Shown here: piece by piece, positions 1-64,000 of the stretch | Position numbering within the stretch: the stretch's first letter is position 1 | Layout: each line of letters opens with the position of its first letter | DNA from: Verrucomicrobiia bacterium | GTDB taxonomy: Bacteria > Verrucomicrobiota > Verrucomicrobiia > Limisphaerales > Pedosphaeraceae | Length of the DNA stretch: 64,000 nucleotides | Reading direction: 5' to 3' | Assembly: GCA_036268055.1 (NCBI GenBank) | Contig: DATAUW010000010.1 | Coordinates: 62,001-126,000 of the forward strand | Translations under genes and position numbers: made by a program | Notes under the pieces: generated by a model | Databases searched by the model: none | Seen by the model: the letters and a program-made list of their open reading frames with translations, nothing else | What the model was told of the DNA's origin: nothing

Positions 1-1
1 G

Positions 2-955
2 GAATTTTCCCGGGCGTCGGCAAATTATCGCGCGGCACTGGCCGCGAATACGCCCGAGACGAATGCGTTTTATTTATTCACGAGTTTCGTGACGCAGTTT
101 GCGACTAACCCTGTGGCCTTGAGCAATGATCTGCCGGCGCGCGCGCAGCATTGGGTCGGTGATTATTACTGGCGGCAGGAGGATTTTCAAAAAGCGGAAT
201 TGAGCTACAAGGAAATCTTCAGCGATTGGCCGAAGTCCAGCCTCGCGCTCGAGGCGCGCATGATGGCCGGACGCGCCGCGCTGGCCAACCAGAGTCCACA
301 AGCGGCGATTTCCTATTTCACAAACCTCATCAGCCTGTCGAATTGCCCGCCCACCGTCATCGCGCAGGCCTTGTTCGCGAGTGGTGATGCCGCGCTGGCG
401 CTGCCTCCGGCAACCACTCCCGGGAAATACCAGAACGCCATTTATTTTTTCCGCCTGGTCGTGGACACTTATACGAACACCCCGATCGCTATTCGCGCAT
501 GGGGTCGGTTGGGTGATTGTTATTTCGCGCTGCCGGAAAATCAGATGTCGCAATACGAAACCGCCAGCAACGCCTTCACGCTTATCATCAACGCGAACGC
601 CGCGCTGGCGGACGCCACCACGCGCAGCATGGCGGAAATCCGGCTCGGGCAAACCTTGGAAGCAATGTCGCGCCTGCCCGGAGCCGCCGATCCCAAGGGA
701 CTGACCTTGCAGGCATTGAAACATTTTATGAACGTGCTTTACGGGAGCAATTTGCGGGACACCGAACAAGCCGATTTGATTTGGGTGAAAGAAGCGGGGC
801 TGGATGCCGGCAAACTTGCCGAAGACCTGGGCGAGAACGCGCAAGCGGTACAATTTTATGAGCGATTGATTTCCATCGCGCCGCCGTTGCGGGCGACACT
901 CGAGAAAAAAATCGCGAAGTTGCAGGAAAGCCAAAGTGCATCCGCAAAGAATTGA
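2..955 (+). CDS. TPR-like repeat protein, 3' part
   Basis: The reading frame is open from the window edge, so the real start lies outside; the GTG near 89 is internal. The visible 317 residues are alpha-helical, with repeated aromatic and small residues at spacings typical of TPR units (for example YYWRQEDFQKAELSYKEI and later YFRLVVDTYTN). This is the style of the YbgF/BamD-like outer-membrane TPR proteins. Such proteins act as scaffolds in the periplasm or at the envelope. No catalytic motif is visible and the specific partner is unknown. It ends 87 bp before the Fe-S carrier gene. Confidence 0.75.
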   Translation, partial: EFSRASANYRAALAANTPETNAFYLFTSFVTQFATNPVALSNDLPARAQHWVGDYYWRQEDFQKAELSYKEIFSDWPKSSLALEARMMAGRAALANQSPQAAISYFTNLISLSNCPPTVIAQALFASGDAALALPPATTPGKYQNAIYFFRLVVDTYTNTPIAIRAWGRLGDCYFALPENQMSQYETASNAFTLIINANAALADATTRSMAEIRLGQTLEAMSRLPGAADPKGLTLQALKHFMNVLYGSNLRDTEQADLIWVKEAGLDAGKLAEDLGENAQAVQFYERLISIAPPLRATLEKKIAKLQESQSASAKN

Positions 956-1042
956 TTTGGATCAGCAAATTATTTTAAAAAAGATTTTCCGCAGTTTGAC
1001 ACGAAAGTTTAAAGCGGTTAGAATTCATCCAGAGAGTCAAAC

Positions 1043-1393
1043 ATGAGCGCAGCCACTCCAACCGAATCAGTCATTAACCTCACAGAAAGTGCGGCCGGAC
1101 AAATCCGGCATCTGGTCGAAAGTAACTCGGAAAACACCGGAAAACATCTGCGCGTTTATGTGGAGCAGGGCGGCTGCTCGGGCAAGCAATACGGCATGGT
1201 CTTCGATGAAAAGCGCCCCGAAGATTTATTTGTGGAAATGCACGGTGTGACCGTGCTGGTGGATCCAGTTAGCGCTGGTCATATCCAGGGCTCCATTCTT
1301 GATTTCAACGACGGGCTCAACGCTTCCGGTTTCAAGATCACAAACCCGAATGCCCGTCAAAGTTGCGGTTGCGGAAAATCCTTTGAGGCCTGA
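1043..1393 (+). CDS. Iron-sulfur cluster carrier, IscA/ErpA/HesB family
   Basis: 116 residues, the usual length of an A-type Fe-S carrier. The three conserved cluster-binding cysteines are present: C45 in GGCSGKQYGM, and C108 and C110 in SCGCGKSF near the C terminus. A-type carriers receive [Fe-S] clusters from the scaffold and hand them to apo-enzymes in the cytoplasm. The family call is firm. The choice between ErpA, IscA and SufA cannot be made from sequence alone, and no isc or suf genes lie beside it. A strong hairpin terminator follows directly, so it is probably a single-gene unit. The window's Fe-S clients could include ThiC. Confidence 0.93.
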   Translation: MSAATPTESVINLTESAAGQIRHLVESNSENTGKHLRVYVEQGGCSGKQYGMVFDEKRPEDLFVEMHGVTVLVDPVSAGHIQGSILDFNDGLNASGFKITNPNARQSCGCGKSFEA

Positions 1394-1421
1394 CCGGGAA
1401 TTGTCCCGCAGGCTGTACAAC

Positions 1422-1453
1422 GCCGTCTCGTGCGATGCGAGACGGCTTTTTTT
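1422..1453 (+). terminator. Rho-independent terminator after the Fe-S carrier gene
   Basis: Perfect 9-bp stem (GCCGTCTCG / CGAGACGGC) with a 7-nt loop, followed at once by seven T residues. It lies 29 bp after the stop codon. Confidence 0.9.
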
Positions 1454-1548
1454 GCCCGCTTTTCGAGAAACGCTCGCCGGTTAAAATCAAAAAAATCCCA
1501 GCGGAGTTTTAATTGAAATACGCGGCTTCGCTCGAATAGGATTCGAGC

Positions 1549-3843
1549 GTGAAAACCCTCTCCCTCGTCTCGCTTATCGTTTGCGGCTTTGCCGCCAGCG
1601 CATTTTCCAGTGATTTGACCTTGTGGTATTCCCAGCCGGTGGGTTCGGTGGTCAGCACTATATTGACCACGAACCAGGGACAACCGGTGTTAAACATGGG
1701 TGGCGGCAAGGCTTCGTCTTTCATCAATGAGGCGCTGCCGATTGGAAATGGCCGTCTTGGCGCGTTGATCGCGGGCGGCACAGCGCGCGAACGGGTCGTG
1801 CTCGATGAAGACAGCTTGTGGACCGGCGACGAAAATCCCAGCGGCAATTACGACACGATGGGCGCTTATCAGATGCTCGCGAATCTGATCATTGATTTGC
1901 CCAGACACCAGGACGCCCTCGAATATCGCCGTGACCTGGACATCGGCGATGCCGTCGCGCATGTGAGTTACATATCGGGCGGAATAAGATTCACGCGCGA
2001 ATATTTTTGCAGCCACCCGGACGGCGTAATGATTATCCGACTGATGGCCAACCAGCCCGGCAGTTACACGGGAAGCCTGACCTTGATTGATGGCCACAAC
2101 GCCAAGGCAACCGTCAGCAGCAACCGGGTCGTGATCACCGGCGCGCTCGACAACGGGCTCAAATACGAGACGCAACTGATCGCGTTGCACGACGGCGGCG
2201 CGTTGCGGGCGAACACCACAGGAATCGAATTCAGTAATTGCGATAACCTCACGCTCATTCTCGCGGCGGGAACGGATTACGCCATGGACTATGCGAAGCA
2301 TTATCGCGGTGAAGACCCGCATCTTCGCGTGACGAAACAAATCAAAGCCGCTGCCAGAAAAAGTTATGAGTCGCTCAAGGACCGCCACGAAAAAGATTTC
2401 CATGCGCTCTTCGATCGCGTCGAACTCACTCTGGGCAATTCATCGCCGAACCAAATCGCGATGCCCACCGACCTCCGCAAAGTCCAACCCGCGACAAACT
2501 TTGACCCGCAGCTTGAAGAATTACTATTTCAATATGGCCGTTATCTTTTGATTTCCTGTTCGCGCCCGGACGGTTTGCCCGCAAATTTGCAGGGGCTTTG
2601 GAATGACAGCAATAATCCGCCGTGGCACTCGGATTATCATGCCAATATCAATATCCAGATGAACTACTGGCTGGCGGAACCGGCGAACCTCTCCGAATGC
2701 GCCGAGCCGTTTTTTGATCTGGTCACGAGCCAGCTTGAACCCTGGCGCGCAGCGACGCGGGCCGCAAAGGAGTTCAACACCAGTGACGGCAATCCAGCGC
2801 AGTGCGGTTTTGCGATCCGCACTTCGCACAATATTTTTGGCGGCATGGGCTGGCGATGGGACAACACCGCCAACGCCTGGTACTGCTGGCATTTCTGGCA
2901 ACATTACGCGTTTGATGGAGACAAGAAATTTTTGAAGACTGTGGCTTATCCCGTTTTGAAGGAAACCTGTGAATTTTGGGAAGACCATCTCAAGGCTTTG
3001 CCGAATGGACGCTTGGTCGTGCCGAACGCGTGGTCTCCGGAACACGGCCCGACGGAAGATGGGGTGAGTTACAGCCAGGAAATTGTTTGGGACTTGTTCA
3101 ACCATTATATCGCGGCGGCGGACGCGCTGAATATGGACAAAAATTACCGCGATAAAATTGCCGCGCTGCGTGACAAGTTGGCGACGCCAGGCATCGGCAG
3201 TTGGGGCCAGTTGCTGGAATGGATGACCGAGAAACACGATGCGAAAAATCCTGAACTCGATACGCCGAATGATCATCATCGGCATACGTCGCACTTGTTC
3301 GCGGTGTACCCGGGTGAACAAATCAATGTGACCAAGACCCCGGCACTTGCGCACGCGGCAAAAGTTTCGCTCGATGCGCGCGGCGATACCGGCGACGTAC
3401 GCGAGTGGTCCTTCGCCTGGCGCACCGCGTTATATGCACGGTTGCACGACGGCAATGACGCGCATCGCGAATTACAGCAACTGTTTTCGAATCGTAATAC
3501 GTGTCCGAACCTTTTTGGTCTGCATCCGCCGATGCAAATTGACGGAAACTTTGGCATCACCGCCGGCGTTTGCGAAATGTTGATGCAGTCGCACGAAGGC
3601 GAAATCAATTTGCTGCCGGCTCTGCCTGACACATGGCCGGATGGAAGTGTAAGGGGCCTGCGCGCGCGCGATGGATTTGTGGTGGATGTGGCGTGGCGCG
3701 GTGGCAAGCTGGCGTTGGCCACAATCCATTCGCTGGAAGGAAATCCCTGCCGTTTGCGCCACGGCAAAACGACTCGTGAATTCAAAATAGAAAAAGGCGG
3801 CAGCTTGTGGCTGGACGAAAATCTGAACGAAATCACGAAGTGA
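1549..3843 (+). CDS. Exported GH95 alpha-L-fucosidase/alpha-L-galactosidase
   Basis: 764 residues with a GTG start and an N-terminal signal peptide (hydrophobic stretch about residues 3-20). It shows the glycoside hydrolase family 95 signature: an N-terminal beta domain with LPIGNGRLGALIAGG, an (alpha/alpha)6 catalytic domain with HANINIQMNYW (N366, N368), SPEHGP (E498) and QIDGNFG (D665). These match the Asn-Asn, Glu and Asp residues that form the active site of Bifidobacterium AfcA. GH95 inverts terminal alpha-1,2-L-fucosides, and some members cleave alpha-L-galactose. Sitting beside xylan-degrading enzymes, removal of a side-chain sugar from glucuronoxylan or xyloglucan is the likely job. 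Substrate specificity cannot be read safely here. Confidence 0.92.
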   Translation: MKTLSLVSLIVCGFAASAFSSDLTLWYSQPVGSVVSTILTTNQGQPVLNMGGGKASSFINEALPIGNGRLGALIAGGTARERVVLDEDSLWTGDENPSGNYDTMGAYQMLANLIIDLPRHQDALEYRRDLDIGDAVAHVSYISGGIRFTREYFCSHPDGVMIIRLMANQPGSYTGSLTLIDGHNAKATVSSNRVVITGALDNGLKYETQLIALHDGGALRANTTGIEFSNCDNLTLILAAGTDYAMDYAKHYRGEDPHLRVTKQIKAAARKSYESLKDRHEKDFHALFDRVELTLGNSSPNQIAMPTDLRKVQPATNFDPQLEELLFQYGRYLLISCSRPDGLPANLQGLWNDSNNPPWHSDYHANINIQMNYWLAEPANLSECAEPFFDLVTSQLEPWRAATRAAKEFNTSDGNPAQCGFAIRTSHNIFGGMGWRWDNTANAWYCWHFWQHYAFDGDKKFLKTVAYPVLKETCEFWEDHLKALPNGRLVVPNAWSPEHGPTEDGVSYSQEIVWDLFNHYIAAADALNMDKNYRDKIAALRDKLATPGIGSWGQLLEWMTEKHDAKNPELDTPNDHHRHTSHLFAVYPGEQINVTKTPALAHAAKVSLDARGDTGDVREWSFAWRTALYARLHDGNDAHRELQQLFSNRNTCPNLFGLHPPMQIDGNFGITAGVCEMLMQSHEGEINLLPALPDTWPDGSVRGLRARDGFVVDVAWRGGKLALATIHSLEGNPCRLRHGKTTREFKIEKGGSLWLDENLNEITK

Positions 3844-3915
3844 TCGCGCTCCTCACGGCGCAGGCCTCATAGGATCGTCCATCCATCTTAGAGTGTCGTC
3901 CATTGCCTCAAAAAG

Positions 3916-6900
3916 ATGCGGCTGTTAGTTTCGTGGCGACCCCCCAAGGCATTGCCCGGCGGGTCACACAAGACCTTGAGACGTGTTTTGCTTTTTCTAT
4001 TTGTTTGCGCCAGCGTTTTCTCACCGCTGAAAAATTGTTTTGCCCTCGGTAAGTTCCAATATGTGTCGGACACCAGCAGCGCGGGTGATTTTCCGTTAGT
4101 GAAAAAAAGGAGCGCCGCAGACATTTTCGTGGATACGAACGATTTTGTCGGTGTCGCTCGTACCGCGAATGATTTGCGGCAGGATGTAACCCGCGTCACG
4201 GGCATCGCTCCTAAAATAATTTCCGCCCGGGACAAGGCGGGAAGAAATGTGGTCATTATCGGCACGCTCGGCAAAAACGGAATCATTGACCAGCTTGTCC
4301 GTGAAGGAAAACTGGATGTGACACAAATTTCCGGCAAATGGGAGTCGTTCCTGATTCAGGTGATACCCAATCCTCTGCCGCACGTCGCGAGCGCGCTAGT
4401 GATTGCCGGAAGCGACAAGCGCGGGGCGATTTACGGCATTTATGATCTCTCGCAACAGATGGGAGTTTCGCCTTGGTATTATTGGGCGGACGTGACGGCG
4501 AGGCATCGCGCCGAATTGTTTGTGAAGGCGGGACGTTACGCGCATGGCCCGCCATCCGTGAAGTATCGCGGAATTTTTCTGAACGACGAAGCGCCGGATT
4601 TAAGTAATTGGGTGCGGGAAAAATACGGCAGCTTGAAAGGAATGGACGGCGACCCGGCGAATTATGGACACGCATTTTACACTAATGTGTTCGAGCTGAT
4701 TTTGCGGCTGAAGGGAAATTATTTGTGGCCGGCGATGTGGAACAACGCTTTCAACGAGGACGACCCGGAGAACACACGGCTGGCGGACGAATATGGAATT
4801 GTGATGGGGACATCGCACCAGGAACCGATGATGCGCGCGCAAAAGGAATGGGACCGGCGCTATCGCAAGACGCTGGGAAGCTGGAATTACGCGAAGGAGC
4901 CGGACCTGCTGGGACAATTTTGGCGCGAAGGCATCGAGCGAAATAAAAATTTCGAGAACATCATCACGCTCGGTTTGCGTGGTGCAAATGATACGCCAAT
5001 GGCTGAAGGCGGTCCCGAAGCAAACAAGGCTCTGTTGGAAAAAATCGTGGATGTGCAGCGCAAGATGATCGGCGACGTGATTAATAGCAACGTCGCGCAG
5101 GTGCCGCAAATGTGGTGTCTCTACAAGGAGGTCATGGATTTTTACAATGCCGGCATGCGCGTGCCGGACGATGTGACGCTATTGTGGGCGGAAGATAATT
5201 GGGGGGATGTGCGGCGGTTGCCGACGGCGGATGAGCGCAAGCGCAGTGGCGGCGCGGGAATTTATTATCACTTCGATTATCACGGCGGCCCGCGCAGCTA
5301 CCAATGGCTCGACACGAGCCCGCTCCCGAAAATCTGGGACCAGATGTCGCTGGCGAAACAATACGGCGCCGACCGCATCTGGATTGTGAACGTGGGACAT
5401 CTCAAAGGTTATGAATTGCCAATGGAATATTTCATGGACCTCGCGTGGGATTCCGACAAGTGGACCAACGATAATTTAAGCGATTACGTGCGCTTGTGGG
5501 CGGCGCGCGAGTTCGGGCCGGAGCACGCAGCGGAGATTGCCAGCATCGTTGCCAAATACACGAAATACAACGGACGCCGCAAACCGGAATTGTTGGATGC
5601 TAATACGTATAGCGTTGTGAATTACAATGAAGCGGGAAAAGTCGTCGCGGATTTTGAAACGATTGCGGAACGGGCAGAAAAAATTGCGCTAACTTTGCCT
5701 AAAGAATCGCAAAACGCATTTTATGAACTGGTATTGTTTCCAGTCAAAGCCTGCGCAGTGGTGAATGAATTATATTTCGCTGCGGCGCGAAACGAATTGT
5801 ATGCACGGCAGGGGAGGGCGAGTGCGAACGACGAAGCGGCCGAAGTGCGTAGCAAATTCACGGAGGACACAAACCTGATGAATTATTTCAATCATGATTT
5901 TGCCGGAGGCAAATGGGATCACTTCATGGACCAGGCGCATCTCGGATATCGCGGCTGGGCAGACCCGCCATCAAACAATTTTGGAGCGATTAAATTAAGA
6001 GAAATCGAGGTCCAGAACACGGCGGCAATGGGCGTGGCCATCGAAGGTTCGGAAGCGGCGCGGCCGGGAACAAACGGCGATGCGGTTCTGCCACAATTTG
6101 ACGCATTGAGCCGGCGACAACATTACATCGAGGTTTTTAAAAAAGGAAAAAGAGATTTTGAGTTTGTGGCTTCGGCCAGTGAGCCGTGGATTGTTTTGAG
6201 CGAGCGAAAGGGTTCGGTGGGAAAAGATAAAAAGATTTGGGTGAAAATAAATTGGGAACGTGCCCCGAAGGGAACAGCGACTGGAACAATCAAAATCAAA
6301 GGCGCCGGCACGGAAGTAGCCGTAACCGTGAATGCACTGAATCCGATTAGGATCAGTCGAAAAAATTTGCGCGGTTTTGCGGAAGGTGAGGGGATCGTGG
6401 CAATCGAGCCAGAACATTTCACGCGGAACAGAGATGCCGGGTCCAACCGCTGGATTCGGATTGAAGATTACGGACGGACATTGTCCGGCATGCGCGCGAC
6501 CGGGCCCACGGATGTTAGCGCGACACCGGGCAAAGATTCTCCCTGTTTGGAATATCAAATGTATTTGTTCGACGCGGGCCCTGCGGAAATCGTCACGATC
6601 ACCAGTCCGATTTTAAATTTTGTGCCAGGTCGCGGAGTGCGGTTCGCGGTTTCGTTTGACGACGACGTGCCGCAAGTCGTAACGCTCGTGCCGGAAAAAT
6701 ATAGCGCGCAAAATGGAAACCAGGATTGGGAGACATCGGTGAAGGACAATGCCCGCTATGCAAAAACAACCCTCAAATTGGCAAGGCCCGGTTATCACAC
6801 ATTGAAGTATTGGATGATTGATCCCGGCGTAGTGCTGCAAAAGGTGGTGGTGGATATGGGCGGGTTGAAGCCAAGTTATTTGGGGCCGCCAGAAAGCTAT

Positions 6901-6924
6901 CATCAGGTGCCTTCGGAGAAGTAA
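3916..6924 (+). CDS. GH115 xylan alpha-1,2-glucuronidase
   Basis: 1002 residues, full length for glycoside hydrolase family 115. Characteristic blocks are visible: GSDKRGAIYGIYDLS, SPWYYWADV, KYRGIFLNDEAPDL, RLKGNYLWPAMWNNAF, GTSHQEPMMRAQKEWDR, VTLLWAEDNWGDVRRLP and, in the C-terminal domain, GIVAIEPEHF. The enzyme removes glucuronic or 4-O-methylglucuronic acid from internal and terminal xylose units of xylan. A hydrophobic segment around residues 23-38 ending near CFA is a probable signal peptide; the long basic lead suggests the true start may be a later TTG. It is followed 2 bp later by the CE15 esterase, so the two are almost surely co-transcribed and attack the same glucuronate side chain. 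Confidence 0.95.
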   Translation: MRLLVSWRPPKALPGGSHKTLRRVLLFLFVCASVFSPLKNCFALGKFQYVSDTSSAGDFPLVKKRSAADIFVDTNDFVGVARTANDLRQDVTRVTGIAPKIISARDKAGRNVVIIGTLGKNGIIDQLVREGKLDVTQISGKWESFLIQVIPNPLPHVASALVIAGSDKRGAIYGIYDLSQQMGVSPWYYWADVTARHRAELFVKAGRYAHGPPSVKYRGIFLNDEAPDLSNWVREKYGSLKGMDGDPANYGHAFYTNVFELILRLKGNYLWPAMWNNAFNEDDPENTRLADEYGIVMGTSHQEPMMRAQKEWDRRYRKTLGSWNYAKEPDLLGQFWREGIERNKNFENIITLGLRGANDTPMAEGGPEANKALLEKIVDVQRKMIGDVINSNVAQVPQMWCLYKEVMDFYNAGMRVPDDVTLLWAEDNWGDVRRLPTADERKRSGGAGIYYHFDYHGGPRSYQWLDTSPLPKIWDQMSLAKQYGADRIWIVNVGHLKGYELPMEYFMDLAWDSDKWTNDNLSDYVRLWAAREFGPEHAAEIASIVAKYTKYNGRRKPELLDANTYSVVNYNEAGKVVADFETIAERAEKIALTLPKESQNAFYELVLFPVKACAVVNELYFAAARNELYARQGRASANDEAAEVRSKFTEDTNLMNYFNHDFAGGKWDHFMDQAHLGYRGWADPPSNNFGAIKLREIEVQNTAAMGVAIEGSEAARPGTNGDAVLPQFDALSRRQHYIEVFKKGKRDFEFVASASEPWIVLSERKGSVGKDKKIWVKINWERAPKGTATGTIKIKGAGTEVAVTVNALNPIRISRKNLRGFAEGEGIVAIEPEHFTRNRDAGSNRWIRIEDYGRTLSGMRATGPTDVSATPGKDSPCLEYQMYLFDAGPAEIVTITSPILNFVPGRGVRFAVSFDDDVPQVVTLVPEKYSAQNGNQDWETSVKDNARYAKTTLKLARPGYHTLKYWMIDPGVVLQKVVVDMGGLKPSYLGPPESYHQVPSEK

Positions 6925-6926
6925 AC

Positions 6927-8405
6927 ATGGGCGAATTTCAATCTATGAAAAAGATCAATCGCGGGTTGTTTTCAATCGGCCTGGGCGGTTCTTTGCTGGC
7001 GGTTTCGTCATTACCCGCGGCAGATGCGCAAGAGCAAAAATCACCGCGCACGGCGGAACAGGATCATCAGGAGATGATGGAGCAGTTGCATATCACATCC
7101 ATCCGGCGCGGGCGTGACGGCATGAATCCCAGTTCGAAGAACTACGCAAATTATGATGAGGCCAAGGCGAATCCTTTTCCCGACTTGCCGGATCCATTGA
7201 CTTTGAATGATGGAAAGAAAGTAACGACGCCGGAGATGTGGTGGACGCAGCGGCGGCCGGAGATCGTGGAGTATTTTGATCGCGAGATTTATGGCCGCGT
7301 GCCCGCGCATACGCCAAAAGTAAATTGGGAAGTCACCAGAAGGACCAACACGACAACTGGCGAAATTCCGGTCATCACCAAACAACTCATCGGGCATGTG
7401 GATAATCCCGCAGACCCAGACATCACGGTAAATATTCAACTATCGCTCACGACACCAGCCAATGCGAAGGAGCCAGTCCCGGTGATGATGCAATTTGGCT
7501 TCGGGAATTTTGGTTTTGGCGCGTTTGGACGGCGCGGGGCGAACGCGCCAGGCGGCACGAATAATTTTGCATTTCGCGGAACCAATCGGCCGGGAGGCAC
7601 AAATAACCGGCCCGGATTTAGCGGAGGTTTTGGAGGATTTGGCGGGCCGGATTGGCGTCAACTGGTGCTTTTGAACGGCTGGGGTTACGCGGTGATTGTG
7701 CCAAACAGCGTGCAGGCGGACGACGGCGCGGGGCTGACGCAGGGGATAATCGGCTTGGTGAATCATGGGCAGCCGCGCAAGCCGGACGACTGGGGTGCAT
7801 TGCGCGCATGGGCGTGGGGCGCGAGCCGCGCATTGGATTATTTTGAAACCGACCCGGCGGTGAACGCGAAAGAAGTCGGACTCGAAGGCCATTCGCGCTA
7901 CGGCAAAGCAACGCTCGTGGCGATGGCGTACGATCCGCGTTTCGCTATCGCGTATGTGAGTTCGTCAGGCGAAGGCGGCGCGAAATTACATCGGCGTGAT
8001 TGGGGTGAAATCGTGGAGAACGTAGCGGGCTCGGGCGAATATCATTGGATGGCGGGAAATTTTATCAAGTACGCGGGGCCATTGCATTGGAATGATCTGC
8101 CGGTGGATTCGCATGAACTGATCGCGTTATGCGCGCCGCGGCCCGTGTTCATCAGCGCGGGCTCGACGAACGGAGACGCATGGGTGGACGCAAAAGGCTC
8201 GTTTCTCGCCGCCGTGGCTGCGGGTCCGGTTTACCGGTTGCTCGGCCAACGTGATTTAGGCGCGACCGAATTTCCACCGATTGAAACGACCTACATCACT
8301 GGCGAAATCGGATTTCGCCAGCACAAGGCTGGTCACACCGATGCGCCGAATTGGCCAACGTTCCTGAAATTCGCGAACAAATATTTAAAAGAGCCCGCGC
8401 AGTAG
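6927..8405 (+). CDS. CE15 glucuronoyl esterase with a Gly/Asn-rich insert
   Basis: 492 residues, alpha/beta hydrolase. The nucleophile motif reads GHSRYGK (S323), the CE15 variant of the usual GCSRxGK; the likely catalytic histidine is H470 in KAGHTD. SSGEGGAKLHRRDWGE and LCAPRPVFISAGS are also typical of the family. CE15 enzymes hydrolyse ester bonds between lignin alcohols and 4-O-methylglucuronate on xylan. A signal peptide is present (residues about 7-33); an alternative ATG at 6945 would give a tidier one. Residues about 188-238 form a low-complexity stretch with repeated PGGTNN units, which I do not know from standard members. It lies 2 bp after GH115 and ends 12 bp from the convergent esterase gene. 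Confidence 0.92.
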   Translation: MGEFQSMKKINRGLFSIGLGGSLLAVSSLPAADAQEQKSPRTAEQDHQEMMEQLHITSIRRGRDGMNPSSKNYANYDEAKANPFPDLPDPLTLNDGKKVTTPEMWWTQRRPEIVEYFDREIYGRVPAHTPKVNWEVTRRTNTTTGEIPVITKQLIGHVDNPADPDITVNIQLSLTTPANAKEPVPVMMQFGFGNFGFGAFGRRGANAPGGTNNFAFRGTNRPGGTNNRPGFSGGFGGFGGPDWRQLVLLNGWGYAVIVPNSVQADDGAGLTQGIIGLVNHGQPRKPDDWGALRAWAWGASRALDYFETDPAVNAKEVGLEGHSRYGKATLVAMAYDPRFAIAYVSSSGEGGAKLHRRDWGEIVENVAGSGEYHWMAGNFIKYAGPLHWNDLPVDSHELIALCAPRPVFISAGSTNGDAWVDAKGSFLAAVAAGPVYRLLGQRDLGATEFPPIETTYITGEIGFRQHKAGHTDAPNWPTFLKFANKYLKEPAQ

Positions 8406-8417
8406 GAAAATTTTGAA

Positions 8418-10379
8418 TCACCAGGGCTTGTGATTATCGGTCACACCCGGCCAATCATCCGTGCGGAATGGAACAGCGGGCAAACCCGCGCCGTTGAAAA
8501 GTGTGGCGGCGGGGTTCGCCTGCCAGGCATAACGCGCCGCTACGGGTTCGGGCACTTCCAGCGACGAAACGATTATAGAATCGCCGTCAAGTTTTGCTTC
8601 AGCCCAATGCCATTTGCGATCCTTCCCCGCGACCGAAAATTCTTCGAGCCTATCGCCCTTCACCGTGAGACCGCTCTCGGTATTTTTGAAATGCAATTTG
8701 AGCGCGCCGGGCAAATGATCAACCGATGCGAATGTTGGCCCGGCGAAAGGAATGTCTTTGCCGTAATCTTTTGCGAGTGCGCAGAACGCGAGGCGTTCAC
8801 CGACAATTTTTTTATCGGGCGGATGGATATTGTCGGCATCGCCGGTGTCAACCGTCACGGCGAGACCGGAATGCGCCACATTTTTGGCGGTGAGAAATTG
8901 CGCTTCACGCAGTTCGGCCCAGGAATCGTCGCCGGGTTGCGCGCGGCGGTGCATGAACGCGGGCAGGCTGACGATGTAAAACGGAAAATCGCCCTCGTGA
9001 AAAAGTTTTCGCCAATCGCCGATCATCGCGGGAAGCAATGTGCGATACGGGCGAGCGCGCTCGAAATTCGCTTCGCCTTGATACCAGATGGCGCCACGGA
9101 GCGAAAGCGGCGCGATGGGTTCGATCATGCCTTCATAAAGAACGATCGGCATGGTGGGATAATTCTCGAAACTGAGCGGGAGCGGATGCGGCGGCCGAGC
9201 GTCCGCGCTGAGCGCGCCCTTCCAATCGCCGCCGAGCGGGATCGCCAATTTGTCCCCGAGGCTGAGACGAAGCGTGTCGGGCTTGGCGAGAAATCCGCCC
9301 TTGGGTTTCATTTTGAAGACGCGGATGGCGATCACATTCCGGCCGGGCTTGAGCACATTGTCGTTGACGAAATAGACCCGGGGATTTTCGACCCAGGAAC
9401 TTGCGCCGATCCAATGGCCATTGATATAAGTCGTATCCATTTTTTCAATCGAGCCAAGAAACAGCATGGCTCTGTTCGTGCCCAAAGGATCGGGCAAAGT
9501 AAATTCTTTGCGGAACCAGCAAATGCTCGGAGCGTCGGGCACGCCGAGTTGTTCAAAGGCGTTCGGCAACTGAACAGTTTTCCACGACGAATCATTGAAA
9601 TCTAGCGATGCCCAGTTGTTGCTTTGGCCGACGTCGTATTCGTCAAGCCAGTGCATGAGAAAACTGCCATACTCGGGGCCGCCTTTGGCGTGAAGACGCT
9701 CGATCTCGGTGAGAACGGGATCGAAATCGTGGAGTTTATGAAGCGACTCGGGACTCATCCAACTCTCCGCCGGCGTGCCGCCAACGCAGTCCTGAACCAA
9801 TCCGATCGGGACATGTAATTGCTCCTGGAGCGCGCGCCCAAAATAATAGGCGACGGCGGAGAAGCCGCCATTCTCGGCGATGGTTTGCGGCGAGCAAATT
9901 TTCCACGAGCCTTGCGGCGCTGCCGTGGGCGCATAGGAAACGTGTTGCTGCACTTTGAACAAACGAATTTCGGGATGGTCGGCGGACTTGATTTCGTCAG
10001 CGCCGTTGCGCGTGCGGGCAAGGCCAAGCTCCATGTTGGATTGCCCGCCACAGAGCCAGACTTCGCCAACCAAAATTTCGTGCAGGACAATATTTTGATT
10101 TGGGCCTGCTACGGTCATGGTGTAAGGACCACCGGTTGGAGGCGCTTCAATTTCGGTTTGCCAGCGGCCGTCCGCGCCAGCGATGGCTTTCGCAGTGTAA
10201 CCATTGATTTCGACGTGGATGACGTCGCCGCTGTTTGCCCAGCCCCAAATGCGAATGGGTTTGTCACGCTGGACGACCATGTTGTCGCCGAACATGGGAC
10301 TGAGGAGTGGCGAGGTCTTTTCAGCATGCAGGGAAGCGGCGGCGAAGAGAGCGATCAGCGAGATGATTGGAAAGCGCAT
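8418..10379 (-). CDS. Exported sialate O-acetylesterase-family esterase
   Basis: 653 residues with a signal peptide (about 1-19). The N-terminal beta domain MFGDNMVVQRDKPIRIWG precedes an SGNH hydrolase domain with nucleophile block CGGQSNMEL (S114). The SGNH domain is split by a jelly-roll insert (about residues 250-385: FNDSSWKTVQLP, YINGHWIGAS, RNVIAIRVF) of the type seen in GH2 sugar-binding domains, then resumes with IAPLSLRGAIWYQGEANF. This architecture defines the sialate O-acetylesterase family. In plant-polymer loci such proteins usually remove acetyl groups from xylan rather than sialic acid, and the neighbours make that the better reading. It is convergent with the CE15 gene. Confidence 0.9.
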   Translation of the reverse strand: MRFPIISLIALFAAASLHAEKTSPLLSPMFGDNMVVQRDKPIRIWGWANSGDVIHVEINGYTAKAIAGADGRWQTEIEAPPTGGPYTMTVAGPNQNIVLHEILVGEVWLCGGQSNMELGLARTRNGADEIKSADHPEIRLFKVQQHVSYAPTAAPQGSWKICSPQTIAENGGFSAVAYYFGRALQEQLHVPIGLVQDCVGGTPAESWMSPESLHKLHDFDPVLTEIERLHAKGGPEYGSFLMHWLDEYDVGQSNNWASLDFNDSSWKTVQLPNAFEQLGVPDAPSICWFRKEFTLPDPLGTNRAMLFLGSIEKMDTTYINGHWIGASSWVENPRVYFVNDNVLKPGRNVIAIRVFKMKPKGGFLAKPDTLRLSLGDKLAIPLGGDWKGALSADARPPHPLPLSFENYPTMPIVLYEGMIEPIAPLSLRGAIWYQGEANFERARPYRTLLPAMIGDWRKLFHEGDFPFYIVSLPAFMHRRAQPGDDSWAELREAQFLTAKNVAHSGLAVTVDTGDADNIHPPDKKIVGERLAFCALAKDYGKDIPFAGPTFASVDHLPGALKLHFKNTESGLTVKGDRLEEFSVAGKDRKWHWAEAKLDGDSIIVSSLEVPEPVAARYAWQANPAATLFNGAGLPAVPFRTDDWPGVTDNHKPW

Positions 10380-10544
10380 AATTCAGAATTAAAATTCGAA
10401 GCCAGCATTGAAACTTATGAACTCATATTTGTTAACGCGCAAATCCGTGTAGATGCAACCTTAGCAAAAAAAGTTCTGTTCGATTTTTTCTAAAATCCAT
10501 TACCAGGGCCGTTTCGCCGTCCAGAGAGAATGGATTCGAGATGC

Positions 10545-11621
10545 TCATGCCGATCCTTTTCCGATCATTTGCAGGGCCGCGCGCATATAGCCCATCGCGT
10601 AAGCCATGCCTGCGTGCCAGGGTGCGTTGCAGGCCATTTGCGGTGTGTGATCGGGAATCAGCACACCTTGATAGTCGTTTTGTTTGAGTATGCGCAACAC
10701 GCGCAGCATGTCCACTTCACCGTCGTCAATAAAAGTTTCCCGATAATTGGGGACCTTGCCCTTGACGTTGCGGAAATGCACGTAGCCGATGCGATTTTGA
10801 CGGCTGTAATTTTCCACCGTCTCGTAAATATCCCCCTCAGTCATCTCCGCGAGTGAGCCCAGGCAAAATTCCAGCGTGTTCGCCGGGCTGGGCGTGAGAT
10901 CAATCAGGCGCTGGTAAAGGCGCGGCTGATATACAAGTCGTGGTTGTCCACGCATGAAGGGCATCGGCGGATCGTCGGGATGCGCGGCGAGTTTGACGCC
11001 CGCTTCCTCGGCCACCGGCGTGACTTCGCGCAGAAATTCTCCAACGCGATTCCACAGCTCATCATGGGTAATACCCGGCACATCGCCTTTCGGCGCGTGG
11101 GCATCATAAACCATGTTCCACACCATGCCGTTTGGCATCGGCGTATCGAGCGAACCTTCCATACCAACCGACATCGCGTCGCCGCGCGCATAAGGCGCGT
11201 GAGTGCGGCCGCAAACGCCAGCGATGCTAAAGTTATAACCCATGATGGGAATGCCCGCCTGGCCGAGACGGCGAATAATGGTCTTCACATTTTCCAACTG
11301 CCGGCGCTTTTTCGGACCATCCAGCAGGATGTCGTGCCAATGCGCCGGATCAAAATTCTCGATGGCTTCGATCTCGAGCCCGGCGGCGTTGGCCTCTTTG
11401 CGCATCGCGACCAATTCTTCCAAGGTCCAAAGCTGATCGGGATCGCCGGCAAGACCCCAGCCTTGATCAGTGCCGGTCGGCTGGTTATCGCGGGGATTCT
11501 TCGCGCCGCCTTTGAAATAATCCACGAGGTGGACGACCAGATGCGTAGCCCCAGCCTGCCGCGCGAAGAGGAAATTATCGCGCGTTAGCATGTGACGATA
11601 CAAACCCAGGCCAAGTTTCAT
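10545..11621 (-). CDS. uxuA: Mannonate dehydratase, UxuA family
   Basis: 358 residues, TIM-barrel protein of the UxuA family, in the range of the shorter mannonate dehydratases. Diagnostic stretches are GWGLAGDPDQLWT, MGYNFSIAGVCGRT, HPDDPPMPFMRGQPRL and YVHFRNVKG, and the C-terminal LIPDHTPQMACNAPWH. It dehydrates D-mannonate to 2-keto-3-deoxygluconate in the cytoplasm, the step that follows glucuronate isomerisation and reduction. Beside GH115 and CE15 it is the catabolic end of glucuronate release. Isomerase and reductase genes are not in the window. It shares a 242-bp divergent promoter region with the GH3 gene. Confidence 0.88.
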   Translation of the reverse strand: MKLGLGLYRHMLTRDNFLFARQAGATHLVVHLVDYFKGGAKNPRDNQPTGTDQGWGLAGDPDQLWTLEELVAMRKEANAAGLEIEAIENFDPAHWHDILLDGPKKRRQLENVKTIIRRLGQAGIPIMGYNFSIAGVCGRTHAPYARGDAMSVGMEGSLDTPMPNGMVWNMVYDAHAPKGDVPGITHDELWNRVGEFLREVTPVAEEAGVKLAAHPDDPPMPFMRGQPRLVYQPRLYQRLIDLTPSPANTLEFCLGSLAEMTEGDIYETVENYSRQNRIGYVHFRNVKGKVPNYRETFIDDGEVDMLRVLRILKQNDYQGVLIPDHTPQMACNAPWHAGMAYAMGYMRAALQMIGKGSA

Positions 11622-11863
11622 TTTTGGGCCGCGTGGAGTGGCGTTGCCTGCTTATTCATTCCCCCTGATGAGTGGTTTCTCAAGTAGCATTTGCGCTTTA
11701 GTAGGATTCTCCATGCGATTCGTATTTTTCTCCATTCCGCCGCTCCTCGCCGCCTGAAATACTGGCGGCAATGATTCAAACCCCGGACGCTACCGTGCGA
11801 AATTTTTTCCGCAACTCGCGCTTTGCGAGTAAACGCGTCCCGCGATAATCTTTCGTCCAACCC
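11622..11863. promoter_or_regulatory. Divergent promoter region between uxuA and the GH3 gene
   Basis: 242 bp separating two genes that read away from each other, so both promoters must lie here. A palindrome at 11814-11830 (ACTCGC, 5-nt spacer, GCGAGT) sits 34 bp before the GH3 start and could be an operator or a leader hairpin. I cannot name a regulator; none is encoded in the locus. Confidence 0.4.
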
Positions 11864-14233
11864 ATGAACAAACTCTCATCCCGCAAGTACTCTGCGCGAT
11901 CTTCCAAAGCAAAACTCTCTTCGCGCAACTCTGCGGTGAAAACCGCCACGCTGTTGCCTTATAAAAATACGAAGCTGCTCATCGCCAAACGCGTGCAGGA
12001 TCTTCTCTCGCGGATGTCGCTCGAAGAAAAAGCCGCGCAAATGATGTGCGTGTGGCAGAAGAAGGCGGAAACCCTTCTGGATGCGGATGGAAATTTCGAT
12101 TTCGCCAAGGCGAAAAAAAGTTTTGCCGATGGACATGGCCTGGGACAAGTCGGACGTCCAAGCGACGCGGGCAAAGGCAAGAACGCGCGCGAGATGGCGG
12201 AGTTGACGAATGCCATCCAGAAATTTTTTATCGAACATAGCCGGCTCGGCGTGCCAGTTATTTTTCACGAAGAATGTTTGCACGGCCACGCGGCGATTGG
12301 CGGCACGAGCTTTCCGCAGCCAATCGGTTTGGGCGCGACCTTCAATCCGGACCTGGTGCAGAAATTATTTGCGATAACCGCGTGGGAAGCGCGCGTGCGC
12401 GGTACGCACCAGGCATTGACGCCGGTCGTGGATGTCGCGCGCGAACCGCGGTGGGGCCGCGTCGAAGAAACTTACGGTGAAGATCCATATCTCGTTTCGC
12501 GTTTGGGAATCGCCGCCGTAATTGGTTTCCAAGGCGATGGTTCATTCAAAAATAAACGCCACGTCATCGCGACGCTGAAACATTTTGCCGCGCACGGCCA
12601 GCCGGAGGCGGGGATGAATTGCGGGCCGGTGGATGTGTCGGAACGGGTGTTACGCGAAACTTTTTTGTATCCGTTCAAGGAAGCGTTGCATGTCGCGGGG
12701 GCGATCAGCGTCATGGCTTCGTATAACGAAATTGACGGCGTGCCGTCGCATGCGAGCGAGTGGCTGCTGCGCGATGTACTGCGCAAGGAATGGGGCTTCA
12801 AGGGTTTTGTGGTCTCGGATTATTATGCGATTTGGGAACTGGCTCATCGCCCAGACACGCACGGTCATCACGTCGCGAAAGACCGTCGCGAATCCTGCGT
12901 GCTCGCAGTGAAGGCAGGAGTGAACATCGAGTTGCCGGAGCCGGATTGCTATTTGCATCTCGTGGACCTCGTCCGCAAACGCGAATTGCAAGAGTCGGAT
13001 TTGGACGACCTTGTTGCGCCGATGCTGCATTACAAATTCAAGCTGGGTTTGTTCGACGATCCTTACGTTGACCCGGTTGAGGCGGAACGCGTCGTTGGCA
13101 GCGCGGCGCATCGCGAGATTGCACGACAGGCGGCGCGCGAAACGATCACGCTGCTCAAGAACGAAAATAATTTAGCGCCGGTTAACCTAAAGAAGCTCAA
13201 GACGATTGCGGTCATCGGGCCGAATGCCGATCGCAGTTTGCTCGGCGGTTACAGCGGCATGCCAAACTATAATGTCTCCGTGCTGGCGGGCATCAAGGCA
13301 CGCGTGGGCGAAGCCGCAAAGGTTCTGCACGCCGAGGGTTGCAAAATCACGATTGGCGGCTCGTGGAATATTGACCAAGTCATTCCTGCCGATCCCGCGG
13401 AAGATGAAAAATTGATCGCCGAGGCCGTGAAGATCGCGAAACAGGCGGATGTGGTCGTGCTCGCCATCGGTGGCAATGAACAAACTTCGCGCGAAGCCTG
13501 GTCGCTCAAACATCTCGGCGACCGCGCAAACCTTGAATTGCTTGGCTGCCAAAATAAATTGGTGGAGGCGATGGTTGCGACTGGAAAACCCGTCGTGGCG
13601 TTTCTATTCAATGGCCGTCCGCTCGCTATCAAGCATCTCACCGACCATGTGCCGGTGATTTTTGAATGCTGGTATCTCGGCCAGGAAACGGGCGACGCGG
13701 TAGCAGAAGTTTTGTTTGGCGATTTCAATCCCGGCGGAAAATTGCCGATCAGCATTCCGCGTTCGGCAGGGCATGTGCCGGTGTTTTATAATCACAAGCC
13801 TTCAGCGCGGCGCGGCTATTTGTTTGACGACGTTTCACCGCTGTACGCCTTTGGGCAGGGGTTAAGCTACACGCAATTCACCTTCGACAAACCGCGCCTG
13901 GAAAAAAATAAGATCCGGCGCAATGAACGCACGCGCGTGAGCGTCCGCGTCACGAATAGTGGCAAAGTCAAAGGCGAAGAAGTGGTGCAAATGTATATTC
14001 GCGACGTGGTCAGTTCGGTGACTCGCCCGGTAAAAGAGTTAAAGGGGTTTCAGAAAATTTCTCTCGCGCCTGGCCAAAGCAAAACCGTTTCGCTCGACAT
14101 CACGCCGGAGTTGCTTTCCTTCTACGACGTTAAAATGAATTACATCGTGGAGCCGGGCGAGTTCGTGATCATGGTCGGAAATTCCTCACGCAACGCCGAT
14201 TTGCAGAAAGTGATTTTGACGGTCGAAAAATAA
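11864..14233 (+). CDS. Cytosolic GH3 beta-glycosidase (probable beta-xylosidase)
   Basis: 789 residues with the full GH3 layout: TIM-barrel domain beginning at RVQDLLSRMSLEEKAAQM, catalytic nucleophile in GFVVSDYYAIW (D319), alpha/beta sandwich domain (TITLLKNENNLAP, TIAVIGPNAD) and a C-terminal fibronectin III-like domain (RVSVRVTNSGKVKGEEVVQMYIRD). The basic, serine-rich first 30 residues are not a signal peptide, so it should act inside the cell on imported oligosaccharides. GH3 covers beta-glucosidases and beta-xylosidases; the xylan context favours beta-xylosidase. The sugar symporter begins 17 bp downstream, which fits import followed by intracellular cleavage. Confidence 0.92.
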   Translation: MNKLSSRKYSARSSKAKLSSRNSAVKTATLLPYKNTKLLIAKRVQDLLSRMSLEEKAAQMMCVWQKKAETLLDADGNFDFAKAKKSFADGHGLGQVGRPSDAGKGKNAREMAELTNAIQKFFIEHSRLGVPVIFHEECLHGHAAIGGTSFPQPIGLGATFNPDLVQKLFAITAWEARVRGTHQALTPVVDVAREPRWGRVEETYGEDPYLVSRLGIAAVIGFQGDGSFKNKRHVIATLKHFAAHGQPEAGMNCGPVDVSERVLRETFLYPFKEALHVAGAISVMASYNEIDGVPSHASEWLLRDVLRKEWGFKGFVVSDYYAIWELAHRPDTHGHHVAKDRRESCVLAVKAGVNIELPEPDCYLHLVDLVRKRELQESDLDDLVAPMLHYKFKLGLFDDPYVDPVEAERVVGSAAHREIARQAARETITLLKNENNLAPVNLKKLKTIAVIGPNADRSLLGGYSGMPNYNVSVLAGIKARVGEAAKVLHAEGCKITIGGSWNIDQVIPADPAEDEKLIAEAVKIAKQADVVVLAIGGNEQTSREAWSLKHLGDRANLELLGCQNKLVEAMVATGKPVVAFLFNGRPLAIKHLTDHVPVIFECWYLGQETGDAVAEVLFGDFNPGGKLPISIPRSAGHVPVFYNHKPSARRGYLFDDVSPLYAFGQGLSYTQFTFDKPRLEKNKIRRNERTRVSVRVTNSGKVKGEEVVQMYIRDVVSSVTRPVKELKGFQKISLAPGQSKTVSLDITPELLSFYDVKMNYIVEPGEFVIMVGNSSRNADLQKVILTVEK

Positions 14234-14250
14234 ATTCCACGACCAAAATT

Positions 14251-15771
14251 ATGCCCGACAATTCCGAAAAACTTTCGTTCGTCGAGAAGGCCGGTTACAG
14301 CGCGGCGGATGCCGCCGCGAATTTCGTCTTCATGACGATGATTCTTTTTCAGACGAGTTTCTACACGGATGTTTTTGGCATTAGCGCCGCCGCCGCCGCC
14401 GCGATTCTAATGTCGGCGCGGTTGTGGGATGCATTTTTCGATCCGATTGTCGGTATGCTGGCGGACCGCACCAACACGCGCTGGGGCAAGTTTCGCCCCT
14501 GGGTGCTGTTCACCGCCGTTCCGTGGTGTGTGGTGATGGTGCTGGCATACACGACGCCGCACGGCTGGAGCATGCATTCACTCATTGCCTACGCCACCGT
14601 TACGAACATCATGCTGATGACGCTTTACTCCGCGAATAACATGCCATACTCCGCGCTGGGCGGCGTGATGACCGGCGACGTCAATGAACGCGCCAAATTG
14701 AATTCGTTCCGCTTCGTCTCGGTCAACATCGCGCAATTCATCGTCGGCGGATTCACGCTGCCGCTGGTCGCGAAATTCGCCGCCGGTCATGACCGCCAAT
14801 ACGGCTGGCAAATCACGATGACGATTTGGTCAGTTTTGTGTCTCGTATTGTTCCTCATCACTTTCGCCACGACGAAGGAACGCATCAAACCGGAGCCGCA
14901 ACAGAAATCCTCGCCGTTGCAGGATTTTGGAGACCTCTTCAAAAACAGTCCCTGGGCCGTGATGTTTTTCATGACGCTGATTCATTTCGCCATCCTTTCG
15001 TTTCGCGGCGGCGCGCTCTACAATTACTATCATCACTACGCGGACAAGGCGGCGCTCTATGACTGGGTACAGAAGTTCGGTTTGACTGCGCCGCCGCTTA
15101 CGCAGGGCGCGCCCGCGGCGAGCGGCATCTTTGAATGGCTTGGTTACATTGTCCATGCCGACAAAGCGAATTTGGAAAATTCAAATGTCGCAGACGTGGC
15201 CAACAGCATCATCAACATGATCGGAACCGGCGTGACGATCGTGGTGATTTTGCTTTCACCATCGCTGTCGGAAAAATTTGGCAAAAAGGCGGTCGCGGTC
15301 GGCGGCTTCGCGCTGGCGACGATTGGGACATTCGCATTTTATATGCTTAGTCCGACCAATATTTCGGGCATGATCTGGCTGACCGTTTTCATCGCGGTTG
15401 CTTATGCGCCGACGATTCCGCTGGTATGGGCCATCTATGCCGATGTGGCCGACTATTCAGAGTGGAAAAATGGACGACGCGCGACGGGAATTATTTTTGC
15501 CACTATTGGGTTCGCGCTTAAGTCCGGGCTGGCGCTGGGTTCGGCGTCCTTCCTATGGATCATGGCGGGATTTTTTAATTACGACACCGTCCAACCGCAA
15601 ACCGCCGACGCGGTGCAGGGTTACCGGATGACGAGCACGATTGTTGTGGGGATTCTCTTTGCAATCTGCACGTGCCTGCTTGCGGCGTACAAATTGAACA
15701 AGCAAAAGACGATTCAAATCGCGGATGAATTGGCGGCGCGCAGAAGGAAGTTTTCAACCCAAGCGGCTTGA
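14251..15771 (+). CDS. GPH-family sugar:cation symporter
   Basis: 506 residues with about 12 membrane segments. It carries the glycoside-pentoside-hexuronide family signature near the N terminus: RLWDAFFDPIVGMLADRTN followed by TRWGKFRPWVLF, and YSALGGVMTGDVNERAKLNSFR. GPH transporters (XynP, MelB, UidB types) import oligosaccharides or glycosides with protons or sodium across the inner membrane. Positioned between GH3 and GH10 xylanase it most likely imports xylo-oligosaccharides, possibly still carrying glucuronate. The loop near residues 275-300 is longer than usual. Confidence 0.92.
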   Translation: MPDNSEKLSFVEKAGYSAADAAANFVFMTMILFQTSFYTDVFGISAAAAAAILMSARLWDAFFDPIVGMLADRTNTRWGKFRPWVLFTAVPWCVVMVLAYTTPHGWSMHSLIAYATVTNIMLMTLYSANNMPYSALGGVMTGDVNERAKLNSFRFVSVNIAQFIVGGFTLPLVAKFAAGHDRQYGWQITMTIWSVLCLVLFLITFATTKERIKPEPQQKSSPLQDFGDLFKNSPWAVMFFMTLIHFAILSFRGGALYNYYHHYADKAALYDWVQKFGLTAPPLTQGAPAASGIFEWLGYIVHADKANLENSNVADVANSIINMIGTGVTIVVILLSPSLSEKFGKKAVAVGGFALATIGTFAFYMLSPTNISGMIWLTVFIAVAYAPTIPLVWAIYADVADYSEWKNGRRATGIIFATIGFALKSGLALGSASFLWIMAGFFNYDTVQPQTADAVQGYRMTSTIVVGILFAICTCLLAAYKLNKQKTIQIADELAARRRKFSTQAA

Positions 15772-15781
15772 AGTCTCAGGT

Positions 15782-15810
15782 TGTAGCGGCGGTCATAGCC
15801 CACCGCTACA
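15782..15810. repeat. Short inverted repeat between symporter and xylanase genes
   Basis: Eight-base arms TGTAGCGG and CCGCTACA separated by 13 bases, 14 bp before the xylanase start. It could form a hairpin in the message. The shape resembles the short extragenic palindromes common in this phylum. A partial match in the opposite sense (GTAGCGGTGG) occurs near 57209. Confidence 0.5.
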
Positions 15811-15823
15811 GAAAAAATATTTT

Positions 15824-16969
15824 ATGGAAAATTATTTTAGATTGGGGAACGCCTGGCGGTCGGTAGCGTGCCTATTGCCGACGGCGGGGTTGCTGGTGAG
15901 TTGCGCCAGTGCCGGGCCGGAAAATGCGGCGACTTTGAAGGCGGCATTTAAGAACGACTTTCTCATCGGCGCGGCGTTGAACGAAAATCAATTCACGGAG
16001 CGCGATGCCGTCGGCGCTAAAATCGTGAGTGAACAATTCAACAGCATCACACCCGAAAATATTTTGAAGTGGGAATCCGTGCACCCCGAGCCAGACAAAT
16101 ATAATTTTGCGCCCGGAGATGGATACGTCGCTTTCGGCGAGAAGCACCACATGTGGATCATCGGCCACACGCTAGTCTGGCATAACCAAACTCCCAACTG
16201 GGTTTTCGAGGATGACAACGGAAAACCCGTGGATCGCGAAATCTTGCTCAAGCGATTACACGACCATATTCAAACGGTTGTAGGCCGTTACAAAGGCCGC
16301 ATCAAAGGCTGGGATGTGGTCAATGAGGCGTTGAATGAAGACGGCACGATGCGCCAGACTCGGTGGTTGAAAATCATTGGTGACGATTACATCGTCAAAG
16401 CTTTTCAATACGCTCACGAAGCGGACCCCAACGCTCAACTTCATTACAACGATTACTCGCTGGAGAACGAACCCAAACGCCGCGGGGCGATCGAGTTGAT
16501 CAAAAAGCTCAAGGCGGCGGGTGTGCCCATCACCGCCGTGGGTTTGCAGGGCCACGACAAAATGGATTGGCCGACCACGCAACAGGAGGATGAAACGATT
16601 GCCGATTTCGCGAAGCTGGGCGTTGCCGTGATGATCACCGAACTGGACGTGGACGTGTTGCCATCGCCGTCGCGCAATCAAACCGCCGACATCACCCTGC
16701 GCCTGGAGCAACAGTCGAAAACGAATCCTTACACGAACGGTTTGCCGGACGAAGTGCAGCAGCAACTCGCCAAACGCTATGCCGATTTGTTCAGGGTCTT
16801 TGTGAAACATCGCGACGTCGTGAAGCGGGTGACGTTCTGGGGCGTGTGCGATGGCGATTCGTGGTTGAATGGCTGGCCGGTTCGTGGCCGCACGAGTTAT
16901 CCGTTGCTCTTTGATCGCGAAGGGAACCCCAAGCCTGCCTTTCAGGCGGTGATCGAGACGGCAAAGTGA
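15824..16969 (+). CDS. GH10 endo-beta-1,4-xylanase, lipoprotein
   Basis: 381 residues from the ATG at 15824; an upstream in-frame ATG at 15725 overlaps the symporter gene and was rejected because the signal peptide begins at 15824. The N terminus is a lipoprotein signal ending in LLVSC. The GH10 barrel is complete: WHNQTPNW, acid/base E168 in DVVNEAL, HYNDYSLE, GLQGHDKMDW, nucleophile E273 in ITELDVDVL and the C-terminal FWGVCDGDSWLNGWP. It cleaves the xylan backbone at the cell surface and supplies oligosaccharides to the symporter. It is probably co-transcribed with GH3 and the symporter. Confidence 0.95.
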   Translation: MENYFRLGNAWRSVACLLPTAGLLVSCASAGPENAATLKAAFKNDFLIGAALNENQFTERDAVGAKIVSEQFNSITPENILKWESVHPEPDKYNFAPGDGYVAFGEKHHMWIIGHTLVWHNQTPNWVFEDDNGKPVDREILLKRLHDHIQTVVGRYKGRIKGWDVVNEALNEDGTMRQTRWLKIIGDDYIVKAFQYAHEADPNAQLHYNDYSLENEPKRRGAIELIKKLKAAGVPITAVGLQGHDKMDWPTTQQEDETIADFAKLGVAVMITELDVDVLPSPSRNQTADITLRLEQQSKTNPYTNGLPDEVQQQLAKRYADLFRVFVKHRDVVKRVTFWGVCDGDSWLNGWPVRGRTSYPLLFDREGNPKPAFQAVIETAK

Positions 16970-17037
16970 TGGGTTCGCCTAGCGCAAAACATCCTATCCC
17001 CACGAAGCATTGCCAAAATAAAAAACTGGTCTTGTTC

Positions 17038-17108
17038 GCAGACCGAGGTTAAGAATGCTATTAGATTCGGCAGCGCGCCGAATCCGGACGCCAAGGGCGT
17101 CGGTCTGC
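17038..17108 (+). ncRNA. Structured element (three-way junction) upstream of mgtE
   Basis: Nested inverted repeats: outer arms GCAGACCGA (17038-17046) and TCGGTCTGC (17100-17108), an inner hairpin GATTCGGC / GCCGAATC (17064-17084) and a second, GACGCC / GGCGTC (17087-17101), which competes with the outer stem for two bases. It ends 24 bp before the mgtE start. It does not match the M-box magnesium riboswitch consensus I know. It may be a mobile palindromic repeat or a cis-regulatory leader. Confidence 0.45.
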
Positions 17109-17132
17109 AATGGCGGCAAGATTAGTTGAATC

Positions 17133-18515
17133 ATGATTGGCAACCTGCTCCAACCTGAATTAGCCGAACTCATTCGGCAGCGAAACTTCACGCAACTCCG
17201 CGAAATTCTTTGTGGTTTTTCCGCCCAGGAAATCGCCGAGATTTTCACTGACCTCAAGCCCGATGATGAGGTGGTGTTGCTGCGCATTCTCCCGCGCGAA
17301 ATCGCCGCAGAAGTTTTTGAATATCTGCCCGCGTACGATCAGGAAGAAACCTTGCACGCGCTCGGCAATGAAGGCGTCGCGCAAATCCTGAACGATATTT
17401 CCCCCGATGATCGCACGGCCTTGCTCGAAGAACTTCCCGCCGCCGCCACGCAAAAATTACTCGACCTGCTTTCGCCGGAAGAACGCAAGGTTGCCCAGCA
17501 GTTGCTCGGTTATCCGAAGGATTCCATCGGTCGCCGGATGACGCCGGAATACCTGGCCATCCAGCAGAGCTGGACGGTCGCCGAAGTGCTGGACTATCTC
17601 CGTCATGAAGGCCGCAAGCGCGAATCGCTGAACCAGCTTTACGTCGTGGACGACAAGCGCCGGTTGGTGGATTGGGTGAAATTGCGCAGCGTGGTTGTCG
17701 CTGATTTGACGACGCCCGTAGCCGAGTTGCTCGAGAACCGCAACCTCGCGTTGTCGGTCACTGACGATCAGGAAGTCGCCGTGACCGCGTTCAAAAAATA
17801 TGACGTGACCATCTTGCCGGTCGTGGATTCGCATAATGTTCTGCTGGGCGTGCTGACCGTGGATGACGTACTTGATCTTGCGGAAAAAGAAGCGACCGAA
17901 GACATGCAGAAAATGGGCGGCATGGAAGCGCTCGACGCGCCGTATCTGAAGATCACGTTATTTGATATGATCAAAAAACGCGCGCCGTGGCTTGCCATTT
18001 TGTTCGTGAGCGAAATGTTCACCTCCACGGCGATGAGCCGTTATCAGGATGAAATTGAAAAATGCGTGACGCTTTCGTTTTTCGTGCCGTTGATTTTGTC
18101 GAGCGGTGGAAATTCGGGCTCGCAGGCGACGACGCTGATCATCCGCGCGATGGCGTTGCGCGACGTGATGCTGCGCGACTGGTGGAAAGTTTTTAAACGC
18201 GAAATCTCGGCGGGATTTTTGATGGGCTGCGTGTTGGGATTGCTTGGCATATTCCGCATTTTTATTTGGCAGGCAACCGGGCTTAAGGATTACGGTCCCC
18301 ATTACATGCTGTTGGCATCCACGATCGGGGTGAGTTTGATCGGCGTGGTACTGTGGGGAAGTTTGATCGGCGCAATGCTGCCGATGCTGCTGCGTTACCT
18401 GCGGCTCGACCCGGCGACGTGTTCCGCACCGTTCGTGGCGACGCTGGTGGACGTGACGGGCATCGTGATTTATTTCACCGTGGCATTTCACTTTTTGCAC
18501 GGGACGCTGTTGTAG
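17133..18515 (+). CDS. mgtE: Magnesium transporter MgtE
   Basis: 460 residues with the standard order: N-terminal superhelical domain (NEGVAQILNDISPDDRTALL, the MgtE_N pattern), a paired CBS domain (about residues 135-255; RRMTPEYLAI, VVDSHNVLLGVLTVDDVLDL) and a C-terminal five-helix membrane domain (FFVPLILSSGGNSGSQATT, the conserved Mg-binding pore region). It conducts magnesium into the cell and closes when the cytosolic domain binds magnesium. A structured leader element lies just upstream. No terminator follows before the TPP riboswitch. Confidence 0.95.
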   Translation: MIGNLLQPELAELIRQRNFTQLREILCGFSAQEIAEIFTDLKPDDEVVLLRILPREIAAEVFEYLPAYDQEETLHALGNEGVAQILNDISPDDRTALLEELPAAATQKLLDLLSPEERKVAQQLLGYPKDSIGRRMTPEYLAIQQSWTVAEVLDYLRHEGRKRESLNQLYVVDDKRRLVDWVKLRSVVVADLTTPVAELLENRNLALSVTDDQEVAVTAFKKYDVTILPVVDSHNVLLGVLTVDDVLDLAEKEATEDMQKMGGMEALDAPYLKITLFDMIKKRAPWLAILFVSEMFTSTAMSRYQDEIEKCVTLSFFVPLILSSGGNSGSQATTLIIRAMALRDVMLRDWWKVFKREISAGFLMGCVLGLLGIFRIFIWQATGLKDYGPHYMLLASTIGVSLIGVVLWGSLIGAMLPMLLRYLRLDPATCSAPFVATLVDVTGIVIYFTVAFHFLHGTLL

Positions 18516-18560
18516 CGACGCTTGACGCAGGGCGGCGTTGGTTTTAGTCTTTCCCTGTAA

Positions 18561-20645
<2,085 letters not shown>

Positions 20646-20652
20646 TGAATGG

Positions 20653-20675
20653 CTCGGTCGCGACAAGCGGCCGAG
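20653..20675 (+). terminator. Possible hairpin terminator after thiC
   Basis: Nine-base arms CTCGGTCGC / GCGGCCGAG (one G-U pair) with a 5-nt loop, 7 bp after the thiC stop. No T run follows, so intrinsic termination is uncertain. It separates thiC from the convergent DoxX gene. Confidence 0.35.
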
Positions 20676-20710
20676 TTGCATTCAACTTGCGTGATTAAGC
20701 TTTGTTTTCG

Positions 20711-21082
20711 TCAGGGCTTAACCAGACCGGCGAAATTGGCGCGATAGCGCCATAATAAAAAGAGCGCCAGCGCCGCGACCACACTCGCCATCGGCAAGCC
20801 CGAGGGATCGAGGCAAATGTGGAAGATGAGGATGTTGACGACGACGGGGCCAAGGAGCGTCAAGCCCAGCGGGACGAAGCGGCCCAAAAGAAGAATCAAT
20901 CCGCCGACAACCTGGAATACGCCGACGACGCGCATGTAGCCAGATTCAAACATAGGTTTCATCCACTCGGCGACGAGGCCGGTTTGCGGCGGCATGGGCA
21001 GAAATGGATGGAGAATATTCAGACCGAAGACAACGAACATCAGTCCCAGTAGAATCCGCACGATGATGGTTGCTATTTTCAT
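20711..21082 (-). CDS. DoxX-family membrane protein
   Basis: 123 residues from the ATG at 21082 (an in-frame start 33 bp further upstream adds a polar lead and seems less likely). Four membrane segments with the DoxX pattern IVRILLGLMFVVFGLN, MRVVGVFQVVGGLILLLG and VVNILIFHICLD. DoxX-type proteins are small inner-membrane proteins linked to quinol oxidation or redox homeostasis in some bacteria; the exact role here is unknown. It is convergent with thiC. Confidence 0.82.
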   Translation of the reverse strand: MKIATIIVRILLGLMFVVFGLNILHPFLPMPPQTGLVAEWMKPMFESGYMRVVGVFQVVGGLILLLGRFVPLGLTLLGPVVVNILIFHICLDPSGLPMASVVAALALFLLWRYRANFAGLVKP

Positions 21083-21169
21083 ACCGAAGTATAACGCAAG
21101 TTCGCTTTTCGCCAAGTGACCTTGTGATTACAGACCGAGCCCGCCAAAATCCAAAAACGCGGATTTTTC

Positions 21170-21421
21170 TTATGAAGCCGGTGTGTCGTCTGTCACTTCA
21201 GCCGCGGACGCCTGCGTGCGCGATTGGCGAATCTCTTCGGCGCTGAGCAGCACGGCGTGTTTGATGAGGCGGCAGAATTCTTTTTTGCTGACGTGATGGT
21301 GCGAGCCTTTGCGCGCGGCCAGGTTCTTGAAGGACTTGTATTCCACTTCAAGCCGTTCGAGGTGAAGGATGAGAAAATATTCGTCGCCCGAATTCCAAAT
21401 TTGGCCTTGCAGCAATTTCAC
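21170..21421 (-). CDS. Small conserved hypothetical protein
   Basis: 83 residues with no recognised domain. The sequence has a mixed beta/alpha look: an N-terminal stretch LLQGQIWNSGDEYFLILHLE, then a basic middle with HHHVSKKEFCRLIKHA and an acidic tail. HHHVSKKEF may be a nucleic-acid or metal contact, but that is a guess. Codon use matches its neighbours, which supports a real gene. I believe similar short proteins occur in related Verrucomicrobiota, but cannot check. Confidence 0.6.
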   Translation of the reverse strand: MKLLQGQIWNSGDEYFLILHLERLEVEYKSFKNLAARKGSHHHVSKKEFCRLIKHAVLLSAEEIRQSRTQASAAEVTDDTPAS

Positions 21422-21514
21422 GGGGTTAAATTACTTCGCGAGTGCAATGATAGCGAGTGATTTTGTGTTGAGGGTTTGCGTTGCAGGTAAGGCGGAATTA
21501 AAGGAGCGGCCCGG

Positions 21515-22450
21515 CTAAGGAAATTTTTCGCCGCGTTCCAAAGGATTGCCGGCGAGAAAATCCTGCACGCTCATACGGCGGCTGCCTTCGCGTTGAAGTT
21601 CGGTGATGCGCAAAGATTCGCGGCCGCACGCCACGACGACGCCGGATTTATCGGCGGACAAAATGTTGCCGGGTTCGCCCGTGGCGTCGGCGACTTCGGC
21701 GCGCCAAATTTTTAGCAGCGTGGGCGGTTTCGGAAGGTGAGTGAACGCGCCCGGCCAGGGGGTGAACGCGCGGATGCGATTGAGCAGCGTGGCGGCGGGC
21801 TGCGTCCAGTCGAGCCGCCCGTCTTCACGAGTGATTTTGCGGGCGTGGCTTGCGCCTTCGGTGGGCTGCGGACGCGGAATTATTTTGCCCGCGATATAAT
21901 CGCGAATGGTCGGAATGAGCAGCTCCGCGCCGATTTGCGCGAGGCGATCGTGAAGCGTTTGAGAATTATCGGTCGGCGCGATGGGCGTGGTTTGTTGCGT
22001 GAGGATGTCGCCGGTATCCATGCCCACATCCATTTTCATGATGGTCACGCCGGTCTCGGGTTCGCCGTTGAGAATGGCCCATTGAATGGGCGCGGCCCCG
22101 CGATATTTCGGCAGGAGAGAGGTGTGGACATTCACGCAGCCGTGGCGCGGCAATTCAAGAATTGCGGACGGCAAAATCTGGCCGTACGCCGCGACCACAA
22201 TCAAATCCGGCGCAAGCTCGCGCAGTTGCCGGATGAAATCTTCATGGCGCGCACGCTCCGGTTGCAGCACGGGCAACTGCGCCTTGAGCGCAGTTTGCTT
22301 GACGGCGGAAGGCTGCAATTTGAGATCGCGTCCCTTGGGGCGATCCGGTTGCGTAACCACGGCGAGCACGCGAAAATCCGGCTGGCGCACGAGCGCTTCG
22401 AGGCTGGCGCAAGCCAGTTCGGCGGTTCCCATGAAAATGATGCGTAACAT
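21515..22450 (-). CDS. fmt: Methionyl-tRNA formyltransferase
   Basis: 311 residues, normal length. N-terminal formyltransferase domain with IIFMGTAELACASLEALV, the tetrahydrofolate-binding and catalytic region NVHTSLLPKYRGAAPIQWAI and ETGVTIMKMDVGMDTGDIL; C-terminal OB-like domain (about residues 205-305). It formylates initiator Met-tRNA with 10-formyl-THF. The usual partner def (peptide deformylase) is not adjacent. It lies downstream of a zinc-ribbon protein gene and an adenylate kinase-like gene on the same strand. Confidence 0.96.
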   Translation of the reverse strand: MLRIIFMGTAELACASLEALVRQPDFRVLAVVTQPDRPKGRDLKLQPSAVKQTALKAQLPVLQPERARHEDFIRQLRELAPDLIVVAAYGQILPSAILELPRHGCVNVHTSLLPKYRGAAPIQWAILNGEPETGVTIMKMDVGMDTGDILTQQTTPIAPTDNSQTLHDRLAQIGAELLIPTIRDYIAGKIIPRPQPTEGASHARKITREDGRLDWTQPAATLLNRIRAFTPWPGAFTHLPKPPTLLKIWRAEVADATGEPGNILSADKSGVVVACGRESLRITELQREGSRRMSVQDFLAGNPLERGEKFP

Positions 22451-22487
22451 GGCGAGAGTGGCGAACGCGGACGATCCCGCGTTTCGC

Positions 22488-22721
22488 TTAACGCAAGAGA
22501 CGCCGAGGTTTGGGGTTGCGCGGCAGCGATTGAGAAATCGGCGCGACGGGCGGCGCGGTCACTTCACGACCGCCCAGAGAAGTGGCGCAACGCGAGCAGA
22601 GATACTCATGCAACTCGCCGGTCGGCAGCACGAGCAGAAGCTTCTCGCGGACGGGTTGCGAACTTTTACACTTCGGGCAATAAAGTTCGCTGGCGCTGAA
22701 ATCTCCGAATTGTTGCGGCAT
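22488..22721 (-). CDS. Small zinc-ribbon protein
   Basis: 77 residues with two CxxC pairs: YCPKCKS near residue 14 and CSRCATS near residue 42, spaced as in a zinc ribbon. The C-terminal third is proline- and arginine-rich and probably disordered. The function is unknown; small zinc ribbons of this type often bind nucleic acid or proteins. It begins 6 bp after the adenylate kinase-like gene ends, so the two are probably in one operon with fmt. Confidence 0.65.
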   Translation of the reverse strand: MPQQFGDFSASELYCPKCKSSQPVREKLLLVLPTGELHEYLCSRCATSLGGREVTAPPVAPISQSLPRNPKPRRLLR

Positions 22722-22727
22722 GCAAAA

Positions 22728-23309
22728 TTACATTTTGGCGATGTGACCCAAAATATCTCTCAATACTTCGACGGGCGTTTGGGTGGAGTCAATCTCGTGC
22801 ACGATATTTTTCCCATAGAAACGGAGCACCGGCTTGGTTTCGCGTTCATAAGTTTTGAGGCGGTCCTTGATGATGCTAAGATTGGCGTCATCCAGGCGGT
22901 TTTCCCGGAGCGCGCGGCGCTGCAAACGCTCGACGAGTTTTTTCATGTTTGGGCAGCGCAGATAAAAAACCGCGCCCACATCGAGCGTGTCCTTGAGCAT
23001 TTCCGCCTGGTGCGCGTTGCGCGGAATGCCGTCGAGGACGAGCGTGTCCTTGGCGGGTTGAAAGCGCCCGCTACGCTGGCAATTATCAATGAACTGGCTC
23101 CACAGTTCGACCGTCGGTTCGTCGGGAACAAGCTGGCCGCGGCTGGAATAATCAATGAACACGCGGCCCAGGGGATTGTCGGTGGTCAGGTTGCGGAACA
23201 CATCGCCGCAGGCGCAGTGAAAAAAAAGCGGGATCGAGCCGAGGATTTTTCCCTGCGTGCCCTTGCCCGCTCCCGGGGCGCCGAACAAAAGAATGGTGCG
23301 AAATTTCAT
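22728..23309 (-). CDS. Adenylate kinase-like nucleoside monophosphate kinase
   Basis: 193 residues. The P-loop is GAPGAGKGTQ (residues 10-19), with the NMP-binding region LVPDEPTVELW and a DGIPRNAHQAEML block replacing the usual DGFPRT. The LID is short, without the zinc-binding cysteines of long forms. It transfers phosphate between ATP and a nucleoside monophosphate. The divergent DGIPRN and FFHCACGDVFR motifs suggest a lineage-specific paralogue rather than the main housekeeping adk, but this cannot be settled here. Confidence 0.82.
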   Translation of the reverse strand: MKFRTILLFGAPGAGKGTQGKILGSIPLFFHCACGDVFRNLTTDNPLGRVFIDYSSRGQLVPDEPTVELWSQFIDNCQRSGRFQPAKDTLVLDGIPRNAHQAEMLKDTLDVGAVFYLRCPNMKKLVERLQRRALRENRLDDANLSIIKDRLKTYERETKPVLRFYGKNIVHEIDSTQTPVEVLRDILGHIAKM

Positions 23310-23351
23310 AGTTCAGGTTGATGGATTCTGTGTGACCGGACAAACGCCCCG

Positions 23352-24338
23352 TCACACTTCTTTATATTTTATCTGCACTTCCTGAATTTCAACGAACGGA
23401 ATGGTGATGTCTTCAAAAGCGGGCCCTTTCTGCACCTGGATTTGCAAGTCATTTGCCGAGAGACGGCTGATGCGCTGGGCGATGAAAGTGTCGCGATTGG
23501 AACGTATGAGCAAATCCTTGTCTTTATCCGCTTCGGGCCGCGTTATGGCGGTGAACGCATTTAATTGCGTCTCGAAAAAGCGCCGGTTGAAAGTGAACTG
23601 GCCGCGGAGAAAAACTTTTTTGGGCGGCTCGGGCGCGCGTGGGGTGGCAGCGGCGGCGGAAGCATCAGGGGCAGCGCCGCCTTCAACGGCAGCTTCCGCG
23701 TGCTGTTCGACCGGCACTTCCTGTTCCGCGGCGATGGCAGCGGCGACGCCCGGCTCCAACTTTTGTTCTTCCGGCACATTCCAATCCGGAGACTTCGTCT
23801 TGATATTCGAAGGCATCGCGAGAAAAATTATCGGCCCGATCACGGGAGCGACCGCGGACACGCCGCAAACCAACCCGGCAGGTTGCGCGCGAAAAATAGA
23901 AATTTCATAACCGGCGTAAAGATTGGCCGCGTATAGGAGAAACAAGGTAAATAATCCCGTGCTCGAAGTGAACAGCGCGCCGATCAAGGAATGTCCCGTT
24001 GGCCGGTCGAAGTGCGGGACTGGCTTTACTTCAATCACTGGACGCGGAGCACGCTCGGTGCTTTCCTCGATGAACGGCTCGACGAAGGGGGCGGCCTTCG
24101 GATTGTTTTGATCGAGATCCTTCAAGTCGGCCTGCGAAACTTTGCTCCACGGAAGGCGATCCGCATAACTGCCATCCGCCTGTTTCAGGATGACGCCCTT
24201 GTCATCCATCGAAACAATTTCTCCGGAAATAGTTGAATTATCAGTGAGATGAAAGGTGTCGGCGCGGGAGATTCCAGCCATAAGGCCGAACGACAGCAGA
24301 ATCACGGTGAGTATTTTATGCACGATGGATTTTTCCAT
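23352..24338 (-). CDS. Exported membrane-anchored protein of unknown function
   Basis: 328 residues. Signal peptide about 1-26 (ILTVILLSFGLMAG), then a small beta domain (residues 27-75: TFHLTDNSTISGEIVSMDDKG) that looks like an SH3-like sensing module, an acidic linker, two membrane segments (about 110-160), an Ala/Pro/Glu-rich linker (about 185-240) and a C-terminal domain with FTFNRRFFETQLNAFTAI. The domain order suggests a periplasmic sensor or a membrane stress protein. No catalytic motif is visible. It lies 57 bp downstream of the NAD(P)HX repair gene on the same strand. Confidence 0.6.
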   Translation of the reverse strand: MEKSIVHKILTVILLSFGLMAGISRADTFHLTDNSTISGEIVSMDDKGVILKQADGSYADRLPWSKVSQADLKDLDQNNPKAAPFVEPFIEESTERAPRPVIEVKPVPHFDRPTGHSLIGALFTSSTGLFTLFLLYAANLYAGYEISIFRAQPAGLVCGVSAVAPVIGPIIFLAMPSNIKTKSPDWNVPEEQKLEPGVAAAIAAEQEVPVEQHAEAAVEGGAAPDASAAAATPRAPEPPKKVFLRGQFTFNRRFFETQLNAFTAITRPEADKDKDLLIRSNRDTFIAQRISRLSANDLQIQVQKGPAFEDITIPFVEIQEVQIKYKEV

Positions 24339-24395
24339 AACAAATCGGCGATGGCAAAGGAAGAAAATTCAGCGGCGGATTCCGCGCAATCGGCA

Positions 24396-25844
24396 TCACG
24401 CGTTCTGCCAGGCGGGGGAAGGTTGAGTCGGCGGTGAGCCGTTGCCGAGTTCGTCGGCAAGGTCTTCGACCACCCAGTTTTTCTTTTTGTGGTTCAATCG
24501 GTCAGCCGCGGCGCCGTGCTCCCAAACCGCATAGCGAATGGTCTTCAACGGATCGGCTTGCAACGCGCATTGCGCCAGCAAACCGGCGATGTAACCCGAA
24601 AGGACATCGCCGCTGCCGCCTTGCGCGAGTTCAGGGTTGCCCGAGGGATTGACGAATAACGGCCCTTCGTGGCGGCCAATCAGTGTTTGCGCGCCCTTCA
24701 AGACGACCCAGCAATTTCCCAGCCGCCGGGAGATTTCGCGCAAGGCCGACGGACGATTCGCCTGCATCTGATCGGCGGAAAGCCGCAGCAACCGCCCCGC
24801 CTCGCCGGGATGCGGAGTGATGACGCGCACCATGATTTCCGGCAGCGGGCCGACGGGAATCCAATCGAGCGCGCTGGCATCAATCACCAGCGGCACCGGG
24901 GATTTTTGCCAGAGCAATTCGGTGGCGTCGCGAATTTCTTCGGGCAAATCTTTCGCCGCCAGGCCGGGGCCAATCAGCACGGCATTATTCTTGTCGGGCA
25001 AATCAAGTTTGGGATGCCATTGATGTACCATCACCGCCTGTAATTGCGACGCGACGACCGGATAAACACTCGGCGGTGTATGGAGGGTGATCAAGCCGGC
25101 CCGGGCGCGTTGTGCGCCGCGCGAGGTCAGCACCGCTGCGCCATGATAACCGGCACTGCCCGCCACGATCGCAAGACGGCCAAAATCTCCCTTGTTCGCA
25201 GCGACGGAACGTGGCGGCGGAAAATTATAAAAATCTTCGCCCAGGGTCCAATTAATCGGGCTGGTAAACGGATTGGGTATAAGGCCGATTTCCGGGGCGA
25301 CTTCGAGGCGGCCGACGTATTTGCTCGCGGCGGGAGAAAGCAAACCTTGTTTGGGCGCGCCAAGAGTGAGCGTGATCGCGGCCTGAATCGCTGCACCTTC
25401 GGGTTCGCCGGTATCGGCATTCAATCCCGACGGCGTGTCCACGGAAAGCACCCGCAACTCGGCATCGTTGATTTGCGCGATGAGCCGCTGCCAATGCTCG
25501 TCCAGCGGGCGGTTGATGCCGATGCCGAACAAACCATCCACGACCAGCGCGGGCCGTTGCTCAAGCAGATGCGTGATTTCAACCAGAGATTTTTCCGGAT
25601 CATTTACTTCGCAAAGGCGCACCCGCAAATCGGAAAGCTTGTCTTTGGCCGCGCGAGTGTCGTTTCCATTATTGCCCTTGCCGGCGATGATGAGAACGAG
25701 ATCGTCGGCGGTGACCAGTTGGCGGACGCGGCGGGCAATGATTTCGCCGACGCGCGCGATGACTTGGGATTCCGTCGTGCCCAGCGCCCAGGTGCATTTC
25801 TCCCACTGGCGCATCTGGCTCACGTTGATGACGGGTGAGGGCAT
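24396..25844 (-). CDS. nnr: Bifunctional NAD(P)HX epimerase / ADP-dependent dehydratase
   Basis: 482 residues joining two domains. Residues 1-210 are the YjeF_N epimerase (LIIAGKGNNGNDTRAAKD, VDGLFGIGINRPLD, VDTPSGLNADTGE). Residues 215-480 are the YjeF_C ribokinase-like dehydratase (IVAGSAGYHGAAVLTSRGA, ITPHPGEAGRLL, WVVLKGAQTLIG, NPELAQGGSGDVLSGYIAGLLAQ). Together they repair hydrated NADH and NADPH. The fusion is the normal bacterial form. A complete, ordinary gene. Confidence 0.95.
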   Translation of the reverse strand: MPSPVINVSQMRQWEKCTWALGTTESQVIARVGEIIARRVRQLVTADDLVLIIAGKGNNGNDTRAAKDKLSDLRVRLCEVNDPEKSLVEITHLLEQRPALVVDGLFGIGINRPLDEHWQRLIAQINDAELRVLSVDTPSGLNADTGEPEGAAIQAAITLTLGAPKQGLLSPAASKYVGRLEVAPEIGLIPNPFTSPINWTLGEDFYNFPPPRSVAANKGDFGRLAIVAGSAGYHGAAVLTSRGAQRARAGLITLHTPPSVYPVVASQLQAVMVHQWHPKLDLPDKNNAVLIGPGLAAKDLPEEIRDATELLWQKSPVPLVIDASALDWIPVGPLPEIMVRVITPHPGEAGRLLRLSADQMQANRPSALREISRRLGNCWVVLKGAQTLIGRHEGPLFVNPSGNPELAQGGSGDVLSGYIAGLLAQCALQADPLKTIRYAVWEHGAAADRLNHKKKNWVVEDLADELGNGSPPTQPSPAWQNA

Positions 25845-25985
25845 AGGAAATTGTGTGCGGTTACGGCTTCAAAGATTTGTGCGGCCAGTGGCAGCCGCAT
25901 TTCGCGATGATGTAAGCCATGCGAGGTTAAGATGACCCAAAGATCTAAATCCTCAAATCAAATTTCAAAAAGATGCTATGCCAAC

Positions 25986-26010
25986 GGGAGGGCGAGTGTA
26001 CTCGCGAGCC
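25986..26010. repeat. Dispersed repeat, copy 1 (GGGAGGG...CTCGCGAG type)
   Basis: 25-base sequence in the gap downstream of the GDSL gene. A second copy at 50081-50105 differs at only a few positions (see findings). CTCGCGAG is itself palindromic. Confidence 0.5.
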
Positions 26011-26027
26011 GTATATTTATTCTGACT

Positions 26028-26690
26028 TCAATCCAAATACGGTCTAATAATCCCCGTCCAAAGCGTGTAACACTTGTCGCTTGGATGCAGCCGGTCGGAA
26101 AGAAATAAATCCGGCTTCGGCTGGCCATTGTCGCCAAGCATGGGGGTATAGACGTCTATGAATTTTAACTTATCGTTCGACATACCTTTGATCGCGGTGT
26201 TCACCGCGACGATTTTATCGCGCAAATTCCAGCGCAAAGGACAAGGCTTGATGGAGAGATAAGCGATGACTGTATCCGGCAGGCGCGCGTGGACTTTTTC
26301 CACAAATTCGCGGTAATCGGCGATCACTTGCTCCGCCGAACGGCCGGCGGCGAGGTCGTTATCACCCGCATACATGACGACCAGGCGCGGGTGATACGGA
26401 AAAAGAATGCGGTCGGCGAGCGCGGTGGAATCGGGGATTTGCGAGCCACCGAATCCGCGGTTGATAATCGGCTTGCCAGGGAAAGCATGCACGAGATTCG
26501 TCCACTTGCGGAAACTGGAACTGCCGATAAATAAAATCCCGTTTTGTGGCGGCGGGTTGGTGCGGTCACTCGCCTCGAACGCGCGGATTTCTTTTTCCCA
26601 TTGCGAAGTGTCGTGTTTGGCCTGCGCTTTTACATTGAAACAAGCGAACGCGAGCACGAGACAAAAAATGGAGCGAAAGATTTTTTGCAT
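26028..26690 (-). CDS. Exported SGNH/GDSL-type hydrolase
   Basis: 220 residues from the ATG at 26690, which gives a clean signal peptide (MQKIFRSIFCLVLAFACF); longer in-frame starts upstream add polar residues only. The SGNH blocks are present: ILFIGSSSFRKW (nucleophile serine), GGSQIPD, YAGDNDLAAG and the C-terminal DRLHPSD (Asp and His). It is an esterase or lipase of the periplasm or surface; the single short domain with GDND resembles carbohydrate or lipid esterases. Substrate unknown. It is divergent from nadC. Confidence 0.88.
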   Translation of the reverse strand: MQKIFRSIFCLVLAFACFNVKAQAKHDTSQWEKEIRAFEASDRTNPPPQNGILFIGSSSFRKWTNLVHAFPGKPIINRGFGGSQIPDSTALADRILFPYHPRLVVMYAGDNDLAAGRSAEQVIADYREFVEKVHARLPDTVIAYLSIKPCPLRWNLRDKIVAVNTAIKGMSNDKLKFIDVYTPMLGDNGQPKPDLFLSDRLHPSDKCYTLWTGIIRPYLD

Positions 26691-26812
26691 GACGCCAGCG
26701 TGCAACGATTGTGAACGGAATAAAAGAAAAAGTTCGGCGGATTTCATTTTTAATGCTTTGCGATTCAGCGGTTCAAATTGACTGTCTGCACGAATCAAAG
26801 CATGCTGGCCGT

Positions 26813-27670
26813 ATGGATCCGTTGAGTCAGGAAGAGATTCGTCACGCGGTGCAGTTCGCGCTCGCAGAGGACGTCGGCACTGGCGATGTCACCACGCTCG
26901 CGACCGTGCCGGATTCCGCCATCGCGCGCGCGACGATGAAGGCACGGGAAACGCTCATGCCGGCGGGACTGGAATTTGCCGCAGTCGCATTTCGCGAACT
27001 TGCTTCCAATCTTAAAATTAAACAGCTCGCCGCCGATGGTCACGCGGTGCAGGCGGGACAGGATTTGTTGATTGTTGAAGGTTCGGCGCGCGCGATCCTT
27101 TCGGCAGAACGCGTCGCCTTGAATTTTGTACAACGGCTTTCCGGCGTGGCCACCTTGACGGCGCAATTCGTCGCGGCAGTGCAGGGGACGCGCGCGCGCA
27201 TTTTGGACACGCGCAAAACCACACCGGGGTGGAGGCGCTTTGAAAAATACGCCGTCACTTGCGGCGGCGGGCAGAATTATCGCATCGGTTTGTATGACAT
27301 GGTGCTCATCAAGGACAATCACCTCGCGGCCTTGCGACATGAACTGCCGAATGCCATCGCCGTGGCGGTGCGGCGCTCGCGCGAGCGCTATCCTAAATTG
27401 AAAGTGGAGGTTGAAGCCGACACGCTGGAGCAAGTCGAGCAAGCTGCCGCGGCGGGCGCGGACATTATTTTGTTGGATAACATGAACCTTGTGCAACTGC
27501 GTGACGCGGTAAAAATCGTCGGGAGCCGCGCGCAAACGGAGGCAAGTGGCGGAGTGAATATGGGAACCGTGCGCGGCATTGCCGAGACGGGCGTGGATTT
27601 GATTTCGGTCGGGAGTATTACGCATTCGGCCCGCGCGGTGGACATCGGTTTGGATTTCGAGGAATTGTGA
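26813..27670 (+). CDS. nadC: Nicotinate-nucleotide pyrophosphorylase (carboxylating)
   Basis: 285 residues from the ATG at 26813; the family begins near DPLSQEEI, so the upstream in-frame start at 26711 is rejected. Characteristic blocks: EDVGTGDVTT, AERVALNFVQRLSGVAT, DTRKTTPGWRRFEKYAV, GGGQNYRIGLYDMVLIKDNH and EVEADTLEQ. It converts quinolinate and PRPP to nicotinate mononucleotide for NAD synthesis. Its stop overlaps the birA start by 4 nt, and coaX follows, forming a cofactor-synthesis operon. Confidence 0.96.
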   Translation: MDPLSQEEIRHAVQFALAEDVGTGDVTTLATVPDSAIARATMKARETLMPAGLEFAAVAFRELASNLKIKQLAADGHAVQAGQDLLIVEGSARAILSAERVALNFVQRLSGVATLTAQFVAAVQGTRARILDTRKTTPGWRRFEKYAVTCGGGQNYRIGLYDMVLIKDNHLAALRHELPNAIAVAVRRSRERYPKLKVEVEADTLEQVEQAAAAGADIILLDNMNLVQLRDAVKIVGSRAQTEASGGVNMGTVRGIAETGVDLISVGSITHSARAVDIGLDFEEL

Positions 27671-28644
27671 CGATAGACACGAAAATTCTCACTGCATTGC
27701 GCGTCGCCAGCGGCGGCGTCTCGGGCACAGAACTTTCACAAACGCTGGGCATCAGCCGAGCAGCGATATGGGCGCGCATCCAGGAATTGCGTTCGCTCGG
27801 TTACGAAATCGAGGCGAGCCCGCATCTGGGCTATCGCCTGTTGAGCGCGCCGGACTTGCTGCACGCGGATGATTTGCTTTCCGGTCTTGGCCGCACCAAG
27901 GTGATCGGGCGCGACATCCAGGTTTTTGAGGAGACGACTTCGACCAATGATGTTATCGAAAAATTGGCGCGTGACGGGGTGAAGGAAGGCGCGGTGGTAT
28001 TTGCGGAATCGCAGACCCAAGGGCGCGGGCGAATGGGCCGCAAATGGGTCTCGCCGCCGCGCAAAGGACTTTGGTTTTCGATTCTGTTGCGCCCGGCGAT
28101 GCGTCCGACGATGGTGACGCAACTAACCATCGCCGCCGCGACCGGCTTGTTCCGCGCGATCCAGGCCCAAACGGGAATCACGGCGGAAATAAAATGGCCG
28201 AATGATATTTTGATTCGCGGAAAAAAAGTGGCGGGCATTCTTACCGAATTGAGCGCCGAACTCGACACGGTCAAATATGTCATTCTCGGCATGGGCGTGA
28301 GCGTGAATTTGAGCGCAAGTGATTTTCCGGCGGACGTGCGCAAGATCGCGACGTCGCTGCGCATCGAGACCGGCCAGCGGCTCGACCGCGCGGCGCTGGC
28401 GATTCGGATTTTGCAGGAACTCGACCGGGATTATCAGCGCATCGCAGCCGGAGAATTCGAATCGGTCGCCAACGAATGGGAAGAACATTGCGCCACGCTC
28501 AGGCAAAATGTGGTGATCAATATCGGCGGTCGCACGCTTCGCGGAACTGCCGAATCGTTGGACACCGACGGCGCGCTGCTGCTGCGCACGCAACATGGGC
28601 GACTCGAACGAATCATCGGCGGCGACGTCACGATTGAAAAATAA
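27667..28644 (+). CDS. birA: Biotin--[acetyl-CoA-carboxylase] ligase BirA with HTH domain
   Basis: 325 residues with a GTG start overlapping nadC by 4 nt. N-terminal winged helix (GTELSQTLGISRAAIWARIQ) typical of bifunctional BirA, then the ligase domain with SQTQGRGRMGRKWVS, IKWPNDILIRGKKVAGIL and GMGVSVNL, and the C-terminal SH3-like domain. It biotinylates carrier proteins and may repress biotin genes. No biotin synthesis gene or obvious operator is seen here. Confidence 0.95.
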   Translation: MTIDTKILTALRVASGGVSGTELSQTLGISRAAIWARIQELRSLGYEIEASPHLGYRLLSAPDLLHADDLLSGLGRTKVIGRDIQVFEETTSTNDVIEKLARDGVKEGAVVFAESQTQGRGRMGRKWVSPPRKGLWFSILLRPAMRPTMVTQLTIAAATGLFRAIQAQTGITAEIKWPNDILIRGKKVAGILTELSAELDTVKYVILGMGVSVNLSASDFPADVRKIATSLRIETGQRLDRAALAIRILQELDRDYQRIAAGEFESVANEWEEHCATLRQNVVINIGGRTLRGTAESLDTDGALLLRTQHGRLERIIGGDVTIEK

Positions 28645-28648
28645 TCGT

Positions 28649-29395
28649 ATGATTCTGTTACTGGACATCGGCAATACGCACACGCATTTGGGGTTGGGAA
28701 ATTCGACGCGGGTTTTCAAACAACTAAATATCCCAACGGCGGCATGGTTTGATGGCGGCGCGGCGAAATTGATTTCAAAATTTGTTGGGCGTGCGTTGTT
28801 GAAAGGCGCGGCCTTGTGCAGCGTAGTGCCGCATGCGACACCGCGAGCGGTTCAGATGATCCGGCGCGAATGGGATTTGGTTTGCGTCATCCTTTCACCA
28901 AAAACTTTGCGCGGCGTGGGCATTGATTACCCGCGGCCAAAAACGATTGGGCCGGATCGCCTCGCAAATGCGGTCGCGGCGAAAGAGCATTTTGGCGCGC
29001 CATCCGTCGTGGTGGATTTTGGGACGGCGGTGACATTCGACGTGGTGGACCGCGCGGGAAATTATGCCGGGGGCATCATCGCGCCCGGCCTCGCCGTGAT
29101 GACGGATTATTTGCACGAAAAAACGGCGTTGCTGCCGCGCATCAAAATCCGCGAGGAACGCGCGGTGATCGGAAAAAATACCGAACAGGCCATGCGCATC
29201 GGCGCGGTCCATGGGTATCGCGGATTGATTCGCGAACTTATTGGCGAGTTAAAACGCGATCTGGGCGTGAAAAATTTGCCGGTAGTTGCGACCGGTGGTT
29301 ACGCAAAATTAATGGCGGCGGAATTGCCGGAGATTACCGCGATTGACCCGATGCTGACGTTGGAAGGCTTGCGGCTGATTTGGGAACGGCGATGA
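28649..29395 (+). CDS. coaX: Type III pantothenate kinase
   Basis: 248 residues from the ATG at 28649, 4 nt after birA; the family's ILLLDIGNTHTHLGL begins here. Further motifs: GPDRLANAVAAKEHFG, VVVDFGTAVTFDVVD and GGIIAPGLAVMTDYLHEKTALLPRI. It phosphorylates pantothenate, the first step of coenzyme A synthesis. BirA and CoaX neighbours are common across bacteria. Gly/Asp loops needed for ATP binding are intact. Confidence 0.96.
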   Translation: MILLLDIGNTHTHLGLGNSTRVFKQLNIPTAAWFDGGAAKLISKFVGRALLKGAALCSVVPHATPRAVQMIRREWDLVCVILSPKTLRGVGIDYPRPKTIGPDRLANAVAAKEHFGAPSVVVDFGTAVTFDVVDRAGNYAGGIIAPGLAVMTDYLHEKTALLPRIKIREERAVIGKNTEQAMRIGAVHGYRGLIRELIGELKRDLGVKNLPVVATGGYAKLMAAELPEITAIDPMLTLEGLRLIWERR

Positions 29396-29435
29396 GTCTT
29401 GAGCTTGGCAGAAATTATTGGCAATCTCCGCGCGA

Positions 29436-30236
29436 ATGAACCGCATTGTTGAACGATTCGCGCGCCTCAAACAAAACCGCCAAAAGGGTTTTGTGGTCTA
29501 TATCGGCGCGGGCGATCCCGATTTGGAAGCAACCCGGAAATTGGCGCTCGCATTCGACCAGGCGGGCGTGGATGTGCTCGAACTGGGTGTGCCCTTCAGC
29601 GATCCGCTTGCGGATGGTCTCGTGAATCAACTCGCGGCGCAACGAGGCCTTGAATCGGGCACGACGCCGCCGAAGGTCCTCGAAACGGTGCGATTGATCC
29701 GCCAGGACTCACAGGTGCCGATCGTTTTCTATATTTATTTCAATTTGCTCCATCGCTACGGTTTCAAAAAATTCATCGAGGATGCCGCGCGCGCGGGCGT
29801 GGACGGTTTGCTGGTGCTCGATTTGCCGCCGGAGGAATCGGAAAATTACGAAGCGATGATGCGCGAGGCCGGCTTGTGCGTGATCTACCTGGTTGCGCCG
29901 ACGACGCCGGATGAACGCATCGGATTGATCGTCAAGCGCGGCACCGGATTTATTTATTATGTTTCGCGCGAAGGCGTGACGGGGATGCAATCGAAAGTCT
30001 CAACCACGATTGCGGACATGACGGCGAAAATTCGCGCGCACACGCAGTTGCCCATTGCGGTCGGTTTTGGAATCTCGAATCCCGAGCAGGCACGCACAGT
30101 TGCCGCGAGCGCGGAAGCGATTGTCGTGGGCAGCGCCATCGTCAACCAGATCGCGCAGCATGGGCGCAGCCCGGAAATGGTTCCGCAAGTGACGGCATTT
30201 GTGAAATCGCTGGGCGATGCAGTGAAGACATTATGA
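29436..30236 (+). CDS. trpA: Tryptophan synthase alpha chain
   Basis: 266 residues from the ATG at 29436 (a TTG 18 bp upstream is in frame but gives no benefit). The motif ELGVPFSDPLADG holds the catalytic acids' region; FVVYIGAGDPD, GVDGLLVLDLPPEES, FIYYVSREGVTGMQSKV and AVGFGISNPEQA complete the family pattern. It cleaves indole-3-glycerol phosphate to indole. The usual partner trpB is not adjacent. Its stop overlaps the next start by 4 nt, so the mannose-1-phosphate guanylyltransferase gene is translationally coupled. Confidence 0.96.
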   Translation: MNRIVERFARLKQNRQKGFVVYIGAGDPDLEATRKLALAFDQAGVDVLELGVPFSDPLADGLVNQLAAQRGLESGTTPPKVLETVRLIRQDSQVPIVFYIYFNLLHRYGFKKFIEDAARAGVDGLLVLDLPPEESENYEAMMREAGLCVIYLVAPTTPDERIGLIVKRGTGFIYYVSREGVTGMQSKVSTTIADMTAKIRAHTQLPIAVGFGISNPEQARTVAASAEAIVVGSAIVNQIAQHGRSPEMVPQVTAFVKSLGDAVKTL

Positions 30237-31381
30237 AGCGAACTGTTACTATGAAAAAGAAAAACGAGATGAATGACCGCTACGTGATCATCATGGCGGG
30301 GGGCAAGGGCGAGCGTTTTTGGCCGATGAGCCGCGAGAAGACGCCGAAGCAGTTGATCACATTATTGGGCAAGCGTTCATTTTTGCAGCAGGCGGTGGAT
30401 CGCGTGTTGCCGCTGGTGCCGCTCAAGAATATTTTGATCATCACGAATGCCGTGCAGGCGCCGGAAGTGCGGCGGCAGCTGCCGAAGCTGCCGAAGCAAA
30501 ACGTGATCGCGGAGCCGTGCGGACGCGACACCTGCGCGGCGGTGACGTTGGGCGCGGCTATTGTCGGCGCGCGTTCGACCACGGCGGTGATGGCAGTTTT
30601 GCCGGCGGATCACGTCATTCCCGACGAGAAAAAATTTCAACAGGTACTTGCGGATGCCTTTGATTTGGCGGGGCGCGGGCAGGCGATTGTGACCATCGGC
30701 ATCAAGCCGACGGAACCGGCGACGGGTTATGGTTACATTCATGTTGGCGAACCGTTGCCTGCGCCTAAAGGTGTGAAAGGATATAAGACGACTTTCTTTA
30801 AGGCAGAACGATTCGTTGAAAAACCGAATCTCGAAAAGGCGGTCGAATATGTGAACAGCGGGCATTATCGCTGGAACGCGGGCATGTTCATCTGGTCGTT
30901 CGTGACGGTGACGGAAGGTTTGCAGAAGCATCAGCCGGAAATGTTCGAGGCGTGCCAGCGCTGGTTCAAGGTCGCGAACACGCCCGCGAAGCTGGACAAG
31001 GTGCTGGCGAAGGAATATCCCGCGATCAAAAAGGTCTCGATTGATTTTGCCTTGATGGAGCACGCGCAGAACGTGGTGGTCGCGGATGGTTCGTTCGACT
31101 GGGACGACCTTGGTTCCTGGACGGCGCTGGCGCGGCATTTGAAACCGGACGCGGAAGGCAACTGTGCGGTGGGAGATTTCGTGCATGTGGATGCGGCACG
31201 AAATATTGTCTTCGATGCGCGCACGAAAAATCGCACGCCGATTGCCATCGTCGGATTGCGTGATTCGATCCTTGTGCAGACAGACGACGCAACGCTGGTC
31301 GCGCACAAAAGCCAGGCGCAGAAAATTAAAGAACTCGTCGCGAAACTCGCGAGCACGCCGGCTTATAAAAAGTTGGTGTAA
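30233..31381 (+). CDS. manC: Mannose-1-phosphate guanylyltransferase
   Basis: 382 residues. Nucleotidyl-transferase signature MAGGKGERFWPMSREKTPKQL, then AEPCGRDTCAAVTLGAA, VLPADHVIPDE, TGYGYIHVGE, YRWNAGMFIWS and the FDWDDLGSW metal-binding block. No C-terminal isomerase domain, so it is the monofunctional form. It makes GDP-mannose for polysaccharide or glycoconjugates. The start at 30233 overlaps trpA; ATGs at 30251 and 30269 are also possible. Being last in the nadC-to-manC run, it may also have its own promoter. Confidence 0.93.
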   Translation: MKRTVTMKKKNEMNDRYVIIMAGGKGERFWPMSREKTPKQLITLLGKRSFLQQAVDRVLPLVPLKNILIITNAVQAPEVRRQLPKLPKQNVIAEPCGRDTCAAVTLGAAIVGARSTTAVMAVLPADHVIPDEKKFQQVLADAFDLAGRGQAIVTIGIKPTEPATGYGYIHVGEPLPAPKGVKGYKTTFFKAERFVEKPNLEKAVEYVNSGHYRWNAGMFIWSFVTVTEGLQKHQPEMFEACQRWFKVANTPAKLDKVLAKEYPAIKKVSIDFALMEHAQNVVVADGSFDWDDLGSWTALARHLKPDAEGNCAVGDFVHVDAARNIVFDARTKNRTPIAIVGLRDSILVQTDDATLVAHKSQAQKIKELVAKLASTPAYKKLV

Positions 31382-31389
31382 ACGCCAGA

Positions 31390-31728
31390 CTAGGGATTTT
31401 GGCCTTGGACGATGGGCGGGGGCGCGGTCAAAAAGCTAGTGACATCCATTCCGCCAAACAGATTTTTATAAAGCGCGATAGGTGTTCCGACGAGCCCCGG
31501 AATGGACCACCAGCCGAACATAAAGCACCAGAGGGCGTGCTTGCGGCCCGCCGCGCGATGGCTGGTGGTTGGTGGCACCCATTCAAAAACAGACGACGTG
31601 TGAGAAAAAAGGATGACCGAATAGATGCGCCGATATTGCACAATCGAGCCGCCGTGCTGGTGATAAAGTTGCAGCAACTCAGGCAGGTTGCGAATGGGCA
31701 CTTTGTGATTCCACCAGAGCGGGACCAT
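31390..31728 (-). CDS. Conserved hypothetical protein
   Basis: 112 residues, aromatic-rich, with a hydrophobic core HALWCFMFGWWSIPGLVGTPIALY that may be a membrane or buried segment, flanked by VPLWWNHKVPIRNL and KNLFGGMD. No recognised domain. It is convergent with manC and separated from pheT's 3' end by under 40 bp. Moderately supported: a full-length frame with family-like composition, but it could be a lineage-specific gene. Confidence 0.5.
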   Translation of the reverse strand: MVPLWWNHKVPIRNLPELLQLYHQHGGSIVQYRRIYSVILFSHTSSVFEWVPPTTSHRAAGRKHALWCFMFGWWSIPGLVGTPIALYKNLFGGMDVTSFLTAPPPIVQGQNP

Positions 31729-31766
31729 GATTCCTCCTTTATTTCATAGCGTTATCGGCAACATAT

Positions 31767-34193
31767 TCAACTTTCGCGCAAAGTGGCGTTGAGCGTTCGC
31801 TTGAATGCTTCGACCAATTTTTCGTGGGCGGCGTTCACTTCATTGTCGGTCAGCGTGCGCTCGGCGTTGCGATAAGTGAATGCATACGCAAGGCTCTTTT
31901 GACCAGTGGGGACGTTCTGGCGGCGGAAAATATCGAAGAGTTCCACGTTCTCGAGGTTCGCGGGTTTGACTTGTTTCACCGCGCCGAGAACAGCCTCGTG
32001 GGTTGTGGCTTCGGGCACAAGCATGGCGACATCCCGGCGGATGGTGGGAAATTGCGGCAATGGCTTCAACATGCGCGACGGATTTCGGCGTGCGAGCAGA
32101 AGATCGAGATTCAATTCGGCGATAAGCACGGCATCGCGCAGGTCGTAGCGCCGGGCAAGCGCGGGCAGAAGCTGGCCGAGTTCGCCGAGGGAATTTTTTC
32201 CAAGTTGAATCGTGCCGGACTCCAGCAGCAGAGTGGTGCTTTGCTCGCGCCGCGCGAAGGTGTAACCGCGCAGGCCGAATTGCTCGAGAAATTCTTCGAG
32301 GACACCTTTTAAATCGTAGGTGTCGAACTTCGCGGCGCGATCTTCGCCGGACCAAAATGGAACCTGGCGCTGGCCGGTGAGGATGATGGCGACGCGCCGT
32401 TCTTCGCGCACCTGGCCATTGTTCGGTGCAAACACGCGACCGATTTCAAAGAGTGCGACATCGTGATTTTTGCGATTGAGATTGTGGCGGAGGGCGTCGA
32501 GGAGGCCGGGAATGAGACTGGGGCGGAGGGCATCCATGTCATTGCTCAAGGGATTTTGCAAAGCGACGGATTCGCCGGTGAGCTTGGCGGACGCGCTCGA
32601 AATAAGCGTCTGGCCCTGGGCTTCGCTGAGGCCGAGGCCGGTGAGAATGCGGCGCGCTTCGGCAAGTTGATCGTGAACGGAATCGAAGGCGTTGGCACCA
32701 ATCGCGCCGCGCGGAGGCGTCGAAGGAATATTTTCGATGCCAAACAGGCGTGCGACTTCCTCGATCAAATCCACTTCGCGTTTCAAATCCACGCGGAAGG
32801 TGGGAATACGGAATGCGGGCGTGGACGAACCGGCGTTGGTCAATTCGAGGCCGAGACTTTGCAACGATTTGATTTGGCGATCGGCGGGAATTTCGATGCC
32901 GACAAGTTGCGAGGTTTTTTCGGGACGCAGCGAAATGGTTTTCGGTTCGGCAGGTTGCGGGTAAACATCCACGACGCCTTCAGCCAATTCACCACCGGCG
33001 GTTTCGAGAATTAATTGCACGGCGCGGCGGCTTGCCCAATCGCAGATGCCGACATCTCCACCGCGTTCAAAGCGGTAGGAGGAATCCGTGCGGAGTTCCA
33101 ATTTCTTGGAAGTCGCGCGAATATTTTGCGGCTTGAAATAGGCGCTTTCGATCAAAACGTCTTTGGTGTTTGAAGTGATTTCGGAATTTTGGCCGCCCAT
33201 GATGCCAGCGAGTGCGATGCCCTTGGTTTCGTCAGCGATGAGCAAGGCTTGATTTGTGAGCGTGCGTTGCTGGCCGTCCAGGGTGGTAAATTTTTCACCT
33301 TCGCTCGCGCGGCGGACGACGATGGTGGGACGCTGGCCGTTCGCGGCGGTGACGAGATGATAATCGAACGCGTGAAGCGGCTGGCCGATTTCGAGCATCA
33401 CGTAATTGGTGACGTCCACGACATTACTGATGCTGCGGATGCCGACTTTCTCGAGGGTTTGCTTGAGCCAATCGGGACTGGGGCCAACCTTGACGCCGCG
33501 AATGATGCGCGCCGCGTAGCGCGGACAAAGTTCGGCGTCTTCTATTTTGACGGCGATGAGTTCGGCAGTTTTTGCGCCGGACGCGGGGAGATTGCCAGGG
33601 TTCGGAATTTTGAGCGGGTTGCCGGTGACAGCGCTGATCTCGCGAGCGATGCCGATGACGCTGTTGAGATCGGGACGATTGGGGGTGATCTCGAGATCGT
33701 AAACGACGTCGTTGCCCGCGCGGCCAAGATATTCGGCGAAGGGCTGGCCGACCCTGGCATCGGGCGAAAGAATGAGCAGACCATCCACTTGGTCGGGCAG
33801 GCCAAGTTCCTGAGGGGAACACAGCATGCCGTGAGATTCGACGCCGCGGATTTTGCCGACCTTGATGGTGAAGGGTTCTTTGTCGCCGGGTTTGGGGGGC
33901 AGGGACGCGCCGGGGAGAATGAGCGGGACTTTATCGCCGGCCTGAAAATTTTGCGCGCCGCAAACGATTTGGCGTTCGCCGGTGCCGTCGTTGACGCGGC
34001 AGAGGGAAAGTTTGTCGGCGTTGGGATGTTTGTCTCGGGTGATGACCTGGGCGACGACGATGCCTTCGAATTCGCCGCCAATTTTTTGGACGCCCTCGAC
34101 CTCGATGCCAATCATGGTGAGGCGCTCGGAGAGTTCGGCGGGCGACCAGTTGAAATCAACGTATTGCTTGAGCCAGTTAAGGGTGACTTTCAT
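31767..34193 (-). CDS. pheT: Phenylalanyl-tRNA synthetase beta chain
   Basis: 808 residues, full length: N-terminal tRNA-binding OB fold (about 39-150), B3/4 editing domain (about 210-390), B5 domain (about 405-475), core and C-terminal FDX-ACB domain (about 715-805, FPTIRRDVAMLVPEAT). It joins with PheS to charge tRNA-Phe. The ATG at 34193 directly abuts the stop codon of the HEPN gene with no gap, and no clear Shine-Dalgarno is seen in the bases just before it. Normally pheT follows pheS; here two foreign-looking genes lie between them. Confidence 0.97.
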   Translation of the reverse strand: MKVTLNWLKQYVDFNWSPAELSERLTMIGIEVEGVQKIGGEFEGIVVAQVITRDKHPNADKLSLCRVNDGTGERQIVCGAQNFQAGDKVPLILPGASLPPKPGDKEPFTIKVGKIRGVESHGMLCSPQELGLPDQVDGLLILSPDARVGQPFAEYLGRAGNDVVYDLEITPNRPDLNSVIGIAREISAVTGNPLKIPNPGNLPASGAKTAELIAVKIEDAELCPRYAARIIRGVKVGPSPDWLKQTLEKVGIRSISNVVDVTNYVMLEIGQPLHAFDYHLVTAANGQRPTIVVRRASEGEKFTTLDGQQRTLTNQALLIADETKGIALAGIMGGQNSEITSNTKDVLIESAYFKPQNIRATSKKLELRTDSSYRFERGGDVGICDWASRRAVQLILETAGGELAEGVVDVYPQPAEPKTISLRPEKTSQLVGIEIPADRQIKSLQSLGLELTNAGSSTPAFRIPTFRVDLKREVDLIEEVARLFGIENIPSTPPRGAIGANAFDSVHDQLAEARRILTGLGLSEAQGQTLISSASAKLTGESVALQNPLSNDMDALRPSLIPGLLDALRHNLNRKNHDVALFEIGRVFAPNNGQVREERRVAIILTGQRQVPFWSGEDRAAKFDTYDLKGVLEEFLEQFGLRGYTFARREQSTTLLLESGTIQLGKNSLGELGQLLPALARRYDLRDAVLIAELNLDLLLARRNPSRMLKPLPQFPTIRRDVAMLVPEATTHEAVLGAVKQVKPANLENVELFDIFRRQNVPTGQKSLAYAFTYRNAERTLTDNEVNAAHEKLVEAFKRTLNATLRES

Positions 34194-34661
34194 TTAGATT
34201 AATTGGTTTTCGATAAATTCTAATACCTCTTCTGCTTTGTTCAGATAATTTGAAATTCGCGCAATAGTGATGTCGGAATTTTGGCCATGCGCAATTTGGT
34301 GTCGGTTCGCCATAATTGCATCAATCGCTTCTCTTCTACCGTTTAGATCGACAAATGTTTCCAAGTCTTTGGCCCATGATTCTTTGAATGATCCTGAGAT
34401 TTCTAAGAATCTTTTGGTCTTAGGGTTTTGAATTTTACCAAGTTGGATTGAAGCGTAATCGCCGATTGGTTTTGGTGCTATTCTTGTAACAAAATTAGTA
34501 TACAGAGCAATCACCGCATTTTCTAATAATCCCGCTGTAAGCACACATGCGTAGCGCGCCCAGTGAGATTGCAATTCTAAGTCATCAGCAGTGGCGGAAG
34601 AACTGTTCAACACTAGCGCGCGAATCGAGGCAAGCTGCCTAGCGATGTCAGCGTTTCTCAT
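34194..34661 (-). CDS. HEPN-domain protein (predicted RNase), RiboL-PSP-like
   Basis: 155 residues, all alpha, with the HEPN catalytic motif RHQIAH (R120, H125; R-x4-H) preceded by a polar residue (N119), as in active HEPN ribonucleases. The N-terminal helices (IARQLASIRAL, ARYACVLTAGLLENAVI) fit the RiboL-PSP-HEPN family, though the exact family name is my recollection. The gene overlaps the DUF262 gene by 4 nt (ATGA) and its TAA directly precedes the pheT ATG. Codon and base use are far more AT-rich than pheT and pheS. I infer a toxin or defence nuclease paired with the DUF262 partner. Confidence 0.8.
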   Translation of the reverse strand: MRNADIARQLASIRALVLNSSSATADDLELQSHWARYACVLTAGLLENAVIALYTNFVTRIAPKPIGDYASIQLGKIQNPKTKRFLEISGSFKESWAKDLETFVDLNGRREAIDAIMANRHQIAHGQNSDITIARISNYLNKAEEVLEFIENQLI

Positions 34662-35776
34662 TTTATGTGTGAGAAGGCGGCTGTTGCTAATTTAATTCGT
34701 TTTTCGACGTTTGGTTTATCTGATGTCGCATCAGTTACGGCGGAGAGATATTCTGGGTTGGTGGTGAGTTTTTTATACGATGCCTTAATTTGATCCGTTT
34801 GAGCTATTTTCCCGCGACTCAATCTTTTTGCCAAGCCGATCATCACGGAGTCAAACACCGCCGCGTTAAGAGCTCTTTCCGGCCGAAAAGCTTCTGCTCC
34901 GAGGATTTCAAAAATCAGTTTAATTGTCGAAATGAATGTCTCGCGGAACAATTTTAATTCTTCGGCGGTTGGGTTGCGGTTCTTGAGGGCAAACTTGCTT
35001 AAAAATTCTGCAAGTGGACGTTCGTAAGAATCCGCATTGGCGTATAAAGCAAAAAAACGCAAAATGAGCTCTCGATCTTTTAACCGAGGATGAGGTTTTC
35101 CAAAAACCTGTCGCCATTCGCGAATTTCATTCAACTCTTCAATGAGGTCTAATAAAGCACCTCGATAAACAGCCACACGGATTTCTTGAGCCGACAGACG
35201 TTGGCCGGTTGTATTCAATCGTTCAAAAATGTGATAGATGCTTGTGTCATCATTTGTCGGTTTTTCTTGTTTTATGATCGTAGCGTGAATTACGTAATCA
35301 TTTAAATTTCTTCTTTGCGCATCAGATAAAGCTTTGTATGTCAACCCTTCAAACCTTTCTGATACTTTAGAAAGTTTGAATACTTTTTGATTCTTATCCC
35401 CCTCTTTAGGATTAAAAATACCTTCTACAAAAAATTGAAGAGTTTTGAGTCGTTGCTGCCCGTCAATTACCAGCAGCTTGCTCGATTCAACTTCCTTCGC
35501 AAGGAATACGCCCGGTACTGGCAGTCCCAGAAGGATTGATTCAACAAAACGTGACGCTTCAGGGAGCCTCCAAACGTAGTCCCTTTGAAACGGTGGTATG
35601 ACAATATCATCGCGTTGCAAACGTGCGACGAAACCAGCAACATCATAGTCCGCACCATAGCTCGTTATCTCGTAGCGGACGTTCGGGGTCGTATCGTCAT
35701 TTTCTGCCTCATCAATTACTTCCGCCACATGTTCGGACTTTTGTTTGCTCAGTTTGCTTATTTTCATTTTTTTCAA
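34658..35776 (-). CDS. DUF262 (GmrSD N-terminal type) protein
   Basis: 372 residues with the DUF262 motifs IPPFQRDYVW (about 60-69), IDGQQRLKTL (about 104-113) and HIFERLNTTGQRLSAQEIR (about 182-200), followed by an alpha-helical tail. DUF262 is the ParB/Srx-like NTP-binding module of the GmrSD restriction enzyme and relatives. The C-terminal DUF1524 HNH nuclease of GmrSD is missing. The next gene is a HEPN RNase overlapping by 4 nt, which could supply the effector. It lies 50 bp downstream of pheS, and a hand count of one 60-base line in it (35341-35400) gives 19 G+C against 35 in a pheT line (33541-33600), a mark of transfer. Confidence 0.88.
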   Translation of the reverse strand: MKKMKISKLSKQKSEHVAEVIDEAENDDTTPNVRYEITSYGADYDVAGFVARLQRDDIVIPPFQRDYVWRLPEASRFVESILLGLPVPGVFLAKEVESSKLLVIDGQQRLKTLQFFVEGIFNPKEGDKNQKVFKLSKVSERFEGLTYKALSDAQRRNLNDYVIHATIIKQEKPTNDDTSIYHIFERLNTTGQRLSAQEIRVAVYRGALLDLIEELNEIREWRQVFGKPHPRLKDRELILRFFALYANADSYERPLAEFLSKFALKNRNPTAEELKLFRETFISTIKLIFEILGAEAFRPERALNAAVFDSVMIGLAKRLSRGKIAQTDQIKASYKKLTTNPEYLSAVTDATSDKPNVEKRIKLATAAFSHIK

Positions 35777-35826
35777 GCGAAAAGTTTTTGATGGCGTTTG
35801 GTGAATGAGAATATGAATCAGCTATT

Positions 35827-36858
35827 TTAAAATTGTTTTAGAAAACGGACATCATTCTCGTAAAACAACCGAATATCATTGATTTCATAGCGGAGCATGG
35901 CGATGCGTTCGATGCCGAAGCCGAAGGCCCAGCCAGTCCAGATTTCGGGATCGTAGCCGACGTTCTCGAAAACTTTTGGATGCACCATGCCGCAGCCGGC
36001 GAGTTCGAGCCATTCCTTGCCCATCTTGCGAACCATGGGGCTGGAGAAATCTATCTCGAAGCTGGGCTCGGTGTAGGAAAAATAATGCGGGCGGAAACGC
36101 AGCTTCACGTCTTTGCCGAGGAGTTCCTTGAAGACGAATTCGACGGTGCCTTTGAGGTCGCCGACGGTGACATTTTTGTCCACGTAAAGGCCTTCGATTT
36201 GCTGGAAGGTCGGATTGTGGGTGGCATCGGCGTTGTCGCGGCGATATACGCGGCCCGGCACGATGATGCGGATGGGCGGCGGTTGTGATTCCATCACGCG
36301 AATTTGCACGGAGCTGGTGTGCGTGCGCAGGAGAAATGGTTTTTGCGCGGGCGCGCCAGGTTGGGCGGTGGCGGACTGAACGTAGAAGGTGTCCTGGGAG
36401 TCTCGCGCGGGATGATCGGCGGGAGTATTCAAGGCGTCGAAGCAATGATATTCGTCTTCGATCTCGGGACCGTCGGCGACGACGAAACCGATTTTGCGAA
36501 AGCTGCGGACGATGTCTTCGGTGACTTGCGTGAGCGGATGCAATTTGCCGAGGGCGCGGCGGCGTCCGGGCAGAGTGAAATCGGTGGGCTCTTTGGGCAG
36601 CGCGGCTTTGAGTTCGAGTTCGGCGCGGCGTTCGGTCAGGGCGGCTTCGAGTTCGCCTTTGGCGACGTTGACGAGTTTGCCGGCGGCGGGTTTTTCCTCT
36701 TTGGGCAGGGAGCCGAGTTGTTTGAGGAGCGCGGTGAATTTGCCGGCGGCTCCGAGGTAGTTGCCCTTGGTCTGTTCCAGGGCGGCGAGGTCGGGCGCGG
36801 CGCGCAATTCCGCGATGGCGGCGTTTTTAAGCGGTTCGATCTGATCGAGAAATGACAT
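35827..36858 (-). CDS. pheS: Phenylalanyl-tRNA synthetase alpha chain
   Basis: 343 residues, normal. N-terminal coiled-coil domain (LRAAPDLAALEQTKGNYLG) followed by the class II catalytic core: HPLTQVTEDIVRSFRKIGF, TPADHPARDSQDTF, RTHTSSVQIR (motif 2 region) and GCGMVHPKVFENVG with GFGIERIAMLRY (motif 3). It pairs with PheT. Its own promoter is likely because a terminator after rplT lies upstream. The intruding DUF262/HEPN pair separates it from pheT. Confidence 0.97.
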   Translation of the reverse strand: MSFLDQIEPLKNAAIAELRAAPDLAALEQTKGNYLGAAGKFTALLKQLGSLPKEEKPAAGKLVNVAKGELEAALTERRAELELKAALPKEPTDFTLPGRRRALGKLHPLTQVTEDIVRSFRKIGFVVADGPEIEDEYHCFDALNTPADHPARDSQDTFYVQSATAQPGAPAQKPFLLRTHTSSVQIRVMESQPPPIRIIVPGRVYRRDNADATHNPTFQQIEGLYVDKNVTVGDLKGTVEFVFKELLGKDVKLRFRPHYFSYTEPSFEIDFSSPMVRKMGKEWLELAGCGMVHPKVFENVGYDPEIWTGWAFGFGIERIAMLRYEINDIRLFYENDVRFLKQF

Positions 36859-36951
36859 AGGCGAGCGGTATTATGAGAAAACGCGGCGGGGGCGGAAGTT
36901 TAAAGTTTGGGATTCGATGGAATTTGTGAACGGCGGTTTGCAGGTCTATTT

Positions 36952-36988
36952 GACGCAGAGGCGGGGAGGCGCAGAGGCGCAGAGGGGG
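36952..36988. repeat. 8-bp tandem repeat, four units (CGCAGAGG type)
   Basis: Units CGCAGAGG, CGGGGAGG, CGCAGAGG, CGCAGAGG in series between pheS and the rplT terminator. The same 8-base unit recurs at 45930, 52489 and 53818. Confidence 0.75.
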
Positions 36989-37033
36989 AAAAGATTTTAG
37001 GATGGGACGGAATCGGAATTGGATTGAGGGAAA

Positions 37034-37068
37034 TAAAAAAACGGGCGTCATTGCTGAGCGCCCGTTTG
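37034..37068 (-). terminator. Rho-independent terminator after rplT
   Basis: On the minus strand: ACGGGCG paired with CGCCCGT around an 11-nt loop, followed by a run of T (seven A on the plus strand, 37034-37040). It ends the rpmI-rplT unit before pheS. Confidence 0.9.
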
Positions 37069-37091
37069 AGAGATTTTGGTATCGCGTGGAT

Positions 37092-37490
37092 TTAGGCTTT
37101 AGCAGTCTTCACGGCTTTGACCGCTTTGACGCCTTTGTCTTGCAATGCCTTGACAGCGACTTTGACGAGTTCGCCGAATGCGGCGTTGTCGGTGGCGGCG
37201 ATGTCAGCGAGGACCTTGCGGTCGAGGGTGACTTTCGCGGCTTTGAGGCCTTCCATGAAACGGCTGTAGGTGGTGCCGGCAGCGCGGGCGGAGGCGTTGA
37301 TGCGGACCTGCCAGAGCTGGCGGAAGGTGCGTTTCTTCACCTTGCGATCGCGGAAAGCGTATTGCTTGGCGTGATCGGTGGCGTCGGCTGCGTAACGGTA
37401 AAGTTTCGAGCGGCGGCCGCGGAAGCCCTTGGCGTCTTTAATTGTACGGATACGGCGCTTGCGTGAAGCGGGTGCGTTAGTAACTCGCAT
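37092..37490 (-). CDS. rplT: Ribosomal protein bL20
   Basis: 132 residues. The L20 signature is clear: KGFRGRRSKLYRYA, DRKVKKRTFRQLWQVRINASAR and YSRFMEGLKAA. An alanine/lysine-rich tail extends the usual 118-120 residues. It is a 50S assembly protein binding 23S rRNA. It lies 12 bp after rpmI; infC, the common first gene of this operon, is not seen upstream. Confidence 0.97.
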   Translation of the reverse strand: MRVTNAPASRKRRIRTIKDAKGFRGRRSKLYRYAADATDHAKQYAFRDRKVKKRTFRQLWQVRINASARAAGTTYSRFMEGLKAAKVTLDRKVLADIAATDNAAFGELVKVAVKALQDKGVKAVKAVKTAKA

Positions 37491-37502
37491 AAAATTTAAT
37501 GA

Positions 37503-37712
37503 TTAATGGCTGAAAGGAAGGTTCTGGGTGATGCGATAGGCATCGGTGTGATCCACCTGTTTGGCGGTGCCGAGGCTGCGGCGGCGCTTGGCGTTTTTGG
37601 AGGCGAGCAAATGGCGTTTGCCGGCGCGTGAGCGCATGACCTTGCCGGTGCCGGTGATTTTAAACCGTTTGGCGACCGCTTTCCGAGTTTTGATACCTTT
37701 TGGGCGTCTCAT
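37503..37712 (-). CDS. rpmI: Ribosomal protein bL35
   Basis: 69 residues. The L35 pattern KTRKAVAKRFKITGTGKV and HLLASKNAKRRRSLG is present. A basic 50S subunit protein, encoded just before rplT as in most bacteria. Confidence 0.96.
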   Translation of the reverse strand: MRRPKGIKTRKAVAKRFKITGTGKVMRSRAGKRHLLASKNAKRRRSLGTAKQVDHTDAYRITQNLPFSH

Positions 37713-37920
37713 AATTTCAAATTCGTTACAAAAGAGCGGGCACTATATAGTTCACCAATGGATGAAGCAAGCGGTATTTTGAAATTTTTGGTGAGCCGGA
37801 GAAGCCAGTGGAACGGCTGGGAAAATGTCTAATGAGTTTGCGATTAGCATATTAGGAGTGGCTAGTGGTCAAGTCTCAGGTCGAAGGATTTAAATTCTGC
37901 GAAAAATGAAAGATTTCCGA

Positions 37921-39240
37921 TCAAACCTTCGCGGTGCGGTTCAAGTAATCATTGAGGCGGCTATTCCACTGGCTGGGCGCGGGTCCCTGGGCGGGAAGCG
38001 TGAAAAAGAATGCGGCGCCCTTGTTCAATTCGGCATCGGCCCAGATACGACCGCCGTGTTTGCGGATGATGCGCGCCACCGTGGCCAAGCCCACGCCGGT
38101 GCCTTCGAATTCCTCAACGCGATGCAACCGCTGGAAAACCCCGAAGAGCTTGCCGGAATATTTCATGTTGAAACCGACGCCATTGTCGCGGACGAAGAAG
38201 GCCACATCGCCATTGTTTTTTTGCGCTCCCACTTCGATGACCGTGTGCTCGCGCTGGCGGGAATATTTAATGGAATTGGAAATCAGGTTCGTGAAAACCT
38301 GGCGGATGAGGCCGGGGTCGCAATCCACTTCCGGCAATTCAGAGATTTTCCATTCGATATTTCGGTCGCCGGCCTCGACCTTGACATCGGCGATGACTCC
38401 CTCGACAAGCGGACCCAGCGCGACATGCTGACGGGTCAATTCTTTTTTGCCGACGCGGCTGAGGTTGAGCAGATCATCCACCAGCCGGCCCATGTTCTGG
38501 CTGCCTTGGCGAATCTTTCGCGCGAACTTCTGCGCCTCGGGAGACATTTGCGGGCCAAATTCCTCCTCCAGAATTTGCGCGTAGCCATCCACGTGGCGCA
38601 ACGGCGCGCGCAGATCATGGGAAACGGAATAGGTGAATGATTCCAACTCCTGATTGCTGGCGACGAGTTCCGAGGTGCGCACTTCCACGCGCAATTCCAA
38701 TTCGGAATTCAAACGGCGCACTTCGTCCTCGACGCGTTTGCGCTCGGCGATTTCGCTTTCCAGTTGCTTTTGATTTTCAATCGCTTTGTGCGCGTGGGCA
38801 TTGGCCTTCTCGCGCGCCACGTGCATGGAACGGCTGAAAAGAATGATCGTGATGCACACCAGAATGGGCGGCAACATGGTATCCAGATATTGATGCGGCT
38901 GGACGGAAAACGAATATTTTGGATCGAGAAAAAAATAATCCGCGAGGATAAAGCCGCTGATGAAGGTCAAGATGGACGGAACAAGACCGCTATACCACGC
39001 CACGGCGGTCGTCGCGACGATGAACGTAATGAAGACATGTTTAACCGGACTGTTCTCCAAGAGGGGGTCGAGCGCTTCACGGATGAGAAAAGCGACTGCG
39101 ACGGCTACGAAGGCAAACAGATAACGCTTCGCCGGTGAACGGCTATCGTGCATGCCTTTAACGGAAAGCGTTTCGTCCGCAGACTCTTTCATTGATTGAC
39201 TTACGAATATGTAAGCCAAATAAAGCGGAATTGAAAGCAT
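37921..39240 (-). CDS. Sensor histidine kinase with DUF4118 membrane domain
   Basis: 439 residues. Four hydrophobic segments (about residues 38-140) with the KdpD-like DUF4118 pattern (PSILTFISGFILADYFFLDP), a coiled-coil linker (about 142-200), a HisKA domain with SVSHDLRAPLRH (H208) and an ATPase domain with the N box FTNLISNSIKYS, RDNGVGFNM and GTGVGLATV. A membrane-bound sensor kinase; no response regulator is adjacent, so its partner is encoded elsewhere. An internal ATG at codon 17 could be the true start. Confidence 0.92.
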   Translation of the reverse strand: MLSIPLYLAYIFVSQSMKESADETLSVKGMHDSRSPAKRYLFAFVAVAVAFLIREALDPLLENSPVKHVFITFIVATTAVAWYSGLVPSILTFISGFILADYFFLDPKYSFSVQPHQYLDTMLPPILVCITIILFSRSMHVAREKANAHAHKAIENQKQLESEIAERKRVEDEVRRLNSELELRVEVRTSELVASNQELESFTYSVSHDLRAPLRHVDGYAQILEEEFGPQMSPEAQKFARKIRQGSQNMGRLVDDLLNLSRVGKKELTRQHVALGPLVEGVIADVKVEAGDRNIEWKISELPEVDCDPGLIRQVFTNLISNSIKYSRQREHTVIEVGAQKNNGDVAFFVRDNGVGFNMKYSGKLFGVFQRLHRVEEFEGTGVGLATVARIIRKHGGRIWADAELNKGAAFFFTLPAQGPAPSQWNSRLNDYLNRTAKV

Positions 39241-39261
39241 TTAGTTTGTTCTTCAACGGCA

Positions 39262-40107
39262 TCAAACTATTTCATTTGTCATTCGATCGTAGGCTGCGCG
39301 AATTTTTGCCGATAATGGAGAGCGTGCGATTGGATGCTTGTCCAGCGAGGCGACTTCGACAATTCCCCACGAACTCATGGATAGAAAAATACCTTCGGCG
39401 CGCAAGAGTTCCGCGGGCGTGAGGCTGGTTTCTAAAATCGCCAAACCCAATTCGCCGCAAATCCTCGTGACGACCAGGCGCGTGACGCCGGCGAGAATTC
39501 CGCTGTTCAAGGGCGGCGTACAAACCGTGCCATTCGCGATCCAAAAAAAATTGCTCATCGAGGCTTCCACGATTTCGCCGTTGGTATTGAGCAGGAGCGC
39601 TTCATCTGCGCCAGCGGCATCGGCTTCGGCGCGCGCAAGAACTTGCGGAAGTTTATTGGCGGTTTTGAATTGCGCGAGCGGTTCGCCGGCGGGCAGGCGA
39701 TACGATGCAGTCACGACGTGCCACGCGGGTGGTCCGGCGCTGGCATCCGGCGCGGAATGGACGGACATGGTAAGGGTCGGGCGGTCTGCGCCGCGAGGCG
39801 AATATCCGCGCGGGCCAACGCCGCGTGAGAGAGAAATGCGCAGAAGCGATTCAGGCATCCGATTGCGCTGGATGAGTTGCGTGGCGTGGCTGAGCAATTC
39901 GTCCGGGGCAAAGGGAATTTTTATTTTCAGAAATGCGGCGCCGCGCTCGAGGCGTTCGAGGTGTTCGGCCCAGCAAAACAATTGACCGCGAAAGACGCGC
40001 AGGGTTTCAAATAAGCCATCGCCGTAAAGAAACCCGCGGTCAAAGATGGAGACGGTAGCTTCGGTTTCGGGGACAAATTTGCCGTTGAGAAAGACGATGG
40101 CGCTCAT
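39262..40107 (-). CDS. pabC: Class IV aminotransferase, likely aminodeoxychorismate lyase
   Basis: 281 residues, fold type IV PLP enzyme. Motifs: SIFDRGFLYGDGLFETLRVF at the N terminus, the PLP lysine region FKTANKLPQVLA, DEALLLNTNGEIVEASMSNFF and SGILAGVTR. These fit both PabC and branched-chain aminotransferases. A pabB gene 1.7 kb away on the same strand favours aminodeoxychorismate lyase, which releases p-aminobenzoate for folate. Confidence 0.82.
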   Translation of the reverse strand: MSAIVFLNGKFVPETEATVSIFDRGFLYGDGLFETLRVFRGQLFCWAEHLERLERGAAFLKIKIPFAPDELLSHATQLIQRNRMPESLLRISLSRGVGPRGYSPRGADRPTLTMSVHSAPDASAGPPAWHVVTASYRLPAGEPLAQFKTANKLPQVLARAEADAAGADEALLLNTNGEIVEASMSNFFWIANGTVCTPPLNSGILAGVTRLVVTRICGELGLAILETSLTPAELLRAEGIFLSMSSWGIVEVASLDKHPIARSPLSAKIRAAYDRMTNEIV

Positions 40108-40414
40108 AATCGGGAAAAGATTATCGGGGGGCGGCGATTTGAAGCAAGCAAACGTGAATTGGATTTCAAGTTAAGAGATGGTCAAAATCTGCCGATTTAT
40201 TCGAGAGGATGGTTAGGGGACATGAGAGTGACCACTGTAACCGCCAACTTATCAATGCCTGAACTGCCGAATGTAAAAATGAAAAAATGAAAAGACCGAG
40301 GAAAAAAAGAGCGGCCGTTTTTGGGCGCGCTTGCTACGTGGTTCGGTGGTTGCCGAACTTTCGGGCGTACTTTCTTCTGGAGACTCGCGGGCGATTTCAA
40401 TCGCCCATCCAATT
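40108..40414. other. Intergenic, no gene seen
   Basis: 307 bp between divergent genes. It holds an A-rich patch near 40270-40305 and a short palindrome (GGGCGA / TCGCCC, about 40390-40406) just before the next gene. No gene or clear promoter could be defined. Confidence 0.4.
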
Positions 40415-41845
40415 ATGAGATGGATTCCCGAATCCCAGCCGAAAATGCCCGCGGCGCCGAATGAAGGCAATTTAGCCATCCTGGATAAATTGTGGATCGG
40501 TCCCGAAAAATTGAATATGCGGCGTGCAGCCATCGTGGTTTTTTTTGTTGTGGCGGCCTTGTTGTTCATTCGTCAGCCCGCGGCGATATTTCAGGCGGGC
40601 TTTTACGGTGAGGATGGCAAGATTTTTTTCAAGCAGCAGTACGAAATGGGTTTTAGAGATTCTGTGATAACGCCGTATGCCGGCTATCTTCCTACCGCTC
40701 CGCGAATTGTTGCCTGGGCGTGCAGTGTCCTGCCGCTGGAGTATTTGCCGTTTGCATACGCAATGATTTCGCTGCTAGCGGCGGCGGGTGTATTGGCATT
40801 TTTTTGTTTGCCGAATTTTCGGCACGTTATCAAAAGTGACTCACTGCGGATTACACTCGTGATGGTGTTTACTTTGATGCCCAATGCCGAACCGCTCATG
40901 AAGGCGGCCTTTTTAGGCTGGTATCTATTATTTTTCCTGGCGTTGGTGACGCTCATGGAATTGCCTCAGCGATTGCCGGCGTTCTGGCTGCTGCTTTTGC
41001 CAGCGGTTCTGACCGCATGGACAACTCCGGTCGCGATTGTTTGTTTGCCTCTTACCGTGCTGCGGGCGTGGATGACCAAGGATGTCAGGGAGCGTGCATG
41101 GTGGAGCGTGTTGACCCTGGCCCTCATTACATATCCGCTGATGGCGGAGCGGCCGCCCGGTCTGATGGCCATGTTGCTGCACGATTCAGATTGGAAGCTG
41201 GCTTTGGTCCGGTGCATCGGATATCGCGTTTTCTGCTTTTTCTTTTTTGGCCAGACGGCCATGTATCCTTTCCCGTCCGAGGGATGGAATGTGATACTGG
41301 GAATTTCCCTCGTGCTGGCGGTCATTTGCGTTGCCATCGCGATACGTTTGGCGAGGCAACATTCAAGAAGCGGGCTTTCCCGATGGTCTTCGATAATTCT
41401 GCTCTATTTGATACTTGGTTTGCCGGCGATGTTCGTCCTGCGAACACAATGGCTGCGATATTTTCTCCCTTGGGACGAAGCCTGCTGGGAATTCAATGGG
41501 CGATACTTTTTTTGTTCTACACTTTTGATGGGGGTGTTTTGGGGCGTGGCGTATGAGAGACTTTGGTTCGAGTGGTTCACAAACAAAATTTCCAGACGCC
41601 AATGGGCGACGGTCTTGATGATAGCCTGGTTGAGTCTGCACATCGCAAGTTTCCGGCTGGATTCCTGGAATATTCACACTCCCTGGAGTCACTTCTCAGA
41701 ACAGATTCGAGCGGCGCAAGTGCGAGCCGACCAAAGTGGAAAGCGGGAACTGGTTTATGTGGCGACGCGAGCCGCAGGGTTTGATTTCGATCTTGTCGTC
41801 AAACCGAAGGCGCCGAAACCGGCGGATCAGTCCTCGGCCAGATAA
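40415..41845 (+). CDS. Polytopic membrane protein of unknown function
   Basis: 476 residues from the ATG at 40415; a TTG at 40331 would extend it and an ATG at codon 35 could shorten it. About ten to eleven hydrophobic segments. An extracytoplasmic-type loop after the first segment holds FYGEDGKIFFKQQYEMGF, reminiscent of an acidic catalytic loop in GT-C type glycosyltransferases, with LPTAPRIVAWACSVLPLEY after it. A lipid-linked sugar transferase is possible but unproven. Its end overlaps the convergent pabB by 19 nt. Confidence 0.65.
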   Translation: MRWIPESQPKMPAAPNEGNLAILDKLWIGPEKLNMRRAAIVVFFVVAALLFIRQPAAIFQAGFYGEDGKIFFKQQYEMGFRDSVITPYAGYLPTAPRIVAWACSVLPLEYLPFAYAMISLLAAAGVLAFFCLPNFRHVIKSDSLRITLVMVFTLMPNAEPLMKAAFLGWYLLFFLALVTLMELPQRLPAFWLLLLPAVLTAWTTPVAIVCLPLTVLRAWMTKDVRERAWWSVLTLALITYPLMAERPPGLMAMLLHDSDWKLALVRCIGYRVFCFFFFGQTAMYPFPSEGWNVILGISLVLAVICVAIAIRLARQHSRSGLSRWSSIILLYLILGLPAMFVLRTQWLRYFLPWDEACWEFNGRYFFCSTLLMGVFWGVAYERLWFEWFTNKISRRQWATVLMIAWLSLHIASFRLDSWNIHTPWSHFSEQIRAAQVRADQSGKRELVYVATRAAGFDFDLVVKPKAPKPADQSSAR

Positions 41846-43347
41846 TTCGATTTGACTCGTGATTGTCCGAAACGCAAGGCGGTGAGAAAACCGGCGGCCT
41901 TGGCAAGCGTTTCGTCGTATTCGGCGGCGGGGATGGAATCGGCGACGATGCCGGCACCGGCGTGAAACCAGGCGCGGCCTTCGCGGCAGACGGCGGTGCG
42001 GATGGCGATGGATAACTGACTTTCGCGATTGAAGCCAAGGTAGCCGAGCGCGCCAGTGTACGGGCCACGCGCGACGGGTTCCAGTTCGTCTATGATTTCC
42101 ATGGCGCGAATCTTGGGTGCGCCGGTGATGCTGCCGCCGGGAAAGCAAGATTGGAACGCGGCGAAGTGCGTGACGTCTTTGCGCAACCGGCCTTCGACGG
42201 TGGAGACGAGGTGTTGCACTTGCGGGTAGCGTTCGAGCCGCACGAGTTCGGGCACTTGCACGGAGCCGTATTCGCAAACACGGCCAAGGTCGTTGCGCAA
42301 CAGGTCGGTGATCATCACCAGCTCGGACATTTCCTTGGCGCTGGTTTGCAATTCGTAAGTGAGTTGGGCGTCGCGCATGGCGTCGGCGGAGCGCGGACGT
42401 GTGCCTTTGATGGGGCGGGTCAAAATGTGCGGGCCGCTCAAGCGCAAAAAAAGTTCGGGCGATGACGAGGCGAGTTGAAAATCTCCACAGTCTATATAGG
42501 CGGAAAAGGGCGCGGGCGAAACTTCGTTCAAGCGTTGAAAGAATTCCCAACCGGTGACATGGCACTCCGCGGAGAGGCGCTGGGCGAGATTGACTTGATA
42601 GATGTCACCCGCGCGGATGTAGCGCTGGATTTGCTGGACGCGCGCGATGAATTCATCGCGGGTGAGAGTGGATGTGGGCGGTGGTGGGGAAACTATTAAA
42701 ACAGTTTCTGGTGTGTGCGCTGGGATTTTCCCCCGGCTGAAGCCGGGGGTTAATGAGAAGTCCTGGGTGGTGTGTTGGCGCTTGAGTTGGTTGGTGTCTG
42801 ATGTGGTGACGAGTAGTGCTGTCCACCAATCTAACTGCATGCGGGCGCGCTGTTCGGTGCGCGAGGCATCGGCATCCAGGCCGGTGGAGATGATCCACGT
42901 TTTGCTGAGATGATGATCGAATACCACGAGGCTGTCGTAGAAACCGACATTGCAATCGGGCAGTTCGAGATCGTTGATGGCGCGGCGCGGTAGGCGCGGT
43001 TCGACGAAATTTTTCAGATCGTAGCCCCAGTAACCGAAACATCCGCCCAGCGGGCACGGCAGGTCCACTTCGTCGAGCAGTTCGTAGCGGGCCATGAGGC
43101 TGTCGAGAATGGACCATGGATTGCCGAATTGCGGTTGGGAAGTGTTGGTGCTGTGATTGGTCAGTTCGCCGTGTGAGCCGAAGGAGCGAAAAGTAAGAAA
43201 TGGCCGCGCAACGATGAAGGAATAACGCGCGGTGGAAGATTCAAACAATGCACTGCGCAAGAGCATGACGCCACGTTCACCGCGCAGTTGCTCAACGAGC
43301 GATTCGGGCGTATGCTGGGTGGGGATTGGTTGGATCAGCGGGTGCAT
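41827..43347 (-). CDS. pabB: Aminodeoxychorismate synthase component I
   Basis: 506 residues of the chorismate-binding family. PIKGTRPRSADAMRDAQL (the PIKGT form typical of PabB), ELVMITDLLRNDLGRVCEYG, PGGSITGAPKIRAMEIIDELEP and FHAGAGIVADSIPAAEYDETLAK are all present. With glutamine amidotransferase PabA it makes aminodeoxychorismate for folate. A short insert before the catalytic domain contains a perfect 9-bp palindrome (42730-42749) translated as part of TPGFSRGKIP. The assignment over TrpE rests on PIKGT and on nearby pabC. Confidence 0.9.
   Translation of the reverse strand: MHPLIQPIPTQHTPESLVEQLRGERGVMLLRSALFESSTARYSFIVARPFLTFRSFGSHGELTNHSTNTSQPQFGNPWSILDSLMARYELLDEVDLPCPLGGCFGYWGYDLKNFVEPRLPRRAINDLELPDCNVGFYDSLVVFDHHLSKTWIISTGLDADASRTEQRARMQLDWWTALLVTTSDTNQLKRQHTTQDFSLTPGFSRGKIPAHTPETVLIVSPPPPTSTLTRDEFIARVQQIQRYIRAGDIYQVNLAQRLSAECHVTGWEFFQRLNEVSPAPFSAYIDCGDFQLASSSPELFLRLSGPHILTRPIKGTRPRSADAMRDAQLTYELQTSAKEMSELVMITDLLRNDLGRVCEYGSVQVPELVRLERYPQVQHLVSTVEGRLRKDVTHFAAFQSCFPGGSITGAPKIRAMEIIDELEPVARGPYTGALGYLGFNRESQLSIAIRTAVCREGRAWFHAGAGIVADSIPAAEYDETLAKAAGFLTALRFGQSRVKSNYLAED
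42730..42749. repeat. Perfect palindrome inside pabB
   Basis: Nine-base arms CCCCCGGCT and AGCCGGGGG with a 2-base centre, lying in the inter-domain insert of pabB and translated in frame. This has the look of an extragenic palindrome that has entered a coding sequence. Confidence 0.7.
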
Positions 43348-43424
43348 GTTGTTTGTGGCAGGCCTGAGAGGAAAAGTAGAACCAAATTAACGAGATCCCG
43401 CTTAATCTCCTTCCACATGCGTTT

Positions 43425-43657
43425 GCTTCAACGAAGCCGCGCGTTGTTTAGAGCAAACAGGTAGTGTCTCAGTTTCTTTTGGCATAATTTTAATTAGCTT
43501 CAACGAGGCTGCGTGTTGTTTAGCGCGGAGAGCTGTCGCGTAAAAATTCAGCGTCCCATCATCCGCCTCGCTTCAACGGGGCCGCACTTTTTTGCGCGGA
43601 AAAGCACACCAGCGTGCCGGTGACTTCGCTGGCGTACGGTTCACTTCAACGAGGCCG
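43425..43657. CRISPR. Decayed CRISPR-like array, four repeats
   Basis: Repeats begin at 43425, 43497, 43570 and 43643 (periods 72, 73, 73). Repeat length is 36-37 and the spacers (43461-43496, 43534-43569, 43606-43642) are 36-37 bases with unrelated sequence. The conserved head is GCTTCAACGAGGCC; repeats 2 and 3 keep a central inverted repeat with GCGCGG and a GGARAGC-type end. Read on the minus strand the repeat ends in GTTGAAGC, as many CRISPR repeats do. Repeat 1 has lost its right end and repeat 4 keeps only about 15 bases. No cas genes are in the window. The array fills the gap between pabB and the next gene. Confidence 0.62.
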
Positions 43658-43864
43658 GGTAATCATCCGCCATAACCATTCATCCGCTTCTTCGTGAGTT
43701 TTGAAACGATAGACGCCTCTTGGGACACGCACACCACCCAGAGCTTTTTGCCAGGCAGTCGCGTTGGCGATATTGCTGTGGGCCAGGGAAAGAGCGGGCT
43801 TTTTCGTGCGGCGGCCGACGACTCTTTCAATATTTTCTTCGATATTAATCAATGGTTGTCCCAC
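43646..43864 (-). CDS. Small hypothetical protein
   Basis: 72 residues from a GTG start. The C-terminal half GVRVPRGVYRFKTHEEADEWLW resembles small helical proteins sometimes found next to nucleotidyltransferase or toxin-like genes, but no such partner is here. The last codons and stop fall inside the fourth CRISPR-like repeat. A stop codon lies a few codons before the start, and a 16-codon reading frame starting MVTMEFDVLAL precedes it, so a broken larger gene is possible. Confidence 0.45.
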   Translation of the reverse strand: MGQPLINIEENIERVVGRRTKKPALSLAHSNIANATAWQKALGGVRVPRGVYRFKTHEEADEWLWRMITRPR

Positions 43865-43926
43865 GGCATTGATACTTTAGCTCGCACCGATGCGCAAAGC
43901 AAGAACGTCGAACTCCATCGTGACCA

Positions 43927-45195
43927 TCAATGCGCGACCTTCAGCAGCTTCACCAAACCCTGGTCCGATTTGAGCGGGCTGACGAGGGCGAGGTTCAGGC
44001 GGTCGGGGCGGAAGAAATCGCGGGCGACGCTGCGGATTTCACTCGCGCGGACTTCGCGGATGTGTTGCTTGATTTCTTCGGGGGCGATGGTTTTGTCGTA
44101 GCCGATGAGTTGTTCGCCGAGCCACATCATTTGGCTGTCGGTGCTTTCGAGGCTCAGATCAATCTGGCCGATGACGTAGTCGCGCGCGCGGCGAAGTTCA
44201 GCTTCGCTGGGGAGTGATTTGGCGAGCACGCTCAACTCACGCATGATCAATTTCAAAGTCTTCTCCAGGTTCGCAAGGTCGAGGCCGGCGGAAATCGTGA
44301 GCGTGCCGACGTCGTCGAAATAACTGAGCGAACTGTAAATGGAGTAGGCGAGTCCGCGGTCTTCGCGAATGACTTGAAAGAGGCGCGAACTCATGTTTTC
44401 GCCGAGCATGGTGTTAAGCAGGCGCAGGGCGAAGCGGCGATGGTCATGGCGCGAGCAGGTGCGGATGCCCAGGGCGAGTTGCGTCTGCTCGGTTTCCTTG
44501 GTGAACAGATGCACACGCGGCTGGGTTTGCTCGGAAACGGCGGGCGCGAATTGCGGACGCCGGCCTTGCGGAAAACGCGCGGCGAGGCGCGACACGGCCT
44601 GGACGACTTGCTTATGTTTGAGTCGCCCGGCGGCGGCGAAGATGACGCGGTTGGCGACGTAATTCGAGCGTTGATAATTGACGAGTTGCGCGCGGGTGAG
44701 GGCATCGAGAGTTTGCTCGGTGCCGGTGAGGGCGCGGCCGAGCGGTTGATGCGGCCAGAGCAGTTCGTTGAGAAGTTCCTGCACGCGATGTTGCGGCTGG
44801 TCGAGATACATCGCGAGTTCTTCCTTGATGACGCTGCGTTCGCGGGTGATGTCCGCCGGGGCGAAACGCGAATTGAGAAACATGTCGCTCAACACGTCGA
44901 GCAATTCGCCGAAACGGTCGTGGCACGCCTTCGAGTGGTAACAGGTCATCTCCTCGCTCGTGAAAGCGTTGAGGTAGCCGCCCACGCCTTCGACATCCTG
45001 CGAGATGCGGCGGGCGCTGCGGCGGCGCGTGCCTTTGAATAGCATGTGCTCGATGAAATGACATACGCCGCTGACTTCGGCGGATTCGTAGCGTCCTCCG
45101 ACGCCTACCCACAAGCCCAGGCTCACGCTGGTCATGTGCGGCATTTCGGCGGTGGCGATCGTGAGGCCGTTCTTGAGCTTGGTGACGTTATACAT
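43927..45195 (-). CDS. M16-family zinc peptidase
   Basis: 422 residues from the ATG at 45195; the longer frame upstream translates as arginine-rich noise and overlaps the next gene. The inverted zinc motif HFIEH (H46, E49, H50) with MLFKGT and the later glutamate region ERSVIKEELAMYLDQPQHRVQELL are intact, so it should be an active pitrilysin/MPP-type protease. The second M16 domain region GLAYSIYSSLSYFDDVGTLTI follows. It degrades peptides or processes signal sequences in the cytoplasm. It lies 5 bp after the LOG-family gene. Confidence 0.93.
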   Translation of the reverse strand: MYNVTKLKNGLTIATAEMPHMTSVSLGLWVGVGGRYESAEVSGVCHFIEHMLFKGTRRRSARRISQDVEGVGGYLNAFTSEEMTCYHSKACHDRFGELLDVLSDMFLNSRFAPADITRERSVIKEELAMYLDQPQHRVQELLNELLWPHQPLGRALTGTEQTLDALTRAQLVNYQRSNYVANRVIFAAAGRLKHKQVVQAVSRLAARFPQGRRPQFAPAVSEQTQPRVHLFTKETEQTQLALGIRTCSRHDHRRFALRLLNTMLGENMSSRLFQVIREDRGLAYSIYSSLSYFDDVGTLTISAGLDLANLEKTLKLIMRELSVLAKSLPSEAELRRARDYVIGQIDLSLESTDSQMMWLGEQLIGYDKTIAPEEIKQHIREVRASEIRSVARDFFRPDRLNLALVSPLKSDQGLVKLLKVAH

Positions 45196-45200
45196 GCGAA

Positions 45201-45884
45201 TTATCTGAAGGCCTTTGGAACGATGTCTGGCGGCCCTACGCGGCGTTCGTAGTCGAGGATGAGATTCACGGCGATGGCGGGATCGTCGGTGACGGTGACG
45301 AGGTCGAGGTCGCCGGGACTGATGTAAGCGCCTTTGCCCATCGCATCGGCCATCCAGTCGAGAAGTCCCTGCCAATATTTGGGGCCGAAAAGTATCAAGG
45401 GGAAACGCGGGATGCGCTGGGTCTGCACGAGCGTGAGGACTTCAAAAAATTCATCAAGTGTGCCGAAGCCGCCGGGCATGAACACGAACCCGACGCTGTA
45501 TTTCACAAAGCAAACTTTGCGCGAAAAGAAGTAGTGGAAATTGACGGGGATGTTCGCGTAACGATTTCCGTTCTGCTCAAAGGGGAGTTCGATGTTGAGG
45601 CCGACGGATTTGCCTTTGGCCTTGGATGCGCCGCGATTGGCGGCTTCCATGATGCCGGGACCGCCGCCGGTGATGACGGCGAGGTTGTGCTTGGCGAGGT
45701 CTTTGGCAAGCTGCATGGTGGCCTCATAGCAGGGATGGCCGGGCTTGGTGCGCGCGGAACCGAAGATGGTGACGGCCGGGCCGACGCGCGAGAGGGTCTC
45801 GAAGGAGTCCACAAATTCGGCCATGATGCGGAAAATGCGCCAGGGATCTTCCTTCAAAAAAGTGTTCGGGGCACCGTTGCTCAT
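45201..45884 (-). CDS. LOG-family protein (TIGR00730-like)
   Basis: 227 residues from the ATG at 45884 (an earlier ATG adds five residues). Motifs VITGGGPGIMEAANRGA (about 70-86) and MPGGFGTLDEFFEVLTLVQ (about 136-154) mark the Rossmann-like LOG/lysine-decarboxylase-like family, whose characterised members are nucleoside-5'-monophosphate phosphoribohydrolases. Earlier names such as lysine decarboxylase are not supported. The intact PGGxGTxxE motif suggests activity. Probably co-transcribed with the M16 peptidase. Confidence 0.9.
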   Translation of the reverse strand: MSNGAPNTFLKEDPWRIFRIMAEFVDSFETLSRVGPAVTIFGSARTKPGHPCYEATMQLAKDLAKHNLAVITGGGPGIMEAANRGASKAKGKSVGLNIELPFEQNGNRYANIPVNFHYFFSRKVCFVKYSVGFVFMPGGFGTLDEFFEVLTLVQTQRIPRFPLILFGPKYWQGLLDWMADAMGKGAYISPGDLDLVTVTDDPAIAVNLILDYERRVGPPDIVPKAFR

Positions 45885-45927
45885 GCAGGGACGATACAAG
45901 AGGGGGAACGAAGGTTACGAGGCATTT

Positions 45928-46437
45928 TTAACCGCGGAGACACGGAGGTCCTTGCGGACGGCAACTGGGGAAGAGGAATTTTGGCCACGGATGGCCAAGA
46001 TGCTCGAGGTAATCTTTGATTTGATCTTCTTGATCGGGCGAATCCACTTTGTTTTCCATCGCAATACATACAGCGGCATCAATCATTACATCAATTCTTC
46101 TTCTGAATTTTGAAATGCCATAAGTTTGGGTTTCTCGATGTATTTTTGCTGCCACCAACAACTGGGGATCAGCGTCTATTTGTAAACTTTTAAAAAAGAG
46201 TTGCAGAAACAATGCGCCTTGACCATGGGTGCCTTTGGGATCCAATAGGTCTTTTAAAATATCCGACAATTTATTTTCATCAGGATCAATGAGGGAAAAT
46301 ATGTTAAAGCGCGTCGCTTTCCGCAGATCAATTTTTTCCTTCCGCTTTCTTTCGTTTTCAACTCGGATGCCGACTGCAGAAAAAAATATTTCCAAGTCGT
46401 GCAAACTAACAGCGTTGGTGGATGTCAATTGAGTCAT
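45928..46437 (-). pseudogene. Truncated PD-(D/E)XK nuclease-superfamily protein
   Basis: 169-residue frame. The first 145 residues fit the PDDEXK_4-type family: ENKLSDILKDLLDPKGTHGQG, then RRIDVMID and IAMENKVDSPDQEDQIKDYLEHL, where the Asp and E-x-K residues form the nuclease core. After that the frame runs into a dispersed repeat (about 45929-46000) and ends in CRPQGPPCLRG, so the C-terminal part is missing. AT-rich base use unlike the neighbours points to acquisition, probably as a defence gene, then decay. Confidence 0.65.
45929..46000. repeat. Dispersed repeat with 8-bp units and a GGCCA palindrome
   Basis: Contains CGCGGAGA CACGGAGG at 45932-45947 (same unit as at 36952, 52489 and 53818) and a 5-bp inverted repeat GGCCACGGATGGCC at 45983-45996. 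It forms the false 3' end of the nuclease gene. Confidence 0.55.
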
Positions 46438-46529
46438 ATACGAATTGGTTTATCGTTACCCTAGTTTGTGATTCGGAATCGGCTCTTTGCACAAACATCA
46501 TAAAGTAAGAGCGAGGAGTGGCGGAAATA

Positions 46530-46565
46530 AAATAAGCTAACGATCTTGCTATCGTTAGCTTATTT
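46530..46565 (-). terminator. Strong hairpin terminator after nrdJ
   Basis: Perfect 15-bp arms AAATAAGCTAACGAT / ATCGTTAGCTTATTT with a 6-nt loop; on the minus strand it is followed by a T-rich run. It lies 43 bp beyond the nrdJ stop and, being symmetrical, may also act on plus-strand transcripts. Confidence 0.85.
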
Positions 46566-46607
46566 AAAACAGCCAAGTTGGCTGGATATCCCAATTTTCT
46601 TATTTAA

Positions 46608-49600
46608 TTATGAGCAACCCAAACTCTCCCCGCAGTTGAGGCATTTATAACACGCGCCGTTGCGGACGGCCATGTGGCCGCAGCTTGGGCAGGTGGGGGC
46701 GTCTTTTTGGAAGTGGTCAATCGCGTCGCTGAGGGTGGCGATGACTTTTTTGGCGCTGGGTTTGTGGCTATTACCGTTGCCATTGCCGTTGCCTCCGTTG
46801 GTCAGGGGGACTTCGACGGTGTCGGTGTCTTCGGAGATCGCGAGTTCGGGCACGGGGCGGTTGATTTGTTTTTTTACTTCCTCGAGCAGGCCGGGCATGG
46901 CGAGTTCGGGCTGGTTGCGATTGATGGTGTGGGCTTCGCGGTAGCCGGAGATGAATTGGAACGCCATCCAGCGGAATACGTAGTCGGTGATGGAGGCCGC
47001 GTTGCGCACTTCAGGGTTCTTGGTGAAGCCGGAGGGCTCGAAGCGTTGGTGCGCGAATTTGCGAACGAGCGCCTCAAGCGGCACGCCGTATTGGAACGCC
47101 ATGCTGGTCAAGGTGCCGATGCTGTCCATAAGGCCGCCGATGGTGGAACCTTCCTTGGCCATGGTGATGAACAATTCGCCGGGTGTGCCGTCTTCAAAGA
47201 GGCCGACGGTCAGGTAACCTTCGTGACCGGCGATGTCGAACTTGTGCGTGACGGCGGTGCGGGTATCGGGCAAGCGGCGGCGCAAGGGCTGGCCAACTTC
47301 TTCGCGGAACTTGGCGATCTGGTCTTCGAGTTCCTTGATGCGGCTGGAATTTCCCTCGGCGGTGGGCGCTTTGTCGCCGCCTTCGGTGGTGCGCTTGGTG
47401 TTGAGGGGTTGGGAACGCTTGGAGCCGTCGCGATAAATGGCGACGCATTTCAAGCCCATTTTCCAGGCTTGCACATAGGCATCGCGAATGTCCCCGACGG
47501 AACATTCGTGCGGCAGGTTCACGGTCTTGGAAATGGCGCCGCTGATGAAGGGTTGTGCGGCGGCCATCATTTTCAGATGCGCCATGTAACCGATGCTGCG
47601 TTTGCCCTGGTACGCCTTGAACGCGCAATCGAACACGTCGAGATGTTCCGCGCGCAAGCCGCTGCAAACGATCTGGCCATTGTCGTTGACGTCTTCGATG
47701 GTGTCGTATTTCTCGATGTGCGCGATGATCTTGTCAATGTCCACGGCCTTGTAACCGAGGCGGCGCAGGGCTTCGGGCACGGTGCGATTGACGATCTTGA
47801 GCAAGCCGCCGCCGGCGAGCAGTTTGTATTTCACGAGCGCGATGTCGGGCTCGACGCCGGTGGTATCGCAATCCATCAGGAACGCGATAGTGCCGGTGGG
47901 CGCGAGGACGGTGACCTGGGCATTGCGGTAGCCGAATTTCTGGCCGCGGGCGAGCGCGCGGTCCCAGCAGTGGCGCGCCTCGGTTTTCAAGTAATGGAAT
48001 TCCTGGCTGGGCTGGATGTTCTCGACAGCTTCGCGATGCTGTTTGATGACGTTGAGCATCGGCTGGATGTTGTCTTTCGCGATGGGTTTCGCGACGTGCG
48101 CGCAACTGGCGTCGGCATAGCCTTTGAATGCGCCCATCGCCCCGGCGATTTCAGCGGACTGCTCGTAGGCGTGGCCGGTCATGACCGAAGTGATGGCACC
48201 GGCGAGGGCGCGGCCTTCGTTGGAATCATAGGGAAAACCGTAGCTCATGATGAGCGAGCCGAGGTTCGCGTAGCCGAGGCCGAGCGTGCGGAAGATGTGG
48301 GAGTTCTCGGCGATTTCCTTAGTCGGATAGCTGGCGTTGTCCACGACAATTTCCTGAGCGGTGATGAAAATGCGCACGGCAGCTTTGAAACGCTCGACGT
48401 CAAACATGCCGTCTTCGCGTTTGAACTTCATGAGGTTCAGCGACGCGAGATTGCAGGCGGTGTTGTCGAGGAACACGTATTCGGAGCAGGGATTCGTGGA
48501 GTGAATCGGCTCGGTGCTCTTGCAGGTGTGCCATTTCTGGATGGCGCCGTCGTATTGAAGGCCGGGGTCGCCGCAAATCCAAGTGCCTTCGGCGATTTTG
48601 TTGAGGAGGGTGTTGGCGTCTTTTTTCTCGAGCGGTTTGCCGCTGGTGACGGCTTTCGTCCACCATTCCTTGCCGGTCTCGGCGGCGGTCATGAATTCAT
48701 CGCTGACGCGGACGGAGAGATTTTCATTCTGGTACATGACACTGCCATAGGCGTCGCCATTATAAGAACCGTCGTAACCCTGTTCGATGAGCGCCCAGGC
48801 TTTCTTTTCTTCCTTCTGCTTGGCGTCAATGAATTCCTCGATGTCGCCGTGCCAATCGCGGATGGTATTCATCTTGGCGGCGCGACGGGTCTTACCACCG
48901 GACTTCACGACGTTTGCGACCTGGTCATAGACTTTGAGGAACGAGAGCGGGCCGCTGGGGCGGCCGCCGCCGCTGAGTTTTTCGCGGCTCGAACGCAAGG
49001 GCGTGAGGTCGGTGCCGGTGCCGGAACCATATTTGAAGAGCATGGCTTCGCTGTAGGCGAGGTGCATGATGTCTTCCATGTTGTCCTTGACGGACTGGAT
49101 GAAACAGGCGCTGCCCTGGGGATATTCGTATTGAGTGGAGGCGCGCTCGGCTTCGCCAGTCTGGCGGTTGTAGAACCAATTACCGCGGCCGGATTTTTTG
49201 CCGACATCGTATTGATGATGGAGGCCGACGTTGAACCAGACGGGCGAGTTGAACGCGCCATATTGGTTAAGGCAAAGCCAGACGAGTTCGTCGTAATAAA
49301 TTTCGCCGTCGGCCTTGGTGAAATAACCATCGGCGACACCCCAATCGGCCATTGTGCGGCAGATGCGGTGAATGAGTTGGCGGACGGAAGTCTCGCGCTC
49401 GGAGGTGTTGAGTTCGCCGTAAAAATATTTGGAGACGACGACTTTGGTGGCGAGGACGGACCAGTTCTTGGGGACTTCGACGTCGGTCTGGCGGAAGATG
49501 ACCTTGCCAGCGTCATCGGTGATTTCGGCGGTGCGCTTTTCCCATTGCACCTGGTCGAAGGGCTTTATTTTGGCGTCGCTGAAGATCCGCTGGACTGGCA

Positions 49601-49718
49601 GGGATTTTTTGGAGGCGGCGGCGGATTTGACGGAACGACCGGCGGGGGCGCCGTGAGCGGGACGGCGGGATTTGCGCGCCGCGCGTGAGGACAGGACTTG
49701 ATCATGCGTGTCTATCAT
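46608..49718 (-). CDS. nrdJ: Adenosylcobalamin-dependent ribonucleotide reductase (class II)
   Basis: 1036 residues. The class II pattern is clear: FNSPVWFNVGL, EYPQGSACFIQSVKDNM, TGTDLTPLRSSREKLSGGG, NPCSEYVFLDNTACNLASLNL (redox cysteines), VTVLAPTGTIAFLMDCDTTGVEP and a C-terminal zinc ribbon CPSCGH ... CYKCLNCGESLGC. It makes deoxyribonucleotides using vitamin B12, with no need for oxygen. No cobalamin riboswitch is visible upstream; two palindromes at 49859-49905 may be regulatory. The first 40 basic residues are poorly conserved and the start may be internal. Confidence 0.95.
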   Translation of the reverse strand: MIDTHDQVLSSRAARKSRRPAHGAPAGRSVKSAAASKKSLPVQRIFSDAKIKPFDQVQWEKRTAEITDDAGKVIFRQTDVEVPKNWSVLATKVVVSKYFYGELNTSERETSVRQLIHRICRTMADWGVADGYFTKADGEIYYDELVWLCLNQYGAFNSPVWFNVGLHHQYDVGKKSGRGNWFYNRQTGEAERASTQYEYPQGSACFIQSVKDNMEDIMHLAYSEAMLFKYGSGTGTDLTPLRSSREKLSGGGRPSGPLSFLKVYDQVANVVKSGGKTRRAAKMNTIRDWHGDIEEFIDAKQKEEKKAWALIEQGYDGSYNGDAYGSVMYQNENLSVRVSDEFMTAAETGKEWWTKAVTSGKPLEKKDANTLLNKIAEGTWICGDPGLQYDGAIQKWHTCKSTEPIHSTNPCSEYVFLDNTACNLASLNLMKFKREDGMFDVERFKAAVRIFITAQEIVVDNASYPTKEIAENSHIFRTLGLGYANLGSLIMSYGFPYDSNEGRALAGAITSVMTGHAYEQSAEIAGAMGAFKGYADASCAHVAKPIAKDNIQPMLNVIKQHREAVENIQPSQEFHYLKTEARHCWDRALARGQKFGYRNAQVTVLAPTGTIAFLMDCDTTGVEPDIALVKYKLLAGGGLLKIVNRTVPEALRRLGYKAVDIDKIIAHIEKYDTIEDVNDNGQIVCSGLRAEHLDVFDCAFKAYQGKRSIGYMAHLKMMAAAQPFISGAISKTVNLPHECSVGDIRDAYVQAWKMGLKCVAIYRDGSKRSQPLNTKRTTEGGDKAPTAEGNSSRIKELEDQIAKFREEVGQPLRRRLPDTRTAVTHKFDIAGHEGYLTVGLFEDGTPGELFITMAKEGSTIGGLMDSIGTLTSMAFQYGVPLEALVRKFAHQRFEPSGFTKNPEVRNAASITDYVFRWMAFQFISGYREAHTINRNQPELAMPGLLEEVKKQINRPVPELAISEDTDTVEVPLTNGGNGNGNGNSHKPSAKKVIATLSDAIDHFQKDAPTCPSCGHMAVRNGACYKCLNCGESLGCS

Positions 49719-49858
49719 CGGTTTACCTTTCGAGCAGAATTTAGTGCTAACTTTTTAGATCCAGACGCCCGGGCATTTCATGAAGACAACGGGGGCGATA
49801 AAACTCTTAAAAATAGGCCAATTTCAGGGCTTTTTTGCGCTTTTATCAGATCAAAAAA

Positions 49859-49905
49859 CCCCTTTACGTTGGGGATGTCGAAAAAATACCACTACCCCTA
49901 GTGGT
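49859..49905 (-). promoter_or_regulatory. Candidate paired operator (NrdR-like) or hairpins
   Basis: Two 16-base imperfect/perfect palindromes start 30 bp apart: CCCCTTTACGTTGGGG (49859-49874) and CCACTACCCCTAGTGG (49889-49904). The second keeps CACTA-N4-TAGTG, the arm spacing of NrdR boxes, and NrdR sites typically come in pairs about three helical turns apart. On the minus strand both are also followed by T runs and could be hairpin terminators. Confidence 0.35.
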
Positions 49906-50080
49906 TACCAAGTAATTTTTTCAAAAAAGTTACGCTAACGATATTCCCCAATAAAAATGGGTGAAAATGGCTGGGGGAAAAGAGGTTTTGGGAGTTGTTC
50001 GCAGGGAGGCAAAATGGCTTGTGAATAAGTTTGGGGAAAGGACGTTAGGAAAGCCGTTTTAAACGCGGAGAGGGAATATG

Positions 50081-50105
50081 GGGAGGGTGAACGTGCTCGC
50101 GAGTC
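50081..50105. repeat. Dispersed repeat, copy 2 (GGGAGGG...CTCGCGAG type)
   Basis: Matches the copy at 25986-26010 with only a few differences. It lies just downstream of the HEAT-repeat gene's stop codon. Confidence 0.5.
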
Positions 50106-50124
50106 CCAATTATTCGCCGATCAT

Positions 50125-51093
50125 TTATTTCACCGCTGCGGTGACATTGAGATTGGGGGCGAGGGTATGAAGAGTGTGGATTATCATGATGCGACGCGGG
50201 CGGTTGGTGGGATCGTTGGGATTAGGCATGGTGCGCAGCATTTCCAAGAGAACGGGCACGGCGTTTGAAGCCTGGGCCTTGTGGGTGTCGAGGAAGGCCA
50301 TTGAAAAGGGAAAAAATTCTGGATCCATGTGAGGCAAAATCTGGACGAACTGCGGCATATAATGTTCGGGGTCATCGTTCAAATCGCTTAGAGAAATTAC
50401 GATCATCGTGCGGAAGAAGGTGTTCGTCCGGATAAGTTGCTGTTCGAGGAGCGGGATGATGACTTGGGCGTTGGTTTCCATTTTTGACAGCGTCCGTGCG
50501 GCGACGGCGGCGGCGAATGCATCGTCGTTAGTCAGGACGGCCAAGAGCGGAGGGATTGCCTCGGGTGCAAGATACGGCAGCGCTTCATAAGCCACTTCCT
50601 GTATTCCGCTGGGCGCATCTTTTGGATGATGTTCGTCTTTGAGCATTTCGACGAGGGATTGGACAACGATTTTTTTGCTTGCAGGATCGAACTCGGCGAA
50701 TGCCTTCTCCGCGGTCTCGCGGCGGTTCAGCCGCTCAGACGAGTTATCGTCCGAGAAGACGTGATGCGTTCGGAGCCAATCAATGGCCGCTGATTTTACA
50801 CGGTCGAATGAGGTGACTGGCTTTTGGTTGGCGGACTTGCGCACCCAGCTTAGCAACATAGGAATGTGATTGGTGCCGAGTTGCCGCACAACGGCGCGGG
50901 AATATTCTTCTTGTTGAGGCAAATCCATCTTCTGTACCCATTCAGTGAGAGTGTAGGCTTCAAAAGATGGTTCCGCCTCGTAACGGATTGCGAAGGTTAT
51001 GGCGCTGAGCAGGCAGAGGACAAAGAGGAGGACAATCAAACGAGCATGGGGATGCCGTTGCGCGCGACGTTTGTTCAAAGAATCTTCCGCCAT
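50125..51093 (-). CDS. Membrane-anchored HEAT-repeat protein (paralogue A)
   Basis: 322 residues. One N-terminal membrane segment (about 18-36), a conserved lead AEPSFEAYTLTEWV, then helical pairs with the HEAT pattern (AIPPLLAVLTNDDAFAAAVAARTLSKM, NAVPVLLEMLRTM). It is closely related to the next gene: both share RQLGTNxIPMLLxW and EFDPAxKK and end in AAVK. Such proteins probably act as periplasmic scaffolds. No enzyme motif is seen. The two paralogues lie in tandem 54 bp apart. Confidence 0.75.
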   Translation of the reverse strand: MAEDSLNKRRAQRHPHARLIVLLFVLCLLSAITFAIRYEAEPSFEAYTLTEWVQKMDLPQQEEYSRAVVRQLGTNHIPMLLSWVRKSANQKPVTSFDRVKSAAIDWLRTHHVFSDDNSSERLNRRETAEKAFAEFDPASKKIVVQSLVEMLKDEHHPKDAPSGIQEVAYEALPYLAPEAIPPLLAVLTNDDAFAAAVAARTLSKMETNAQVIIPLLEQQLIRTNTFFRTMIVISLSDLNDDPEHYMPQFVQILPHMDPEFFPFSMAFLDTHKAQASNAVPVLLEMLRTMPNPNDPTNRPRRIMIIHTLHTLAPNLNVTAAVK

Positions 51094-51147
51094 GGATAGG
51101 TATGGGATAACAGGAAATGGCGGAAGGGAACAGCCGGGAAATTCGAT

Positions 51148-52086
51148 TTATTTTACGGCTGCGTTGATGTCCATTTCCGGCGCGATGGCATGGATGGTAT
51201 CCACGAGTTGGGCGTGATTGGTTGTGCTGGCGGTATCGGGAGGAGTGTGTTTTAAAATATTTACAAGTTCTGGAATTGCCGGACGTGCCAGTTCTTTGTG
51301 GCGGACTAGAAAATCCAGAGTCCAATCCAGGTAATCTGGTTTTATTTCCGGCAAAGCTCGAATGAAAACTGGAACAAATTTTTCTGGAGGGCCACCGATT
51401 TTATCGAGTGCCTCAACAGCGCAGATCCTGACGCTGGAATCTTTATTCCGAAGGTTGGCTTCAAGACTCGGAATGGCGGCCTGAACATTGGTACCGATAT
51501 GTCCACTCAACACGTATTCCGCATCAGCAACTATGGCGTTGTTCTGATTCGTTAGCAAATCAACCAGTGAGTTGATTGATTCGGGTGCAAGTTCGGACAA
51601 AACGGAGATTGCGTTGGCGACGGGCCAGTCAATGTTTGTTTCCTGGCTCTTCGCTTGAACCATTTCAACAAATATTTTGACCATTTGTTTTTTATTGGCA
51701 GGGTCAAATTCGCTGAAAGTCCATTCGGCAGTGATAACATGTCCGACATGAGAATATGGGTTTTCAATTAAATGATGCACGGTGAGCCAATACTCAATTT
51801 CCCATCGTAATTCCCATGTGTAATTATTAAAAGGCGGTGCGGGAGGTGGACTTTCGCGTATCCAAGCCAATAACATCGGAATCGAATTTGTTCCCAACTG
51901 CCGGGTGATCGCGCGGGCGTGTTCCTTTTCCGGTCCTGACCGTGCCGTGCGAATTTGCCAAACCCATTCGGACAAGGTGCGGCCCTCAAAGGAGGGCTCT
52001 TTTGGCGTCAGGCTGTGAATGGCGATGGCGATGGTCACGCAGATGACGGGCAGAAGTATCAGCGAGAGGCGCTGGCGCTTTTTCAT
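51148..52086 (-). CDS. Membrane-anchored HEAT-repeat protein (paralogue B)
   Basis: 312 residues from the ATG at 52086; the longer open frame upstream is noise across the preceding gene. N-terminal membrane segment (about 7-24), lead KEPSFEGRTLSEWVWQI, then HEAT-like units (SINSLVDLLTNQNNAIVADAEYVL, AAIPSLEANLRNKDSSVRICAVEALDKIG). A tandem paralogue of the gene at 50125. Its ATG overlaps the stop of the small exported protein gene by 4 nt, so the two are coupled. Confidence 0.78.
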   Translation of the reverse strand: MKKRQRLSLILLPVICVTIAIAIHSLTPKEPSFEGRTLSEWVWQIRTARSGPEKEHARAITRQLGTNSIPMLLAWIRESPPPAPPFNNYTWELRWEIEYWLTVHHLIENPYSHVGHVITAEWTFSEFDPANKKQMVKIFVEMVQAKSQETNIDWPVANAISVLSELAPESINSLVDLLTNQNNAIVADAEYVLSGHIGTNVQAAIPSLEANLRNKDSSVRICAVEALDKIGGPPEKFVPVFIRALPEIKPDYLDWTLDFLVRHKELARPAIPELVNILKHTPPDTASTTNHAQLVDTIHAIAPEMDINAAVK

Positions 52087-52406
52087 TTTACCGACCGGCG
52101 GATCAGGATGCGCGTCGTCTCGAGCGTCACTGGCTGCCAGCCGTCTTTGGAGACGTGATTGAGCGCCCAGACCATCGAGGCTTCCTGATTGTAATCGGAC
52201 GCGTTCAGGCCGGACGTGAAGGCCCGCACCGATTGAACGCCGGTCGGCAGGACGAATTGGATTTTGTCGGGCGTATCGTATCGGATGATGCCGTATTCGT
52301 AGGTTGGAGTGGTGGCGTAGGAACGCTCCTGGGCATCGCTGGTCCGGGTGAAGTAAATGCCAGCCAAGGCCGCGATGATGATAAATGCTAAGAGAAGTTT
52401 TTTCAT
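52083..52406 (-). CDS. Small exported hypothetical protein
   Basis: 107 residues with a signal peptide or anchor (LLLAFIIIAALAGIYF). The mature part, TPTYEYGIIRYDTPDKIQFVLPTG and a C-terminal WALNHVSKDGWQPVTLETT, has the alternating pattern of a small beta-rich DUF4177-like domain. Function unknown. It is translationally coupled to the HEAT paralogue B. Confidence 0.65.
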   Translation of the reverse strand: MKKLLLAFIIIAALAGIYFTRTSDAQERSYATTPTYEYGIIRYDTPDKIQFVLPTGVQSVRAFTSGLNASDYNQEASMVWALNHVSKDGWQPVTLETTRILIRRSVK

Positions 52407-52488
52407 AATGGTTGCTTAAATGGACGTCCTCGCGACAAGAGGTATTCGGTTTTAGGGGGAATTGCAAGCGTGTGATTGGGGGCAATTT

Positions 52489-52522
52489 TGAACCGCGGAG
52501 GCACGGAGGCGCGGAGGTGGGA
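52489..52522. repeat. 8-bp tandem repeat, three units
   Basis: CGCGGAGG CACGGAGG CGCGGAGG in the gap before the MFS gene; same family as 36952, 45930 and 53818. Confidence 0.75.
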
Positions 52523-52591
52523 GGGAATGATAGGTAACAACCATCGGCATTTATTTTTGTTCGCCGAGGTGGATGATTCCGCGTAGCGTTC

Positions 52592-53854
52592 ATGGCGCAA
52601 CGAATCATGAATCGCAAACTCAGCCCAGCGTGGACGCTCGCCATTCTTACCGGGCTGAATCTTTTTAATTATCTCGACCGCTACGTGCTCTCGGCGGTGC
52701 TGGCGCCGTTGCAAAAGGATTTGCACATCAATGACGGCGACGCGGGGCGGATCATGACGGCGTTCATGATCGGATATTTCGTGACGTCGCCATTTTTTGG
52801 TTATCTCGGCGACCGGTTTCCGCGCAAGTGGCTGATCGCGGGCGGGATTTTTGTCTGGAGCATTGGGACGGTGTTGACGGGATTCGCGGCGACGTTTGGG
52901 GTGTTGCTGGGTTATCGCGTGCTGGTCGGCCTGGGCGAGGCGAGTTATGCGACGATCAGTCCGAGTTTGATTTCGGACAATTACGAAACGAAACGCCGCA
53001 ATAATGCGCTGACAATTTTTTATGTGGCGATTCCCGTGGGCGCGGCGCTGGGAAGCATCATCGGCGCGCAGATCGCGGAGCATTATACGTGGCGCGATGC
53101 CTTCATCTGGGCGGGTGCGCCGGGGCTGGTGCTTGCGCTGGTGCTGCTGCCGTTCAAGGAGCCCGAACGCGGCGGCAAAGACGGTACCAAAACTTCGGAG
53201 ACGCCCACGGTGAAAGACATCCTGAATCTCGTGCGCATTCCCGATTACATGTTGGTGGTGGCGGGCTATTGCGCCTACACATTTGCGCTGGGCGCATTTG
53301 GACTTTGGGGGCCGACATTTCTGGTGCGCGTTCACAATGTGCCGGTGGCGAATGCGGGAAGTTTTTTTGGCGCGGTGCTGGTGATTTCCGGATTGGTGGG
53401 GACACTCATCGGCGGATTCGCGGCGACGCGCTGGCAGAAACGCGACCCGGCGGGTTACGCGTGGACGCTGGCGCTGTCGGTGCTGGCGGCGGTGCCGTTC
53501 GTGGTGGCGGCGTTCATGCTGAAAGAAACCTGGGCTTCGATGGCGTCTCTGGCGGTGGCGATGTTTTTATTGTTCCTGTGCACGGGGCCGGTGAACACGC
53601 TGATCATCGAGACGGTCCCGGTGAATTTGCGCTCAAGTGCGATGGCGCTTTCCATTTTTGCGATTCATTTGTTCGGCGACATGTGGTCGTCGGAAATTGT
53701 GGGGCGGTTGGCGGACCACTGGAACAATCTACGAACGGCGCTGATGATTTTGCCGGGGGCGCTTTTGATTGGGGGCGTGTTGTGGCTGGCGCTGGTGTTT
53801 AAGACGAAGATGGGTTTGAATCGCGGAGGCGCGGAGGCGCGGAGGGAAAATTAA
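52592..53854 (+). CDS. MFS transporter (spinster-like)
   Basis: 420 residues, about 12 membrane segments. The lead NLFNYLDRYVLSAVLAPLQKDL and the loop 2-3 signature GYLGDRFPRKWL mark the MFS, of the family often called spinster-like. GEASYATISPSLISDNYE follows. Substrate unknown. The last dozen residues (NRGGAEARREN) are translated from a tandem 8-bp repeat, so the natural C terminus probably ended just before. Confidence 0.9.
   Translation: MAQRIMNRKLSPAWTLAILTGLNLFNYLDRYVLSAVLAPLQKDLHINDGDAGRIMTAFMIGYFVTSPFFGYLGDRFPRKWLIAGGIFVWSIGTVLTGFAATFGVLLGYRVLVGLGEASYATISPSLISDNYETKRRNNALTIFYVAIPVGAALGSIIGAQIAEHYTWRDAFIWAGAPGLVLALVLLPFKEPERGGKDGTKTSETPTVKDILNLVRIPDYMLVVAGYCAYTFALGAFGLWGPTFLVRVHNVPVANAGSFFGAVLVISGLVGTLIGGFAATRWQKRDPAGYAWTLALSVLAAVPFVVAAFMLKETWASMASLAVAMFLLFLCTGPVNTLIIETVPVNLRSSAMALSIFAIHLFGDMWSSEIVGRLADHWNNLRTALMILPGALLIGGVLWLALVFKTKMGLNRGGAEARREN
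53818..53847. repeat. 8-bp tandem repeat within the 3' end of the MFS gene
   Basis: Three perfect CGCGGAGG units, followed by an A/T-rich AAAATTAAAAATTAAAAA patch. It supplies the final codons of the transporter gene. Confidence 0.8.
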
Positions 53855-53914
53855 AAATTAAAAAGGAAAAGTTAAAAATGGGGATGGCGGGTCTTTGCAG
53901 ACAATAGCCGCTAC

Positions 53915-54838
53915 TCAGTTTGAATTTCCTGAACTGGTGAGGGTTGAAGTTTGCGCGCTGGCGATTCGGGAGATTTGGTTCAAGGCCCTTTCTTTTAGTT
54001 CGCCTTCGGGAAATTGATTGACCCAGGATTTTGCGGCGGCGAGGTCTTGCCAGGCCCACGAATCCACGACGGAGTAGGCGGCTTCTTCCTGGATATTTCC
54101 GGTGGCGATTTGCGTGGCGACGATGTCGGCGGCTTCCTGCGGGTGGGCACGAGATTCGGTGAGGACGAGGTGGAGGAGCAGGTTGTCGCGGGTGTCGCCG
54201 GGCGGATAATTTTCGGCCCAGTCCAACGCGCCTGGAAAATCGTTGGCGGCCCATTGTTCGGCCAGATTGCCGAGCATGACTTCGCGGCGGGTATCGAGTC
54301 CCTGTTGCTCCACGATTTGGATGGCTTGCTGGACGTTGTTTTGCGCGGTTTCAAAGCAGACGCAACTAAGCATGGTATCCTTCTCGCCGGGATCAGAAAG
54401 TTGCGCGACCCATTTGGCGGCTTCGTTCGGATCGGTGCTGGCCCAATTTTTTGCAACCACGCGCATGAGTTCGGTGCGCCACGGCTGGGCATCGGCGGAT
54501 TCGGCAAAGTGCGCGGCAGCCCACGGGTCGGTTTTTATTAAAGCGATGAGTTGATTGGTAAAAATCATTTCCTGATCGGCGGCGTTGGCGGAGTTGAGCG
54601 CGCCGAGGATTTGTTGGATGAGCTTCGCCGTGCCTGAGATGGGAGATGTCTCCGGCACGGGCGAAGGTGTTTTGATTTTTGCCGCGCCATTATTTTCTGC
54701 GGGTGCGGCGGTGGCGATCAATTCGGCTGGCGATTGATCCGGAGCGGGGGACGCGAAATGTCTTCGCGTGATGTCAATGGCGATGAGTAAAACGAGGCAG
54801 CCTGAACAAAATGCGAGGGAGGATGATTTCATAAGCAT
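53915..54838 (-). CDS. Exported helical-repeat protein of unknown function
   Basis: 307 residues with a signal peptide (LAFCSGCLVLLIAI), a Pro/Ala-rich linker to about residue 70, then repeats of about 35 residues around a W-A/W-x(n)-DP/FP-x-A-x-x-W pattern (AKNWASTDPNEAAKWVAQL, AEQWAANDFPGALDWAENY, VDSWAWQDLAAAKSWVNQF). Similar tryptophan-rich repeats are common in exported proteins of this phylum. A later ATG at 54832 is an equal start choice. Role unknown. Confidence 0.7.
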   Translation of the reverse strand: MLMKSSSLAFCSGCLVLLIAIDITRRHFASPAPDQSPAELIATAAPAENNGAAKIKTPSPVPETSPISGTAKLIQQILGALNSANAADQEMIFTNQLIALIKTDPWAAAHFAESADAQPWRTELMRVVAKNWASTDPNEAAKWVAQLSDPGEKDTMLSCVCFETAQNNVQQAIQIVEQQGLDTRREVMLGNLAEQWAANDFPGALDWAENYPPGDTRDNLLLHLVLTESRAHPQEAADIVATQIATGNIQEEAAYSVVDSWAWQDLAAAKSWVNQFPEGELKERALNQISRIASAQTSTLTSSGNSN

Positions 54839-54870
54839 TCGCGCAAGCTGCCTCTAATAATCTCAGTCTA

Positions 54871-56946
54871 TCATTGATGTCCGACGAGGATGGCGTTCAG
54901 TTGATAGCCATAACCGGCGGCGGTGTTTGTGAAGGTTTGGGTCGTACCCGTCGCCGTGAAGGTGCACAGGATGTAACCGCCGAGCGATGGGCTTCCGCCA
55001 GCGAAGGCGTAGGATTGATTCGAGCTTGAGGCCGAACCGGTGGTGATTTGGAAGGTGCGCGTGCCCATGCCGGAGCGGGTGTCGGCTTCGAGGAACAAGA
55101 CTTTATAGGTCGTGCCCGAAGTGAGACCGGTGAGGGTCAAGGTTCCGTTGTTGATGCCGAGTTCGGCATCGCCGAGAACGGTGTTGAGCGGCGTATCTCC
55201 ACTGGAACCGCCGCCGCCGAGGAAACCGGAGACCGCATAGGCGCCCGTGCCGCCGTAGGTGATATGAGAACTTGGATAGGCGGCAAAGGTGTAGCCGTTG
55301 GCGGTGGTTTCGGCGGAAGAATTGCCGAGGCTGACGCCATAGACTTCCTGCGCGGTGGTGCCGGCCATAGTGAGAACGGAATCGCTGGTGAACGTGCCGC
55401 TGGTAAAGGTCGGCGCAGTTACTGAAGTGGAAGTTTCCCACCAGTTGAAGTTTTCGCCGCCGTTGTCGAAGACGATTCGGATGTCGTGATAAGTCTGACT
55501 GTAAGAGCCGTAGGGGCCGAACGAGACGTTGGCATAGGTTTGCCATCCGCCAGTGTTGGGCAGCGTGACCGAAGCTTTCGCAACGCCGTCAATCACCAGG
55601 TGCGCGGTGCAGCCCGAGTTCGGAGTGGCGACGCGCAAGACAAACGTAGGCGTGCCATTCAAAGGCACGTTGGTCCATTCGAGCCATTCGCCGCTTTGAA
55701 TCCAACCGACGTTGTAACCGCCGTTGGCGTCGGTCGTGGTTTGGATGGCGATATTGCCGTTGCGATAGTAATTCGTCAGGCCGTTGCCGCCGGCAGCGCC
55801 GCCGAACCAATCGCAGGCTTCGGCCTCGAACAATAGAGTCGAAGGAAAAGGATTGCGGCTGTATTGGCGCAAGATGCCGATGCGCTGATTGGGGTAATCA
55901 TAGAGATTGCTGCTATAGGGAAGCGCGACGCCGTTGGCGTTTATATTGCGGACGCGGAACATCGCGGCGTCCTCTTCGTAATCGGTGAAACCCTCACACA
56001 AGGTGATGAGCGCGCCAGCGCCGACGGTGGCGGAGAGGCCGGTTTTGAAAAGCGCTCCGTGGTTGGGATCGAGAAATCCGCTCTGACCGGGGTGTTGGAA
56101 TTCCGCGCAGGCCACGCCAACAGAAGTGCCGTTGTAAGTCGTGAGTGTATGAGAAGGACCGCTGGGGCCGGCAATGAACCAGCCTTGCATGCCGTCGAGG
56201 ATTCCGGTGTTGGTGCAAGTGGTGTCATGCTGCGTGGTGGCGGCATCGTCAATGATGATGGGATTGAAACCGAAATCGCGCTGGCAGGAATTTCGGACGT
56301 AGGTGAAGGCGCGCGACAAGTTACCTTGGGCATTCGTGATGAAGAGCGGGCCGGACGACCAGATGATGATGACGGGGCGGCCGTTGATTTTGAAACGATT
56401 TGCGTCGGGGACAGTTTGGAAAAAGATTTTGTAATTGTAGTCGTAGATAAACTTCCAGTTATTCGTGTTACTCAAATCCATCGGCGTGGCGTAACCGTAG
56501 CCTTTGCCGATGGACTGATTATATTGGGCGCACCACGACGCGGCGTTGTCGTCGAAGCAGGCAAATTTCAAAGTGTTTTGCAAACCGCGCGCGTTGACGG
56601 CGGCGACCATCGGGGCCATTTGGCTGGGCGGGTTGTTGGTGTTGGGCCAGGAGCCGGTGCAGTTCGGGCATACGAAATCCACGCCGGCTTGCTGGAGTTG
56701 CTCGACCCACGTCGCCCACGTCGGACAGTTGGGATCGTAGGGGCTGCCGCCCATGGGATTGAACATGGAGATGTTCAGTTGGTTGGGATAGGTGAGCGGA
56801 CCGGTGAGTTGCGAGCTGTATTGATAACCGCAGGTGACACCGAGGTATTGGGCTTGCGCGCGGTCCATCATTAGAGCGAGCAATATCAGGAGGACGGCGG
56901 TGATTGTAGAAACGAGGGGCAGTCTATTTATTTCTTTTCTATTCAT
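54871..56946 (-). CDS. Exported DUF5010-like protein with carbohydrate-binding domain
   Basis: 691 residues from the ATG at 56946, which gives a clean signal peptide. Residues about 35-380 form a TIM-barrel-like domain (LGVTCGYQYSSQLTGPLTYPN, RPVIIIWSSGP, FNPIIIDDAATT) that fits DUF5010, a glycosidase-like family. Residues about 390-510 resemble a CBM6/35 sugar-binding module (LLFEAEACDWFGGA, WIQSGEWLEWTNVPL, YHDIRIVFDNGGENFNWWE). The remainder is a beta-sandwich domain. A secreted polysaccharide-active enzyme is likely; the linkage is unknown. Confidence 0.7.
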   Translation of the reverse strand: MNRKEINRLPLVSTITAVLLILLALMMDRAQAQYLGVTCGYQYSSQLTGPLTYPNQLNISMFNPMGGSPYDPNCPTWATWVEQLQQAGVDFVCPNCTGSWPNTNNPPSQMAPMVAAVNARGLQNTLKFACFDDNAASWCAQYNQSIGKGYGYATPMDLSNTNNWKFIYDYNYKIFFQTVPDANRFKINGRPVIIIWSSGPLFITNAQGNLSRAFTYVRNSCQRDFGFNPIIIDDAATTQHDTTCTNTGILDGMQGWFIAGPSGPSHTLTTYNGTSVGVACAEFQHPGQSGFLDPNHGALFKTGLSATVGAGALITLCEGFTDYEEDAAMFRVRNINANGVALPYSSNLYDYPNQRIGILRQYSRNPFPSTLLFEAEACDWFGGAAGGNGLTNYYRNGNIAIQTTTDANGGYNVGWIQSGEWLEWTNVPLNGTPTFVLRVATPNSGCTAHLVIDGVAKASVTLPNTGGWQTYANVSFGPYGSYSQTYHDIRIVFDNGGENFNWWETSTSVTAPTFTSGTFTSDSVLTMAGTTAQEVYGVSLGNSSAETTANGYTFAAYPSSHITYGGTGAYAVSGFLGGGGSSGDTPLNTVLGDAELGINNGTLTLTGLTSGTTYKVLFLEADTRSGMGTRTFQITTGSASSSNQSYAFAGGSPSLGGYILCTFTATGTTQTFTNTAAGYGYQLNAILVGHQ

Positions 56947-57333
56947 AGGATGCTCTTTCAGTAAACGTGACGGTTTAGTGGAACTGCCGCTCAACCGAAC
57001 GGCAGGTACGGCTTACGAATGTGCGAATCCGACGGGCCGGCGGGAGGCCGGGGAAAAGACTAAGGGCTTATCACCCGACGGTAGAACGAGTCGCAGTTTG
57101 CGCATATCCCCGAAAGCGGTTTCAAAAAAGGGGATACCGAAAAAATAATTTGGCAGTTTGGGAAAATTAAAAATTAAAAATCTAAAATTAAAAATTCGGA
57201 AACTGAGCGTAGCGGTGGGAGACCATGACGTTGCACGGCGTTAATTGAACTGCGGAGACGGAAATAACCGGGTTGAAATCATGCCCGGTTGTTCCGGCTC
57301 TTTTGGGGGGGACGCCGAGGACGATGTCGAATT
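56947..57333. other. 387-bp intergenic region, repeats only
   Basis: No gene seen. It contains an A/T-rich repeat patch (57163-57200, AAAATTAAAAATT type, the same kind as after 53848) and a GTAGCGGTGG fragment near 57209. Confidence 0.5.
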
Positions 57334-58623
57334 TTATTTGGCAGCTTCAGGTGATGAGCCGATTTGTTTGAGTGCGGCGAGTGCGCCGTCGCGGATCTGG
57401 AGATTTGGATTGTGAGTGGCGGCTTCGCGGAGGATGGAAATGGCTTCGGCGGCGGCGGGCCCGGCCTTATTCAGATCATAGATGGCGAGTCCGGCGCAGG
57501 AACCATTCGTCTTGATATCGTCCATCAAAACGAGGTGGGCGTCGTGGTCAGCCGGATCCACTTCCAAGGTGGTGGCGGCGGCGTAAACACGAATTCCCTC
57601 GTCGGCGGAGGCCAATTGGGTTTTCGCGTGCGACAGAATCACGTCACGGGGTGTGCCGATGTTTTTGAGGGCAACGGCAATCTGGGAAAAATTAGCGGCG
57701 TTCGTTCCTTTCAGCATTTTCAACAAGGCAGGTTCGGCGGGCCGTGCAGTCGCACCGAGTTCGCCCAGTGAATAGATGGCATATTGTCCGACGACCACGT
57801 TGTCCAGCAGATTCGTGAGATGCATCAGGGCGTAGGTTTGGCCGGGGTCTATGCGCAAGGCTGCGGTGGCCAATTCCTCGCAATTGTACCAGTCGTTTTC
57901 ACTGTCGAATAAAATTTTTATCGCGGGAAGGGCTTCGGCGGATTCGCGGCCGAAGTGGCTCAACACAATGGCGGCTTCGAATTGAAGATGTTTGCCGGTG
58001 TGTGGGTCGTTCAGCAGTTTCAGCAGGGCCGGCCGGGCTGACCGCGCTGCGCCGCGAATTGAACTCAGTGATTGCAAGGCAAACTCGGGTGATCTGGTGT
58101 CGGGATCGTCCAGCGCAGCGATGAGGTACGGAACCACGGATTGAGCATTGTCACCCGTGCCGCCTAAAATAAATAAGGTTTGTTGATGGGCGTAAGTGTT
58201 GGTTGCCGGCAGGAATTTTTGCAGCAACGGGAGAAGCTGACTGGCCGGCGGTCGAATTTGCAATAACGCGAATGCGGCGCTGGTGCGCATTTCGAAGTAG
58301 GACACGGGACGCGGCAATCCCCAGCTCCGGGGAAGGCGGTTGAGGAGGGCGGAGTAATTGGTCCGCAAGACGGAATCCTGGCGAAAATCGTAGGATTGCT
58401 GGACCAGAAATGGAACGGCGTTGGTGCCAAAATATTTCAGTCCCGGGTTCAACTCGCTGCCAAAACGAGTATGACAATATTCGATGAACCAGGAGTGAAG
58501 CGATCTTCCTTCATACTTGGGTTCGGAGGCGGATTGCCAAATGAGTATGAACAGCCCGGCAAGTGCGGCGAGCATTCCCGCCGGAATGAAACGACGGAGC
58601 TTGCGATGGGGCTTCGGGTTCAC
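57334..58623 (-). CDS. Membrane-anchored HEAT-repeat protein (paralogue C)
   Basis: 429 residues. N-terminal membrane segment (about 14-30), the shared lead SEPKYEGRSLHSWF, then HEAT units (QSVVPYLIAALDDPDTRSPEFALQSLSSIRG, AARSARPALLKLLNDPHTGKHLQFEAAIVL, GATARPAEPALLKMLKG). More divergent than the tandem pair at 50-52 kb but with the same architecture. Probably a periplasmic or surface scaffold; no catalytic motif. Confidence 0.75.
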   Translation of the reverse strand: MNPKPHRKLRRFIPAGMLAALAGLFILIWQSASEPKYEGRSLHSWFIEYCHTRFGSELNPGLKYFGTNAVPFLVQQSYDFRQDSVLRTNYSALLNRLPRSWGLPRPVSYFEMRTSAAFALLQIRPPASQLLPLLQKFLPATNTYAHQQTLFILGGTGDNAQSVVPYLIAALDDPDTRSPEFALQSLSSIRGAARSARPALLKLLNDPHTGKHLQFEAAIVLSHFGRESAEALPAIKILFDSENDWYNCEELATAALRIDPGQTYALMHLTNLLDNVVVGQYAIYSLGELGATARPAEPALLKMLKGTNAANFSQIAVALKNIGTPRDVILSHAKTQLASADEGIRVYAAATTLEVDPADHDAHLVLMDDIKTNGSCAGLAIYDLNKAGPAAAEAISILREAATHNPNLQIRDGALAALKQIGSSPEAAK

Positions 58624-58740
58624 GCCGAGACATTTGACCGGAGGGAGGCCGGGATGTCACGGACGATTCCGGTGGTGAAAAATCATTGGGTGGGAATTTG
58701 ACCTCTCGATCATTTTCTTAGATGAAAGGAAAGTTGGCGC

Positions 58741-59436
58741 TCAATGTTCCCGTTCTTTTGGGGTAACGCCGAGGACGATGTCGAATTTGGCGGCGAGTTC
58801 GCCGACGCGGGAGGTTTTTAGCGGGACGAAATCCACGGTCACGGAATCGCGCGCGGCGGCGTCGCCGATGTCGCGGTAGATGCCGTCGCGCATATTGCCG
58901 GGCTCGCCTTTGATGAAGAGTTGGGTGGTCCAGTCTTCCTGGCCTTTGATTTTAACTTTGAAATGGATGTGCGGCGCCTGGCGGCCATTATAGGCGATGG
59001 GCTTGAGGGTGCGAAAATAATATTCGCCGCTGGAGCCGGTGAGGAAACGGCCGAAGCCCTGGAAATTTTTATCGTATTGCGCGCGGTTGCCGGCGTCGGC
59101 GAGGTAGATGCCGTCGTGATCCACGCTCCAGATTTCAATGGTGGCATCGCGGATGGGATCGCCGCGCCCGTCGAGGAGGCGACCGCTCAAGTGGGTGACA
59201 TCGCCGATGGCGGGGGTGATGGAATCATTGACGATGATGAGGTCGTTGTCGGTATCGAGCGGGAGTTTGGGCGGGTAGAACGGGCCTTCGGTGACGGAAG
59301 CAGTTTTCCTGAGTGTGCGAGTGAGTTCTTCGGCGAAGACGCCGTGGACGCTGACCAATGCGGCGGCGAAGGCGGCATTGCGAATGAAGTTGCGGCGAGG
59401 ATTGAAGGTGGCGGGCTTGACTAATGTATTGTTCAT
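58741..59436 (-). CDS. Tat-exported intradiol ring-cleavage dioxygenase-like protein
   Basis: 231 residues from the ATG at 59436. The N terminus NPRRNFIRNAAFAAALV is a Tat-type signal. The fold has the intradiol dioxygenase pattern: TEGPFYPPKLPLDTDNDL, HLSGRLLDGRGDPIRDATIEIW, EYYFRTLKPIAYNGRQAPHIHFKV. The last stretch holds the expected tyrosine and the paired histidines (HIH) that ligate Fe(III). Characterised relatives open catechol or protocatechuate rings. An exported one could act on lignin-derived aromatics, but its substrate is unknown. Confidence 0.82.
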   Translation of the reverse strand: MNNTLVKPATFNPRRNFIRNAAFAAALVSVHGVFAEELTRTLRKTASVTEGPFYPPKLPLDTDNDLIIVNDSITPAIGDVTHLSGRLLDGRGDPIRDATIEIWSVDHDGIYLADAGNRAQYDKNFQGFGRFLTGSSGEYYFRTLKPIAYNGRQAPHIHFKVKIKGQEDWTTQLFIKGEPGNMRDGIYRDIGDAAARDSVTVDFVPLKTSRVGELAAKFDIVLGVTPKEREH

Positions 59437-59783
59437 AAAAAGTTCTTTGGTTGTTTGATGCTTACTCGGCATATCGAACGATTGCGTTCATAGGTGAGTT
59501 ATAGAACTTTTTTTTATTGCCGCTAGAAATTTTACATGGGCTTAACGGAGAATGGGGGGATTTTACCATTGGTTTACAATTCCAGCGCCTGCTGTGAGGG
59601 AATGGAGTATTTCGAGCGTCCTTTCAGGACGCAGAAAAGCAATGGATTAAGTGTTCCGGGGGTATCGTCGCGCTTCGCGCGCCTCAACCGCCCGGCTAAT
59701 GTCCGGCAACCCTCCGGGTTGTAAGAAGCTGCTGTGTTCCGCGGGCACAAGGACATGCGCCGGACGGATTAGCAGCGTGAGCT
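59437..59783. repeat. Intergenic cluster of palindromic repeats
   Basis: 347 bp with no gene. It contains a perfect hairpin GCGTCCT / AGGACGC (59616-59632), CGCGCTTCGCGCG (about 59669-59681) and CAACC / GGTTG (59708-59722), forming a run of extragenic palindromes from about 59605 to 59733. Confidence 0.55.
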
Positions 59784-61262
59784 TTAGACTTGAGCTTTGG
59801 GCACGCGTTTGCGCGGGCCTTTTTCCTGGGTGGGAAGTGTCTGGGTGGAATCGGGGAATGGTGGTGGTGGCAGGCTGGCCGCGGCCTGGACGGCTGACTC
59901 GCGTTGCTTGACGGTTTCCGGCAATTTCGCGGGACCGGATTTGTCGTCGGAGAAACGGAAGGCGGCGGTGAGATCGCCGAAAGTTTTGCGGCGCCAATCG
60001 GTGATGTTCGTCTCGGTGACGCCGGTGATTTTTTCTACGAATTGCAGGACGGACGTGTGGTCGAAGGGTTGGCTGCATACCCAGCCGCCGGCGGTCCACG
60101 GTGAAACGATGACGCACGGCACGCGGAAACCGCCGCCGATGGGTAGGCCTTTGATAAATTCGCCCGCGGTTCCTTCCGGCGGCACAGGTGGCGCGACGTG
60201 ATCGAAGATGCCGTCGTTTTCATCGTAGTTCAGGATGAACACGGTCTTGGCCCAGACTTCGGGATTGGAAGCGATGGCTTCGATTTTTCTGGCGACGAAG
60301 TCCGCGCCGGCGGCGGGCATGTGGTCGGGGTGTTCGGATTCGATGCCGGTGGGCATGATCCAGGAAACAGTCGGCAGCTTGTCGTTGCGCGCGTCCTGGT
60401 CGAATTGATCCGACGCATCGTGAGAGAGGCCTTTGCGGTAGAGCGGTGAATCAGGCTGCGCCTGTTGAAAGGCGGTGAAATATTGCAGTACATTGAACGG
60501 CTTTTTTTGATCGTCCTCGCTGTTGGACTGGTTATAAATTTTCCAACTGACGCCCGCTTTTTCCAATCGCTCGGCATAAGTCATCCAGCGGAATCCACCC
60601 TTGATGGCTTTGTTCCGGATGAGCGGTCCCCCATCTTTGCCTTCGGGATCAATCGTGCCGGTCATCCAATACATGCGGTTCGGCCAAGTGGGGCCCATGA
60701 CGGAACAGAAATAGCCGTCGCAAATGGTGAAGGCTTCGGCGAGCGCGAATTGAAAGGGAATGTCCGCGCGCGTGTGATAACCCATGACATAAGGCGCTAT
60801 GTCGCCGTCAGCCTTGCGATGCGCGGGGAGCCAGTTGTCCATTTTGCCGCCGTTCCAGGAGGCGTGCTGGACGGCGAAGGCGTGGCTCGTGGAAGGAAGT
60901 TTTTGCGCGGAGGTTTTTAGCGTGTCGAGATGAAAGGGCAGGAGATAGCCGTTGGGGTTTTGCGGGTCAGGCTGGTGAAAAACAGATTTGCCGTTGGGCA
61001 ATATCAGGGCGTTGGGATCATCAAAGCCGCGAACGCCCGCCATGGTACCGAAATAATGATCGAAGGAACGATTCTCCTGCATCAGCATGACGACGTGTTT
61101 GATGTCGCGCAGAGAGCCGGGACGCGGGGCATCTTCGGCGAGCGCGCGCCGAATGCTAGGCGGCAGAATTGAGGAGGCGGCAGCGAGCGCGGCGAGGCGG
61201 GCGGCAGAACCTATCAACCGGCGGCGAGTTATTTTGCGGGAACCGAAAACGTCGTTTTGCAT
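59784..61262 (-). CDS. Tat-exported phosphoesterase (phospholipase C/acid phosphatase family)
   Basis: 492 residues. Twin-arginine signal TRRRLIGSAARLAALAAAS. The catalytic start HVVMLMQENRSFDHYFGTMAGV is the phosphoesterase-family motif of bacterial phospholipase C and AcpA. Also GPTWPNRMYWMTG, WIMPTGIESEHPDH, NYDENDGIFDHVAPP and HTSVLQFVEKITGV. It cleaves phosphate esters outside the inner membrane, probably for phosphorus scavenging. A 22-base tandem repeat lies about 90-135 bp upstream. Confidence 0.9.
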   Translation of the reverse strand: MQNDVFGSRKITRRRLIGSAARLAALAAASSILPPSIRRALAEDAPRPGSLRDIKHVVMLMQENRSFDHYFGTMAGVRGFDDPNALILPNGKSVFHQPDPQNPNGYLLPFHLDTLKTSAQKLPSTSHAFAVQHASWNGGKMDNWLPAHRKADGDIAPYVMGYHTRADIPFQFALAEAFTICDGYFCSVMGPTWPNRMYWMTGTIDPEGKDGGPLIRNKAIKGGFRWMTYAERLEKAGVSWKIYNQSNSEDDQKKPFNVLQYFTAFQQAQPDSPLYRKGLSHDASDQFDQDARNDKLPTVSWIMPTGIESEHPDHMPAAGADFVARKIEAIASNPEVWAKTVFILNYDENDGIFDHVAPPVPPEGTAGEFIKGLPIGGGFRVPCVIVSPWTAGGWVCSQPFDHTSVLQFVEKITGVTETNITDWRRKTFGDLTAAFRFSDDKSGPAKLPETVKQRESAVQAAASLPPPPFPDSTQTLPTQEKGPRKRVPKAQV

Positions 61263-61351
61263 ATTTCAAGGACGATATTATGGGCGAATATTCAGCGCGA
61301 TAAAAATTTGTGGTGAAACAAAATTGTAACTGAATTGACATGGGATTGTGA

Positions 61352-61396
61352 TGAGGCAGCGTTGAGTTACTGCATGAGGTAGCATTGAGTTACTGC
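61352..61396. promoter_or_regulatory. Tandem 22-bp direct repeat, candidate operator
   Basis: Two 22-base copies (61352-61373 and 61375-61396) identical at 20 positions, with period 23, upstream of the phosphoesterase gene and downstream of the SatP gene. The core GAGTTAC recurs near 62997 and 63010 upstream of the amidase gene. It is not the PHO-box pattern I know. Confidence 0.4.
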
Positions 61397-61428
61397 TTTC
61401 GCGGATGCGAATGGGTGGAGAATTTTAT

Positions 61429-62022
61429 TTATTTTTTCATCGGACCGAGTGGCAGGAGGGTTTTGCCGTAGAGTTCGTTGAGCACCTGGGCGAGGCCGGT
61501 GTAGATGGCGGCGAATCCGCAGATGAGTCCTTCAAAGCCGGTGAAATGGCGGAAGGGGGCGGAGGCGTTGGTGAAATCGCCGATGGCGAGGAGGAAGAAA
61601 AGGATGGTCAACGTGCCGAAGACGAATTGCAGCGCGCGGCTCAGGCGCAGGGTTCCGATAAACATGACGGCGGTGAAGATTCCCCATAGGGCAAGGTAGG
61701 CGGACATGGCGGTTTCATCGGCGGCATTGGTGAGGGACCATTTGGGGAGGAGGATGAGCATCACGAGCGAGAGCCAGAAAAAGCCGTAGGAAATAAAAGC
61801 GGTGGCGGCGAAGGTGCTGCCCTTTTTCCATTCCATGAGTCCGGCGATGACTTGCGCGATGCCACCGTAGCAAACGCCCATCGCGAGGATCATGCTGTTC
61901 ATTTCGTAGAAGCCAGCGTTGTGGAAATTCAGCAGGACGGTGGTCATGCCGAAGCCCATCAGGCCGAGGGGCGCAGGGTTGGCGGTGGTGTCTTTGAGTT
62001 GGATGGTGGAGGCCTCGCTCAT
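61429..62022 (-). CDS. satP: Acetate/succinate transporter, GPR1/FUN34/SatP family
   Basis: 197 residues from the ATG at 62022; the longer frame upstream is noise. The family motif [23 protein letters not shown] is intact, with six membrane segments including [24 protein letters not shown]. It is an acetate or succinate channel/symporter in the inner membrane. Acetate released by xylan deacetylation in the same region could be a source. Confidence 0.92.
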
Positions 62023-62411
62023 GGTGATAGAGTGGTTTGGGTTGGGGACGCGCCGTTTGTAGCAAGGTTCGGGCGGGGAGGGAATAGATTTATTGGCAGA
62101 AGTGTGCCGTGGGGCGCATCCGCGCACTGTCCCCAAATGGCAGGGTGGCGCTGCCGTGCCGCCGAAGTTCTGGAGGGACGAAAGAAATTTTCCTGAAATC
62201 ATCCAGGCTTGCGCCGCGTTCATTTCATCAAATTCTTTCGTCCCTTGCGGGACTTGATTCGCATCGTGTGGTTACCCAGCCATAAATGGCTGGGCTAAGA
62301 TCTTTCGTCCCTGCGGGACTGGGGCGGCGTTGGCGCAGGCGGCGGCATCGAGATCCGGCTCGTGTCTTGGTGAATGTCACGGCTCGCATGGACGCTCGCC
62401 GTCCCATTGGT
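62023..62411. repeat. Intergenic region with palindromic repeats
   Basis: 389 bp with no gene. It contains an inverted copy GGAGGGACGAAAGAA (62172-62186), TTCTTTCGTCCCTTGCGGGACT near 62234 and ATCTTTCGTCCCTGCGGGACT near 62300, and a perfect palindrome CCCAGCCA / TGGCTGGG (62275-62294). These are units of one palindromic repeat family. Confidence 0.6.
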
Positions 62412-62873
62412 TTAGAGCGGGAGGTATTCGGGGTGGATGCCGGATTCGTCGCAGTGGAGGATGGCGATGGAGCGGGGTTGGTTGAAACGGGGTTTGCCGG
62501 CGTAACCGGGATTGAAGTAGAGGGTGCGGCCGATTTGTTCGTGGTGGGGTTTGTGGCTGTGGCCGAAGACGACGACATCGGGTTTTTCGCGTGCGATGCG
62601 GCGTTTGGCGACGTCGGAAAGTTGTTGGGGATTGATGATGTGGTGGAGGAGAAATTTTCGGCCGGCGAGTTGGAGGACTTCGGTGTCGCGGAAGTCGAGG
62701 GCTTCATCGGTATTGCCGGTGACGGCGGTCACGGGAGCGACGTATTCAAGCTCGAGGATGATGAAGGGCAGGCCGATGTCGCCAGCGTGGAGGATGTGGT
62801 CAACGCCTTTGAAGAGGGCGGGGATTTGCGGGTCGAGATAATTGTGGGTGTCGGAGATGACGCCGATTTTCAT
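62412..62873 (-). CDS. YfcE/MJ0936-family metallophosphodiesterase
   Basis: 153 residues. Metal-binding motifs in order: GVISDTHN, HAGDIG, VTGNTD, GHSHKPHHE. This is the short YfcE/MJ0936-type calcineurin-like phosphoesterase. Known members cleave cyclic or phosphodiester substrates in vitro; the natural substrate is unknown. It is an isolated gene. Confidence 0.92.
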   Translation of the reverse strand: MKIGVISDTHNYLDPQIPALFKGVDHILHAGDIGLPFIILELEYVAPVTAVTGNTDEALDFRDTEVLQLAGRKFLLHHIINPQQLSDVAKRRIAREKPDVVVFGHSHKPHHEQIGRTLYFNPGYAGKPRFNQPRSIAILHCDESGIHPEYLPL

Positions 62874-63130
62874 GGGTGGTTAGAAAAATGGTATGTGATG
62901 TAAAATTTCCGGCAGTGTTTTAGCAGGGGCGATGAGACTGTGCAAAATGATTAGCGGGGCAGGGAATTACTCATGTCCAGGGTTGGGAGTGGTTTCGAGT
63001 TACTCGGTGGAGTTACAATTCATTTCATTTCTCAGAATTTTGCTTTATCTCGGAATGAGATTGGGCTATGGTCGCGTCTCTTAAATGCTCGTCGTGAAAT
63101 GATTCACGAATGCGATGAGAAAGTAACCTG

Positions 63131-64000
63131 ATGTATCTGAAAGACGGACTGCGTAACTCCTTCCATTTTCTCTTTTTTTGCCTGGCTGGGATGGCTCTGA
63201 GCACTTGTGCGTGGGCGGCGGATAATGCGCAGTTGGTTTCGGTTTCGATCACGAATGGCACGCTGGTGATGCCGCGAACGGTGTTCACGCAGACGTGGAC
63301 GATGAAGAACACGGGAACGACGACGTGGTCACCGACGTTCAATGGTTATACGATGAACATTGTCGGCGAGGACAGTTTGGGAGCAACGCCGCCGGCGGCG
63401 AAGACTTTTTCTTCGCATATTCTATCTACGTTTATCGGCAGCGGCGCGTCCGTTCCGCCGGGCGGACAGGCGACGTTCACGATGAGTTTTATCGCGTCGG
63501 AAACGCCGGGGCCGGTGACGGACACTTTTCGACTGAACAATTCGAGCAGCGTATTTTTCGGGCCGACAAATACGGTGCAAGTGGTGGTGGCCGCGGTGGG
63601 TTCGACCAATCAATATGATCGCGCGCGGGCGGTTTCCTACGCGAACAATTATTGCGGTTATGTGAACAGTGACGGTTACTTTTGGACGAACGGTTCGAGT
63701 TACGCGACACTTACTCCGCTCTCAACGGCTCCGGCGAGCGGGCTGGGGGATGATTGCGCGCATTTCGTTTCCTGTTGCATCGGGCGGGAGGCGCATGTGC
63801 GGGGCGGCGGGCTGGTGATTCCGAGCCGGGTCCCGCCGACTTACGGCGAACCGGGCGCGGCGCATATCGTCAACACGACGCTGATCGCGCCGGGTTATGC
63901 GGTGGAAGTTTTTTCTTTGGATGACATGGAGCCCGGCGATCTGGTGGGTTGGAATTGGGAAGGGAATACCGATGTGGCCAATCTCGATCACGTCACGATT
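63131..64000 (+). CDS. Exported NBR1-Ig-like/amidase protein, 5' part
   Basis: 290 codons are open from the ATG at 63131 to the window edge; the gene continues beyond. A signal peptide covers about residues 1-29 (FFCLAGMALSTCAWA). Residues about 35-150 look like an NBR1-type Ig domain (TWTMKNTGTTTWSPTFNGYTM). After a short linker the pattern QYDRARAVSYANNYC ... GLGDDCAHFVSCCIG fits the amidase_6-type cysteine-peptidase-like domain, with the cysteine and nearby histidine present. A surface-acting hydrolase is likely; the substrate is unknown. Confidence 0.72.
   Translation, partial: MYLKDGLRNSFHFLFFCLAGMALSTCAWAADNAQLVSVSITNGTLVMPRTVFTQTWTMKNTGTTTWSPTFNGYTMNIVGEDSLGATPPAAKTFSSHILSTFIGSGASVPPGGQATFTMSFIASETPGPVTDTFRLNNSSSVFFGPTNTVQVVVAAVGSTNQYDRARAVSYANNYCGYVNSDGYFWTNGSSYATLTPLSTAPASGLGDDCAHFVSCCIGREAHVRGGGLVIPSRVPPTYGEPGAAHIVNTTLIAPGYAVEVFSLDDMEPGDLVGWNWEGNTDVANLDHVTI

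Follow-up and report, generated by a model that had tools for sequence, protein, structure and literature searches.

The 64,000-nucleotide stretch of Verrucomicrobiota DNA analysed here (the window) carries what is probably a glucuronoxylan utilisation locus, in which, judging from sequence, a UxuA-like protein (P0004, called D after its clade) would act as a metal-dependent sugar-acid lyase for the (4-O-methyl)glucuronate branch. Wood xylan commonly carries 4-O-methylglucuronate side chains, and for the methyl group of this acid the literature that we searched yielded no enzyme. With its link to GH115 and, in part of the relatives, to a corrinoid methyl-transfer module, the D clade allows this gap to be put to a direct test using a small number of purified proteins. 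The clade is an enzyme group of its own, and the methylated uronic acid of wood xylan may be what it acts on. The locus also gathers xylan side-chain enzymes of a Verrucomicrobiota bacterium in one gene block.

The locus comprises eight genes at 1549-16969 of the window (Table 1). The sequence-only reading had named GH115, CE15, GH3, the GPH symporter and GH10; domain and PDB matches uphold these identities, and the coordinates confirm the 2 bp that it gave between GH115 and CE15. The genes that it listed are real, and GH95 and the SASA-family esterase had escaped it. Glucuronoxylan, which it proposed as the target, has good support from the gene set and from recurrent co-occurrence in relatives.

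Table 1. Features of the locus, with window positions, strand and principal matches.
Feature	Position	Strand	Matches
GH95	1549..3843	+	PF22124 475 bits, PF14498, PF21307
GH115 alpha-glucuronidase	3916..6924	+	PF15979 505.8 bits, PF17829 (GH115_C) 193.4 bits; PDB 4zmh E 2.7e-277
CE15 glucuronoyl esterase	6927..8405	+	PF22244 104.5 bits; best PDB match 6hsw, a CE15 protein, E 1.7e-116
SASA-family carbohydrate esterase, GH2_N-like insert	8418..10379	-	PF03629 59.6 bits, PF02837 33.3 bits; PDB 9h4u 'Carbohydrate esterase FI8' E 1.2e-128
D-clade UxuA-like protein (P0004)	10545..11621	-	PF03786 178 bits; below NCBIfam cut-offs
Divergent intergenic region, D gene/GH3	11622..11863	.	242 bp, from sequence
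GH3 beta-xylosidase-like	11864..14233	+	PF00933, PF01915, PF14310; PDB 7zb3 'Beta-xylosidase' E 1.3e-181
GPH-family cation symporter	14251..15771	+	TIGR00792 329 bits (cut-off 231); PF13347
GH10 xylanase	15824..16969	+	PF00331 336.6 bits; PDB 1uqy E 5.8e-111

GH115, GH3, GPH and GH10 score far above the cut-off of a Pfam or NCBIfam model; the top NCBIfam matches of GH3 are beta-xylosidases, under cut-off, and by eye it shows no signal peptide. GH95, which we take to be a family of alpha-L-fucosidases and galactosidases, lies directly upstream of GH115 on the same strand, is preceded by a terminator-like site (1422-1446) and is probably the first gene of the locus. That strong hairpin is the one site retained from promoter and terminator scans whose counts were close to chance overall (11 vs 10.5 and 23 vs 24.9). 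GH115, found as a single copy in a search of its own genome, has by eye a signal-like N-terminus. The Ser, Glu and His regions of CE15, presumably holding its catalytic residues, align with those of relatives, and GH115 and CE15 genes are also close neighbours in loci L042, L053, L056 and L058; action of this CE15 on lignin-linked glucuronate is plausible. The SASA-family protein is a candidate acetyl esterase. For GH10 the sequence-only reading had chosen a start at 15725, wrongly: the ORF from there runs into the symporter gene, and the better start, the ATG at 15824, opens a leader that ends, read by eye, in a lipobox-like LLVSC, so that GH10 is probably a lipoprotein. The 242 bp between the D gene and GH3 are likely a promoter region, in which we identified no operator, just a weak 11-nt inverted repeat; an operator search across the intergenic regions gave no convincing shared palindrome.

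The D gene is the sole PF03786 gene found in a search of the window genome. Its product passes the gathering cut-off of that family (23.7 bits) and falls below those of TIGR00695, an equivalog (112.1 vs 199.55 bits), and PRK03906 (151.2 vs 191 bits). Two further D members also fail the NCBIfam mannonate-dehydratase cut-offs and one intermediate UxuA is narrowly under that of PRK03906 (189.6), whereas one canonical UxuA clears both, with scores of 451.6 and 474. In an AlphaFold2 model (pLDDT 86.9), D has the mannonate dehydratase fold: its nearest neighbours are mannonate dehydratases (3ban, Z 35.6, 317 aligned residues, 2.4 Å), and the next family follows at 24.7.

Comparison of residues revealed both a conserved core and several changes. 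(i) The metal and core residues H214, C253, H282, R284, E295, D324 and H325 are the same in 94/94 D and 20/20 canonical sequences. (ii) Where canonical UxuA has Tyr, Arg, Met, Asp and Trp, D has His336, Ile322, Ser132, Val136 and Ala/Cys137, respectively. The Tyr, part of a PGY motif, is present in 20/20 canonical and 3/94 D sequences, 91 of the 94 having His, and the Arg of the RPDH motif in 20/20 canonical and 0/94 D sequences, which have Ile or Val; each residue occurs in 20 of the 23 intermediates, a set in which the D-like fragment L102 is counted by its score. The PGY Tyr is chain residue 345 of 3ban and would correspond, with a numbering offset of 20, to Tyr325, which we take to be a catalytic and hence defining residue of mannonate dehydratase.

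In a FastTree phylogeny, with rows of identical C-termini merged and L102 excluded, the D clade, of 94 sequences in all, formed one side of a branch with 99% local support; long branches, the program warned, meet at the base of D. The UxuA call of the sequence-only reading thus holds for the PF03786 family and not for an ordinary UxuA, given the separate clade, the altered residues and the failed NCBIfam cut-offs.

Is D tied to xylan side chains? In all 10 sampled D genomes of the window's class, and in 1/7 of other classes, no more than 17 kb separates D from a GH115 gene; canonical UxuA is so placed in 2/15 GH115-bearing genomes. By tblastn, with the window protein as the GH115 query, GH115 or GH67 was found within 9.5 kb in 31/94 D loci vs 2/40 control loci, the controls being canonical or intermediate UxuA loci. 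This query misses distant GH115 genes such as that of G101, found by Pfam 2.8 kb from an intermediate UxuA gene; with it added the control count is 3/40 (p 0.002 in a Fisher test, which takes no account of kinship). The GH115 link is not exclusive to D: G085 and G140 have a canonical UxuA gene close to GH115, as G101 has an intermediate one. Genomes G169 and G181 have a second, canonical-like UxuA match besides their GH115-linked D, and some D loci (L071, L080) carry lactonase and RraA-like genes rather than xylan genes. Plain inheritance of the alpha-glucuronidase link was considered and rejected, the D tree requiring 21 changes, a number inflated by truncated contigs. A soil plant-litter degrader, as the sequence-only reading had it, is no more than a possible lifestyle: most relatives are MAGs of Verrucomicrobiota, and bog, palsa, fen, reactor or groundwater samples figure in the titles of some. 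The D loci include one (L055) of a named strain, Pelagicoccus mobilis KCTC 13126.

For the glucuronate (Ashwell) route, the window genome encodes UxaC and, as far as our searches reached, neither UxuB nor the D-linked SDR. Its single uxaC copy lies on contig C1, outside the locus; the gene adjoins a frame read as a candidate GH28. UxaC occurs in 17/17 D genomes, within 9.5 kb of D in 0/94 loci, compared with 6/40 loci for canonical or intermediate UxuA. UxuB (PF08125) had no match in the window genome, which is 96% complete, and the SDR found beside D elsewhere had no close one (best 35%); a more distant reductase could serve. An SDR lies in 21/94 D loci, and one at least 56% identical to a D-adjacent SDR is encoded in 14/17 D genomes; of the other three, two have PF08125/UxuB. 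At 96% completeness, the uronate route of the window genome has a gap at the reductase step. The sequence-only reading had described a complete path without SusC/SusD: the latter part agrees with a Pfam scan of 30 window proteins, all eight locus genes included, that found no SusC/SusD domain, and the former fails on the reductase gene that was not found and on the position of uxaC on another contig.

In some relatives, a corrinoid methyl-transfer module lies beside D: a URO-D methyltransferase, a corrinoid protein, RACo, a pterin-binding methyltransferase and an MTHFR-like protein. Of four module markers sought by tblastn, two or more occur in 9/94 D loci, accompanied in 6 by GH115 or GH67, and none of the 40 control loci carries any; among 20 intermediate loci, two have MTHFR-like and two homocysteine-methyltransferase-like matches. 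In G010, G091, G099 and G143 a RACo domain and D are about 1 kb apart. RACo is distant from D in 5 further D genomes and absent from 8/17, the window's included, 7 of which have GH115; in G147, outside the 40 controls, 4.5 kb separates it from a UxuA-like gene of the intermediate type. The module is missing from the window locus, and the window genome had no match to RACo (PF14574) or URO-D (PF01208). We infer that a sugar ether may be the substrate of the relatives' module. That it merely captures methanol has become less likely: MtaB is found in 3/17 D genomes, never on D's contig. G143 has a second RACo next to MtaB, on a contig other than that of D, so that its methanol system alone does not account for the D-linked set.

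What, then, might the locus do? From the gene identities, the clade, the changed residues and the genomic association we propose the following reactions, compartments and D substrate. At the cell surface GH10 would cut xylan; ester groups would be taken off by CE15 and the SASA esterase, and (4-O-methyl)glucuronate by GH115. The GPH symporter would bring in xylo-oligosaccharides or uronate, and a cytoplasmic GH3 would make xylose. UxaC, encoded elsewhere, a reductase and D would then act in turn to yield 2-keto-3-deoxygluconate, and D, as we infer, belongs to the 4-O-methylglucuronate branch. The oxygen lost in UxuA chemistry is the one that stems from C4 of glucuronate, the very site of the methyl ether, and hence D may expel methanol. 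As a specific and rather speculative form of this idea, which we think improbable, UxaC and reduction would give 3-O-methyl-D-mannonate, which D would convert to 2-keto-3-deoxygluconate and methanol, demethylation and dehydration being one step; the changes to His336, Ile322, Ser132 and Val136 would provide the space that the methyl ether needs.

Other readings place the methyl group, or D itself, elsewhere. There is a substantial chance, somewhat short of even, that D is an ordinary, lineage-specific D-mannonate dehydratase and that 4-O-methylglucuronate is demethylated earlier by another system, namely the corrinoid module in some relatives and something not found in the window organism. The module markers at D loci and their absence from the controls, the RACo genes about 1 kb from D, the distinctness of the G143 set from its methanol system and the universal UxaC all fit such a division of labour, which leaves the lost Tyr and Arg unexplained and has to contend with the D genomes in which RACo is absent or far from D, mostly GH115-bearing where it is absent, and with the RACo beside an intermediate gene in G147. 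D could instead dehydrate a different sugar acid, as part of an oxidative route made up of an SDR dehydrogenase, a lactonase, D and an RraA-like aldolase, the proximity of GH115 then reflecting uronate oxidation and not the isomerase route. The changed residues, RraA-like genes in 8/94 D loci, the SDR genes, a lactonase gene immediately ahead of D in L071, L080 and L081 and the lack of UxaC near D point that way; we nevertheless hold this unlikely, as lactonase and RraA contexts are a minority, L071 itself carries Tyr and not His at 336, and every D genome has UxaC. Least probable, and very much so, is the original reading, in which the glucuronoxylan path is complete and ordinary and its UxuA a standard one. 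The PF03786 match and the gene set agree with it; clade, cut-offs and residues speak against it, as does the reductase gene that our searches did not find, and neither the complete path nor the role of this protein as the glucuronate-catabolism dehydratase is supported.

The proposed lyase and its locus can be set against known systems. With UxuA/ManD (EC 4.2.1.8; PDB 3ban, 4eac, 1tz9) D shares the fold (Z 33.9-35.6) and core residues, and differs in its 24-29% identity, the five substituted positions and its scores below NCBIfam cut-offs. UroD-superfamily corrinoid O-demethylases resemble the sets of the relatives in their URO-D methyltransferase, corrinoid protein, RACo and pterin-binding methyltransferase, and not the window, whose locus lacks the module and whose genome lacks URO-D and RACo. 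One paper on UroD-type methyltransferase clusters ties them to methyl-sulfur/selenium, and its main text contains neither sugar nor xylan, uronic or Verrucomicrob as a term. The Geobacillus locus (aguA GH67, kdgKA-uxaC-uxuAB), as described in PMC4194401, which names the released acid simply D-glucuronic acid, likewise joins an alpha-glucuronidase to uronate catabolism genes; the window instead has GH115 and CE15, an atypical UxuA relative and no uxaC or uxuB in the locus. Compared with the CE15-containing PULs for xylan in Bacteroides eggerthii and B. gallinarum, as described in PMC8417218, the window set is smaller, without SusC/SusD domains among the genes scanned, and it has in common with them the grouping of CE15, GH115 and GH10 and, with the B. 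eggerthii PUL, GH95.

Scanning the window's proteins against Pfam and NCBIfam bore out the GH115, CE15, GH3, GPH symporter and GH10 genes of the sequence-only reading, with GH115 and CE15 nearly abutting, as it had described (stop at 6924, start at 6927). Its claim that SusC and SusD are absent also holds, as no such domain turned up among the 30 proteins of the window that were scanned. By eye, the GH10 protein has a leader bearing a lipobox-like LLVSC if translation starts 99 bp downstream of the site first proposed, and the start is revised accordingly. Two genes had gone unmentioned: a SASA-family esterase and a GH95 gene, the latter 72 bp upstream of GH115. By eye, signal-like leaders are present in GH115, CE15 and the SASA-family esterase, with none in GH3, and a Shine-Dalgarno-like GGAGAAG precedes the CE15 start. 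The xylan locus as such is of an already known kind; what is worth following is the UxuA-like clade with its company.

Features of the window and of related loci, with positions (own contig coordinates for G and L entries)
Feature	Position	Strand	Remark
GH95	1549-3843	same as GH115	
GH115	3916-6924		best PDB match 4zmh
CE15	6927-8405		best PDB match 6hsw
SASA-family esterase	8418-10379	minus	best PDB match 9h4u
UxuA-like protein	10545-11621	minus	
GH3	11864-14233		best PDB match 7zb3 (beta-xylosidase)
GPH symporter	14251-15771		Pfam/NCBIfam scans
Near-perfect palindrome	15782-15810		TGTAGCGGCGG/CCACCGCTACA
GH10	15725-16969 (ORF)		revised start 15824; best PDB match 1uqy
Nested inverted repeats	17038-17108		GCAGACCGA/TCGGTCTGC and GATTCGGC/GCCGAATC; between GH10 and mgtE
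Phenylalanyl-tRNA synthetase gene	31767-34193		
GC dip	34001-36000		43.7%
GmrSD-type gene (PF03235)	34658-35776	minus	
Phenylalanyl-tRNA synthetase gene	35827-36858		
~410-residue protein, L056	12707-14134		
~410-residue protein, L122	12496-13728		
~410-residue protein, L116	6371-7888	minus	
D fragment, G018 contig C1	2359358-2359504		GH115 gene at 2360817

Several other features of the window were observed. The palindrome between the symporter and GH10 genes has no second site in the window with up to three mismatches allowed. CE15 carries an insert rich in Gly, Asn and Phe (residues ~192–241), partly common to locus L041 and far shorter or missing in six other CE15 relatives. Finally, the two phenylalanyl-tRNA synthetase genes flank a gene whose product carries a GmrSD-type restriction domain, and it coincides with a GC dip (adjacent bins, about 56–59%); this stretch is a probable insertion.

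The gene read as UxuA did reach PF03786 (178 bits), but its product missed both NCBIfam mannonate-dehydratase cut-offs (151.2 where 191 is needed, 112.1 where 199.55 is needed) and, judged by sequence, is a member of a separate clade, here D. Two further D members missed both cut-offs, as did one intermediate UxuA-like protein (189.6 and 123.0); one canonical Verrucomicrobiota UxuA passed (474 and 451.6). Among the best 80 of 448 matches in a scan of genome contigs, the nearest named relatives are Verrucomicrobiota, several titled subdivision 3/Limisphaerales. A UxuA-like match of any kind was found in 89 of the 194 sampled Verrucomicrobiota genomes. We defined D genomes by a match at least 59% identical, which gave 17 including the window's, one match being a fragment; canonical-like genes encode ~400 residues where extracted, and intermediates are ~28–44% identical.

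A FastTree phylogeny with 136 rows separates the 94 rows of D from all others at a branch whose local support is 99%; the program warned of long branches at the base of D. Every D row (94) and every canonical row (20) has the same residue at positions 214, 253, 282, 284, 295, 324 and 325. Other positions differ: (i) position 336 is Tyr in 20/20 canonical and 20/23 intermediate rows and in 3/94 D rows, 91/94 having His; (ii) position 322 is Arg in 20/20 canonical and 20/23 intermediate rows and Ile or Val in 94/94 D rows; and (iii) at positions 132, 136 and 137, canonical rows have Met, Asp and Trp where D rows have Ser, Val and Ala/Cys/Ser/Gly. The canonical Tyr corresponds to residue 345 of the 3ban chain, or 325 once an offset of 20 is subtracted, which we take to be catalytic. 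The three mannonate dehydratases with solved structures came closest to the AlphaFold2 model of the D protein (pLDDT 86.9), at Z 35.6, 33.9 and 33.9; the next family scored 24.7.

D keeps close company with alpha-glucuronidase. GH115 occurs in 43/194 sampled genomes; in the window's class, all 10 D genomes have it, 1.3 to 16.1 kb from D in every case (multiplying the chance values gives very roughly 10^-19, with kinship left out of account). Among D genomes of other classes, one of seven is linked (G189, 6.4 kb). For genomes that lack D and carry GH115, linkage within 17.5 kb was found in 2/15 with a canonical-like gene (G085, G140) against 11/14 for D (Fisher p 0.0007), and in 1/8 with an intermediate (G101, 2.8 kb; p 0.006). 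By tblastn, GH115 or GH67 lay within 9.5 kb in 31/94 D loci vs 2/20 canonical and 0/20 intermediate control loci (p 0.0004), although D flanks were shorter (mean totals of 13.9 kb vs 16.0 and 17.9 kb); counting G101, which tblastn missed, gives controls 3/40 and p 0.002. GH67 is also present in 8/10 class D genomes, the exceptions being the window genome, where our search did not find it, and G018. Besides its full D gene, G018 has near GH115 a fragment matching D residues 1–49 (65%), perhaps a broken second copy.

The "complete path" did not survive: the window genome (5.1 Mb, 41 contigs, 96% complete) has no detectable UxuB (PF08125). The search found one GH115 copy in it, the UxuA-like gene as the only PF03786 gene, and a single UxaC gene, whose neighbour on contig C1 is a frame read as GH28. 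UxaC occurs in 17/17 D genomes, and tblastn placed it within 9.5 kb of D in 0/94 loci. A short-chain dehydrogenase (SDR) cluster lies near D in 21/94 loci, adjacent in 17. Of the 17 D genomes, 14 have an SDR with 56% or more identity to one of these D-linked SDRs, and none was found in G000 (the window genome), G010 or G086; UxuB is present in the latter two and was not found in 10 of the 14 with SDR. This pattern fits replacement of fructuronate reductase by an SDR, but the window genome, where neither was found, does not match it. In G169 and G181, D and SDR adjoin GH115, with a canonical-like UxuA match and PF08125 elsewhere, which suggests two parallel routes. In L071, L080 (Maribacter) and L081, a 7-bladed lactonase gene directly precedes the D-clade gene; L071 and L080 also have SDR and RraA-like genes, without GH115, and the L071 protein retains Tyr at position 336.

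What might D act on? It is likely dedicated to (methyl)glucuronate, its putative substrate. The established isomerase route turns C6 of glucuronate into C1 of mannonate, and C4 into C3. UxuA removes the mannonate C3 oxygen, that is, the glucuronate C4 oxygen, the methyl ether site in 4-O-methylglucuronate. Methanol could therefore be the group that a UxuA relative expels, a candidate demethylation in one step. If true, this would account for the clade, its altered residues, the GH115 link and the absence of the corrinoid activator RACo in 8/17 D genomes. It would leave unexplained the corrinoid module of other D genomes. There, D has as neighbours a URO-D/MtaA-CmuA-type methyltransferase, a B12-binding corrinoid protein and RACo, with a pterin-binding methyltransferase and an MTHFR-like protein (all below NCBIfam cut-offs). 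By tblastn, at least two of four module markers occur in 9/94 D loci (L115, L116, L117, L122, L008, L013, L037, L039 and L056), six also with GH115/GH67; not one of the four was found in the 40 control loci. A URO-D gene is present in 16/94 D loci. L056 reads GH115, CE15, LacI, D, RACo, unknown protein, URO-D, corrinoid protein, pterin-binding methyltransferase.

Alternatively, corrinoid proteins could demethylate first, followed by ordinary dehydration by D. This rival accounts for the loci with the module and leaves the window unexplained, as neither RACo nor URO-D family proteins were found in its genome. Our literature search, which left subscription papers mostly outside, returned no described enzyme for the 4-O-methylglucuronate methyl group and no link between corrinoid demethylation and xylan. 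Separately, since the 96% complete window genome yielded no URO-D family protein, HemE was likewise not found.

RACo occurs in 69/194 sampled genomes and 9/17 D genomes, ~1 kb from D in G010, G091, G099 and G143 and elsewhere in the other five; in G147 the distance between RACo and an intermediate gene is 4.5 kb. Also among the neighbours of D, beside RACo, is a conserved protein of ~410 residues (tblastn, nine loci, L011 and L115 being the same contig region); two members gave no Pfam match, one of them no NCBIfam or PDB match either. In many Verrucomicrobiota genomes outside the window's class (G002, G006, G049, G070 and G079, for example), RACo domain matches contain exactly one in-frame TGA, which might reflect selenocysteine or some other decoding of this codon. 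Is the D-linked set simply a methanol system? Probably not, because in G143 a second RACo adjoins MtaB on a separate contig.
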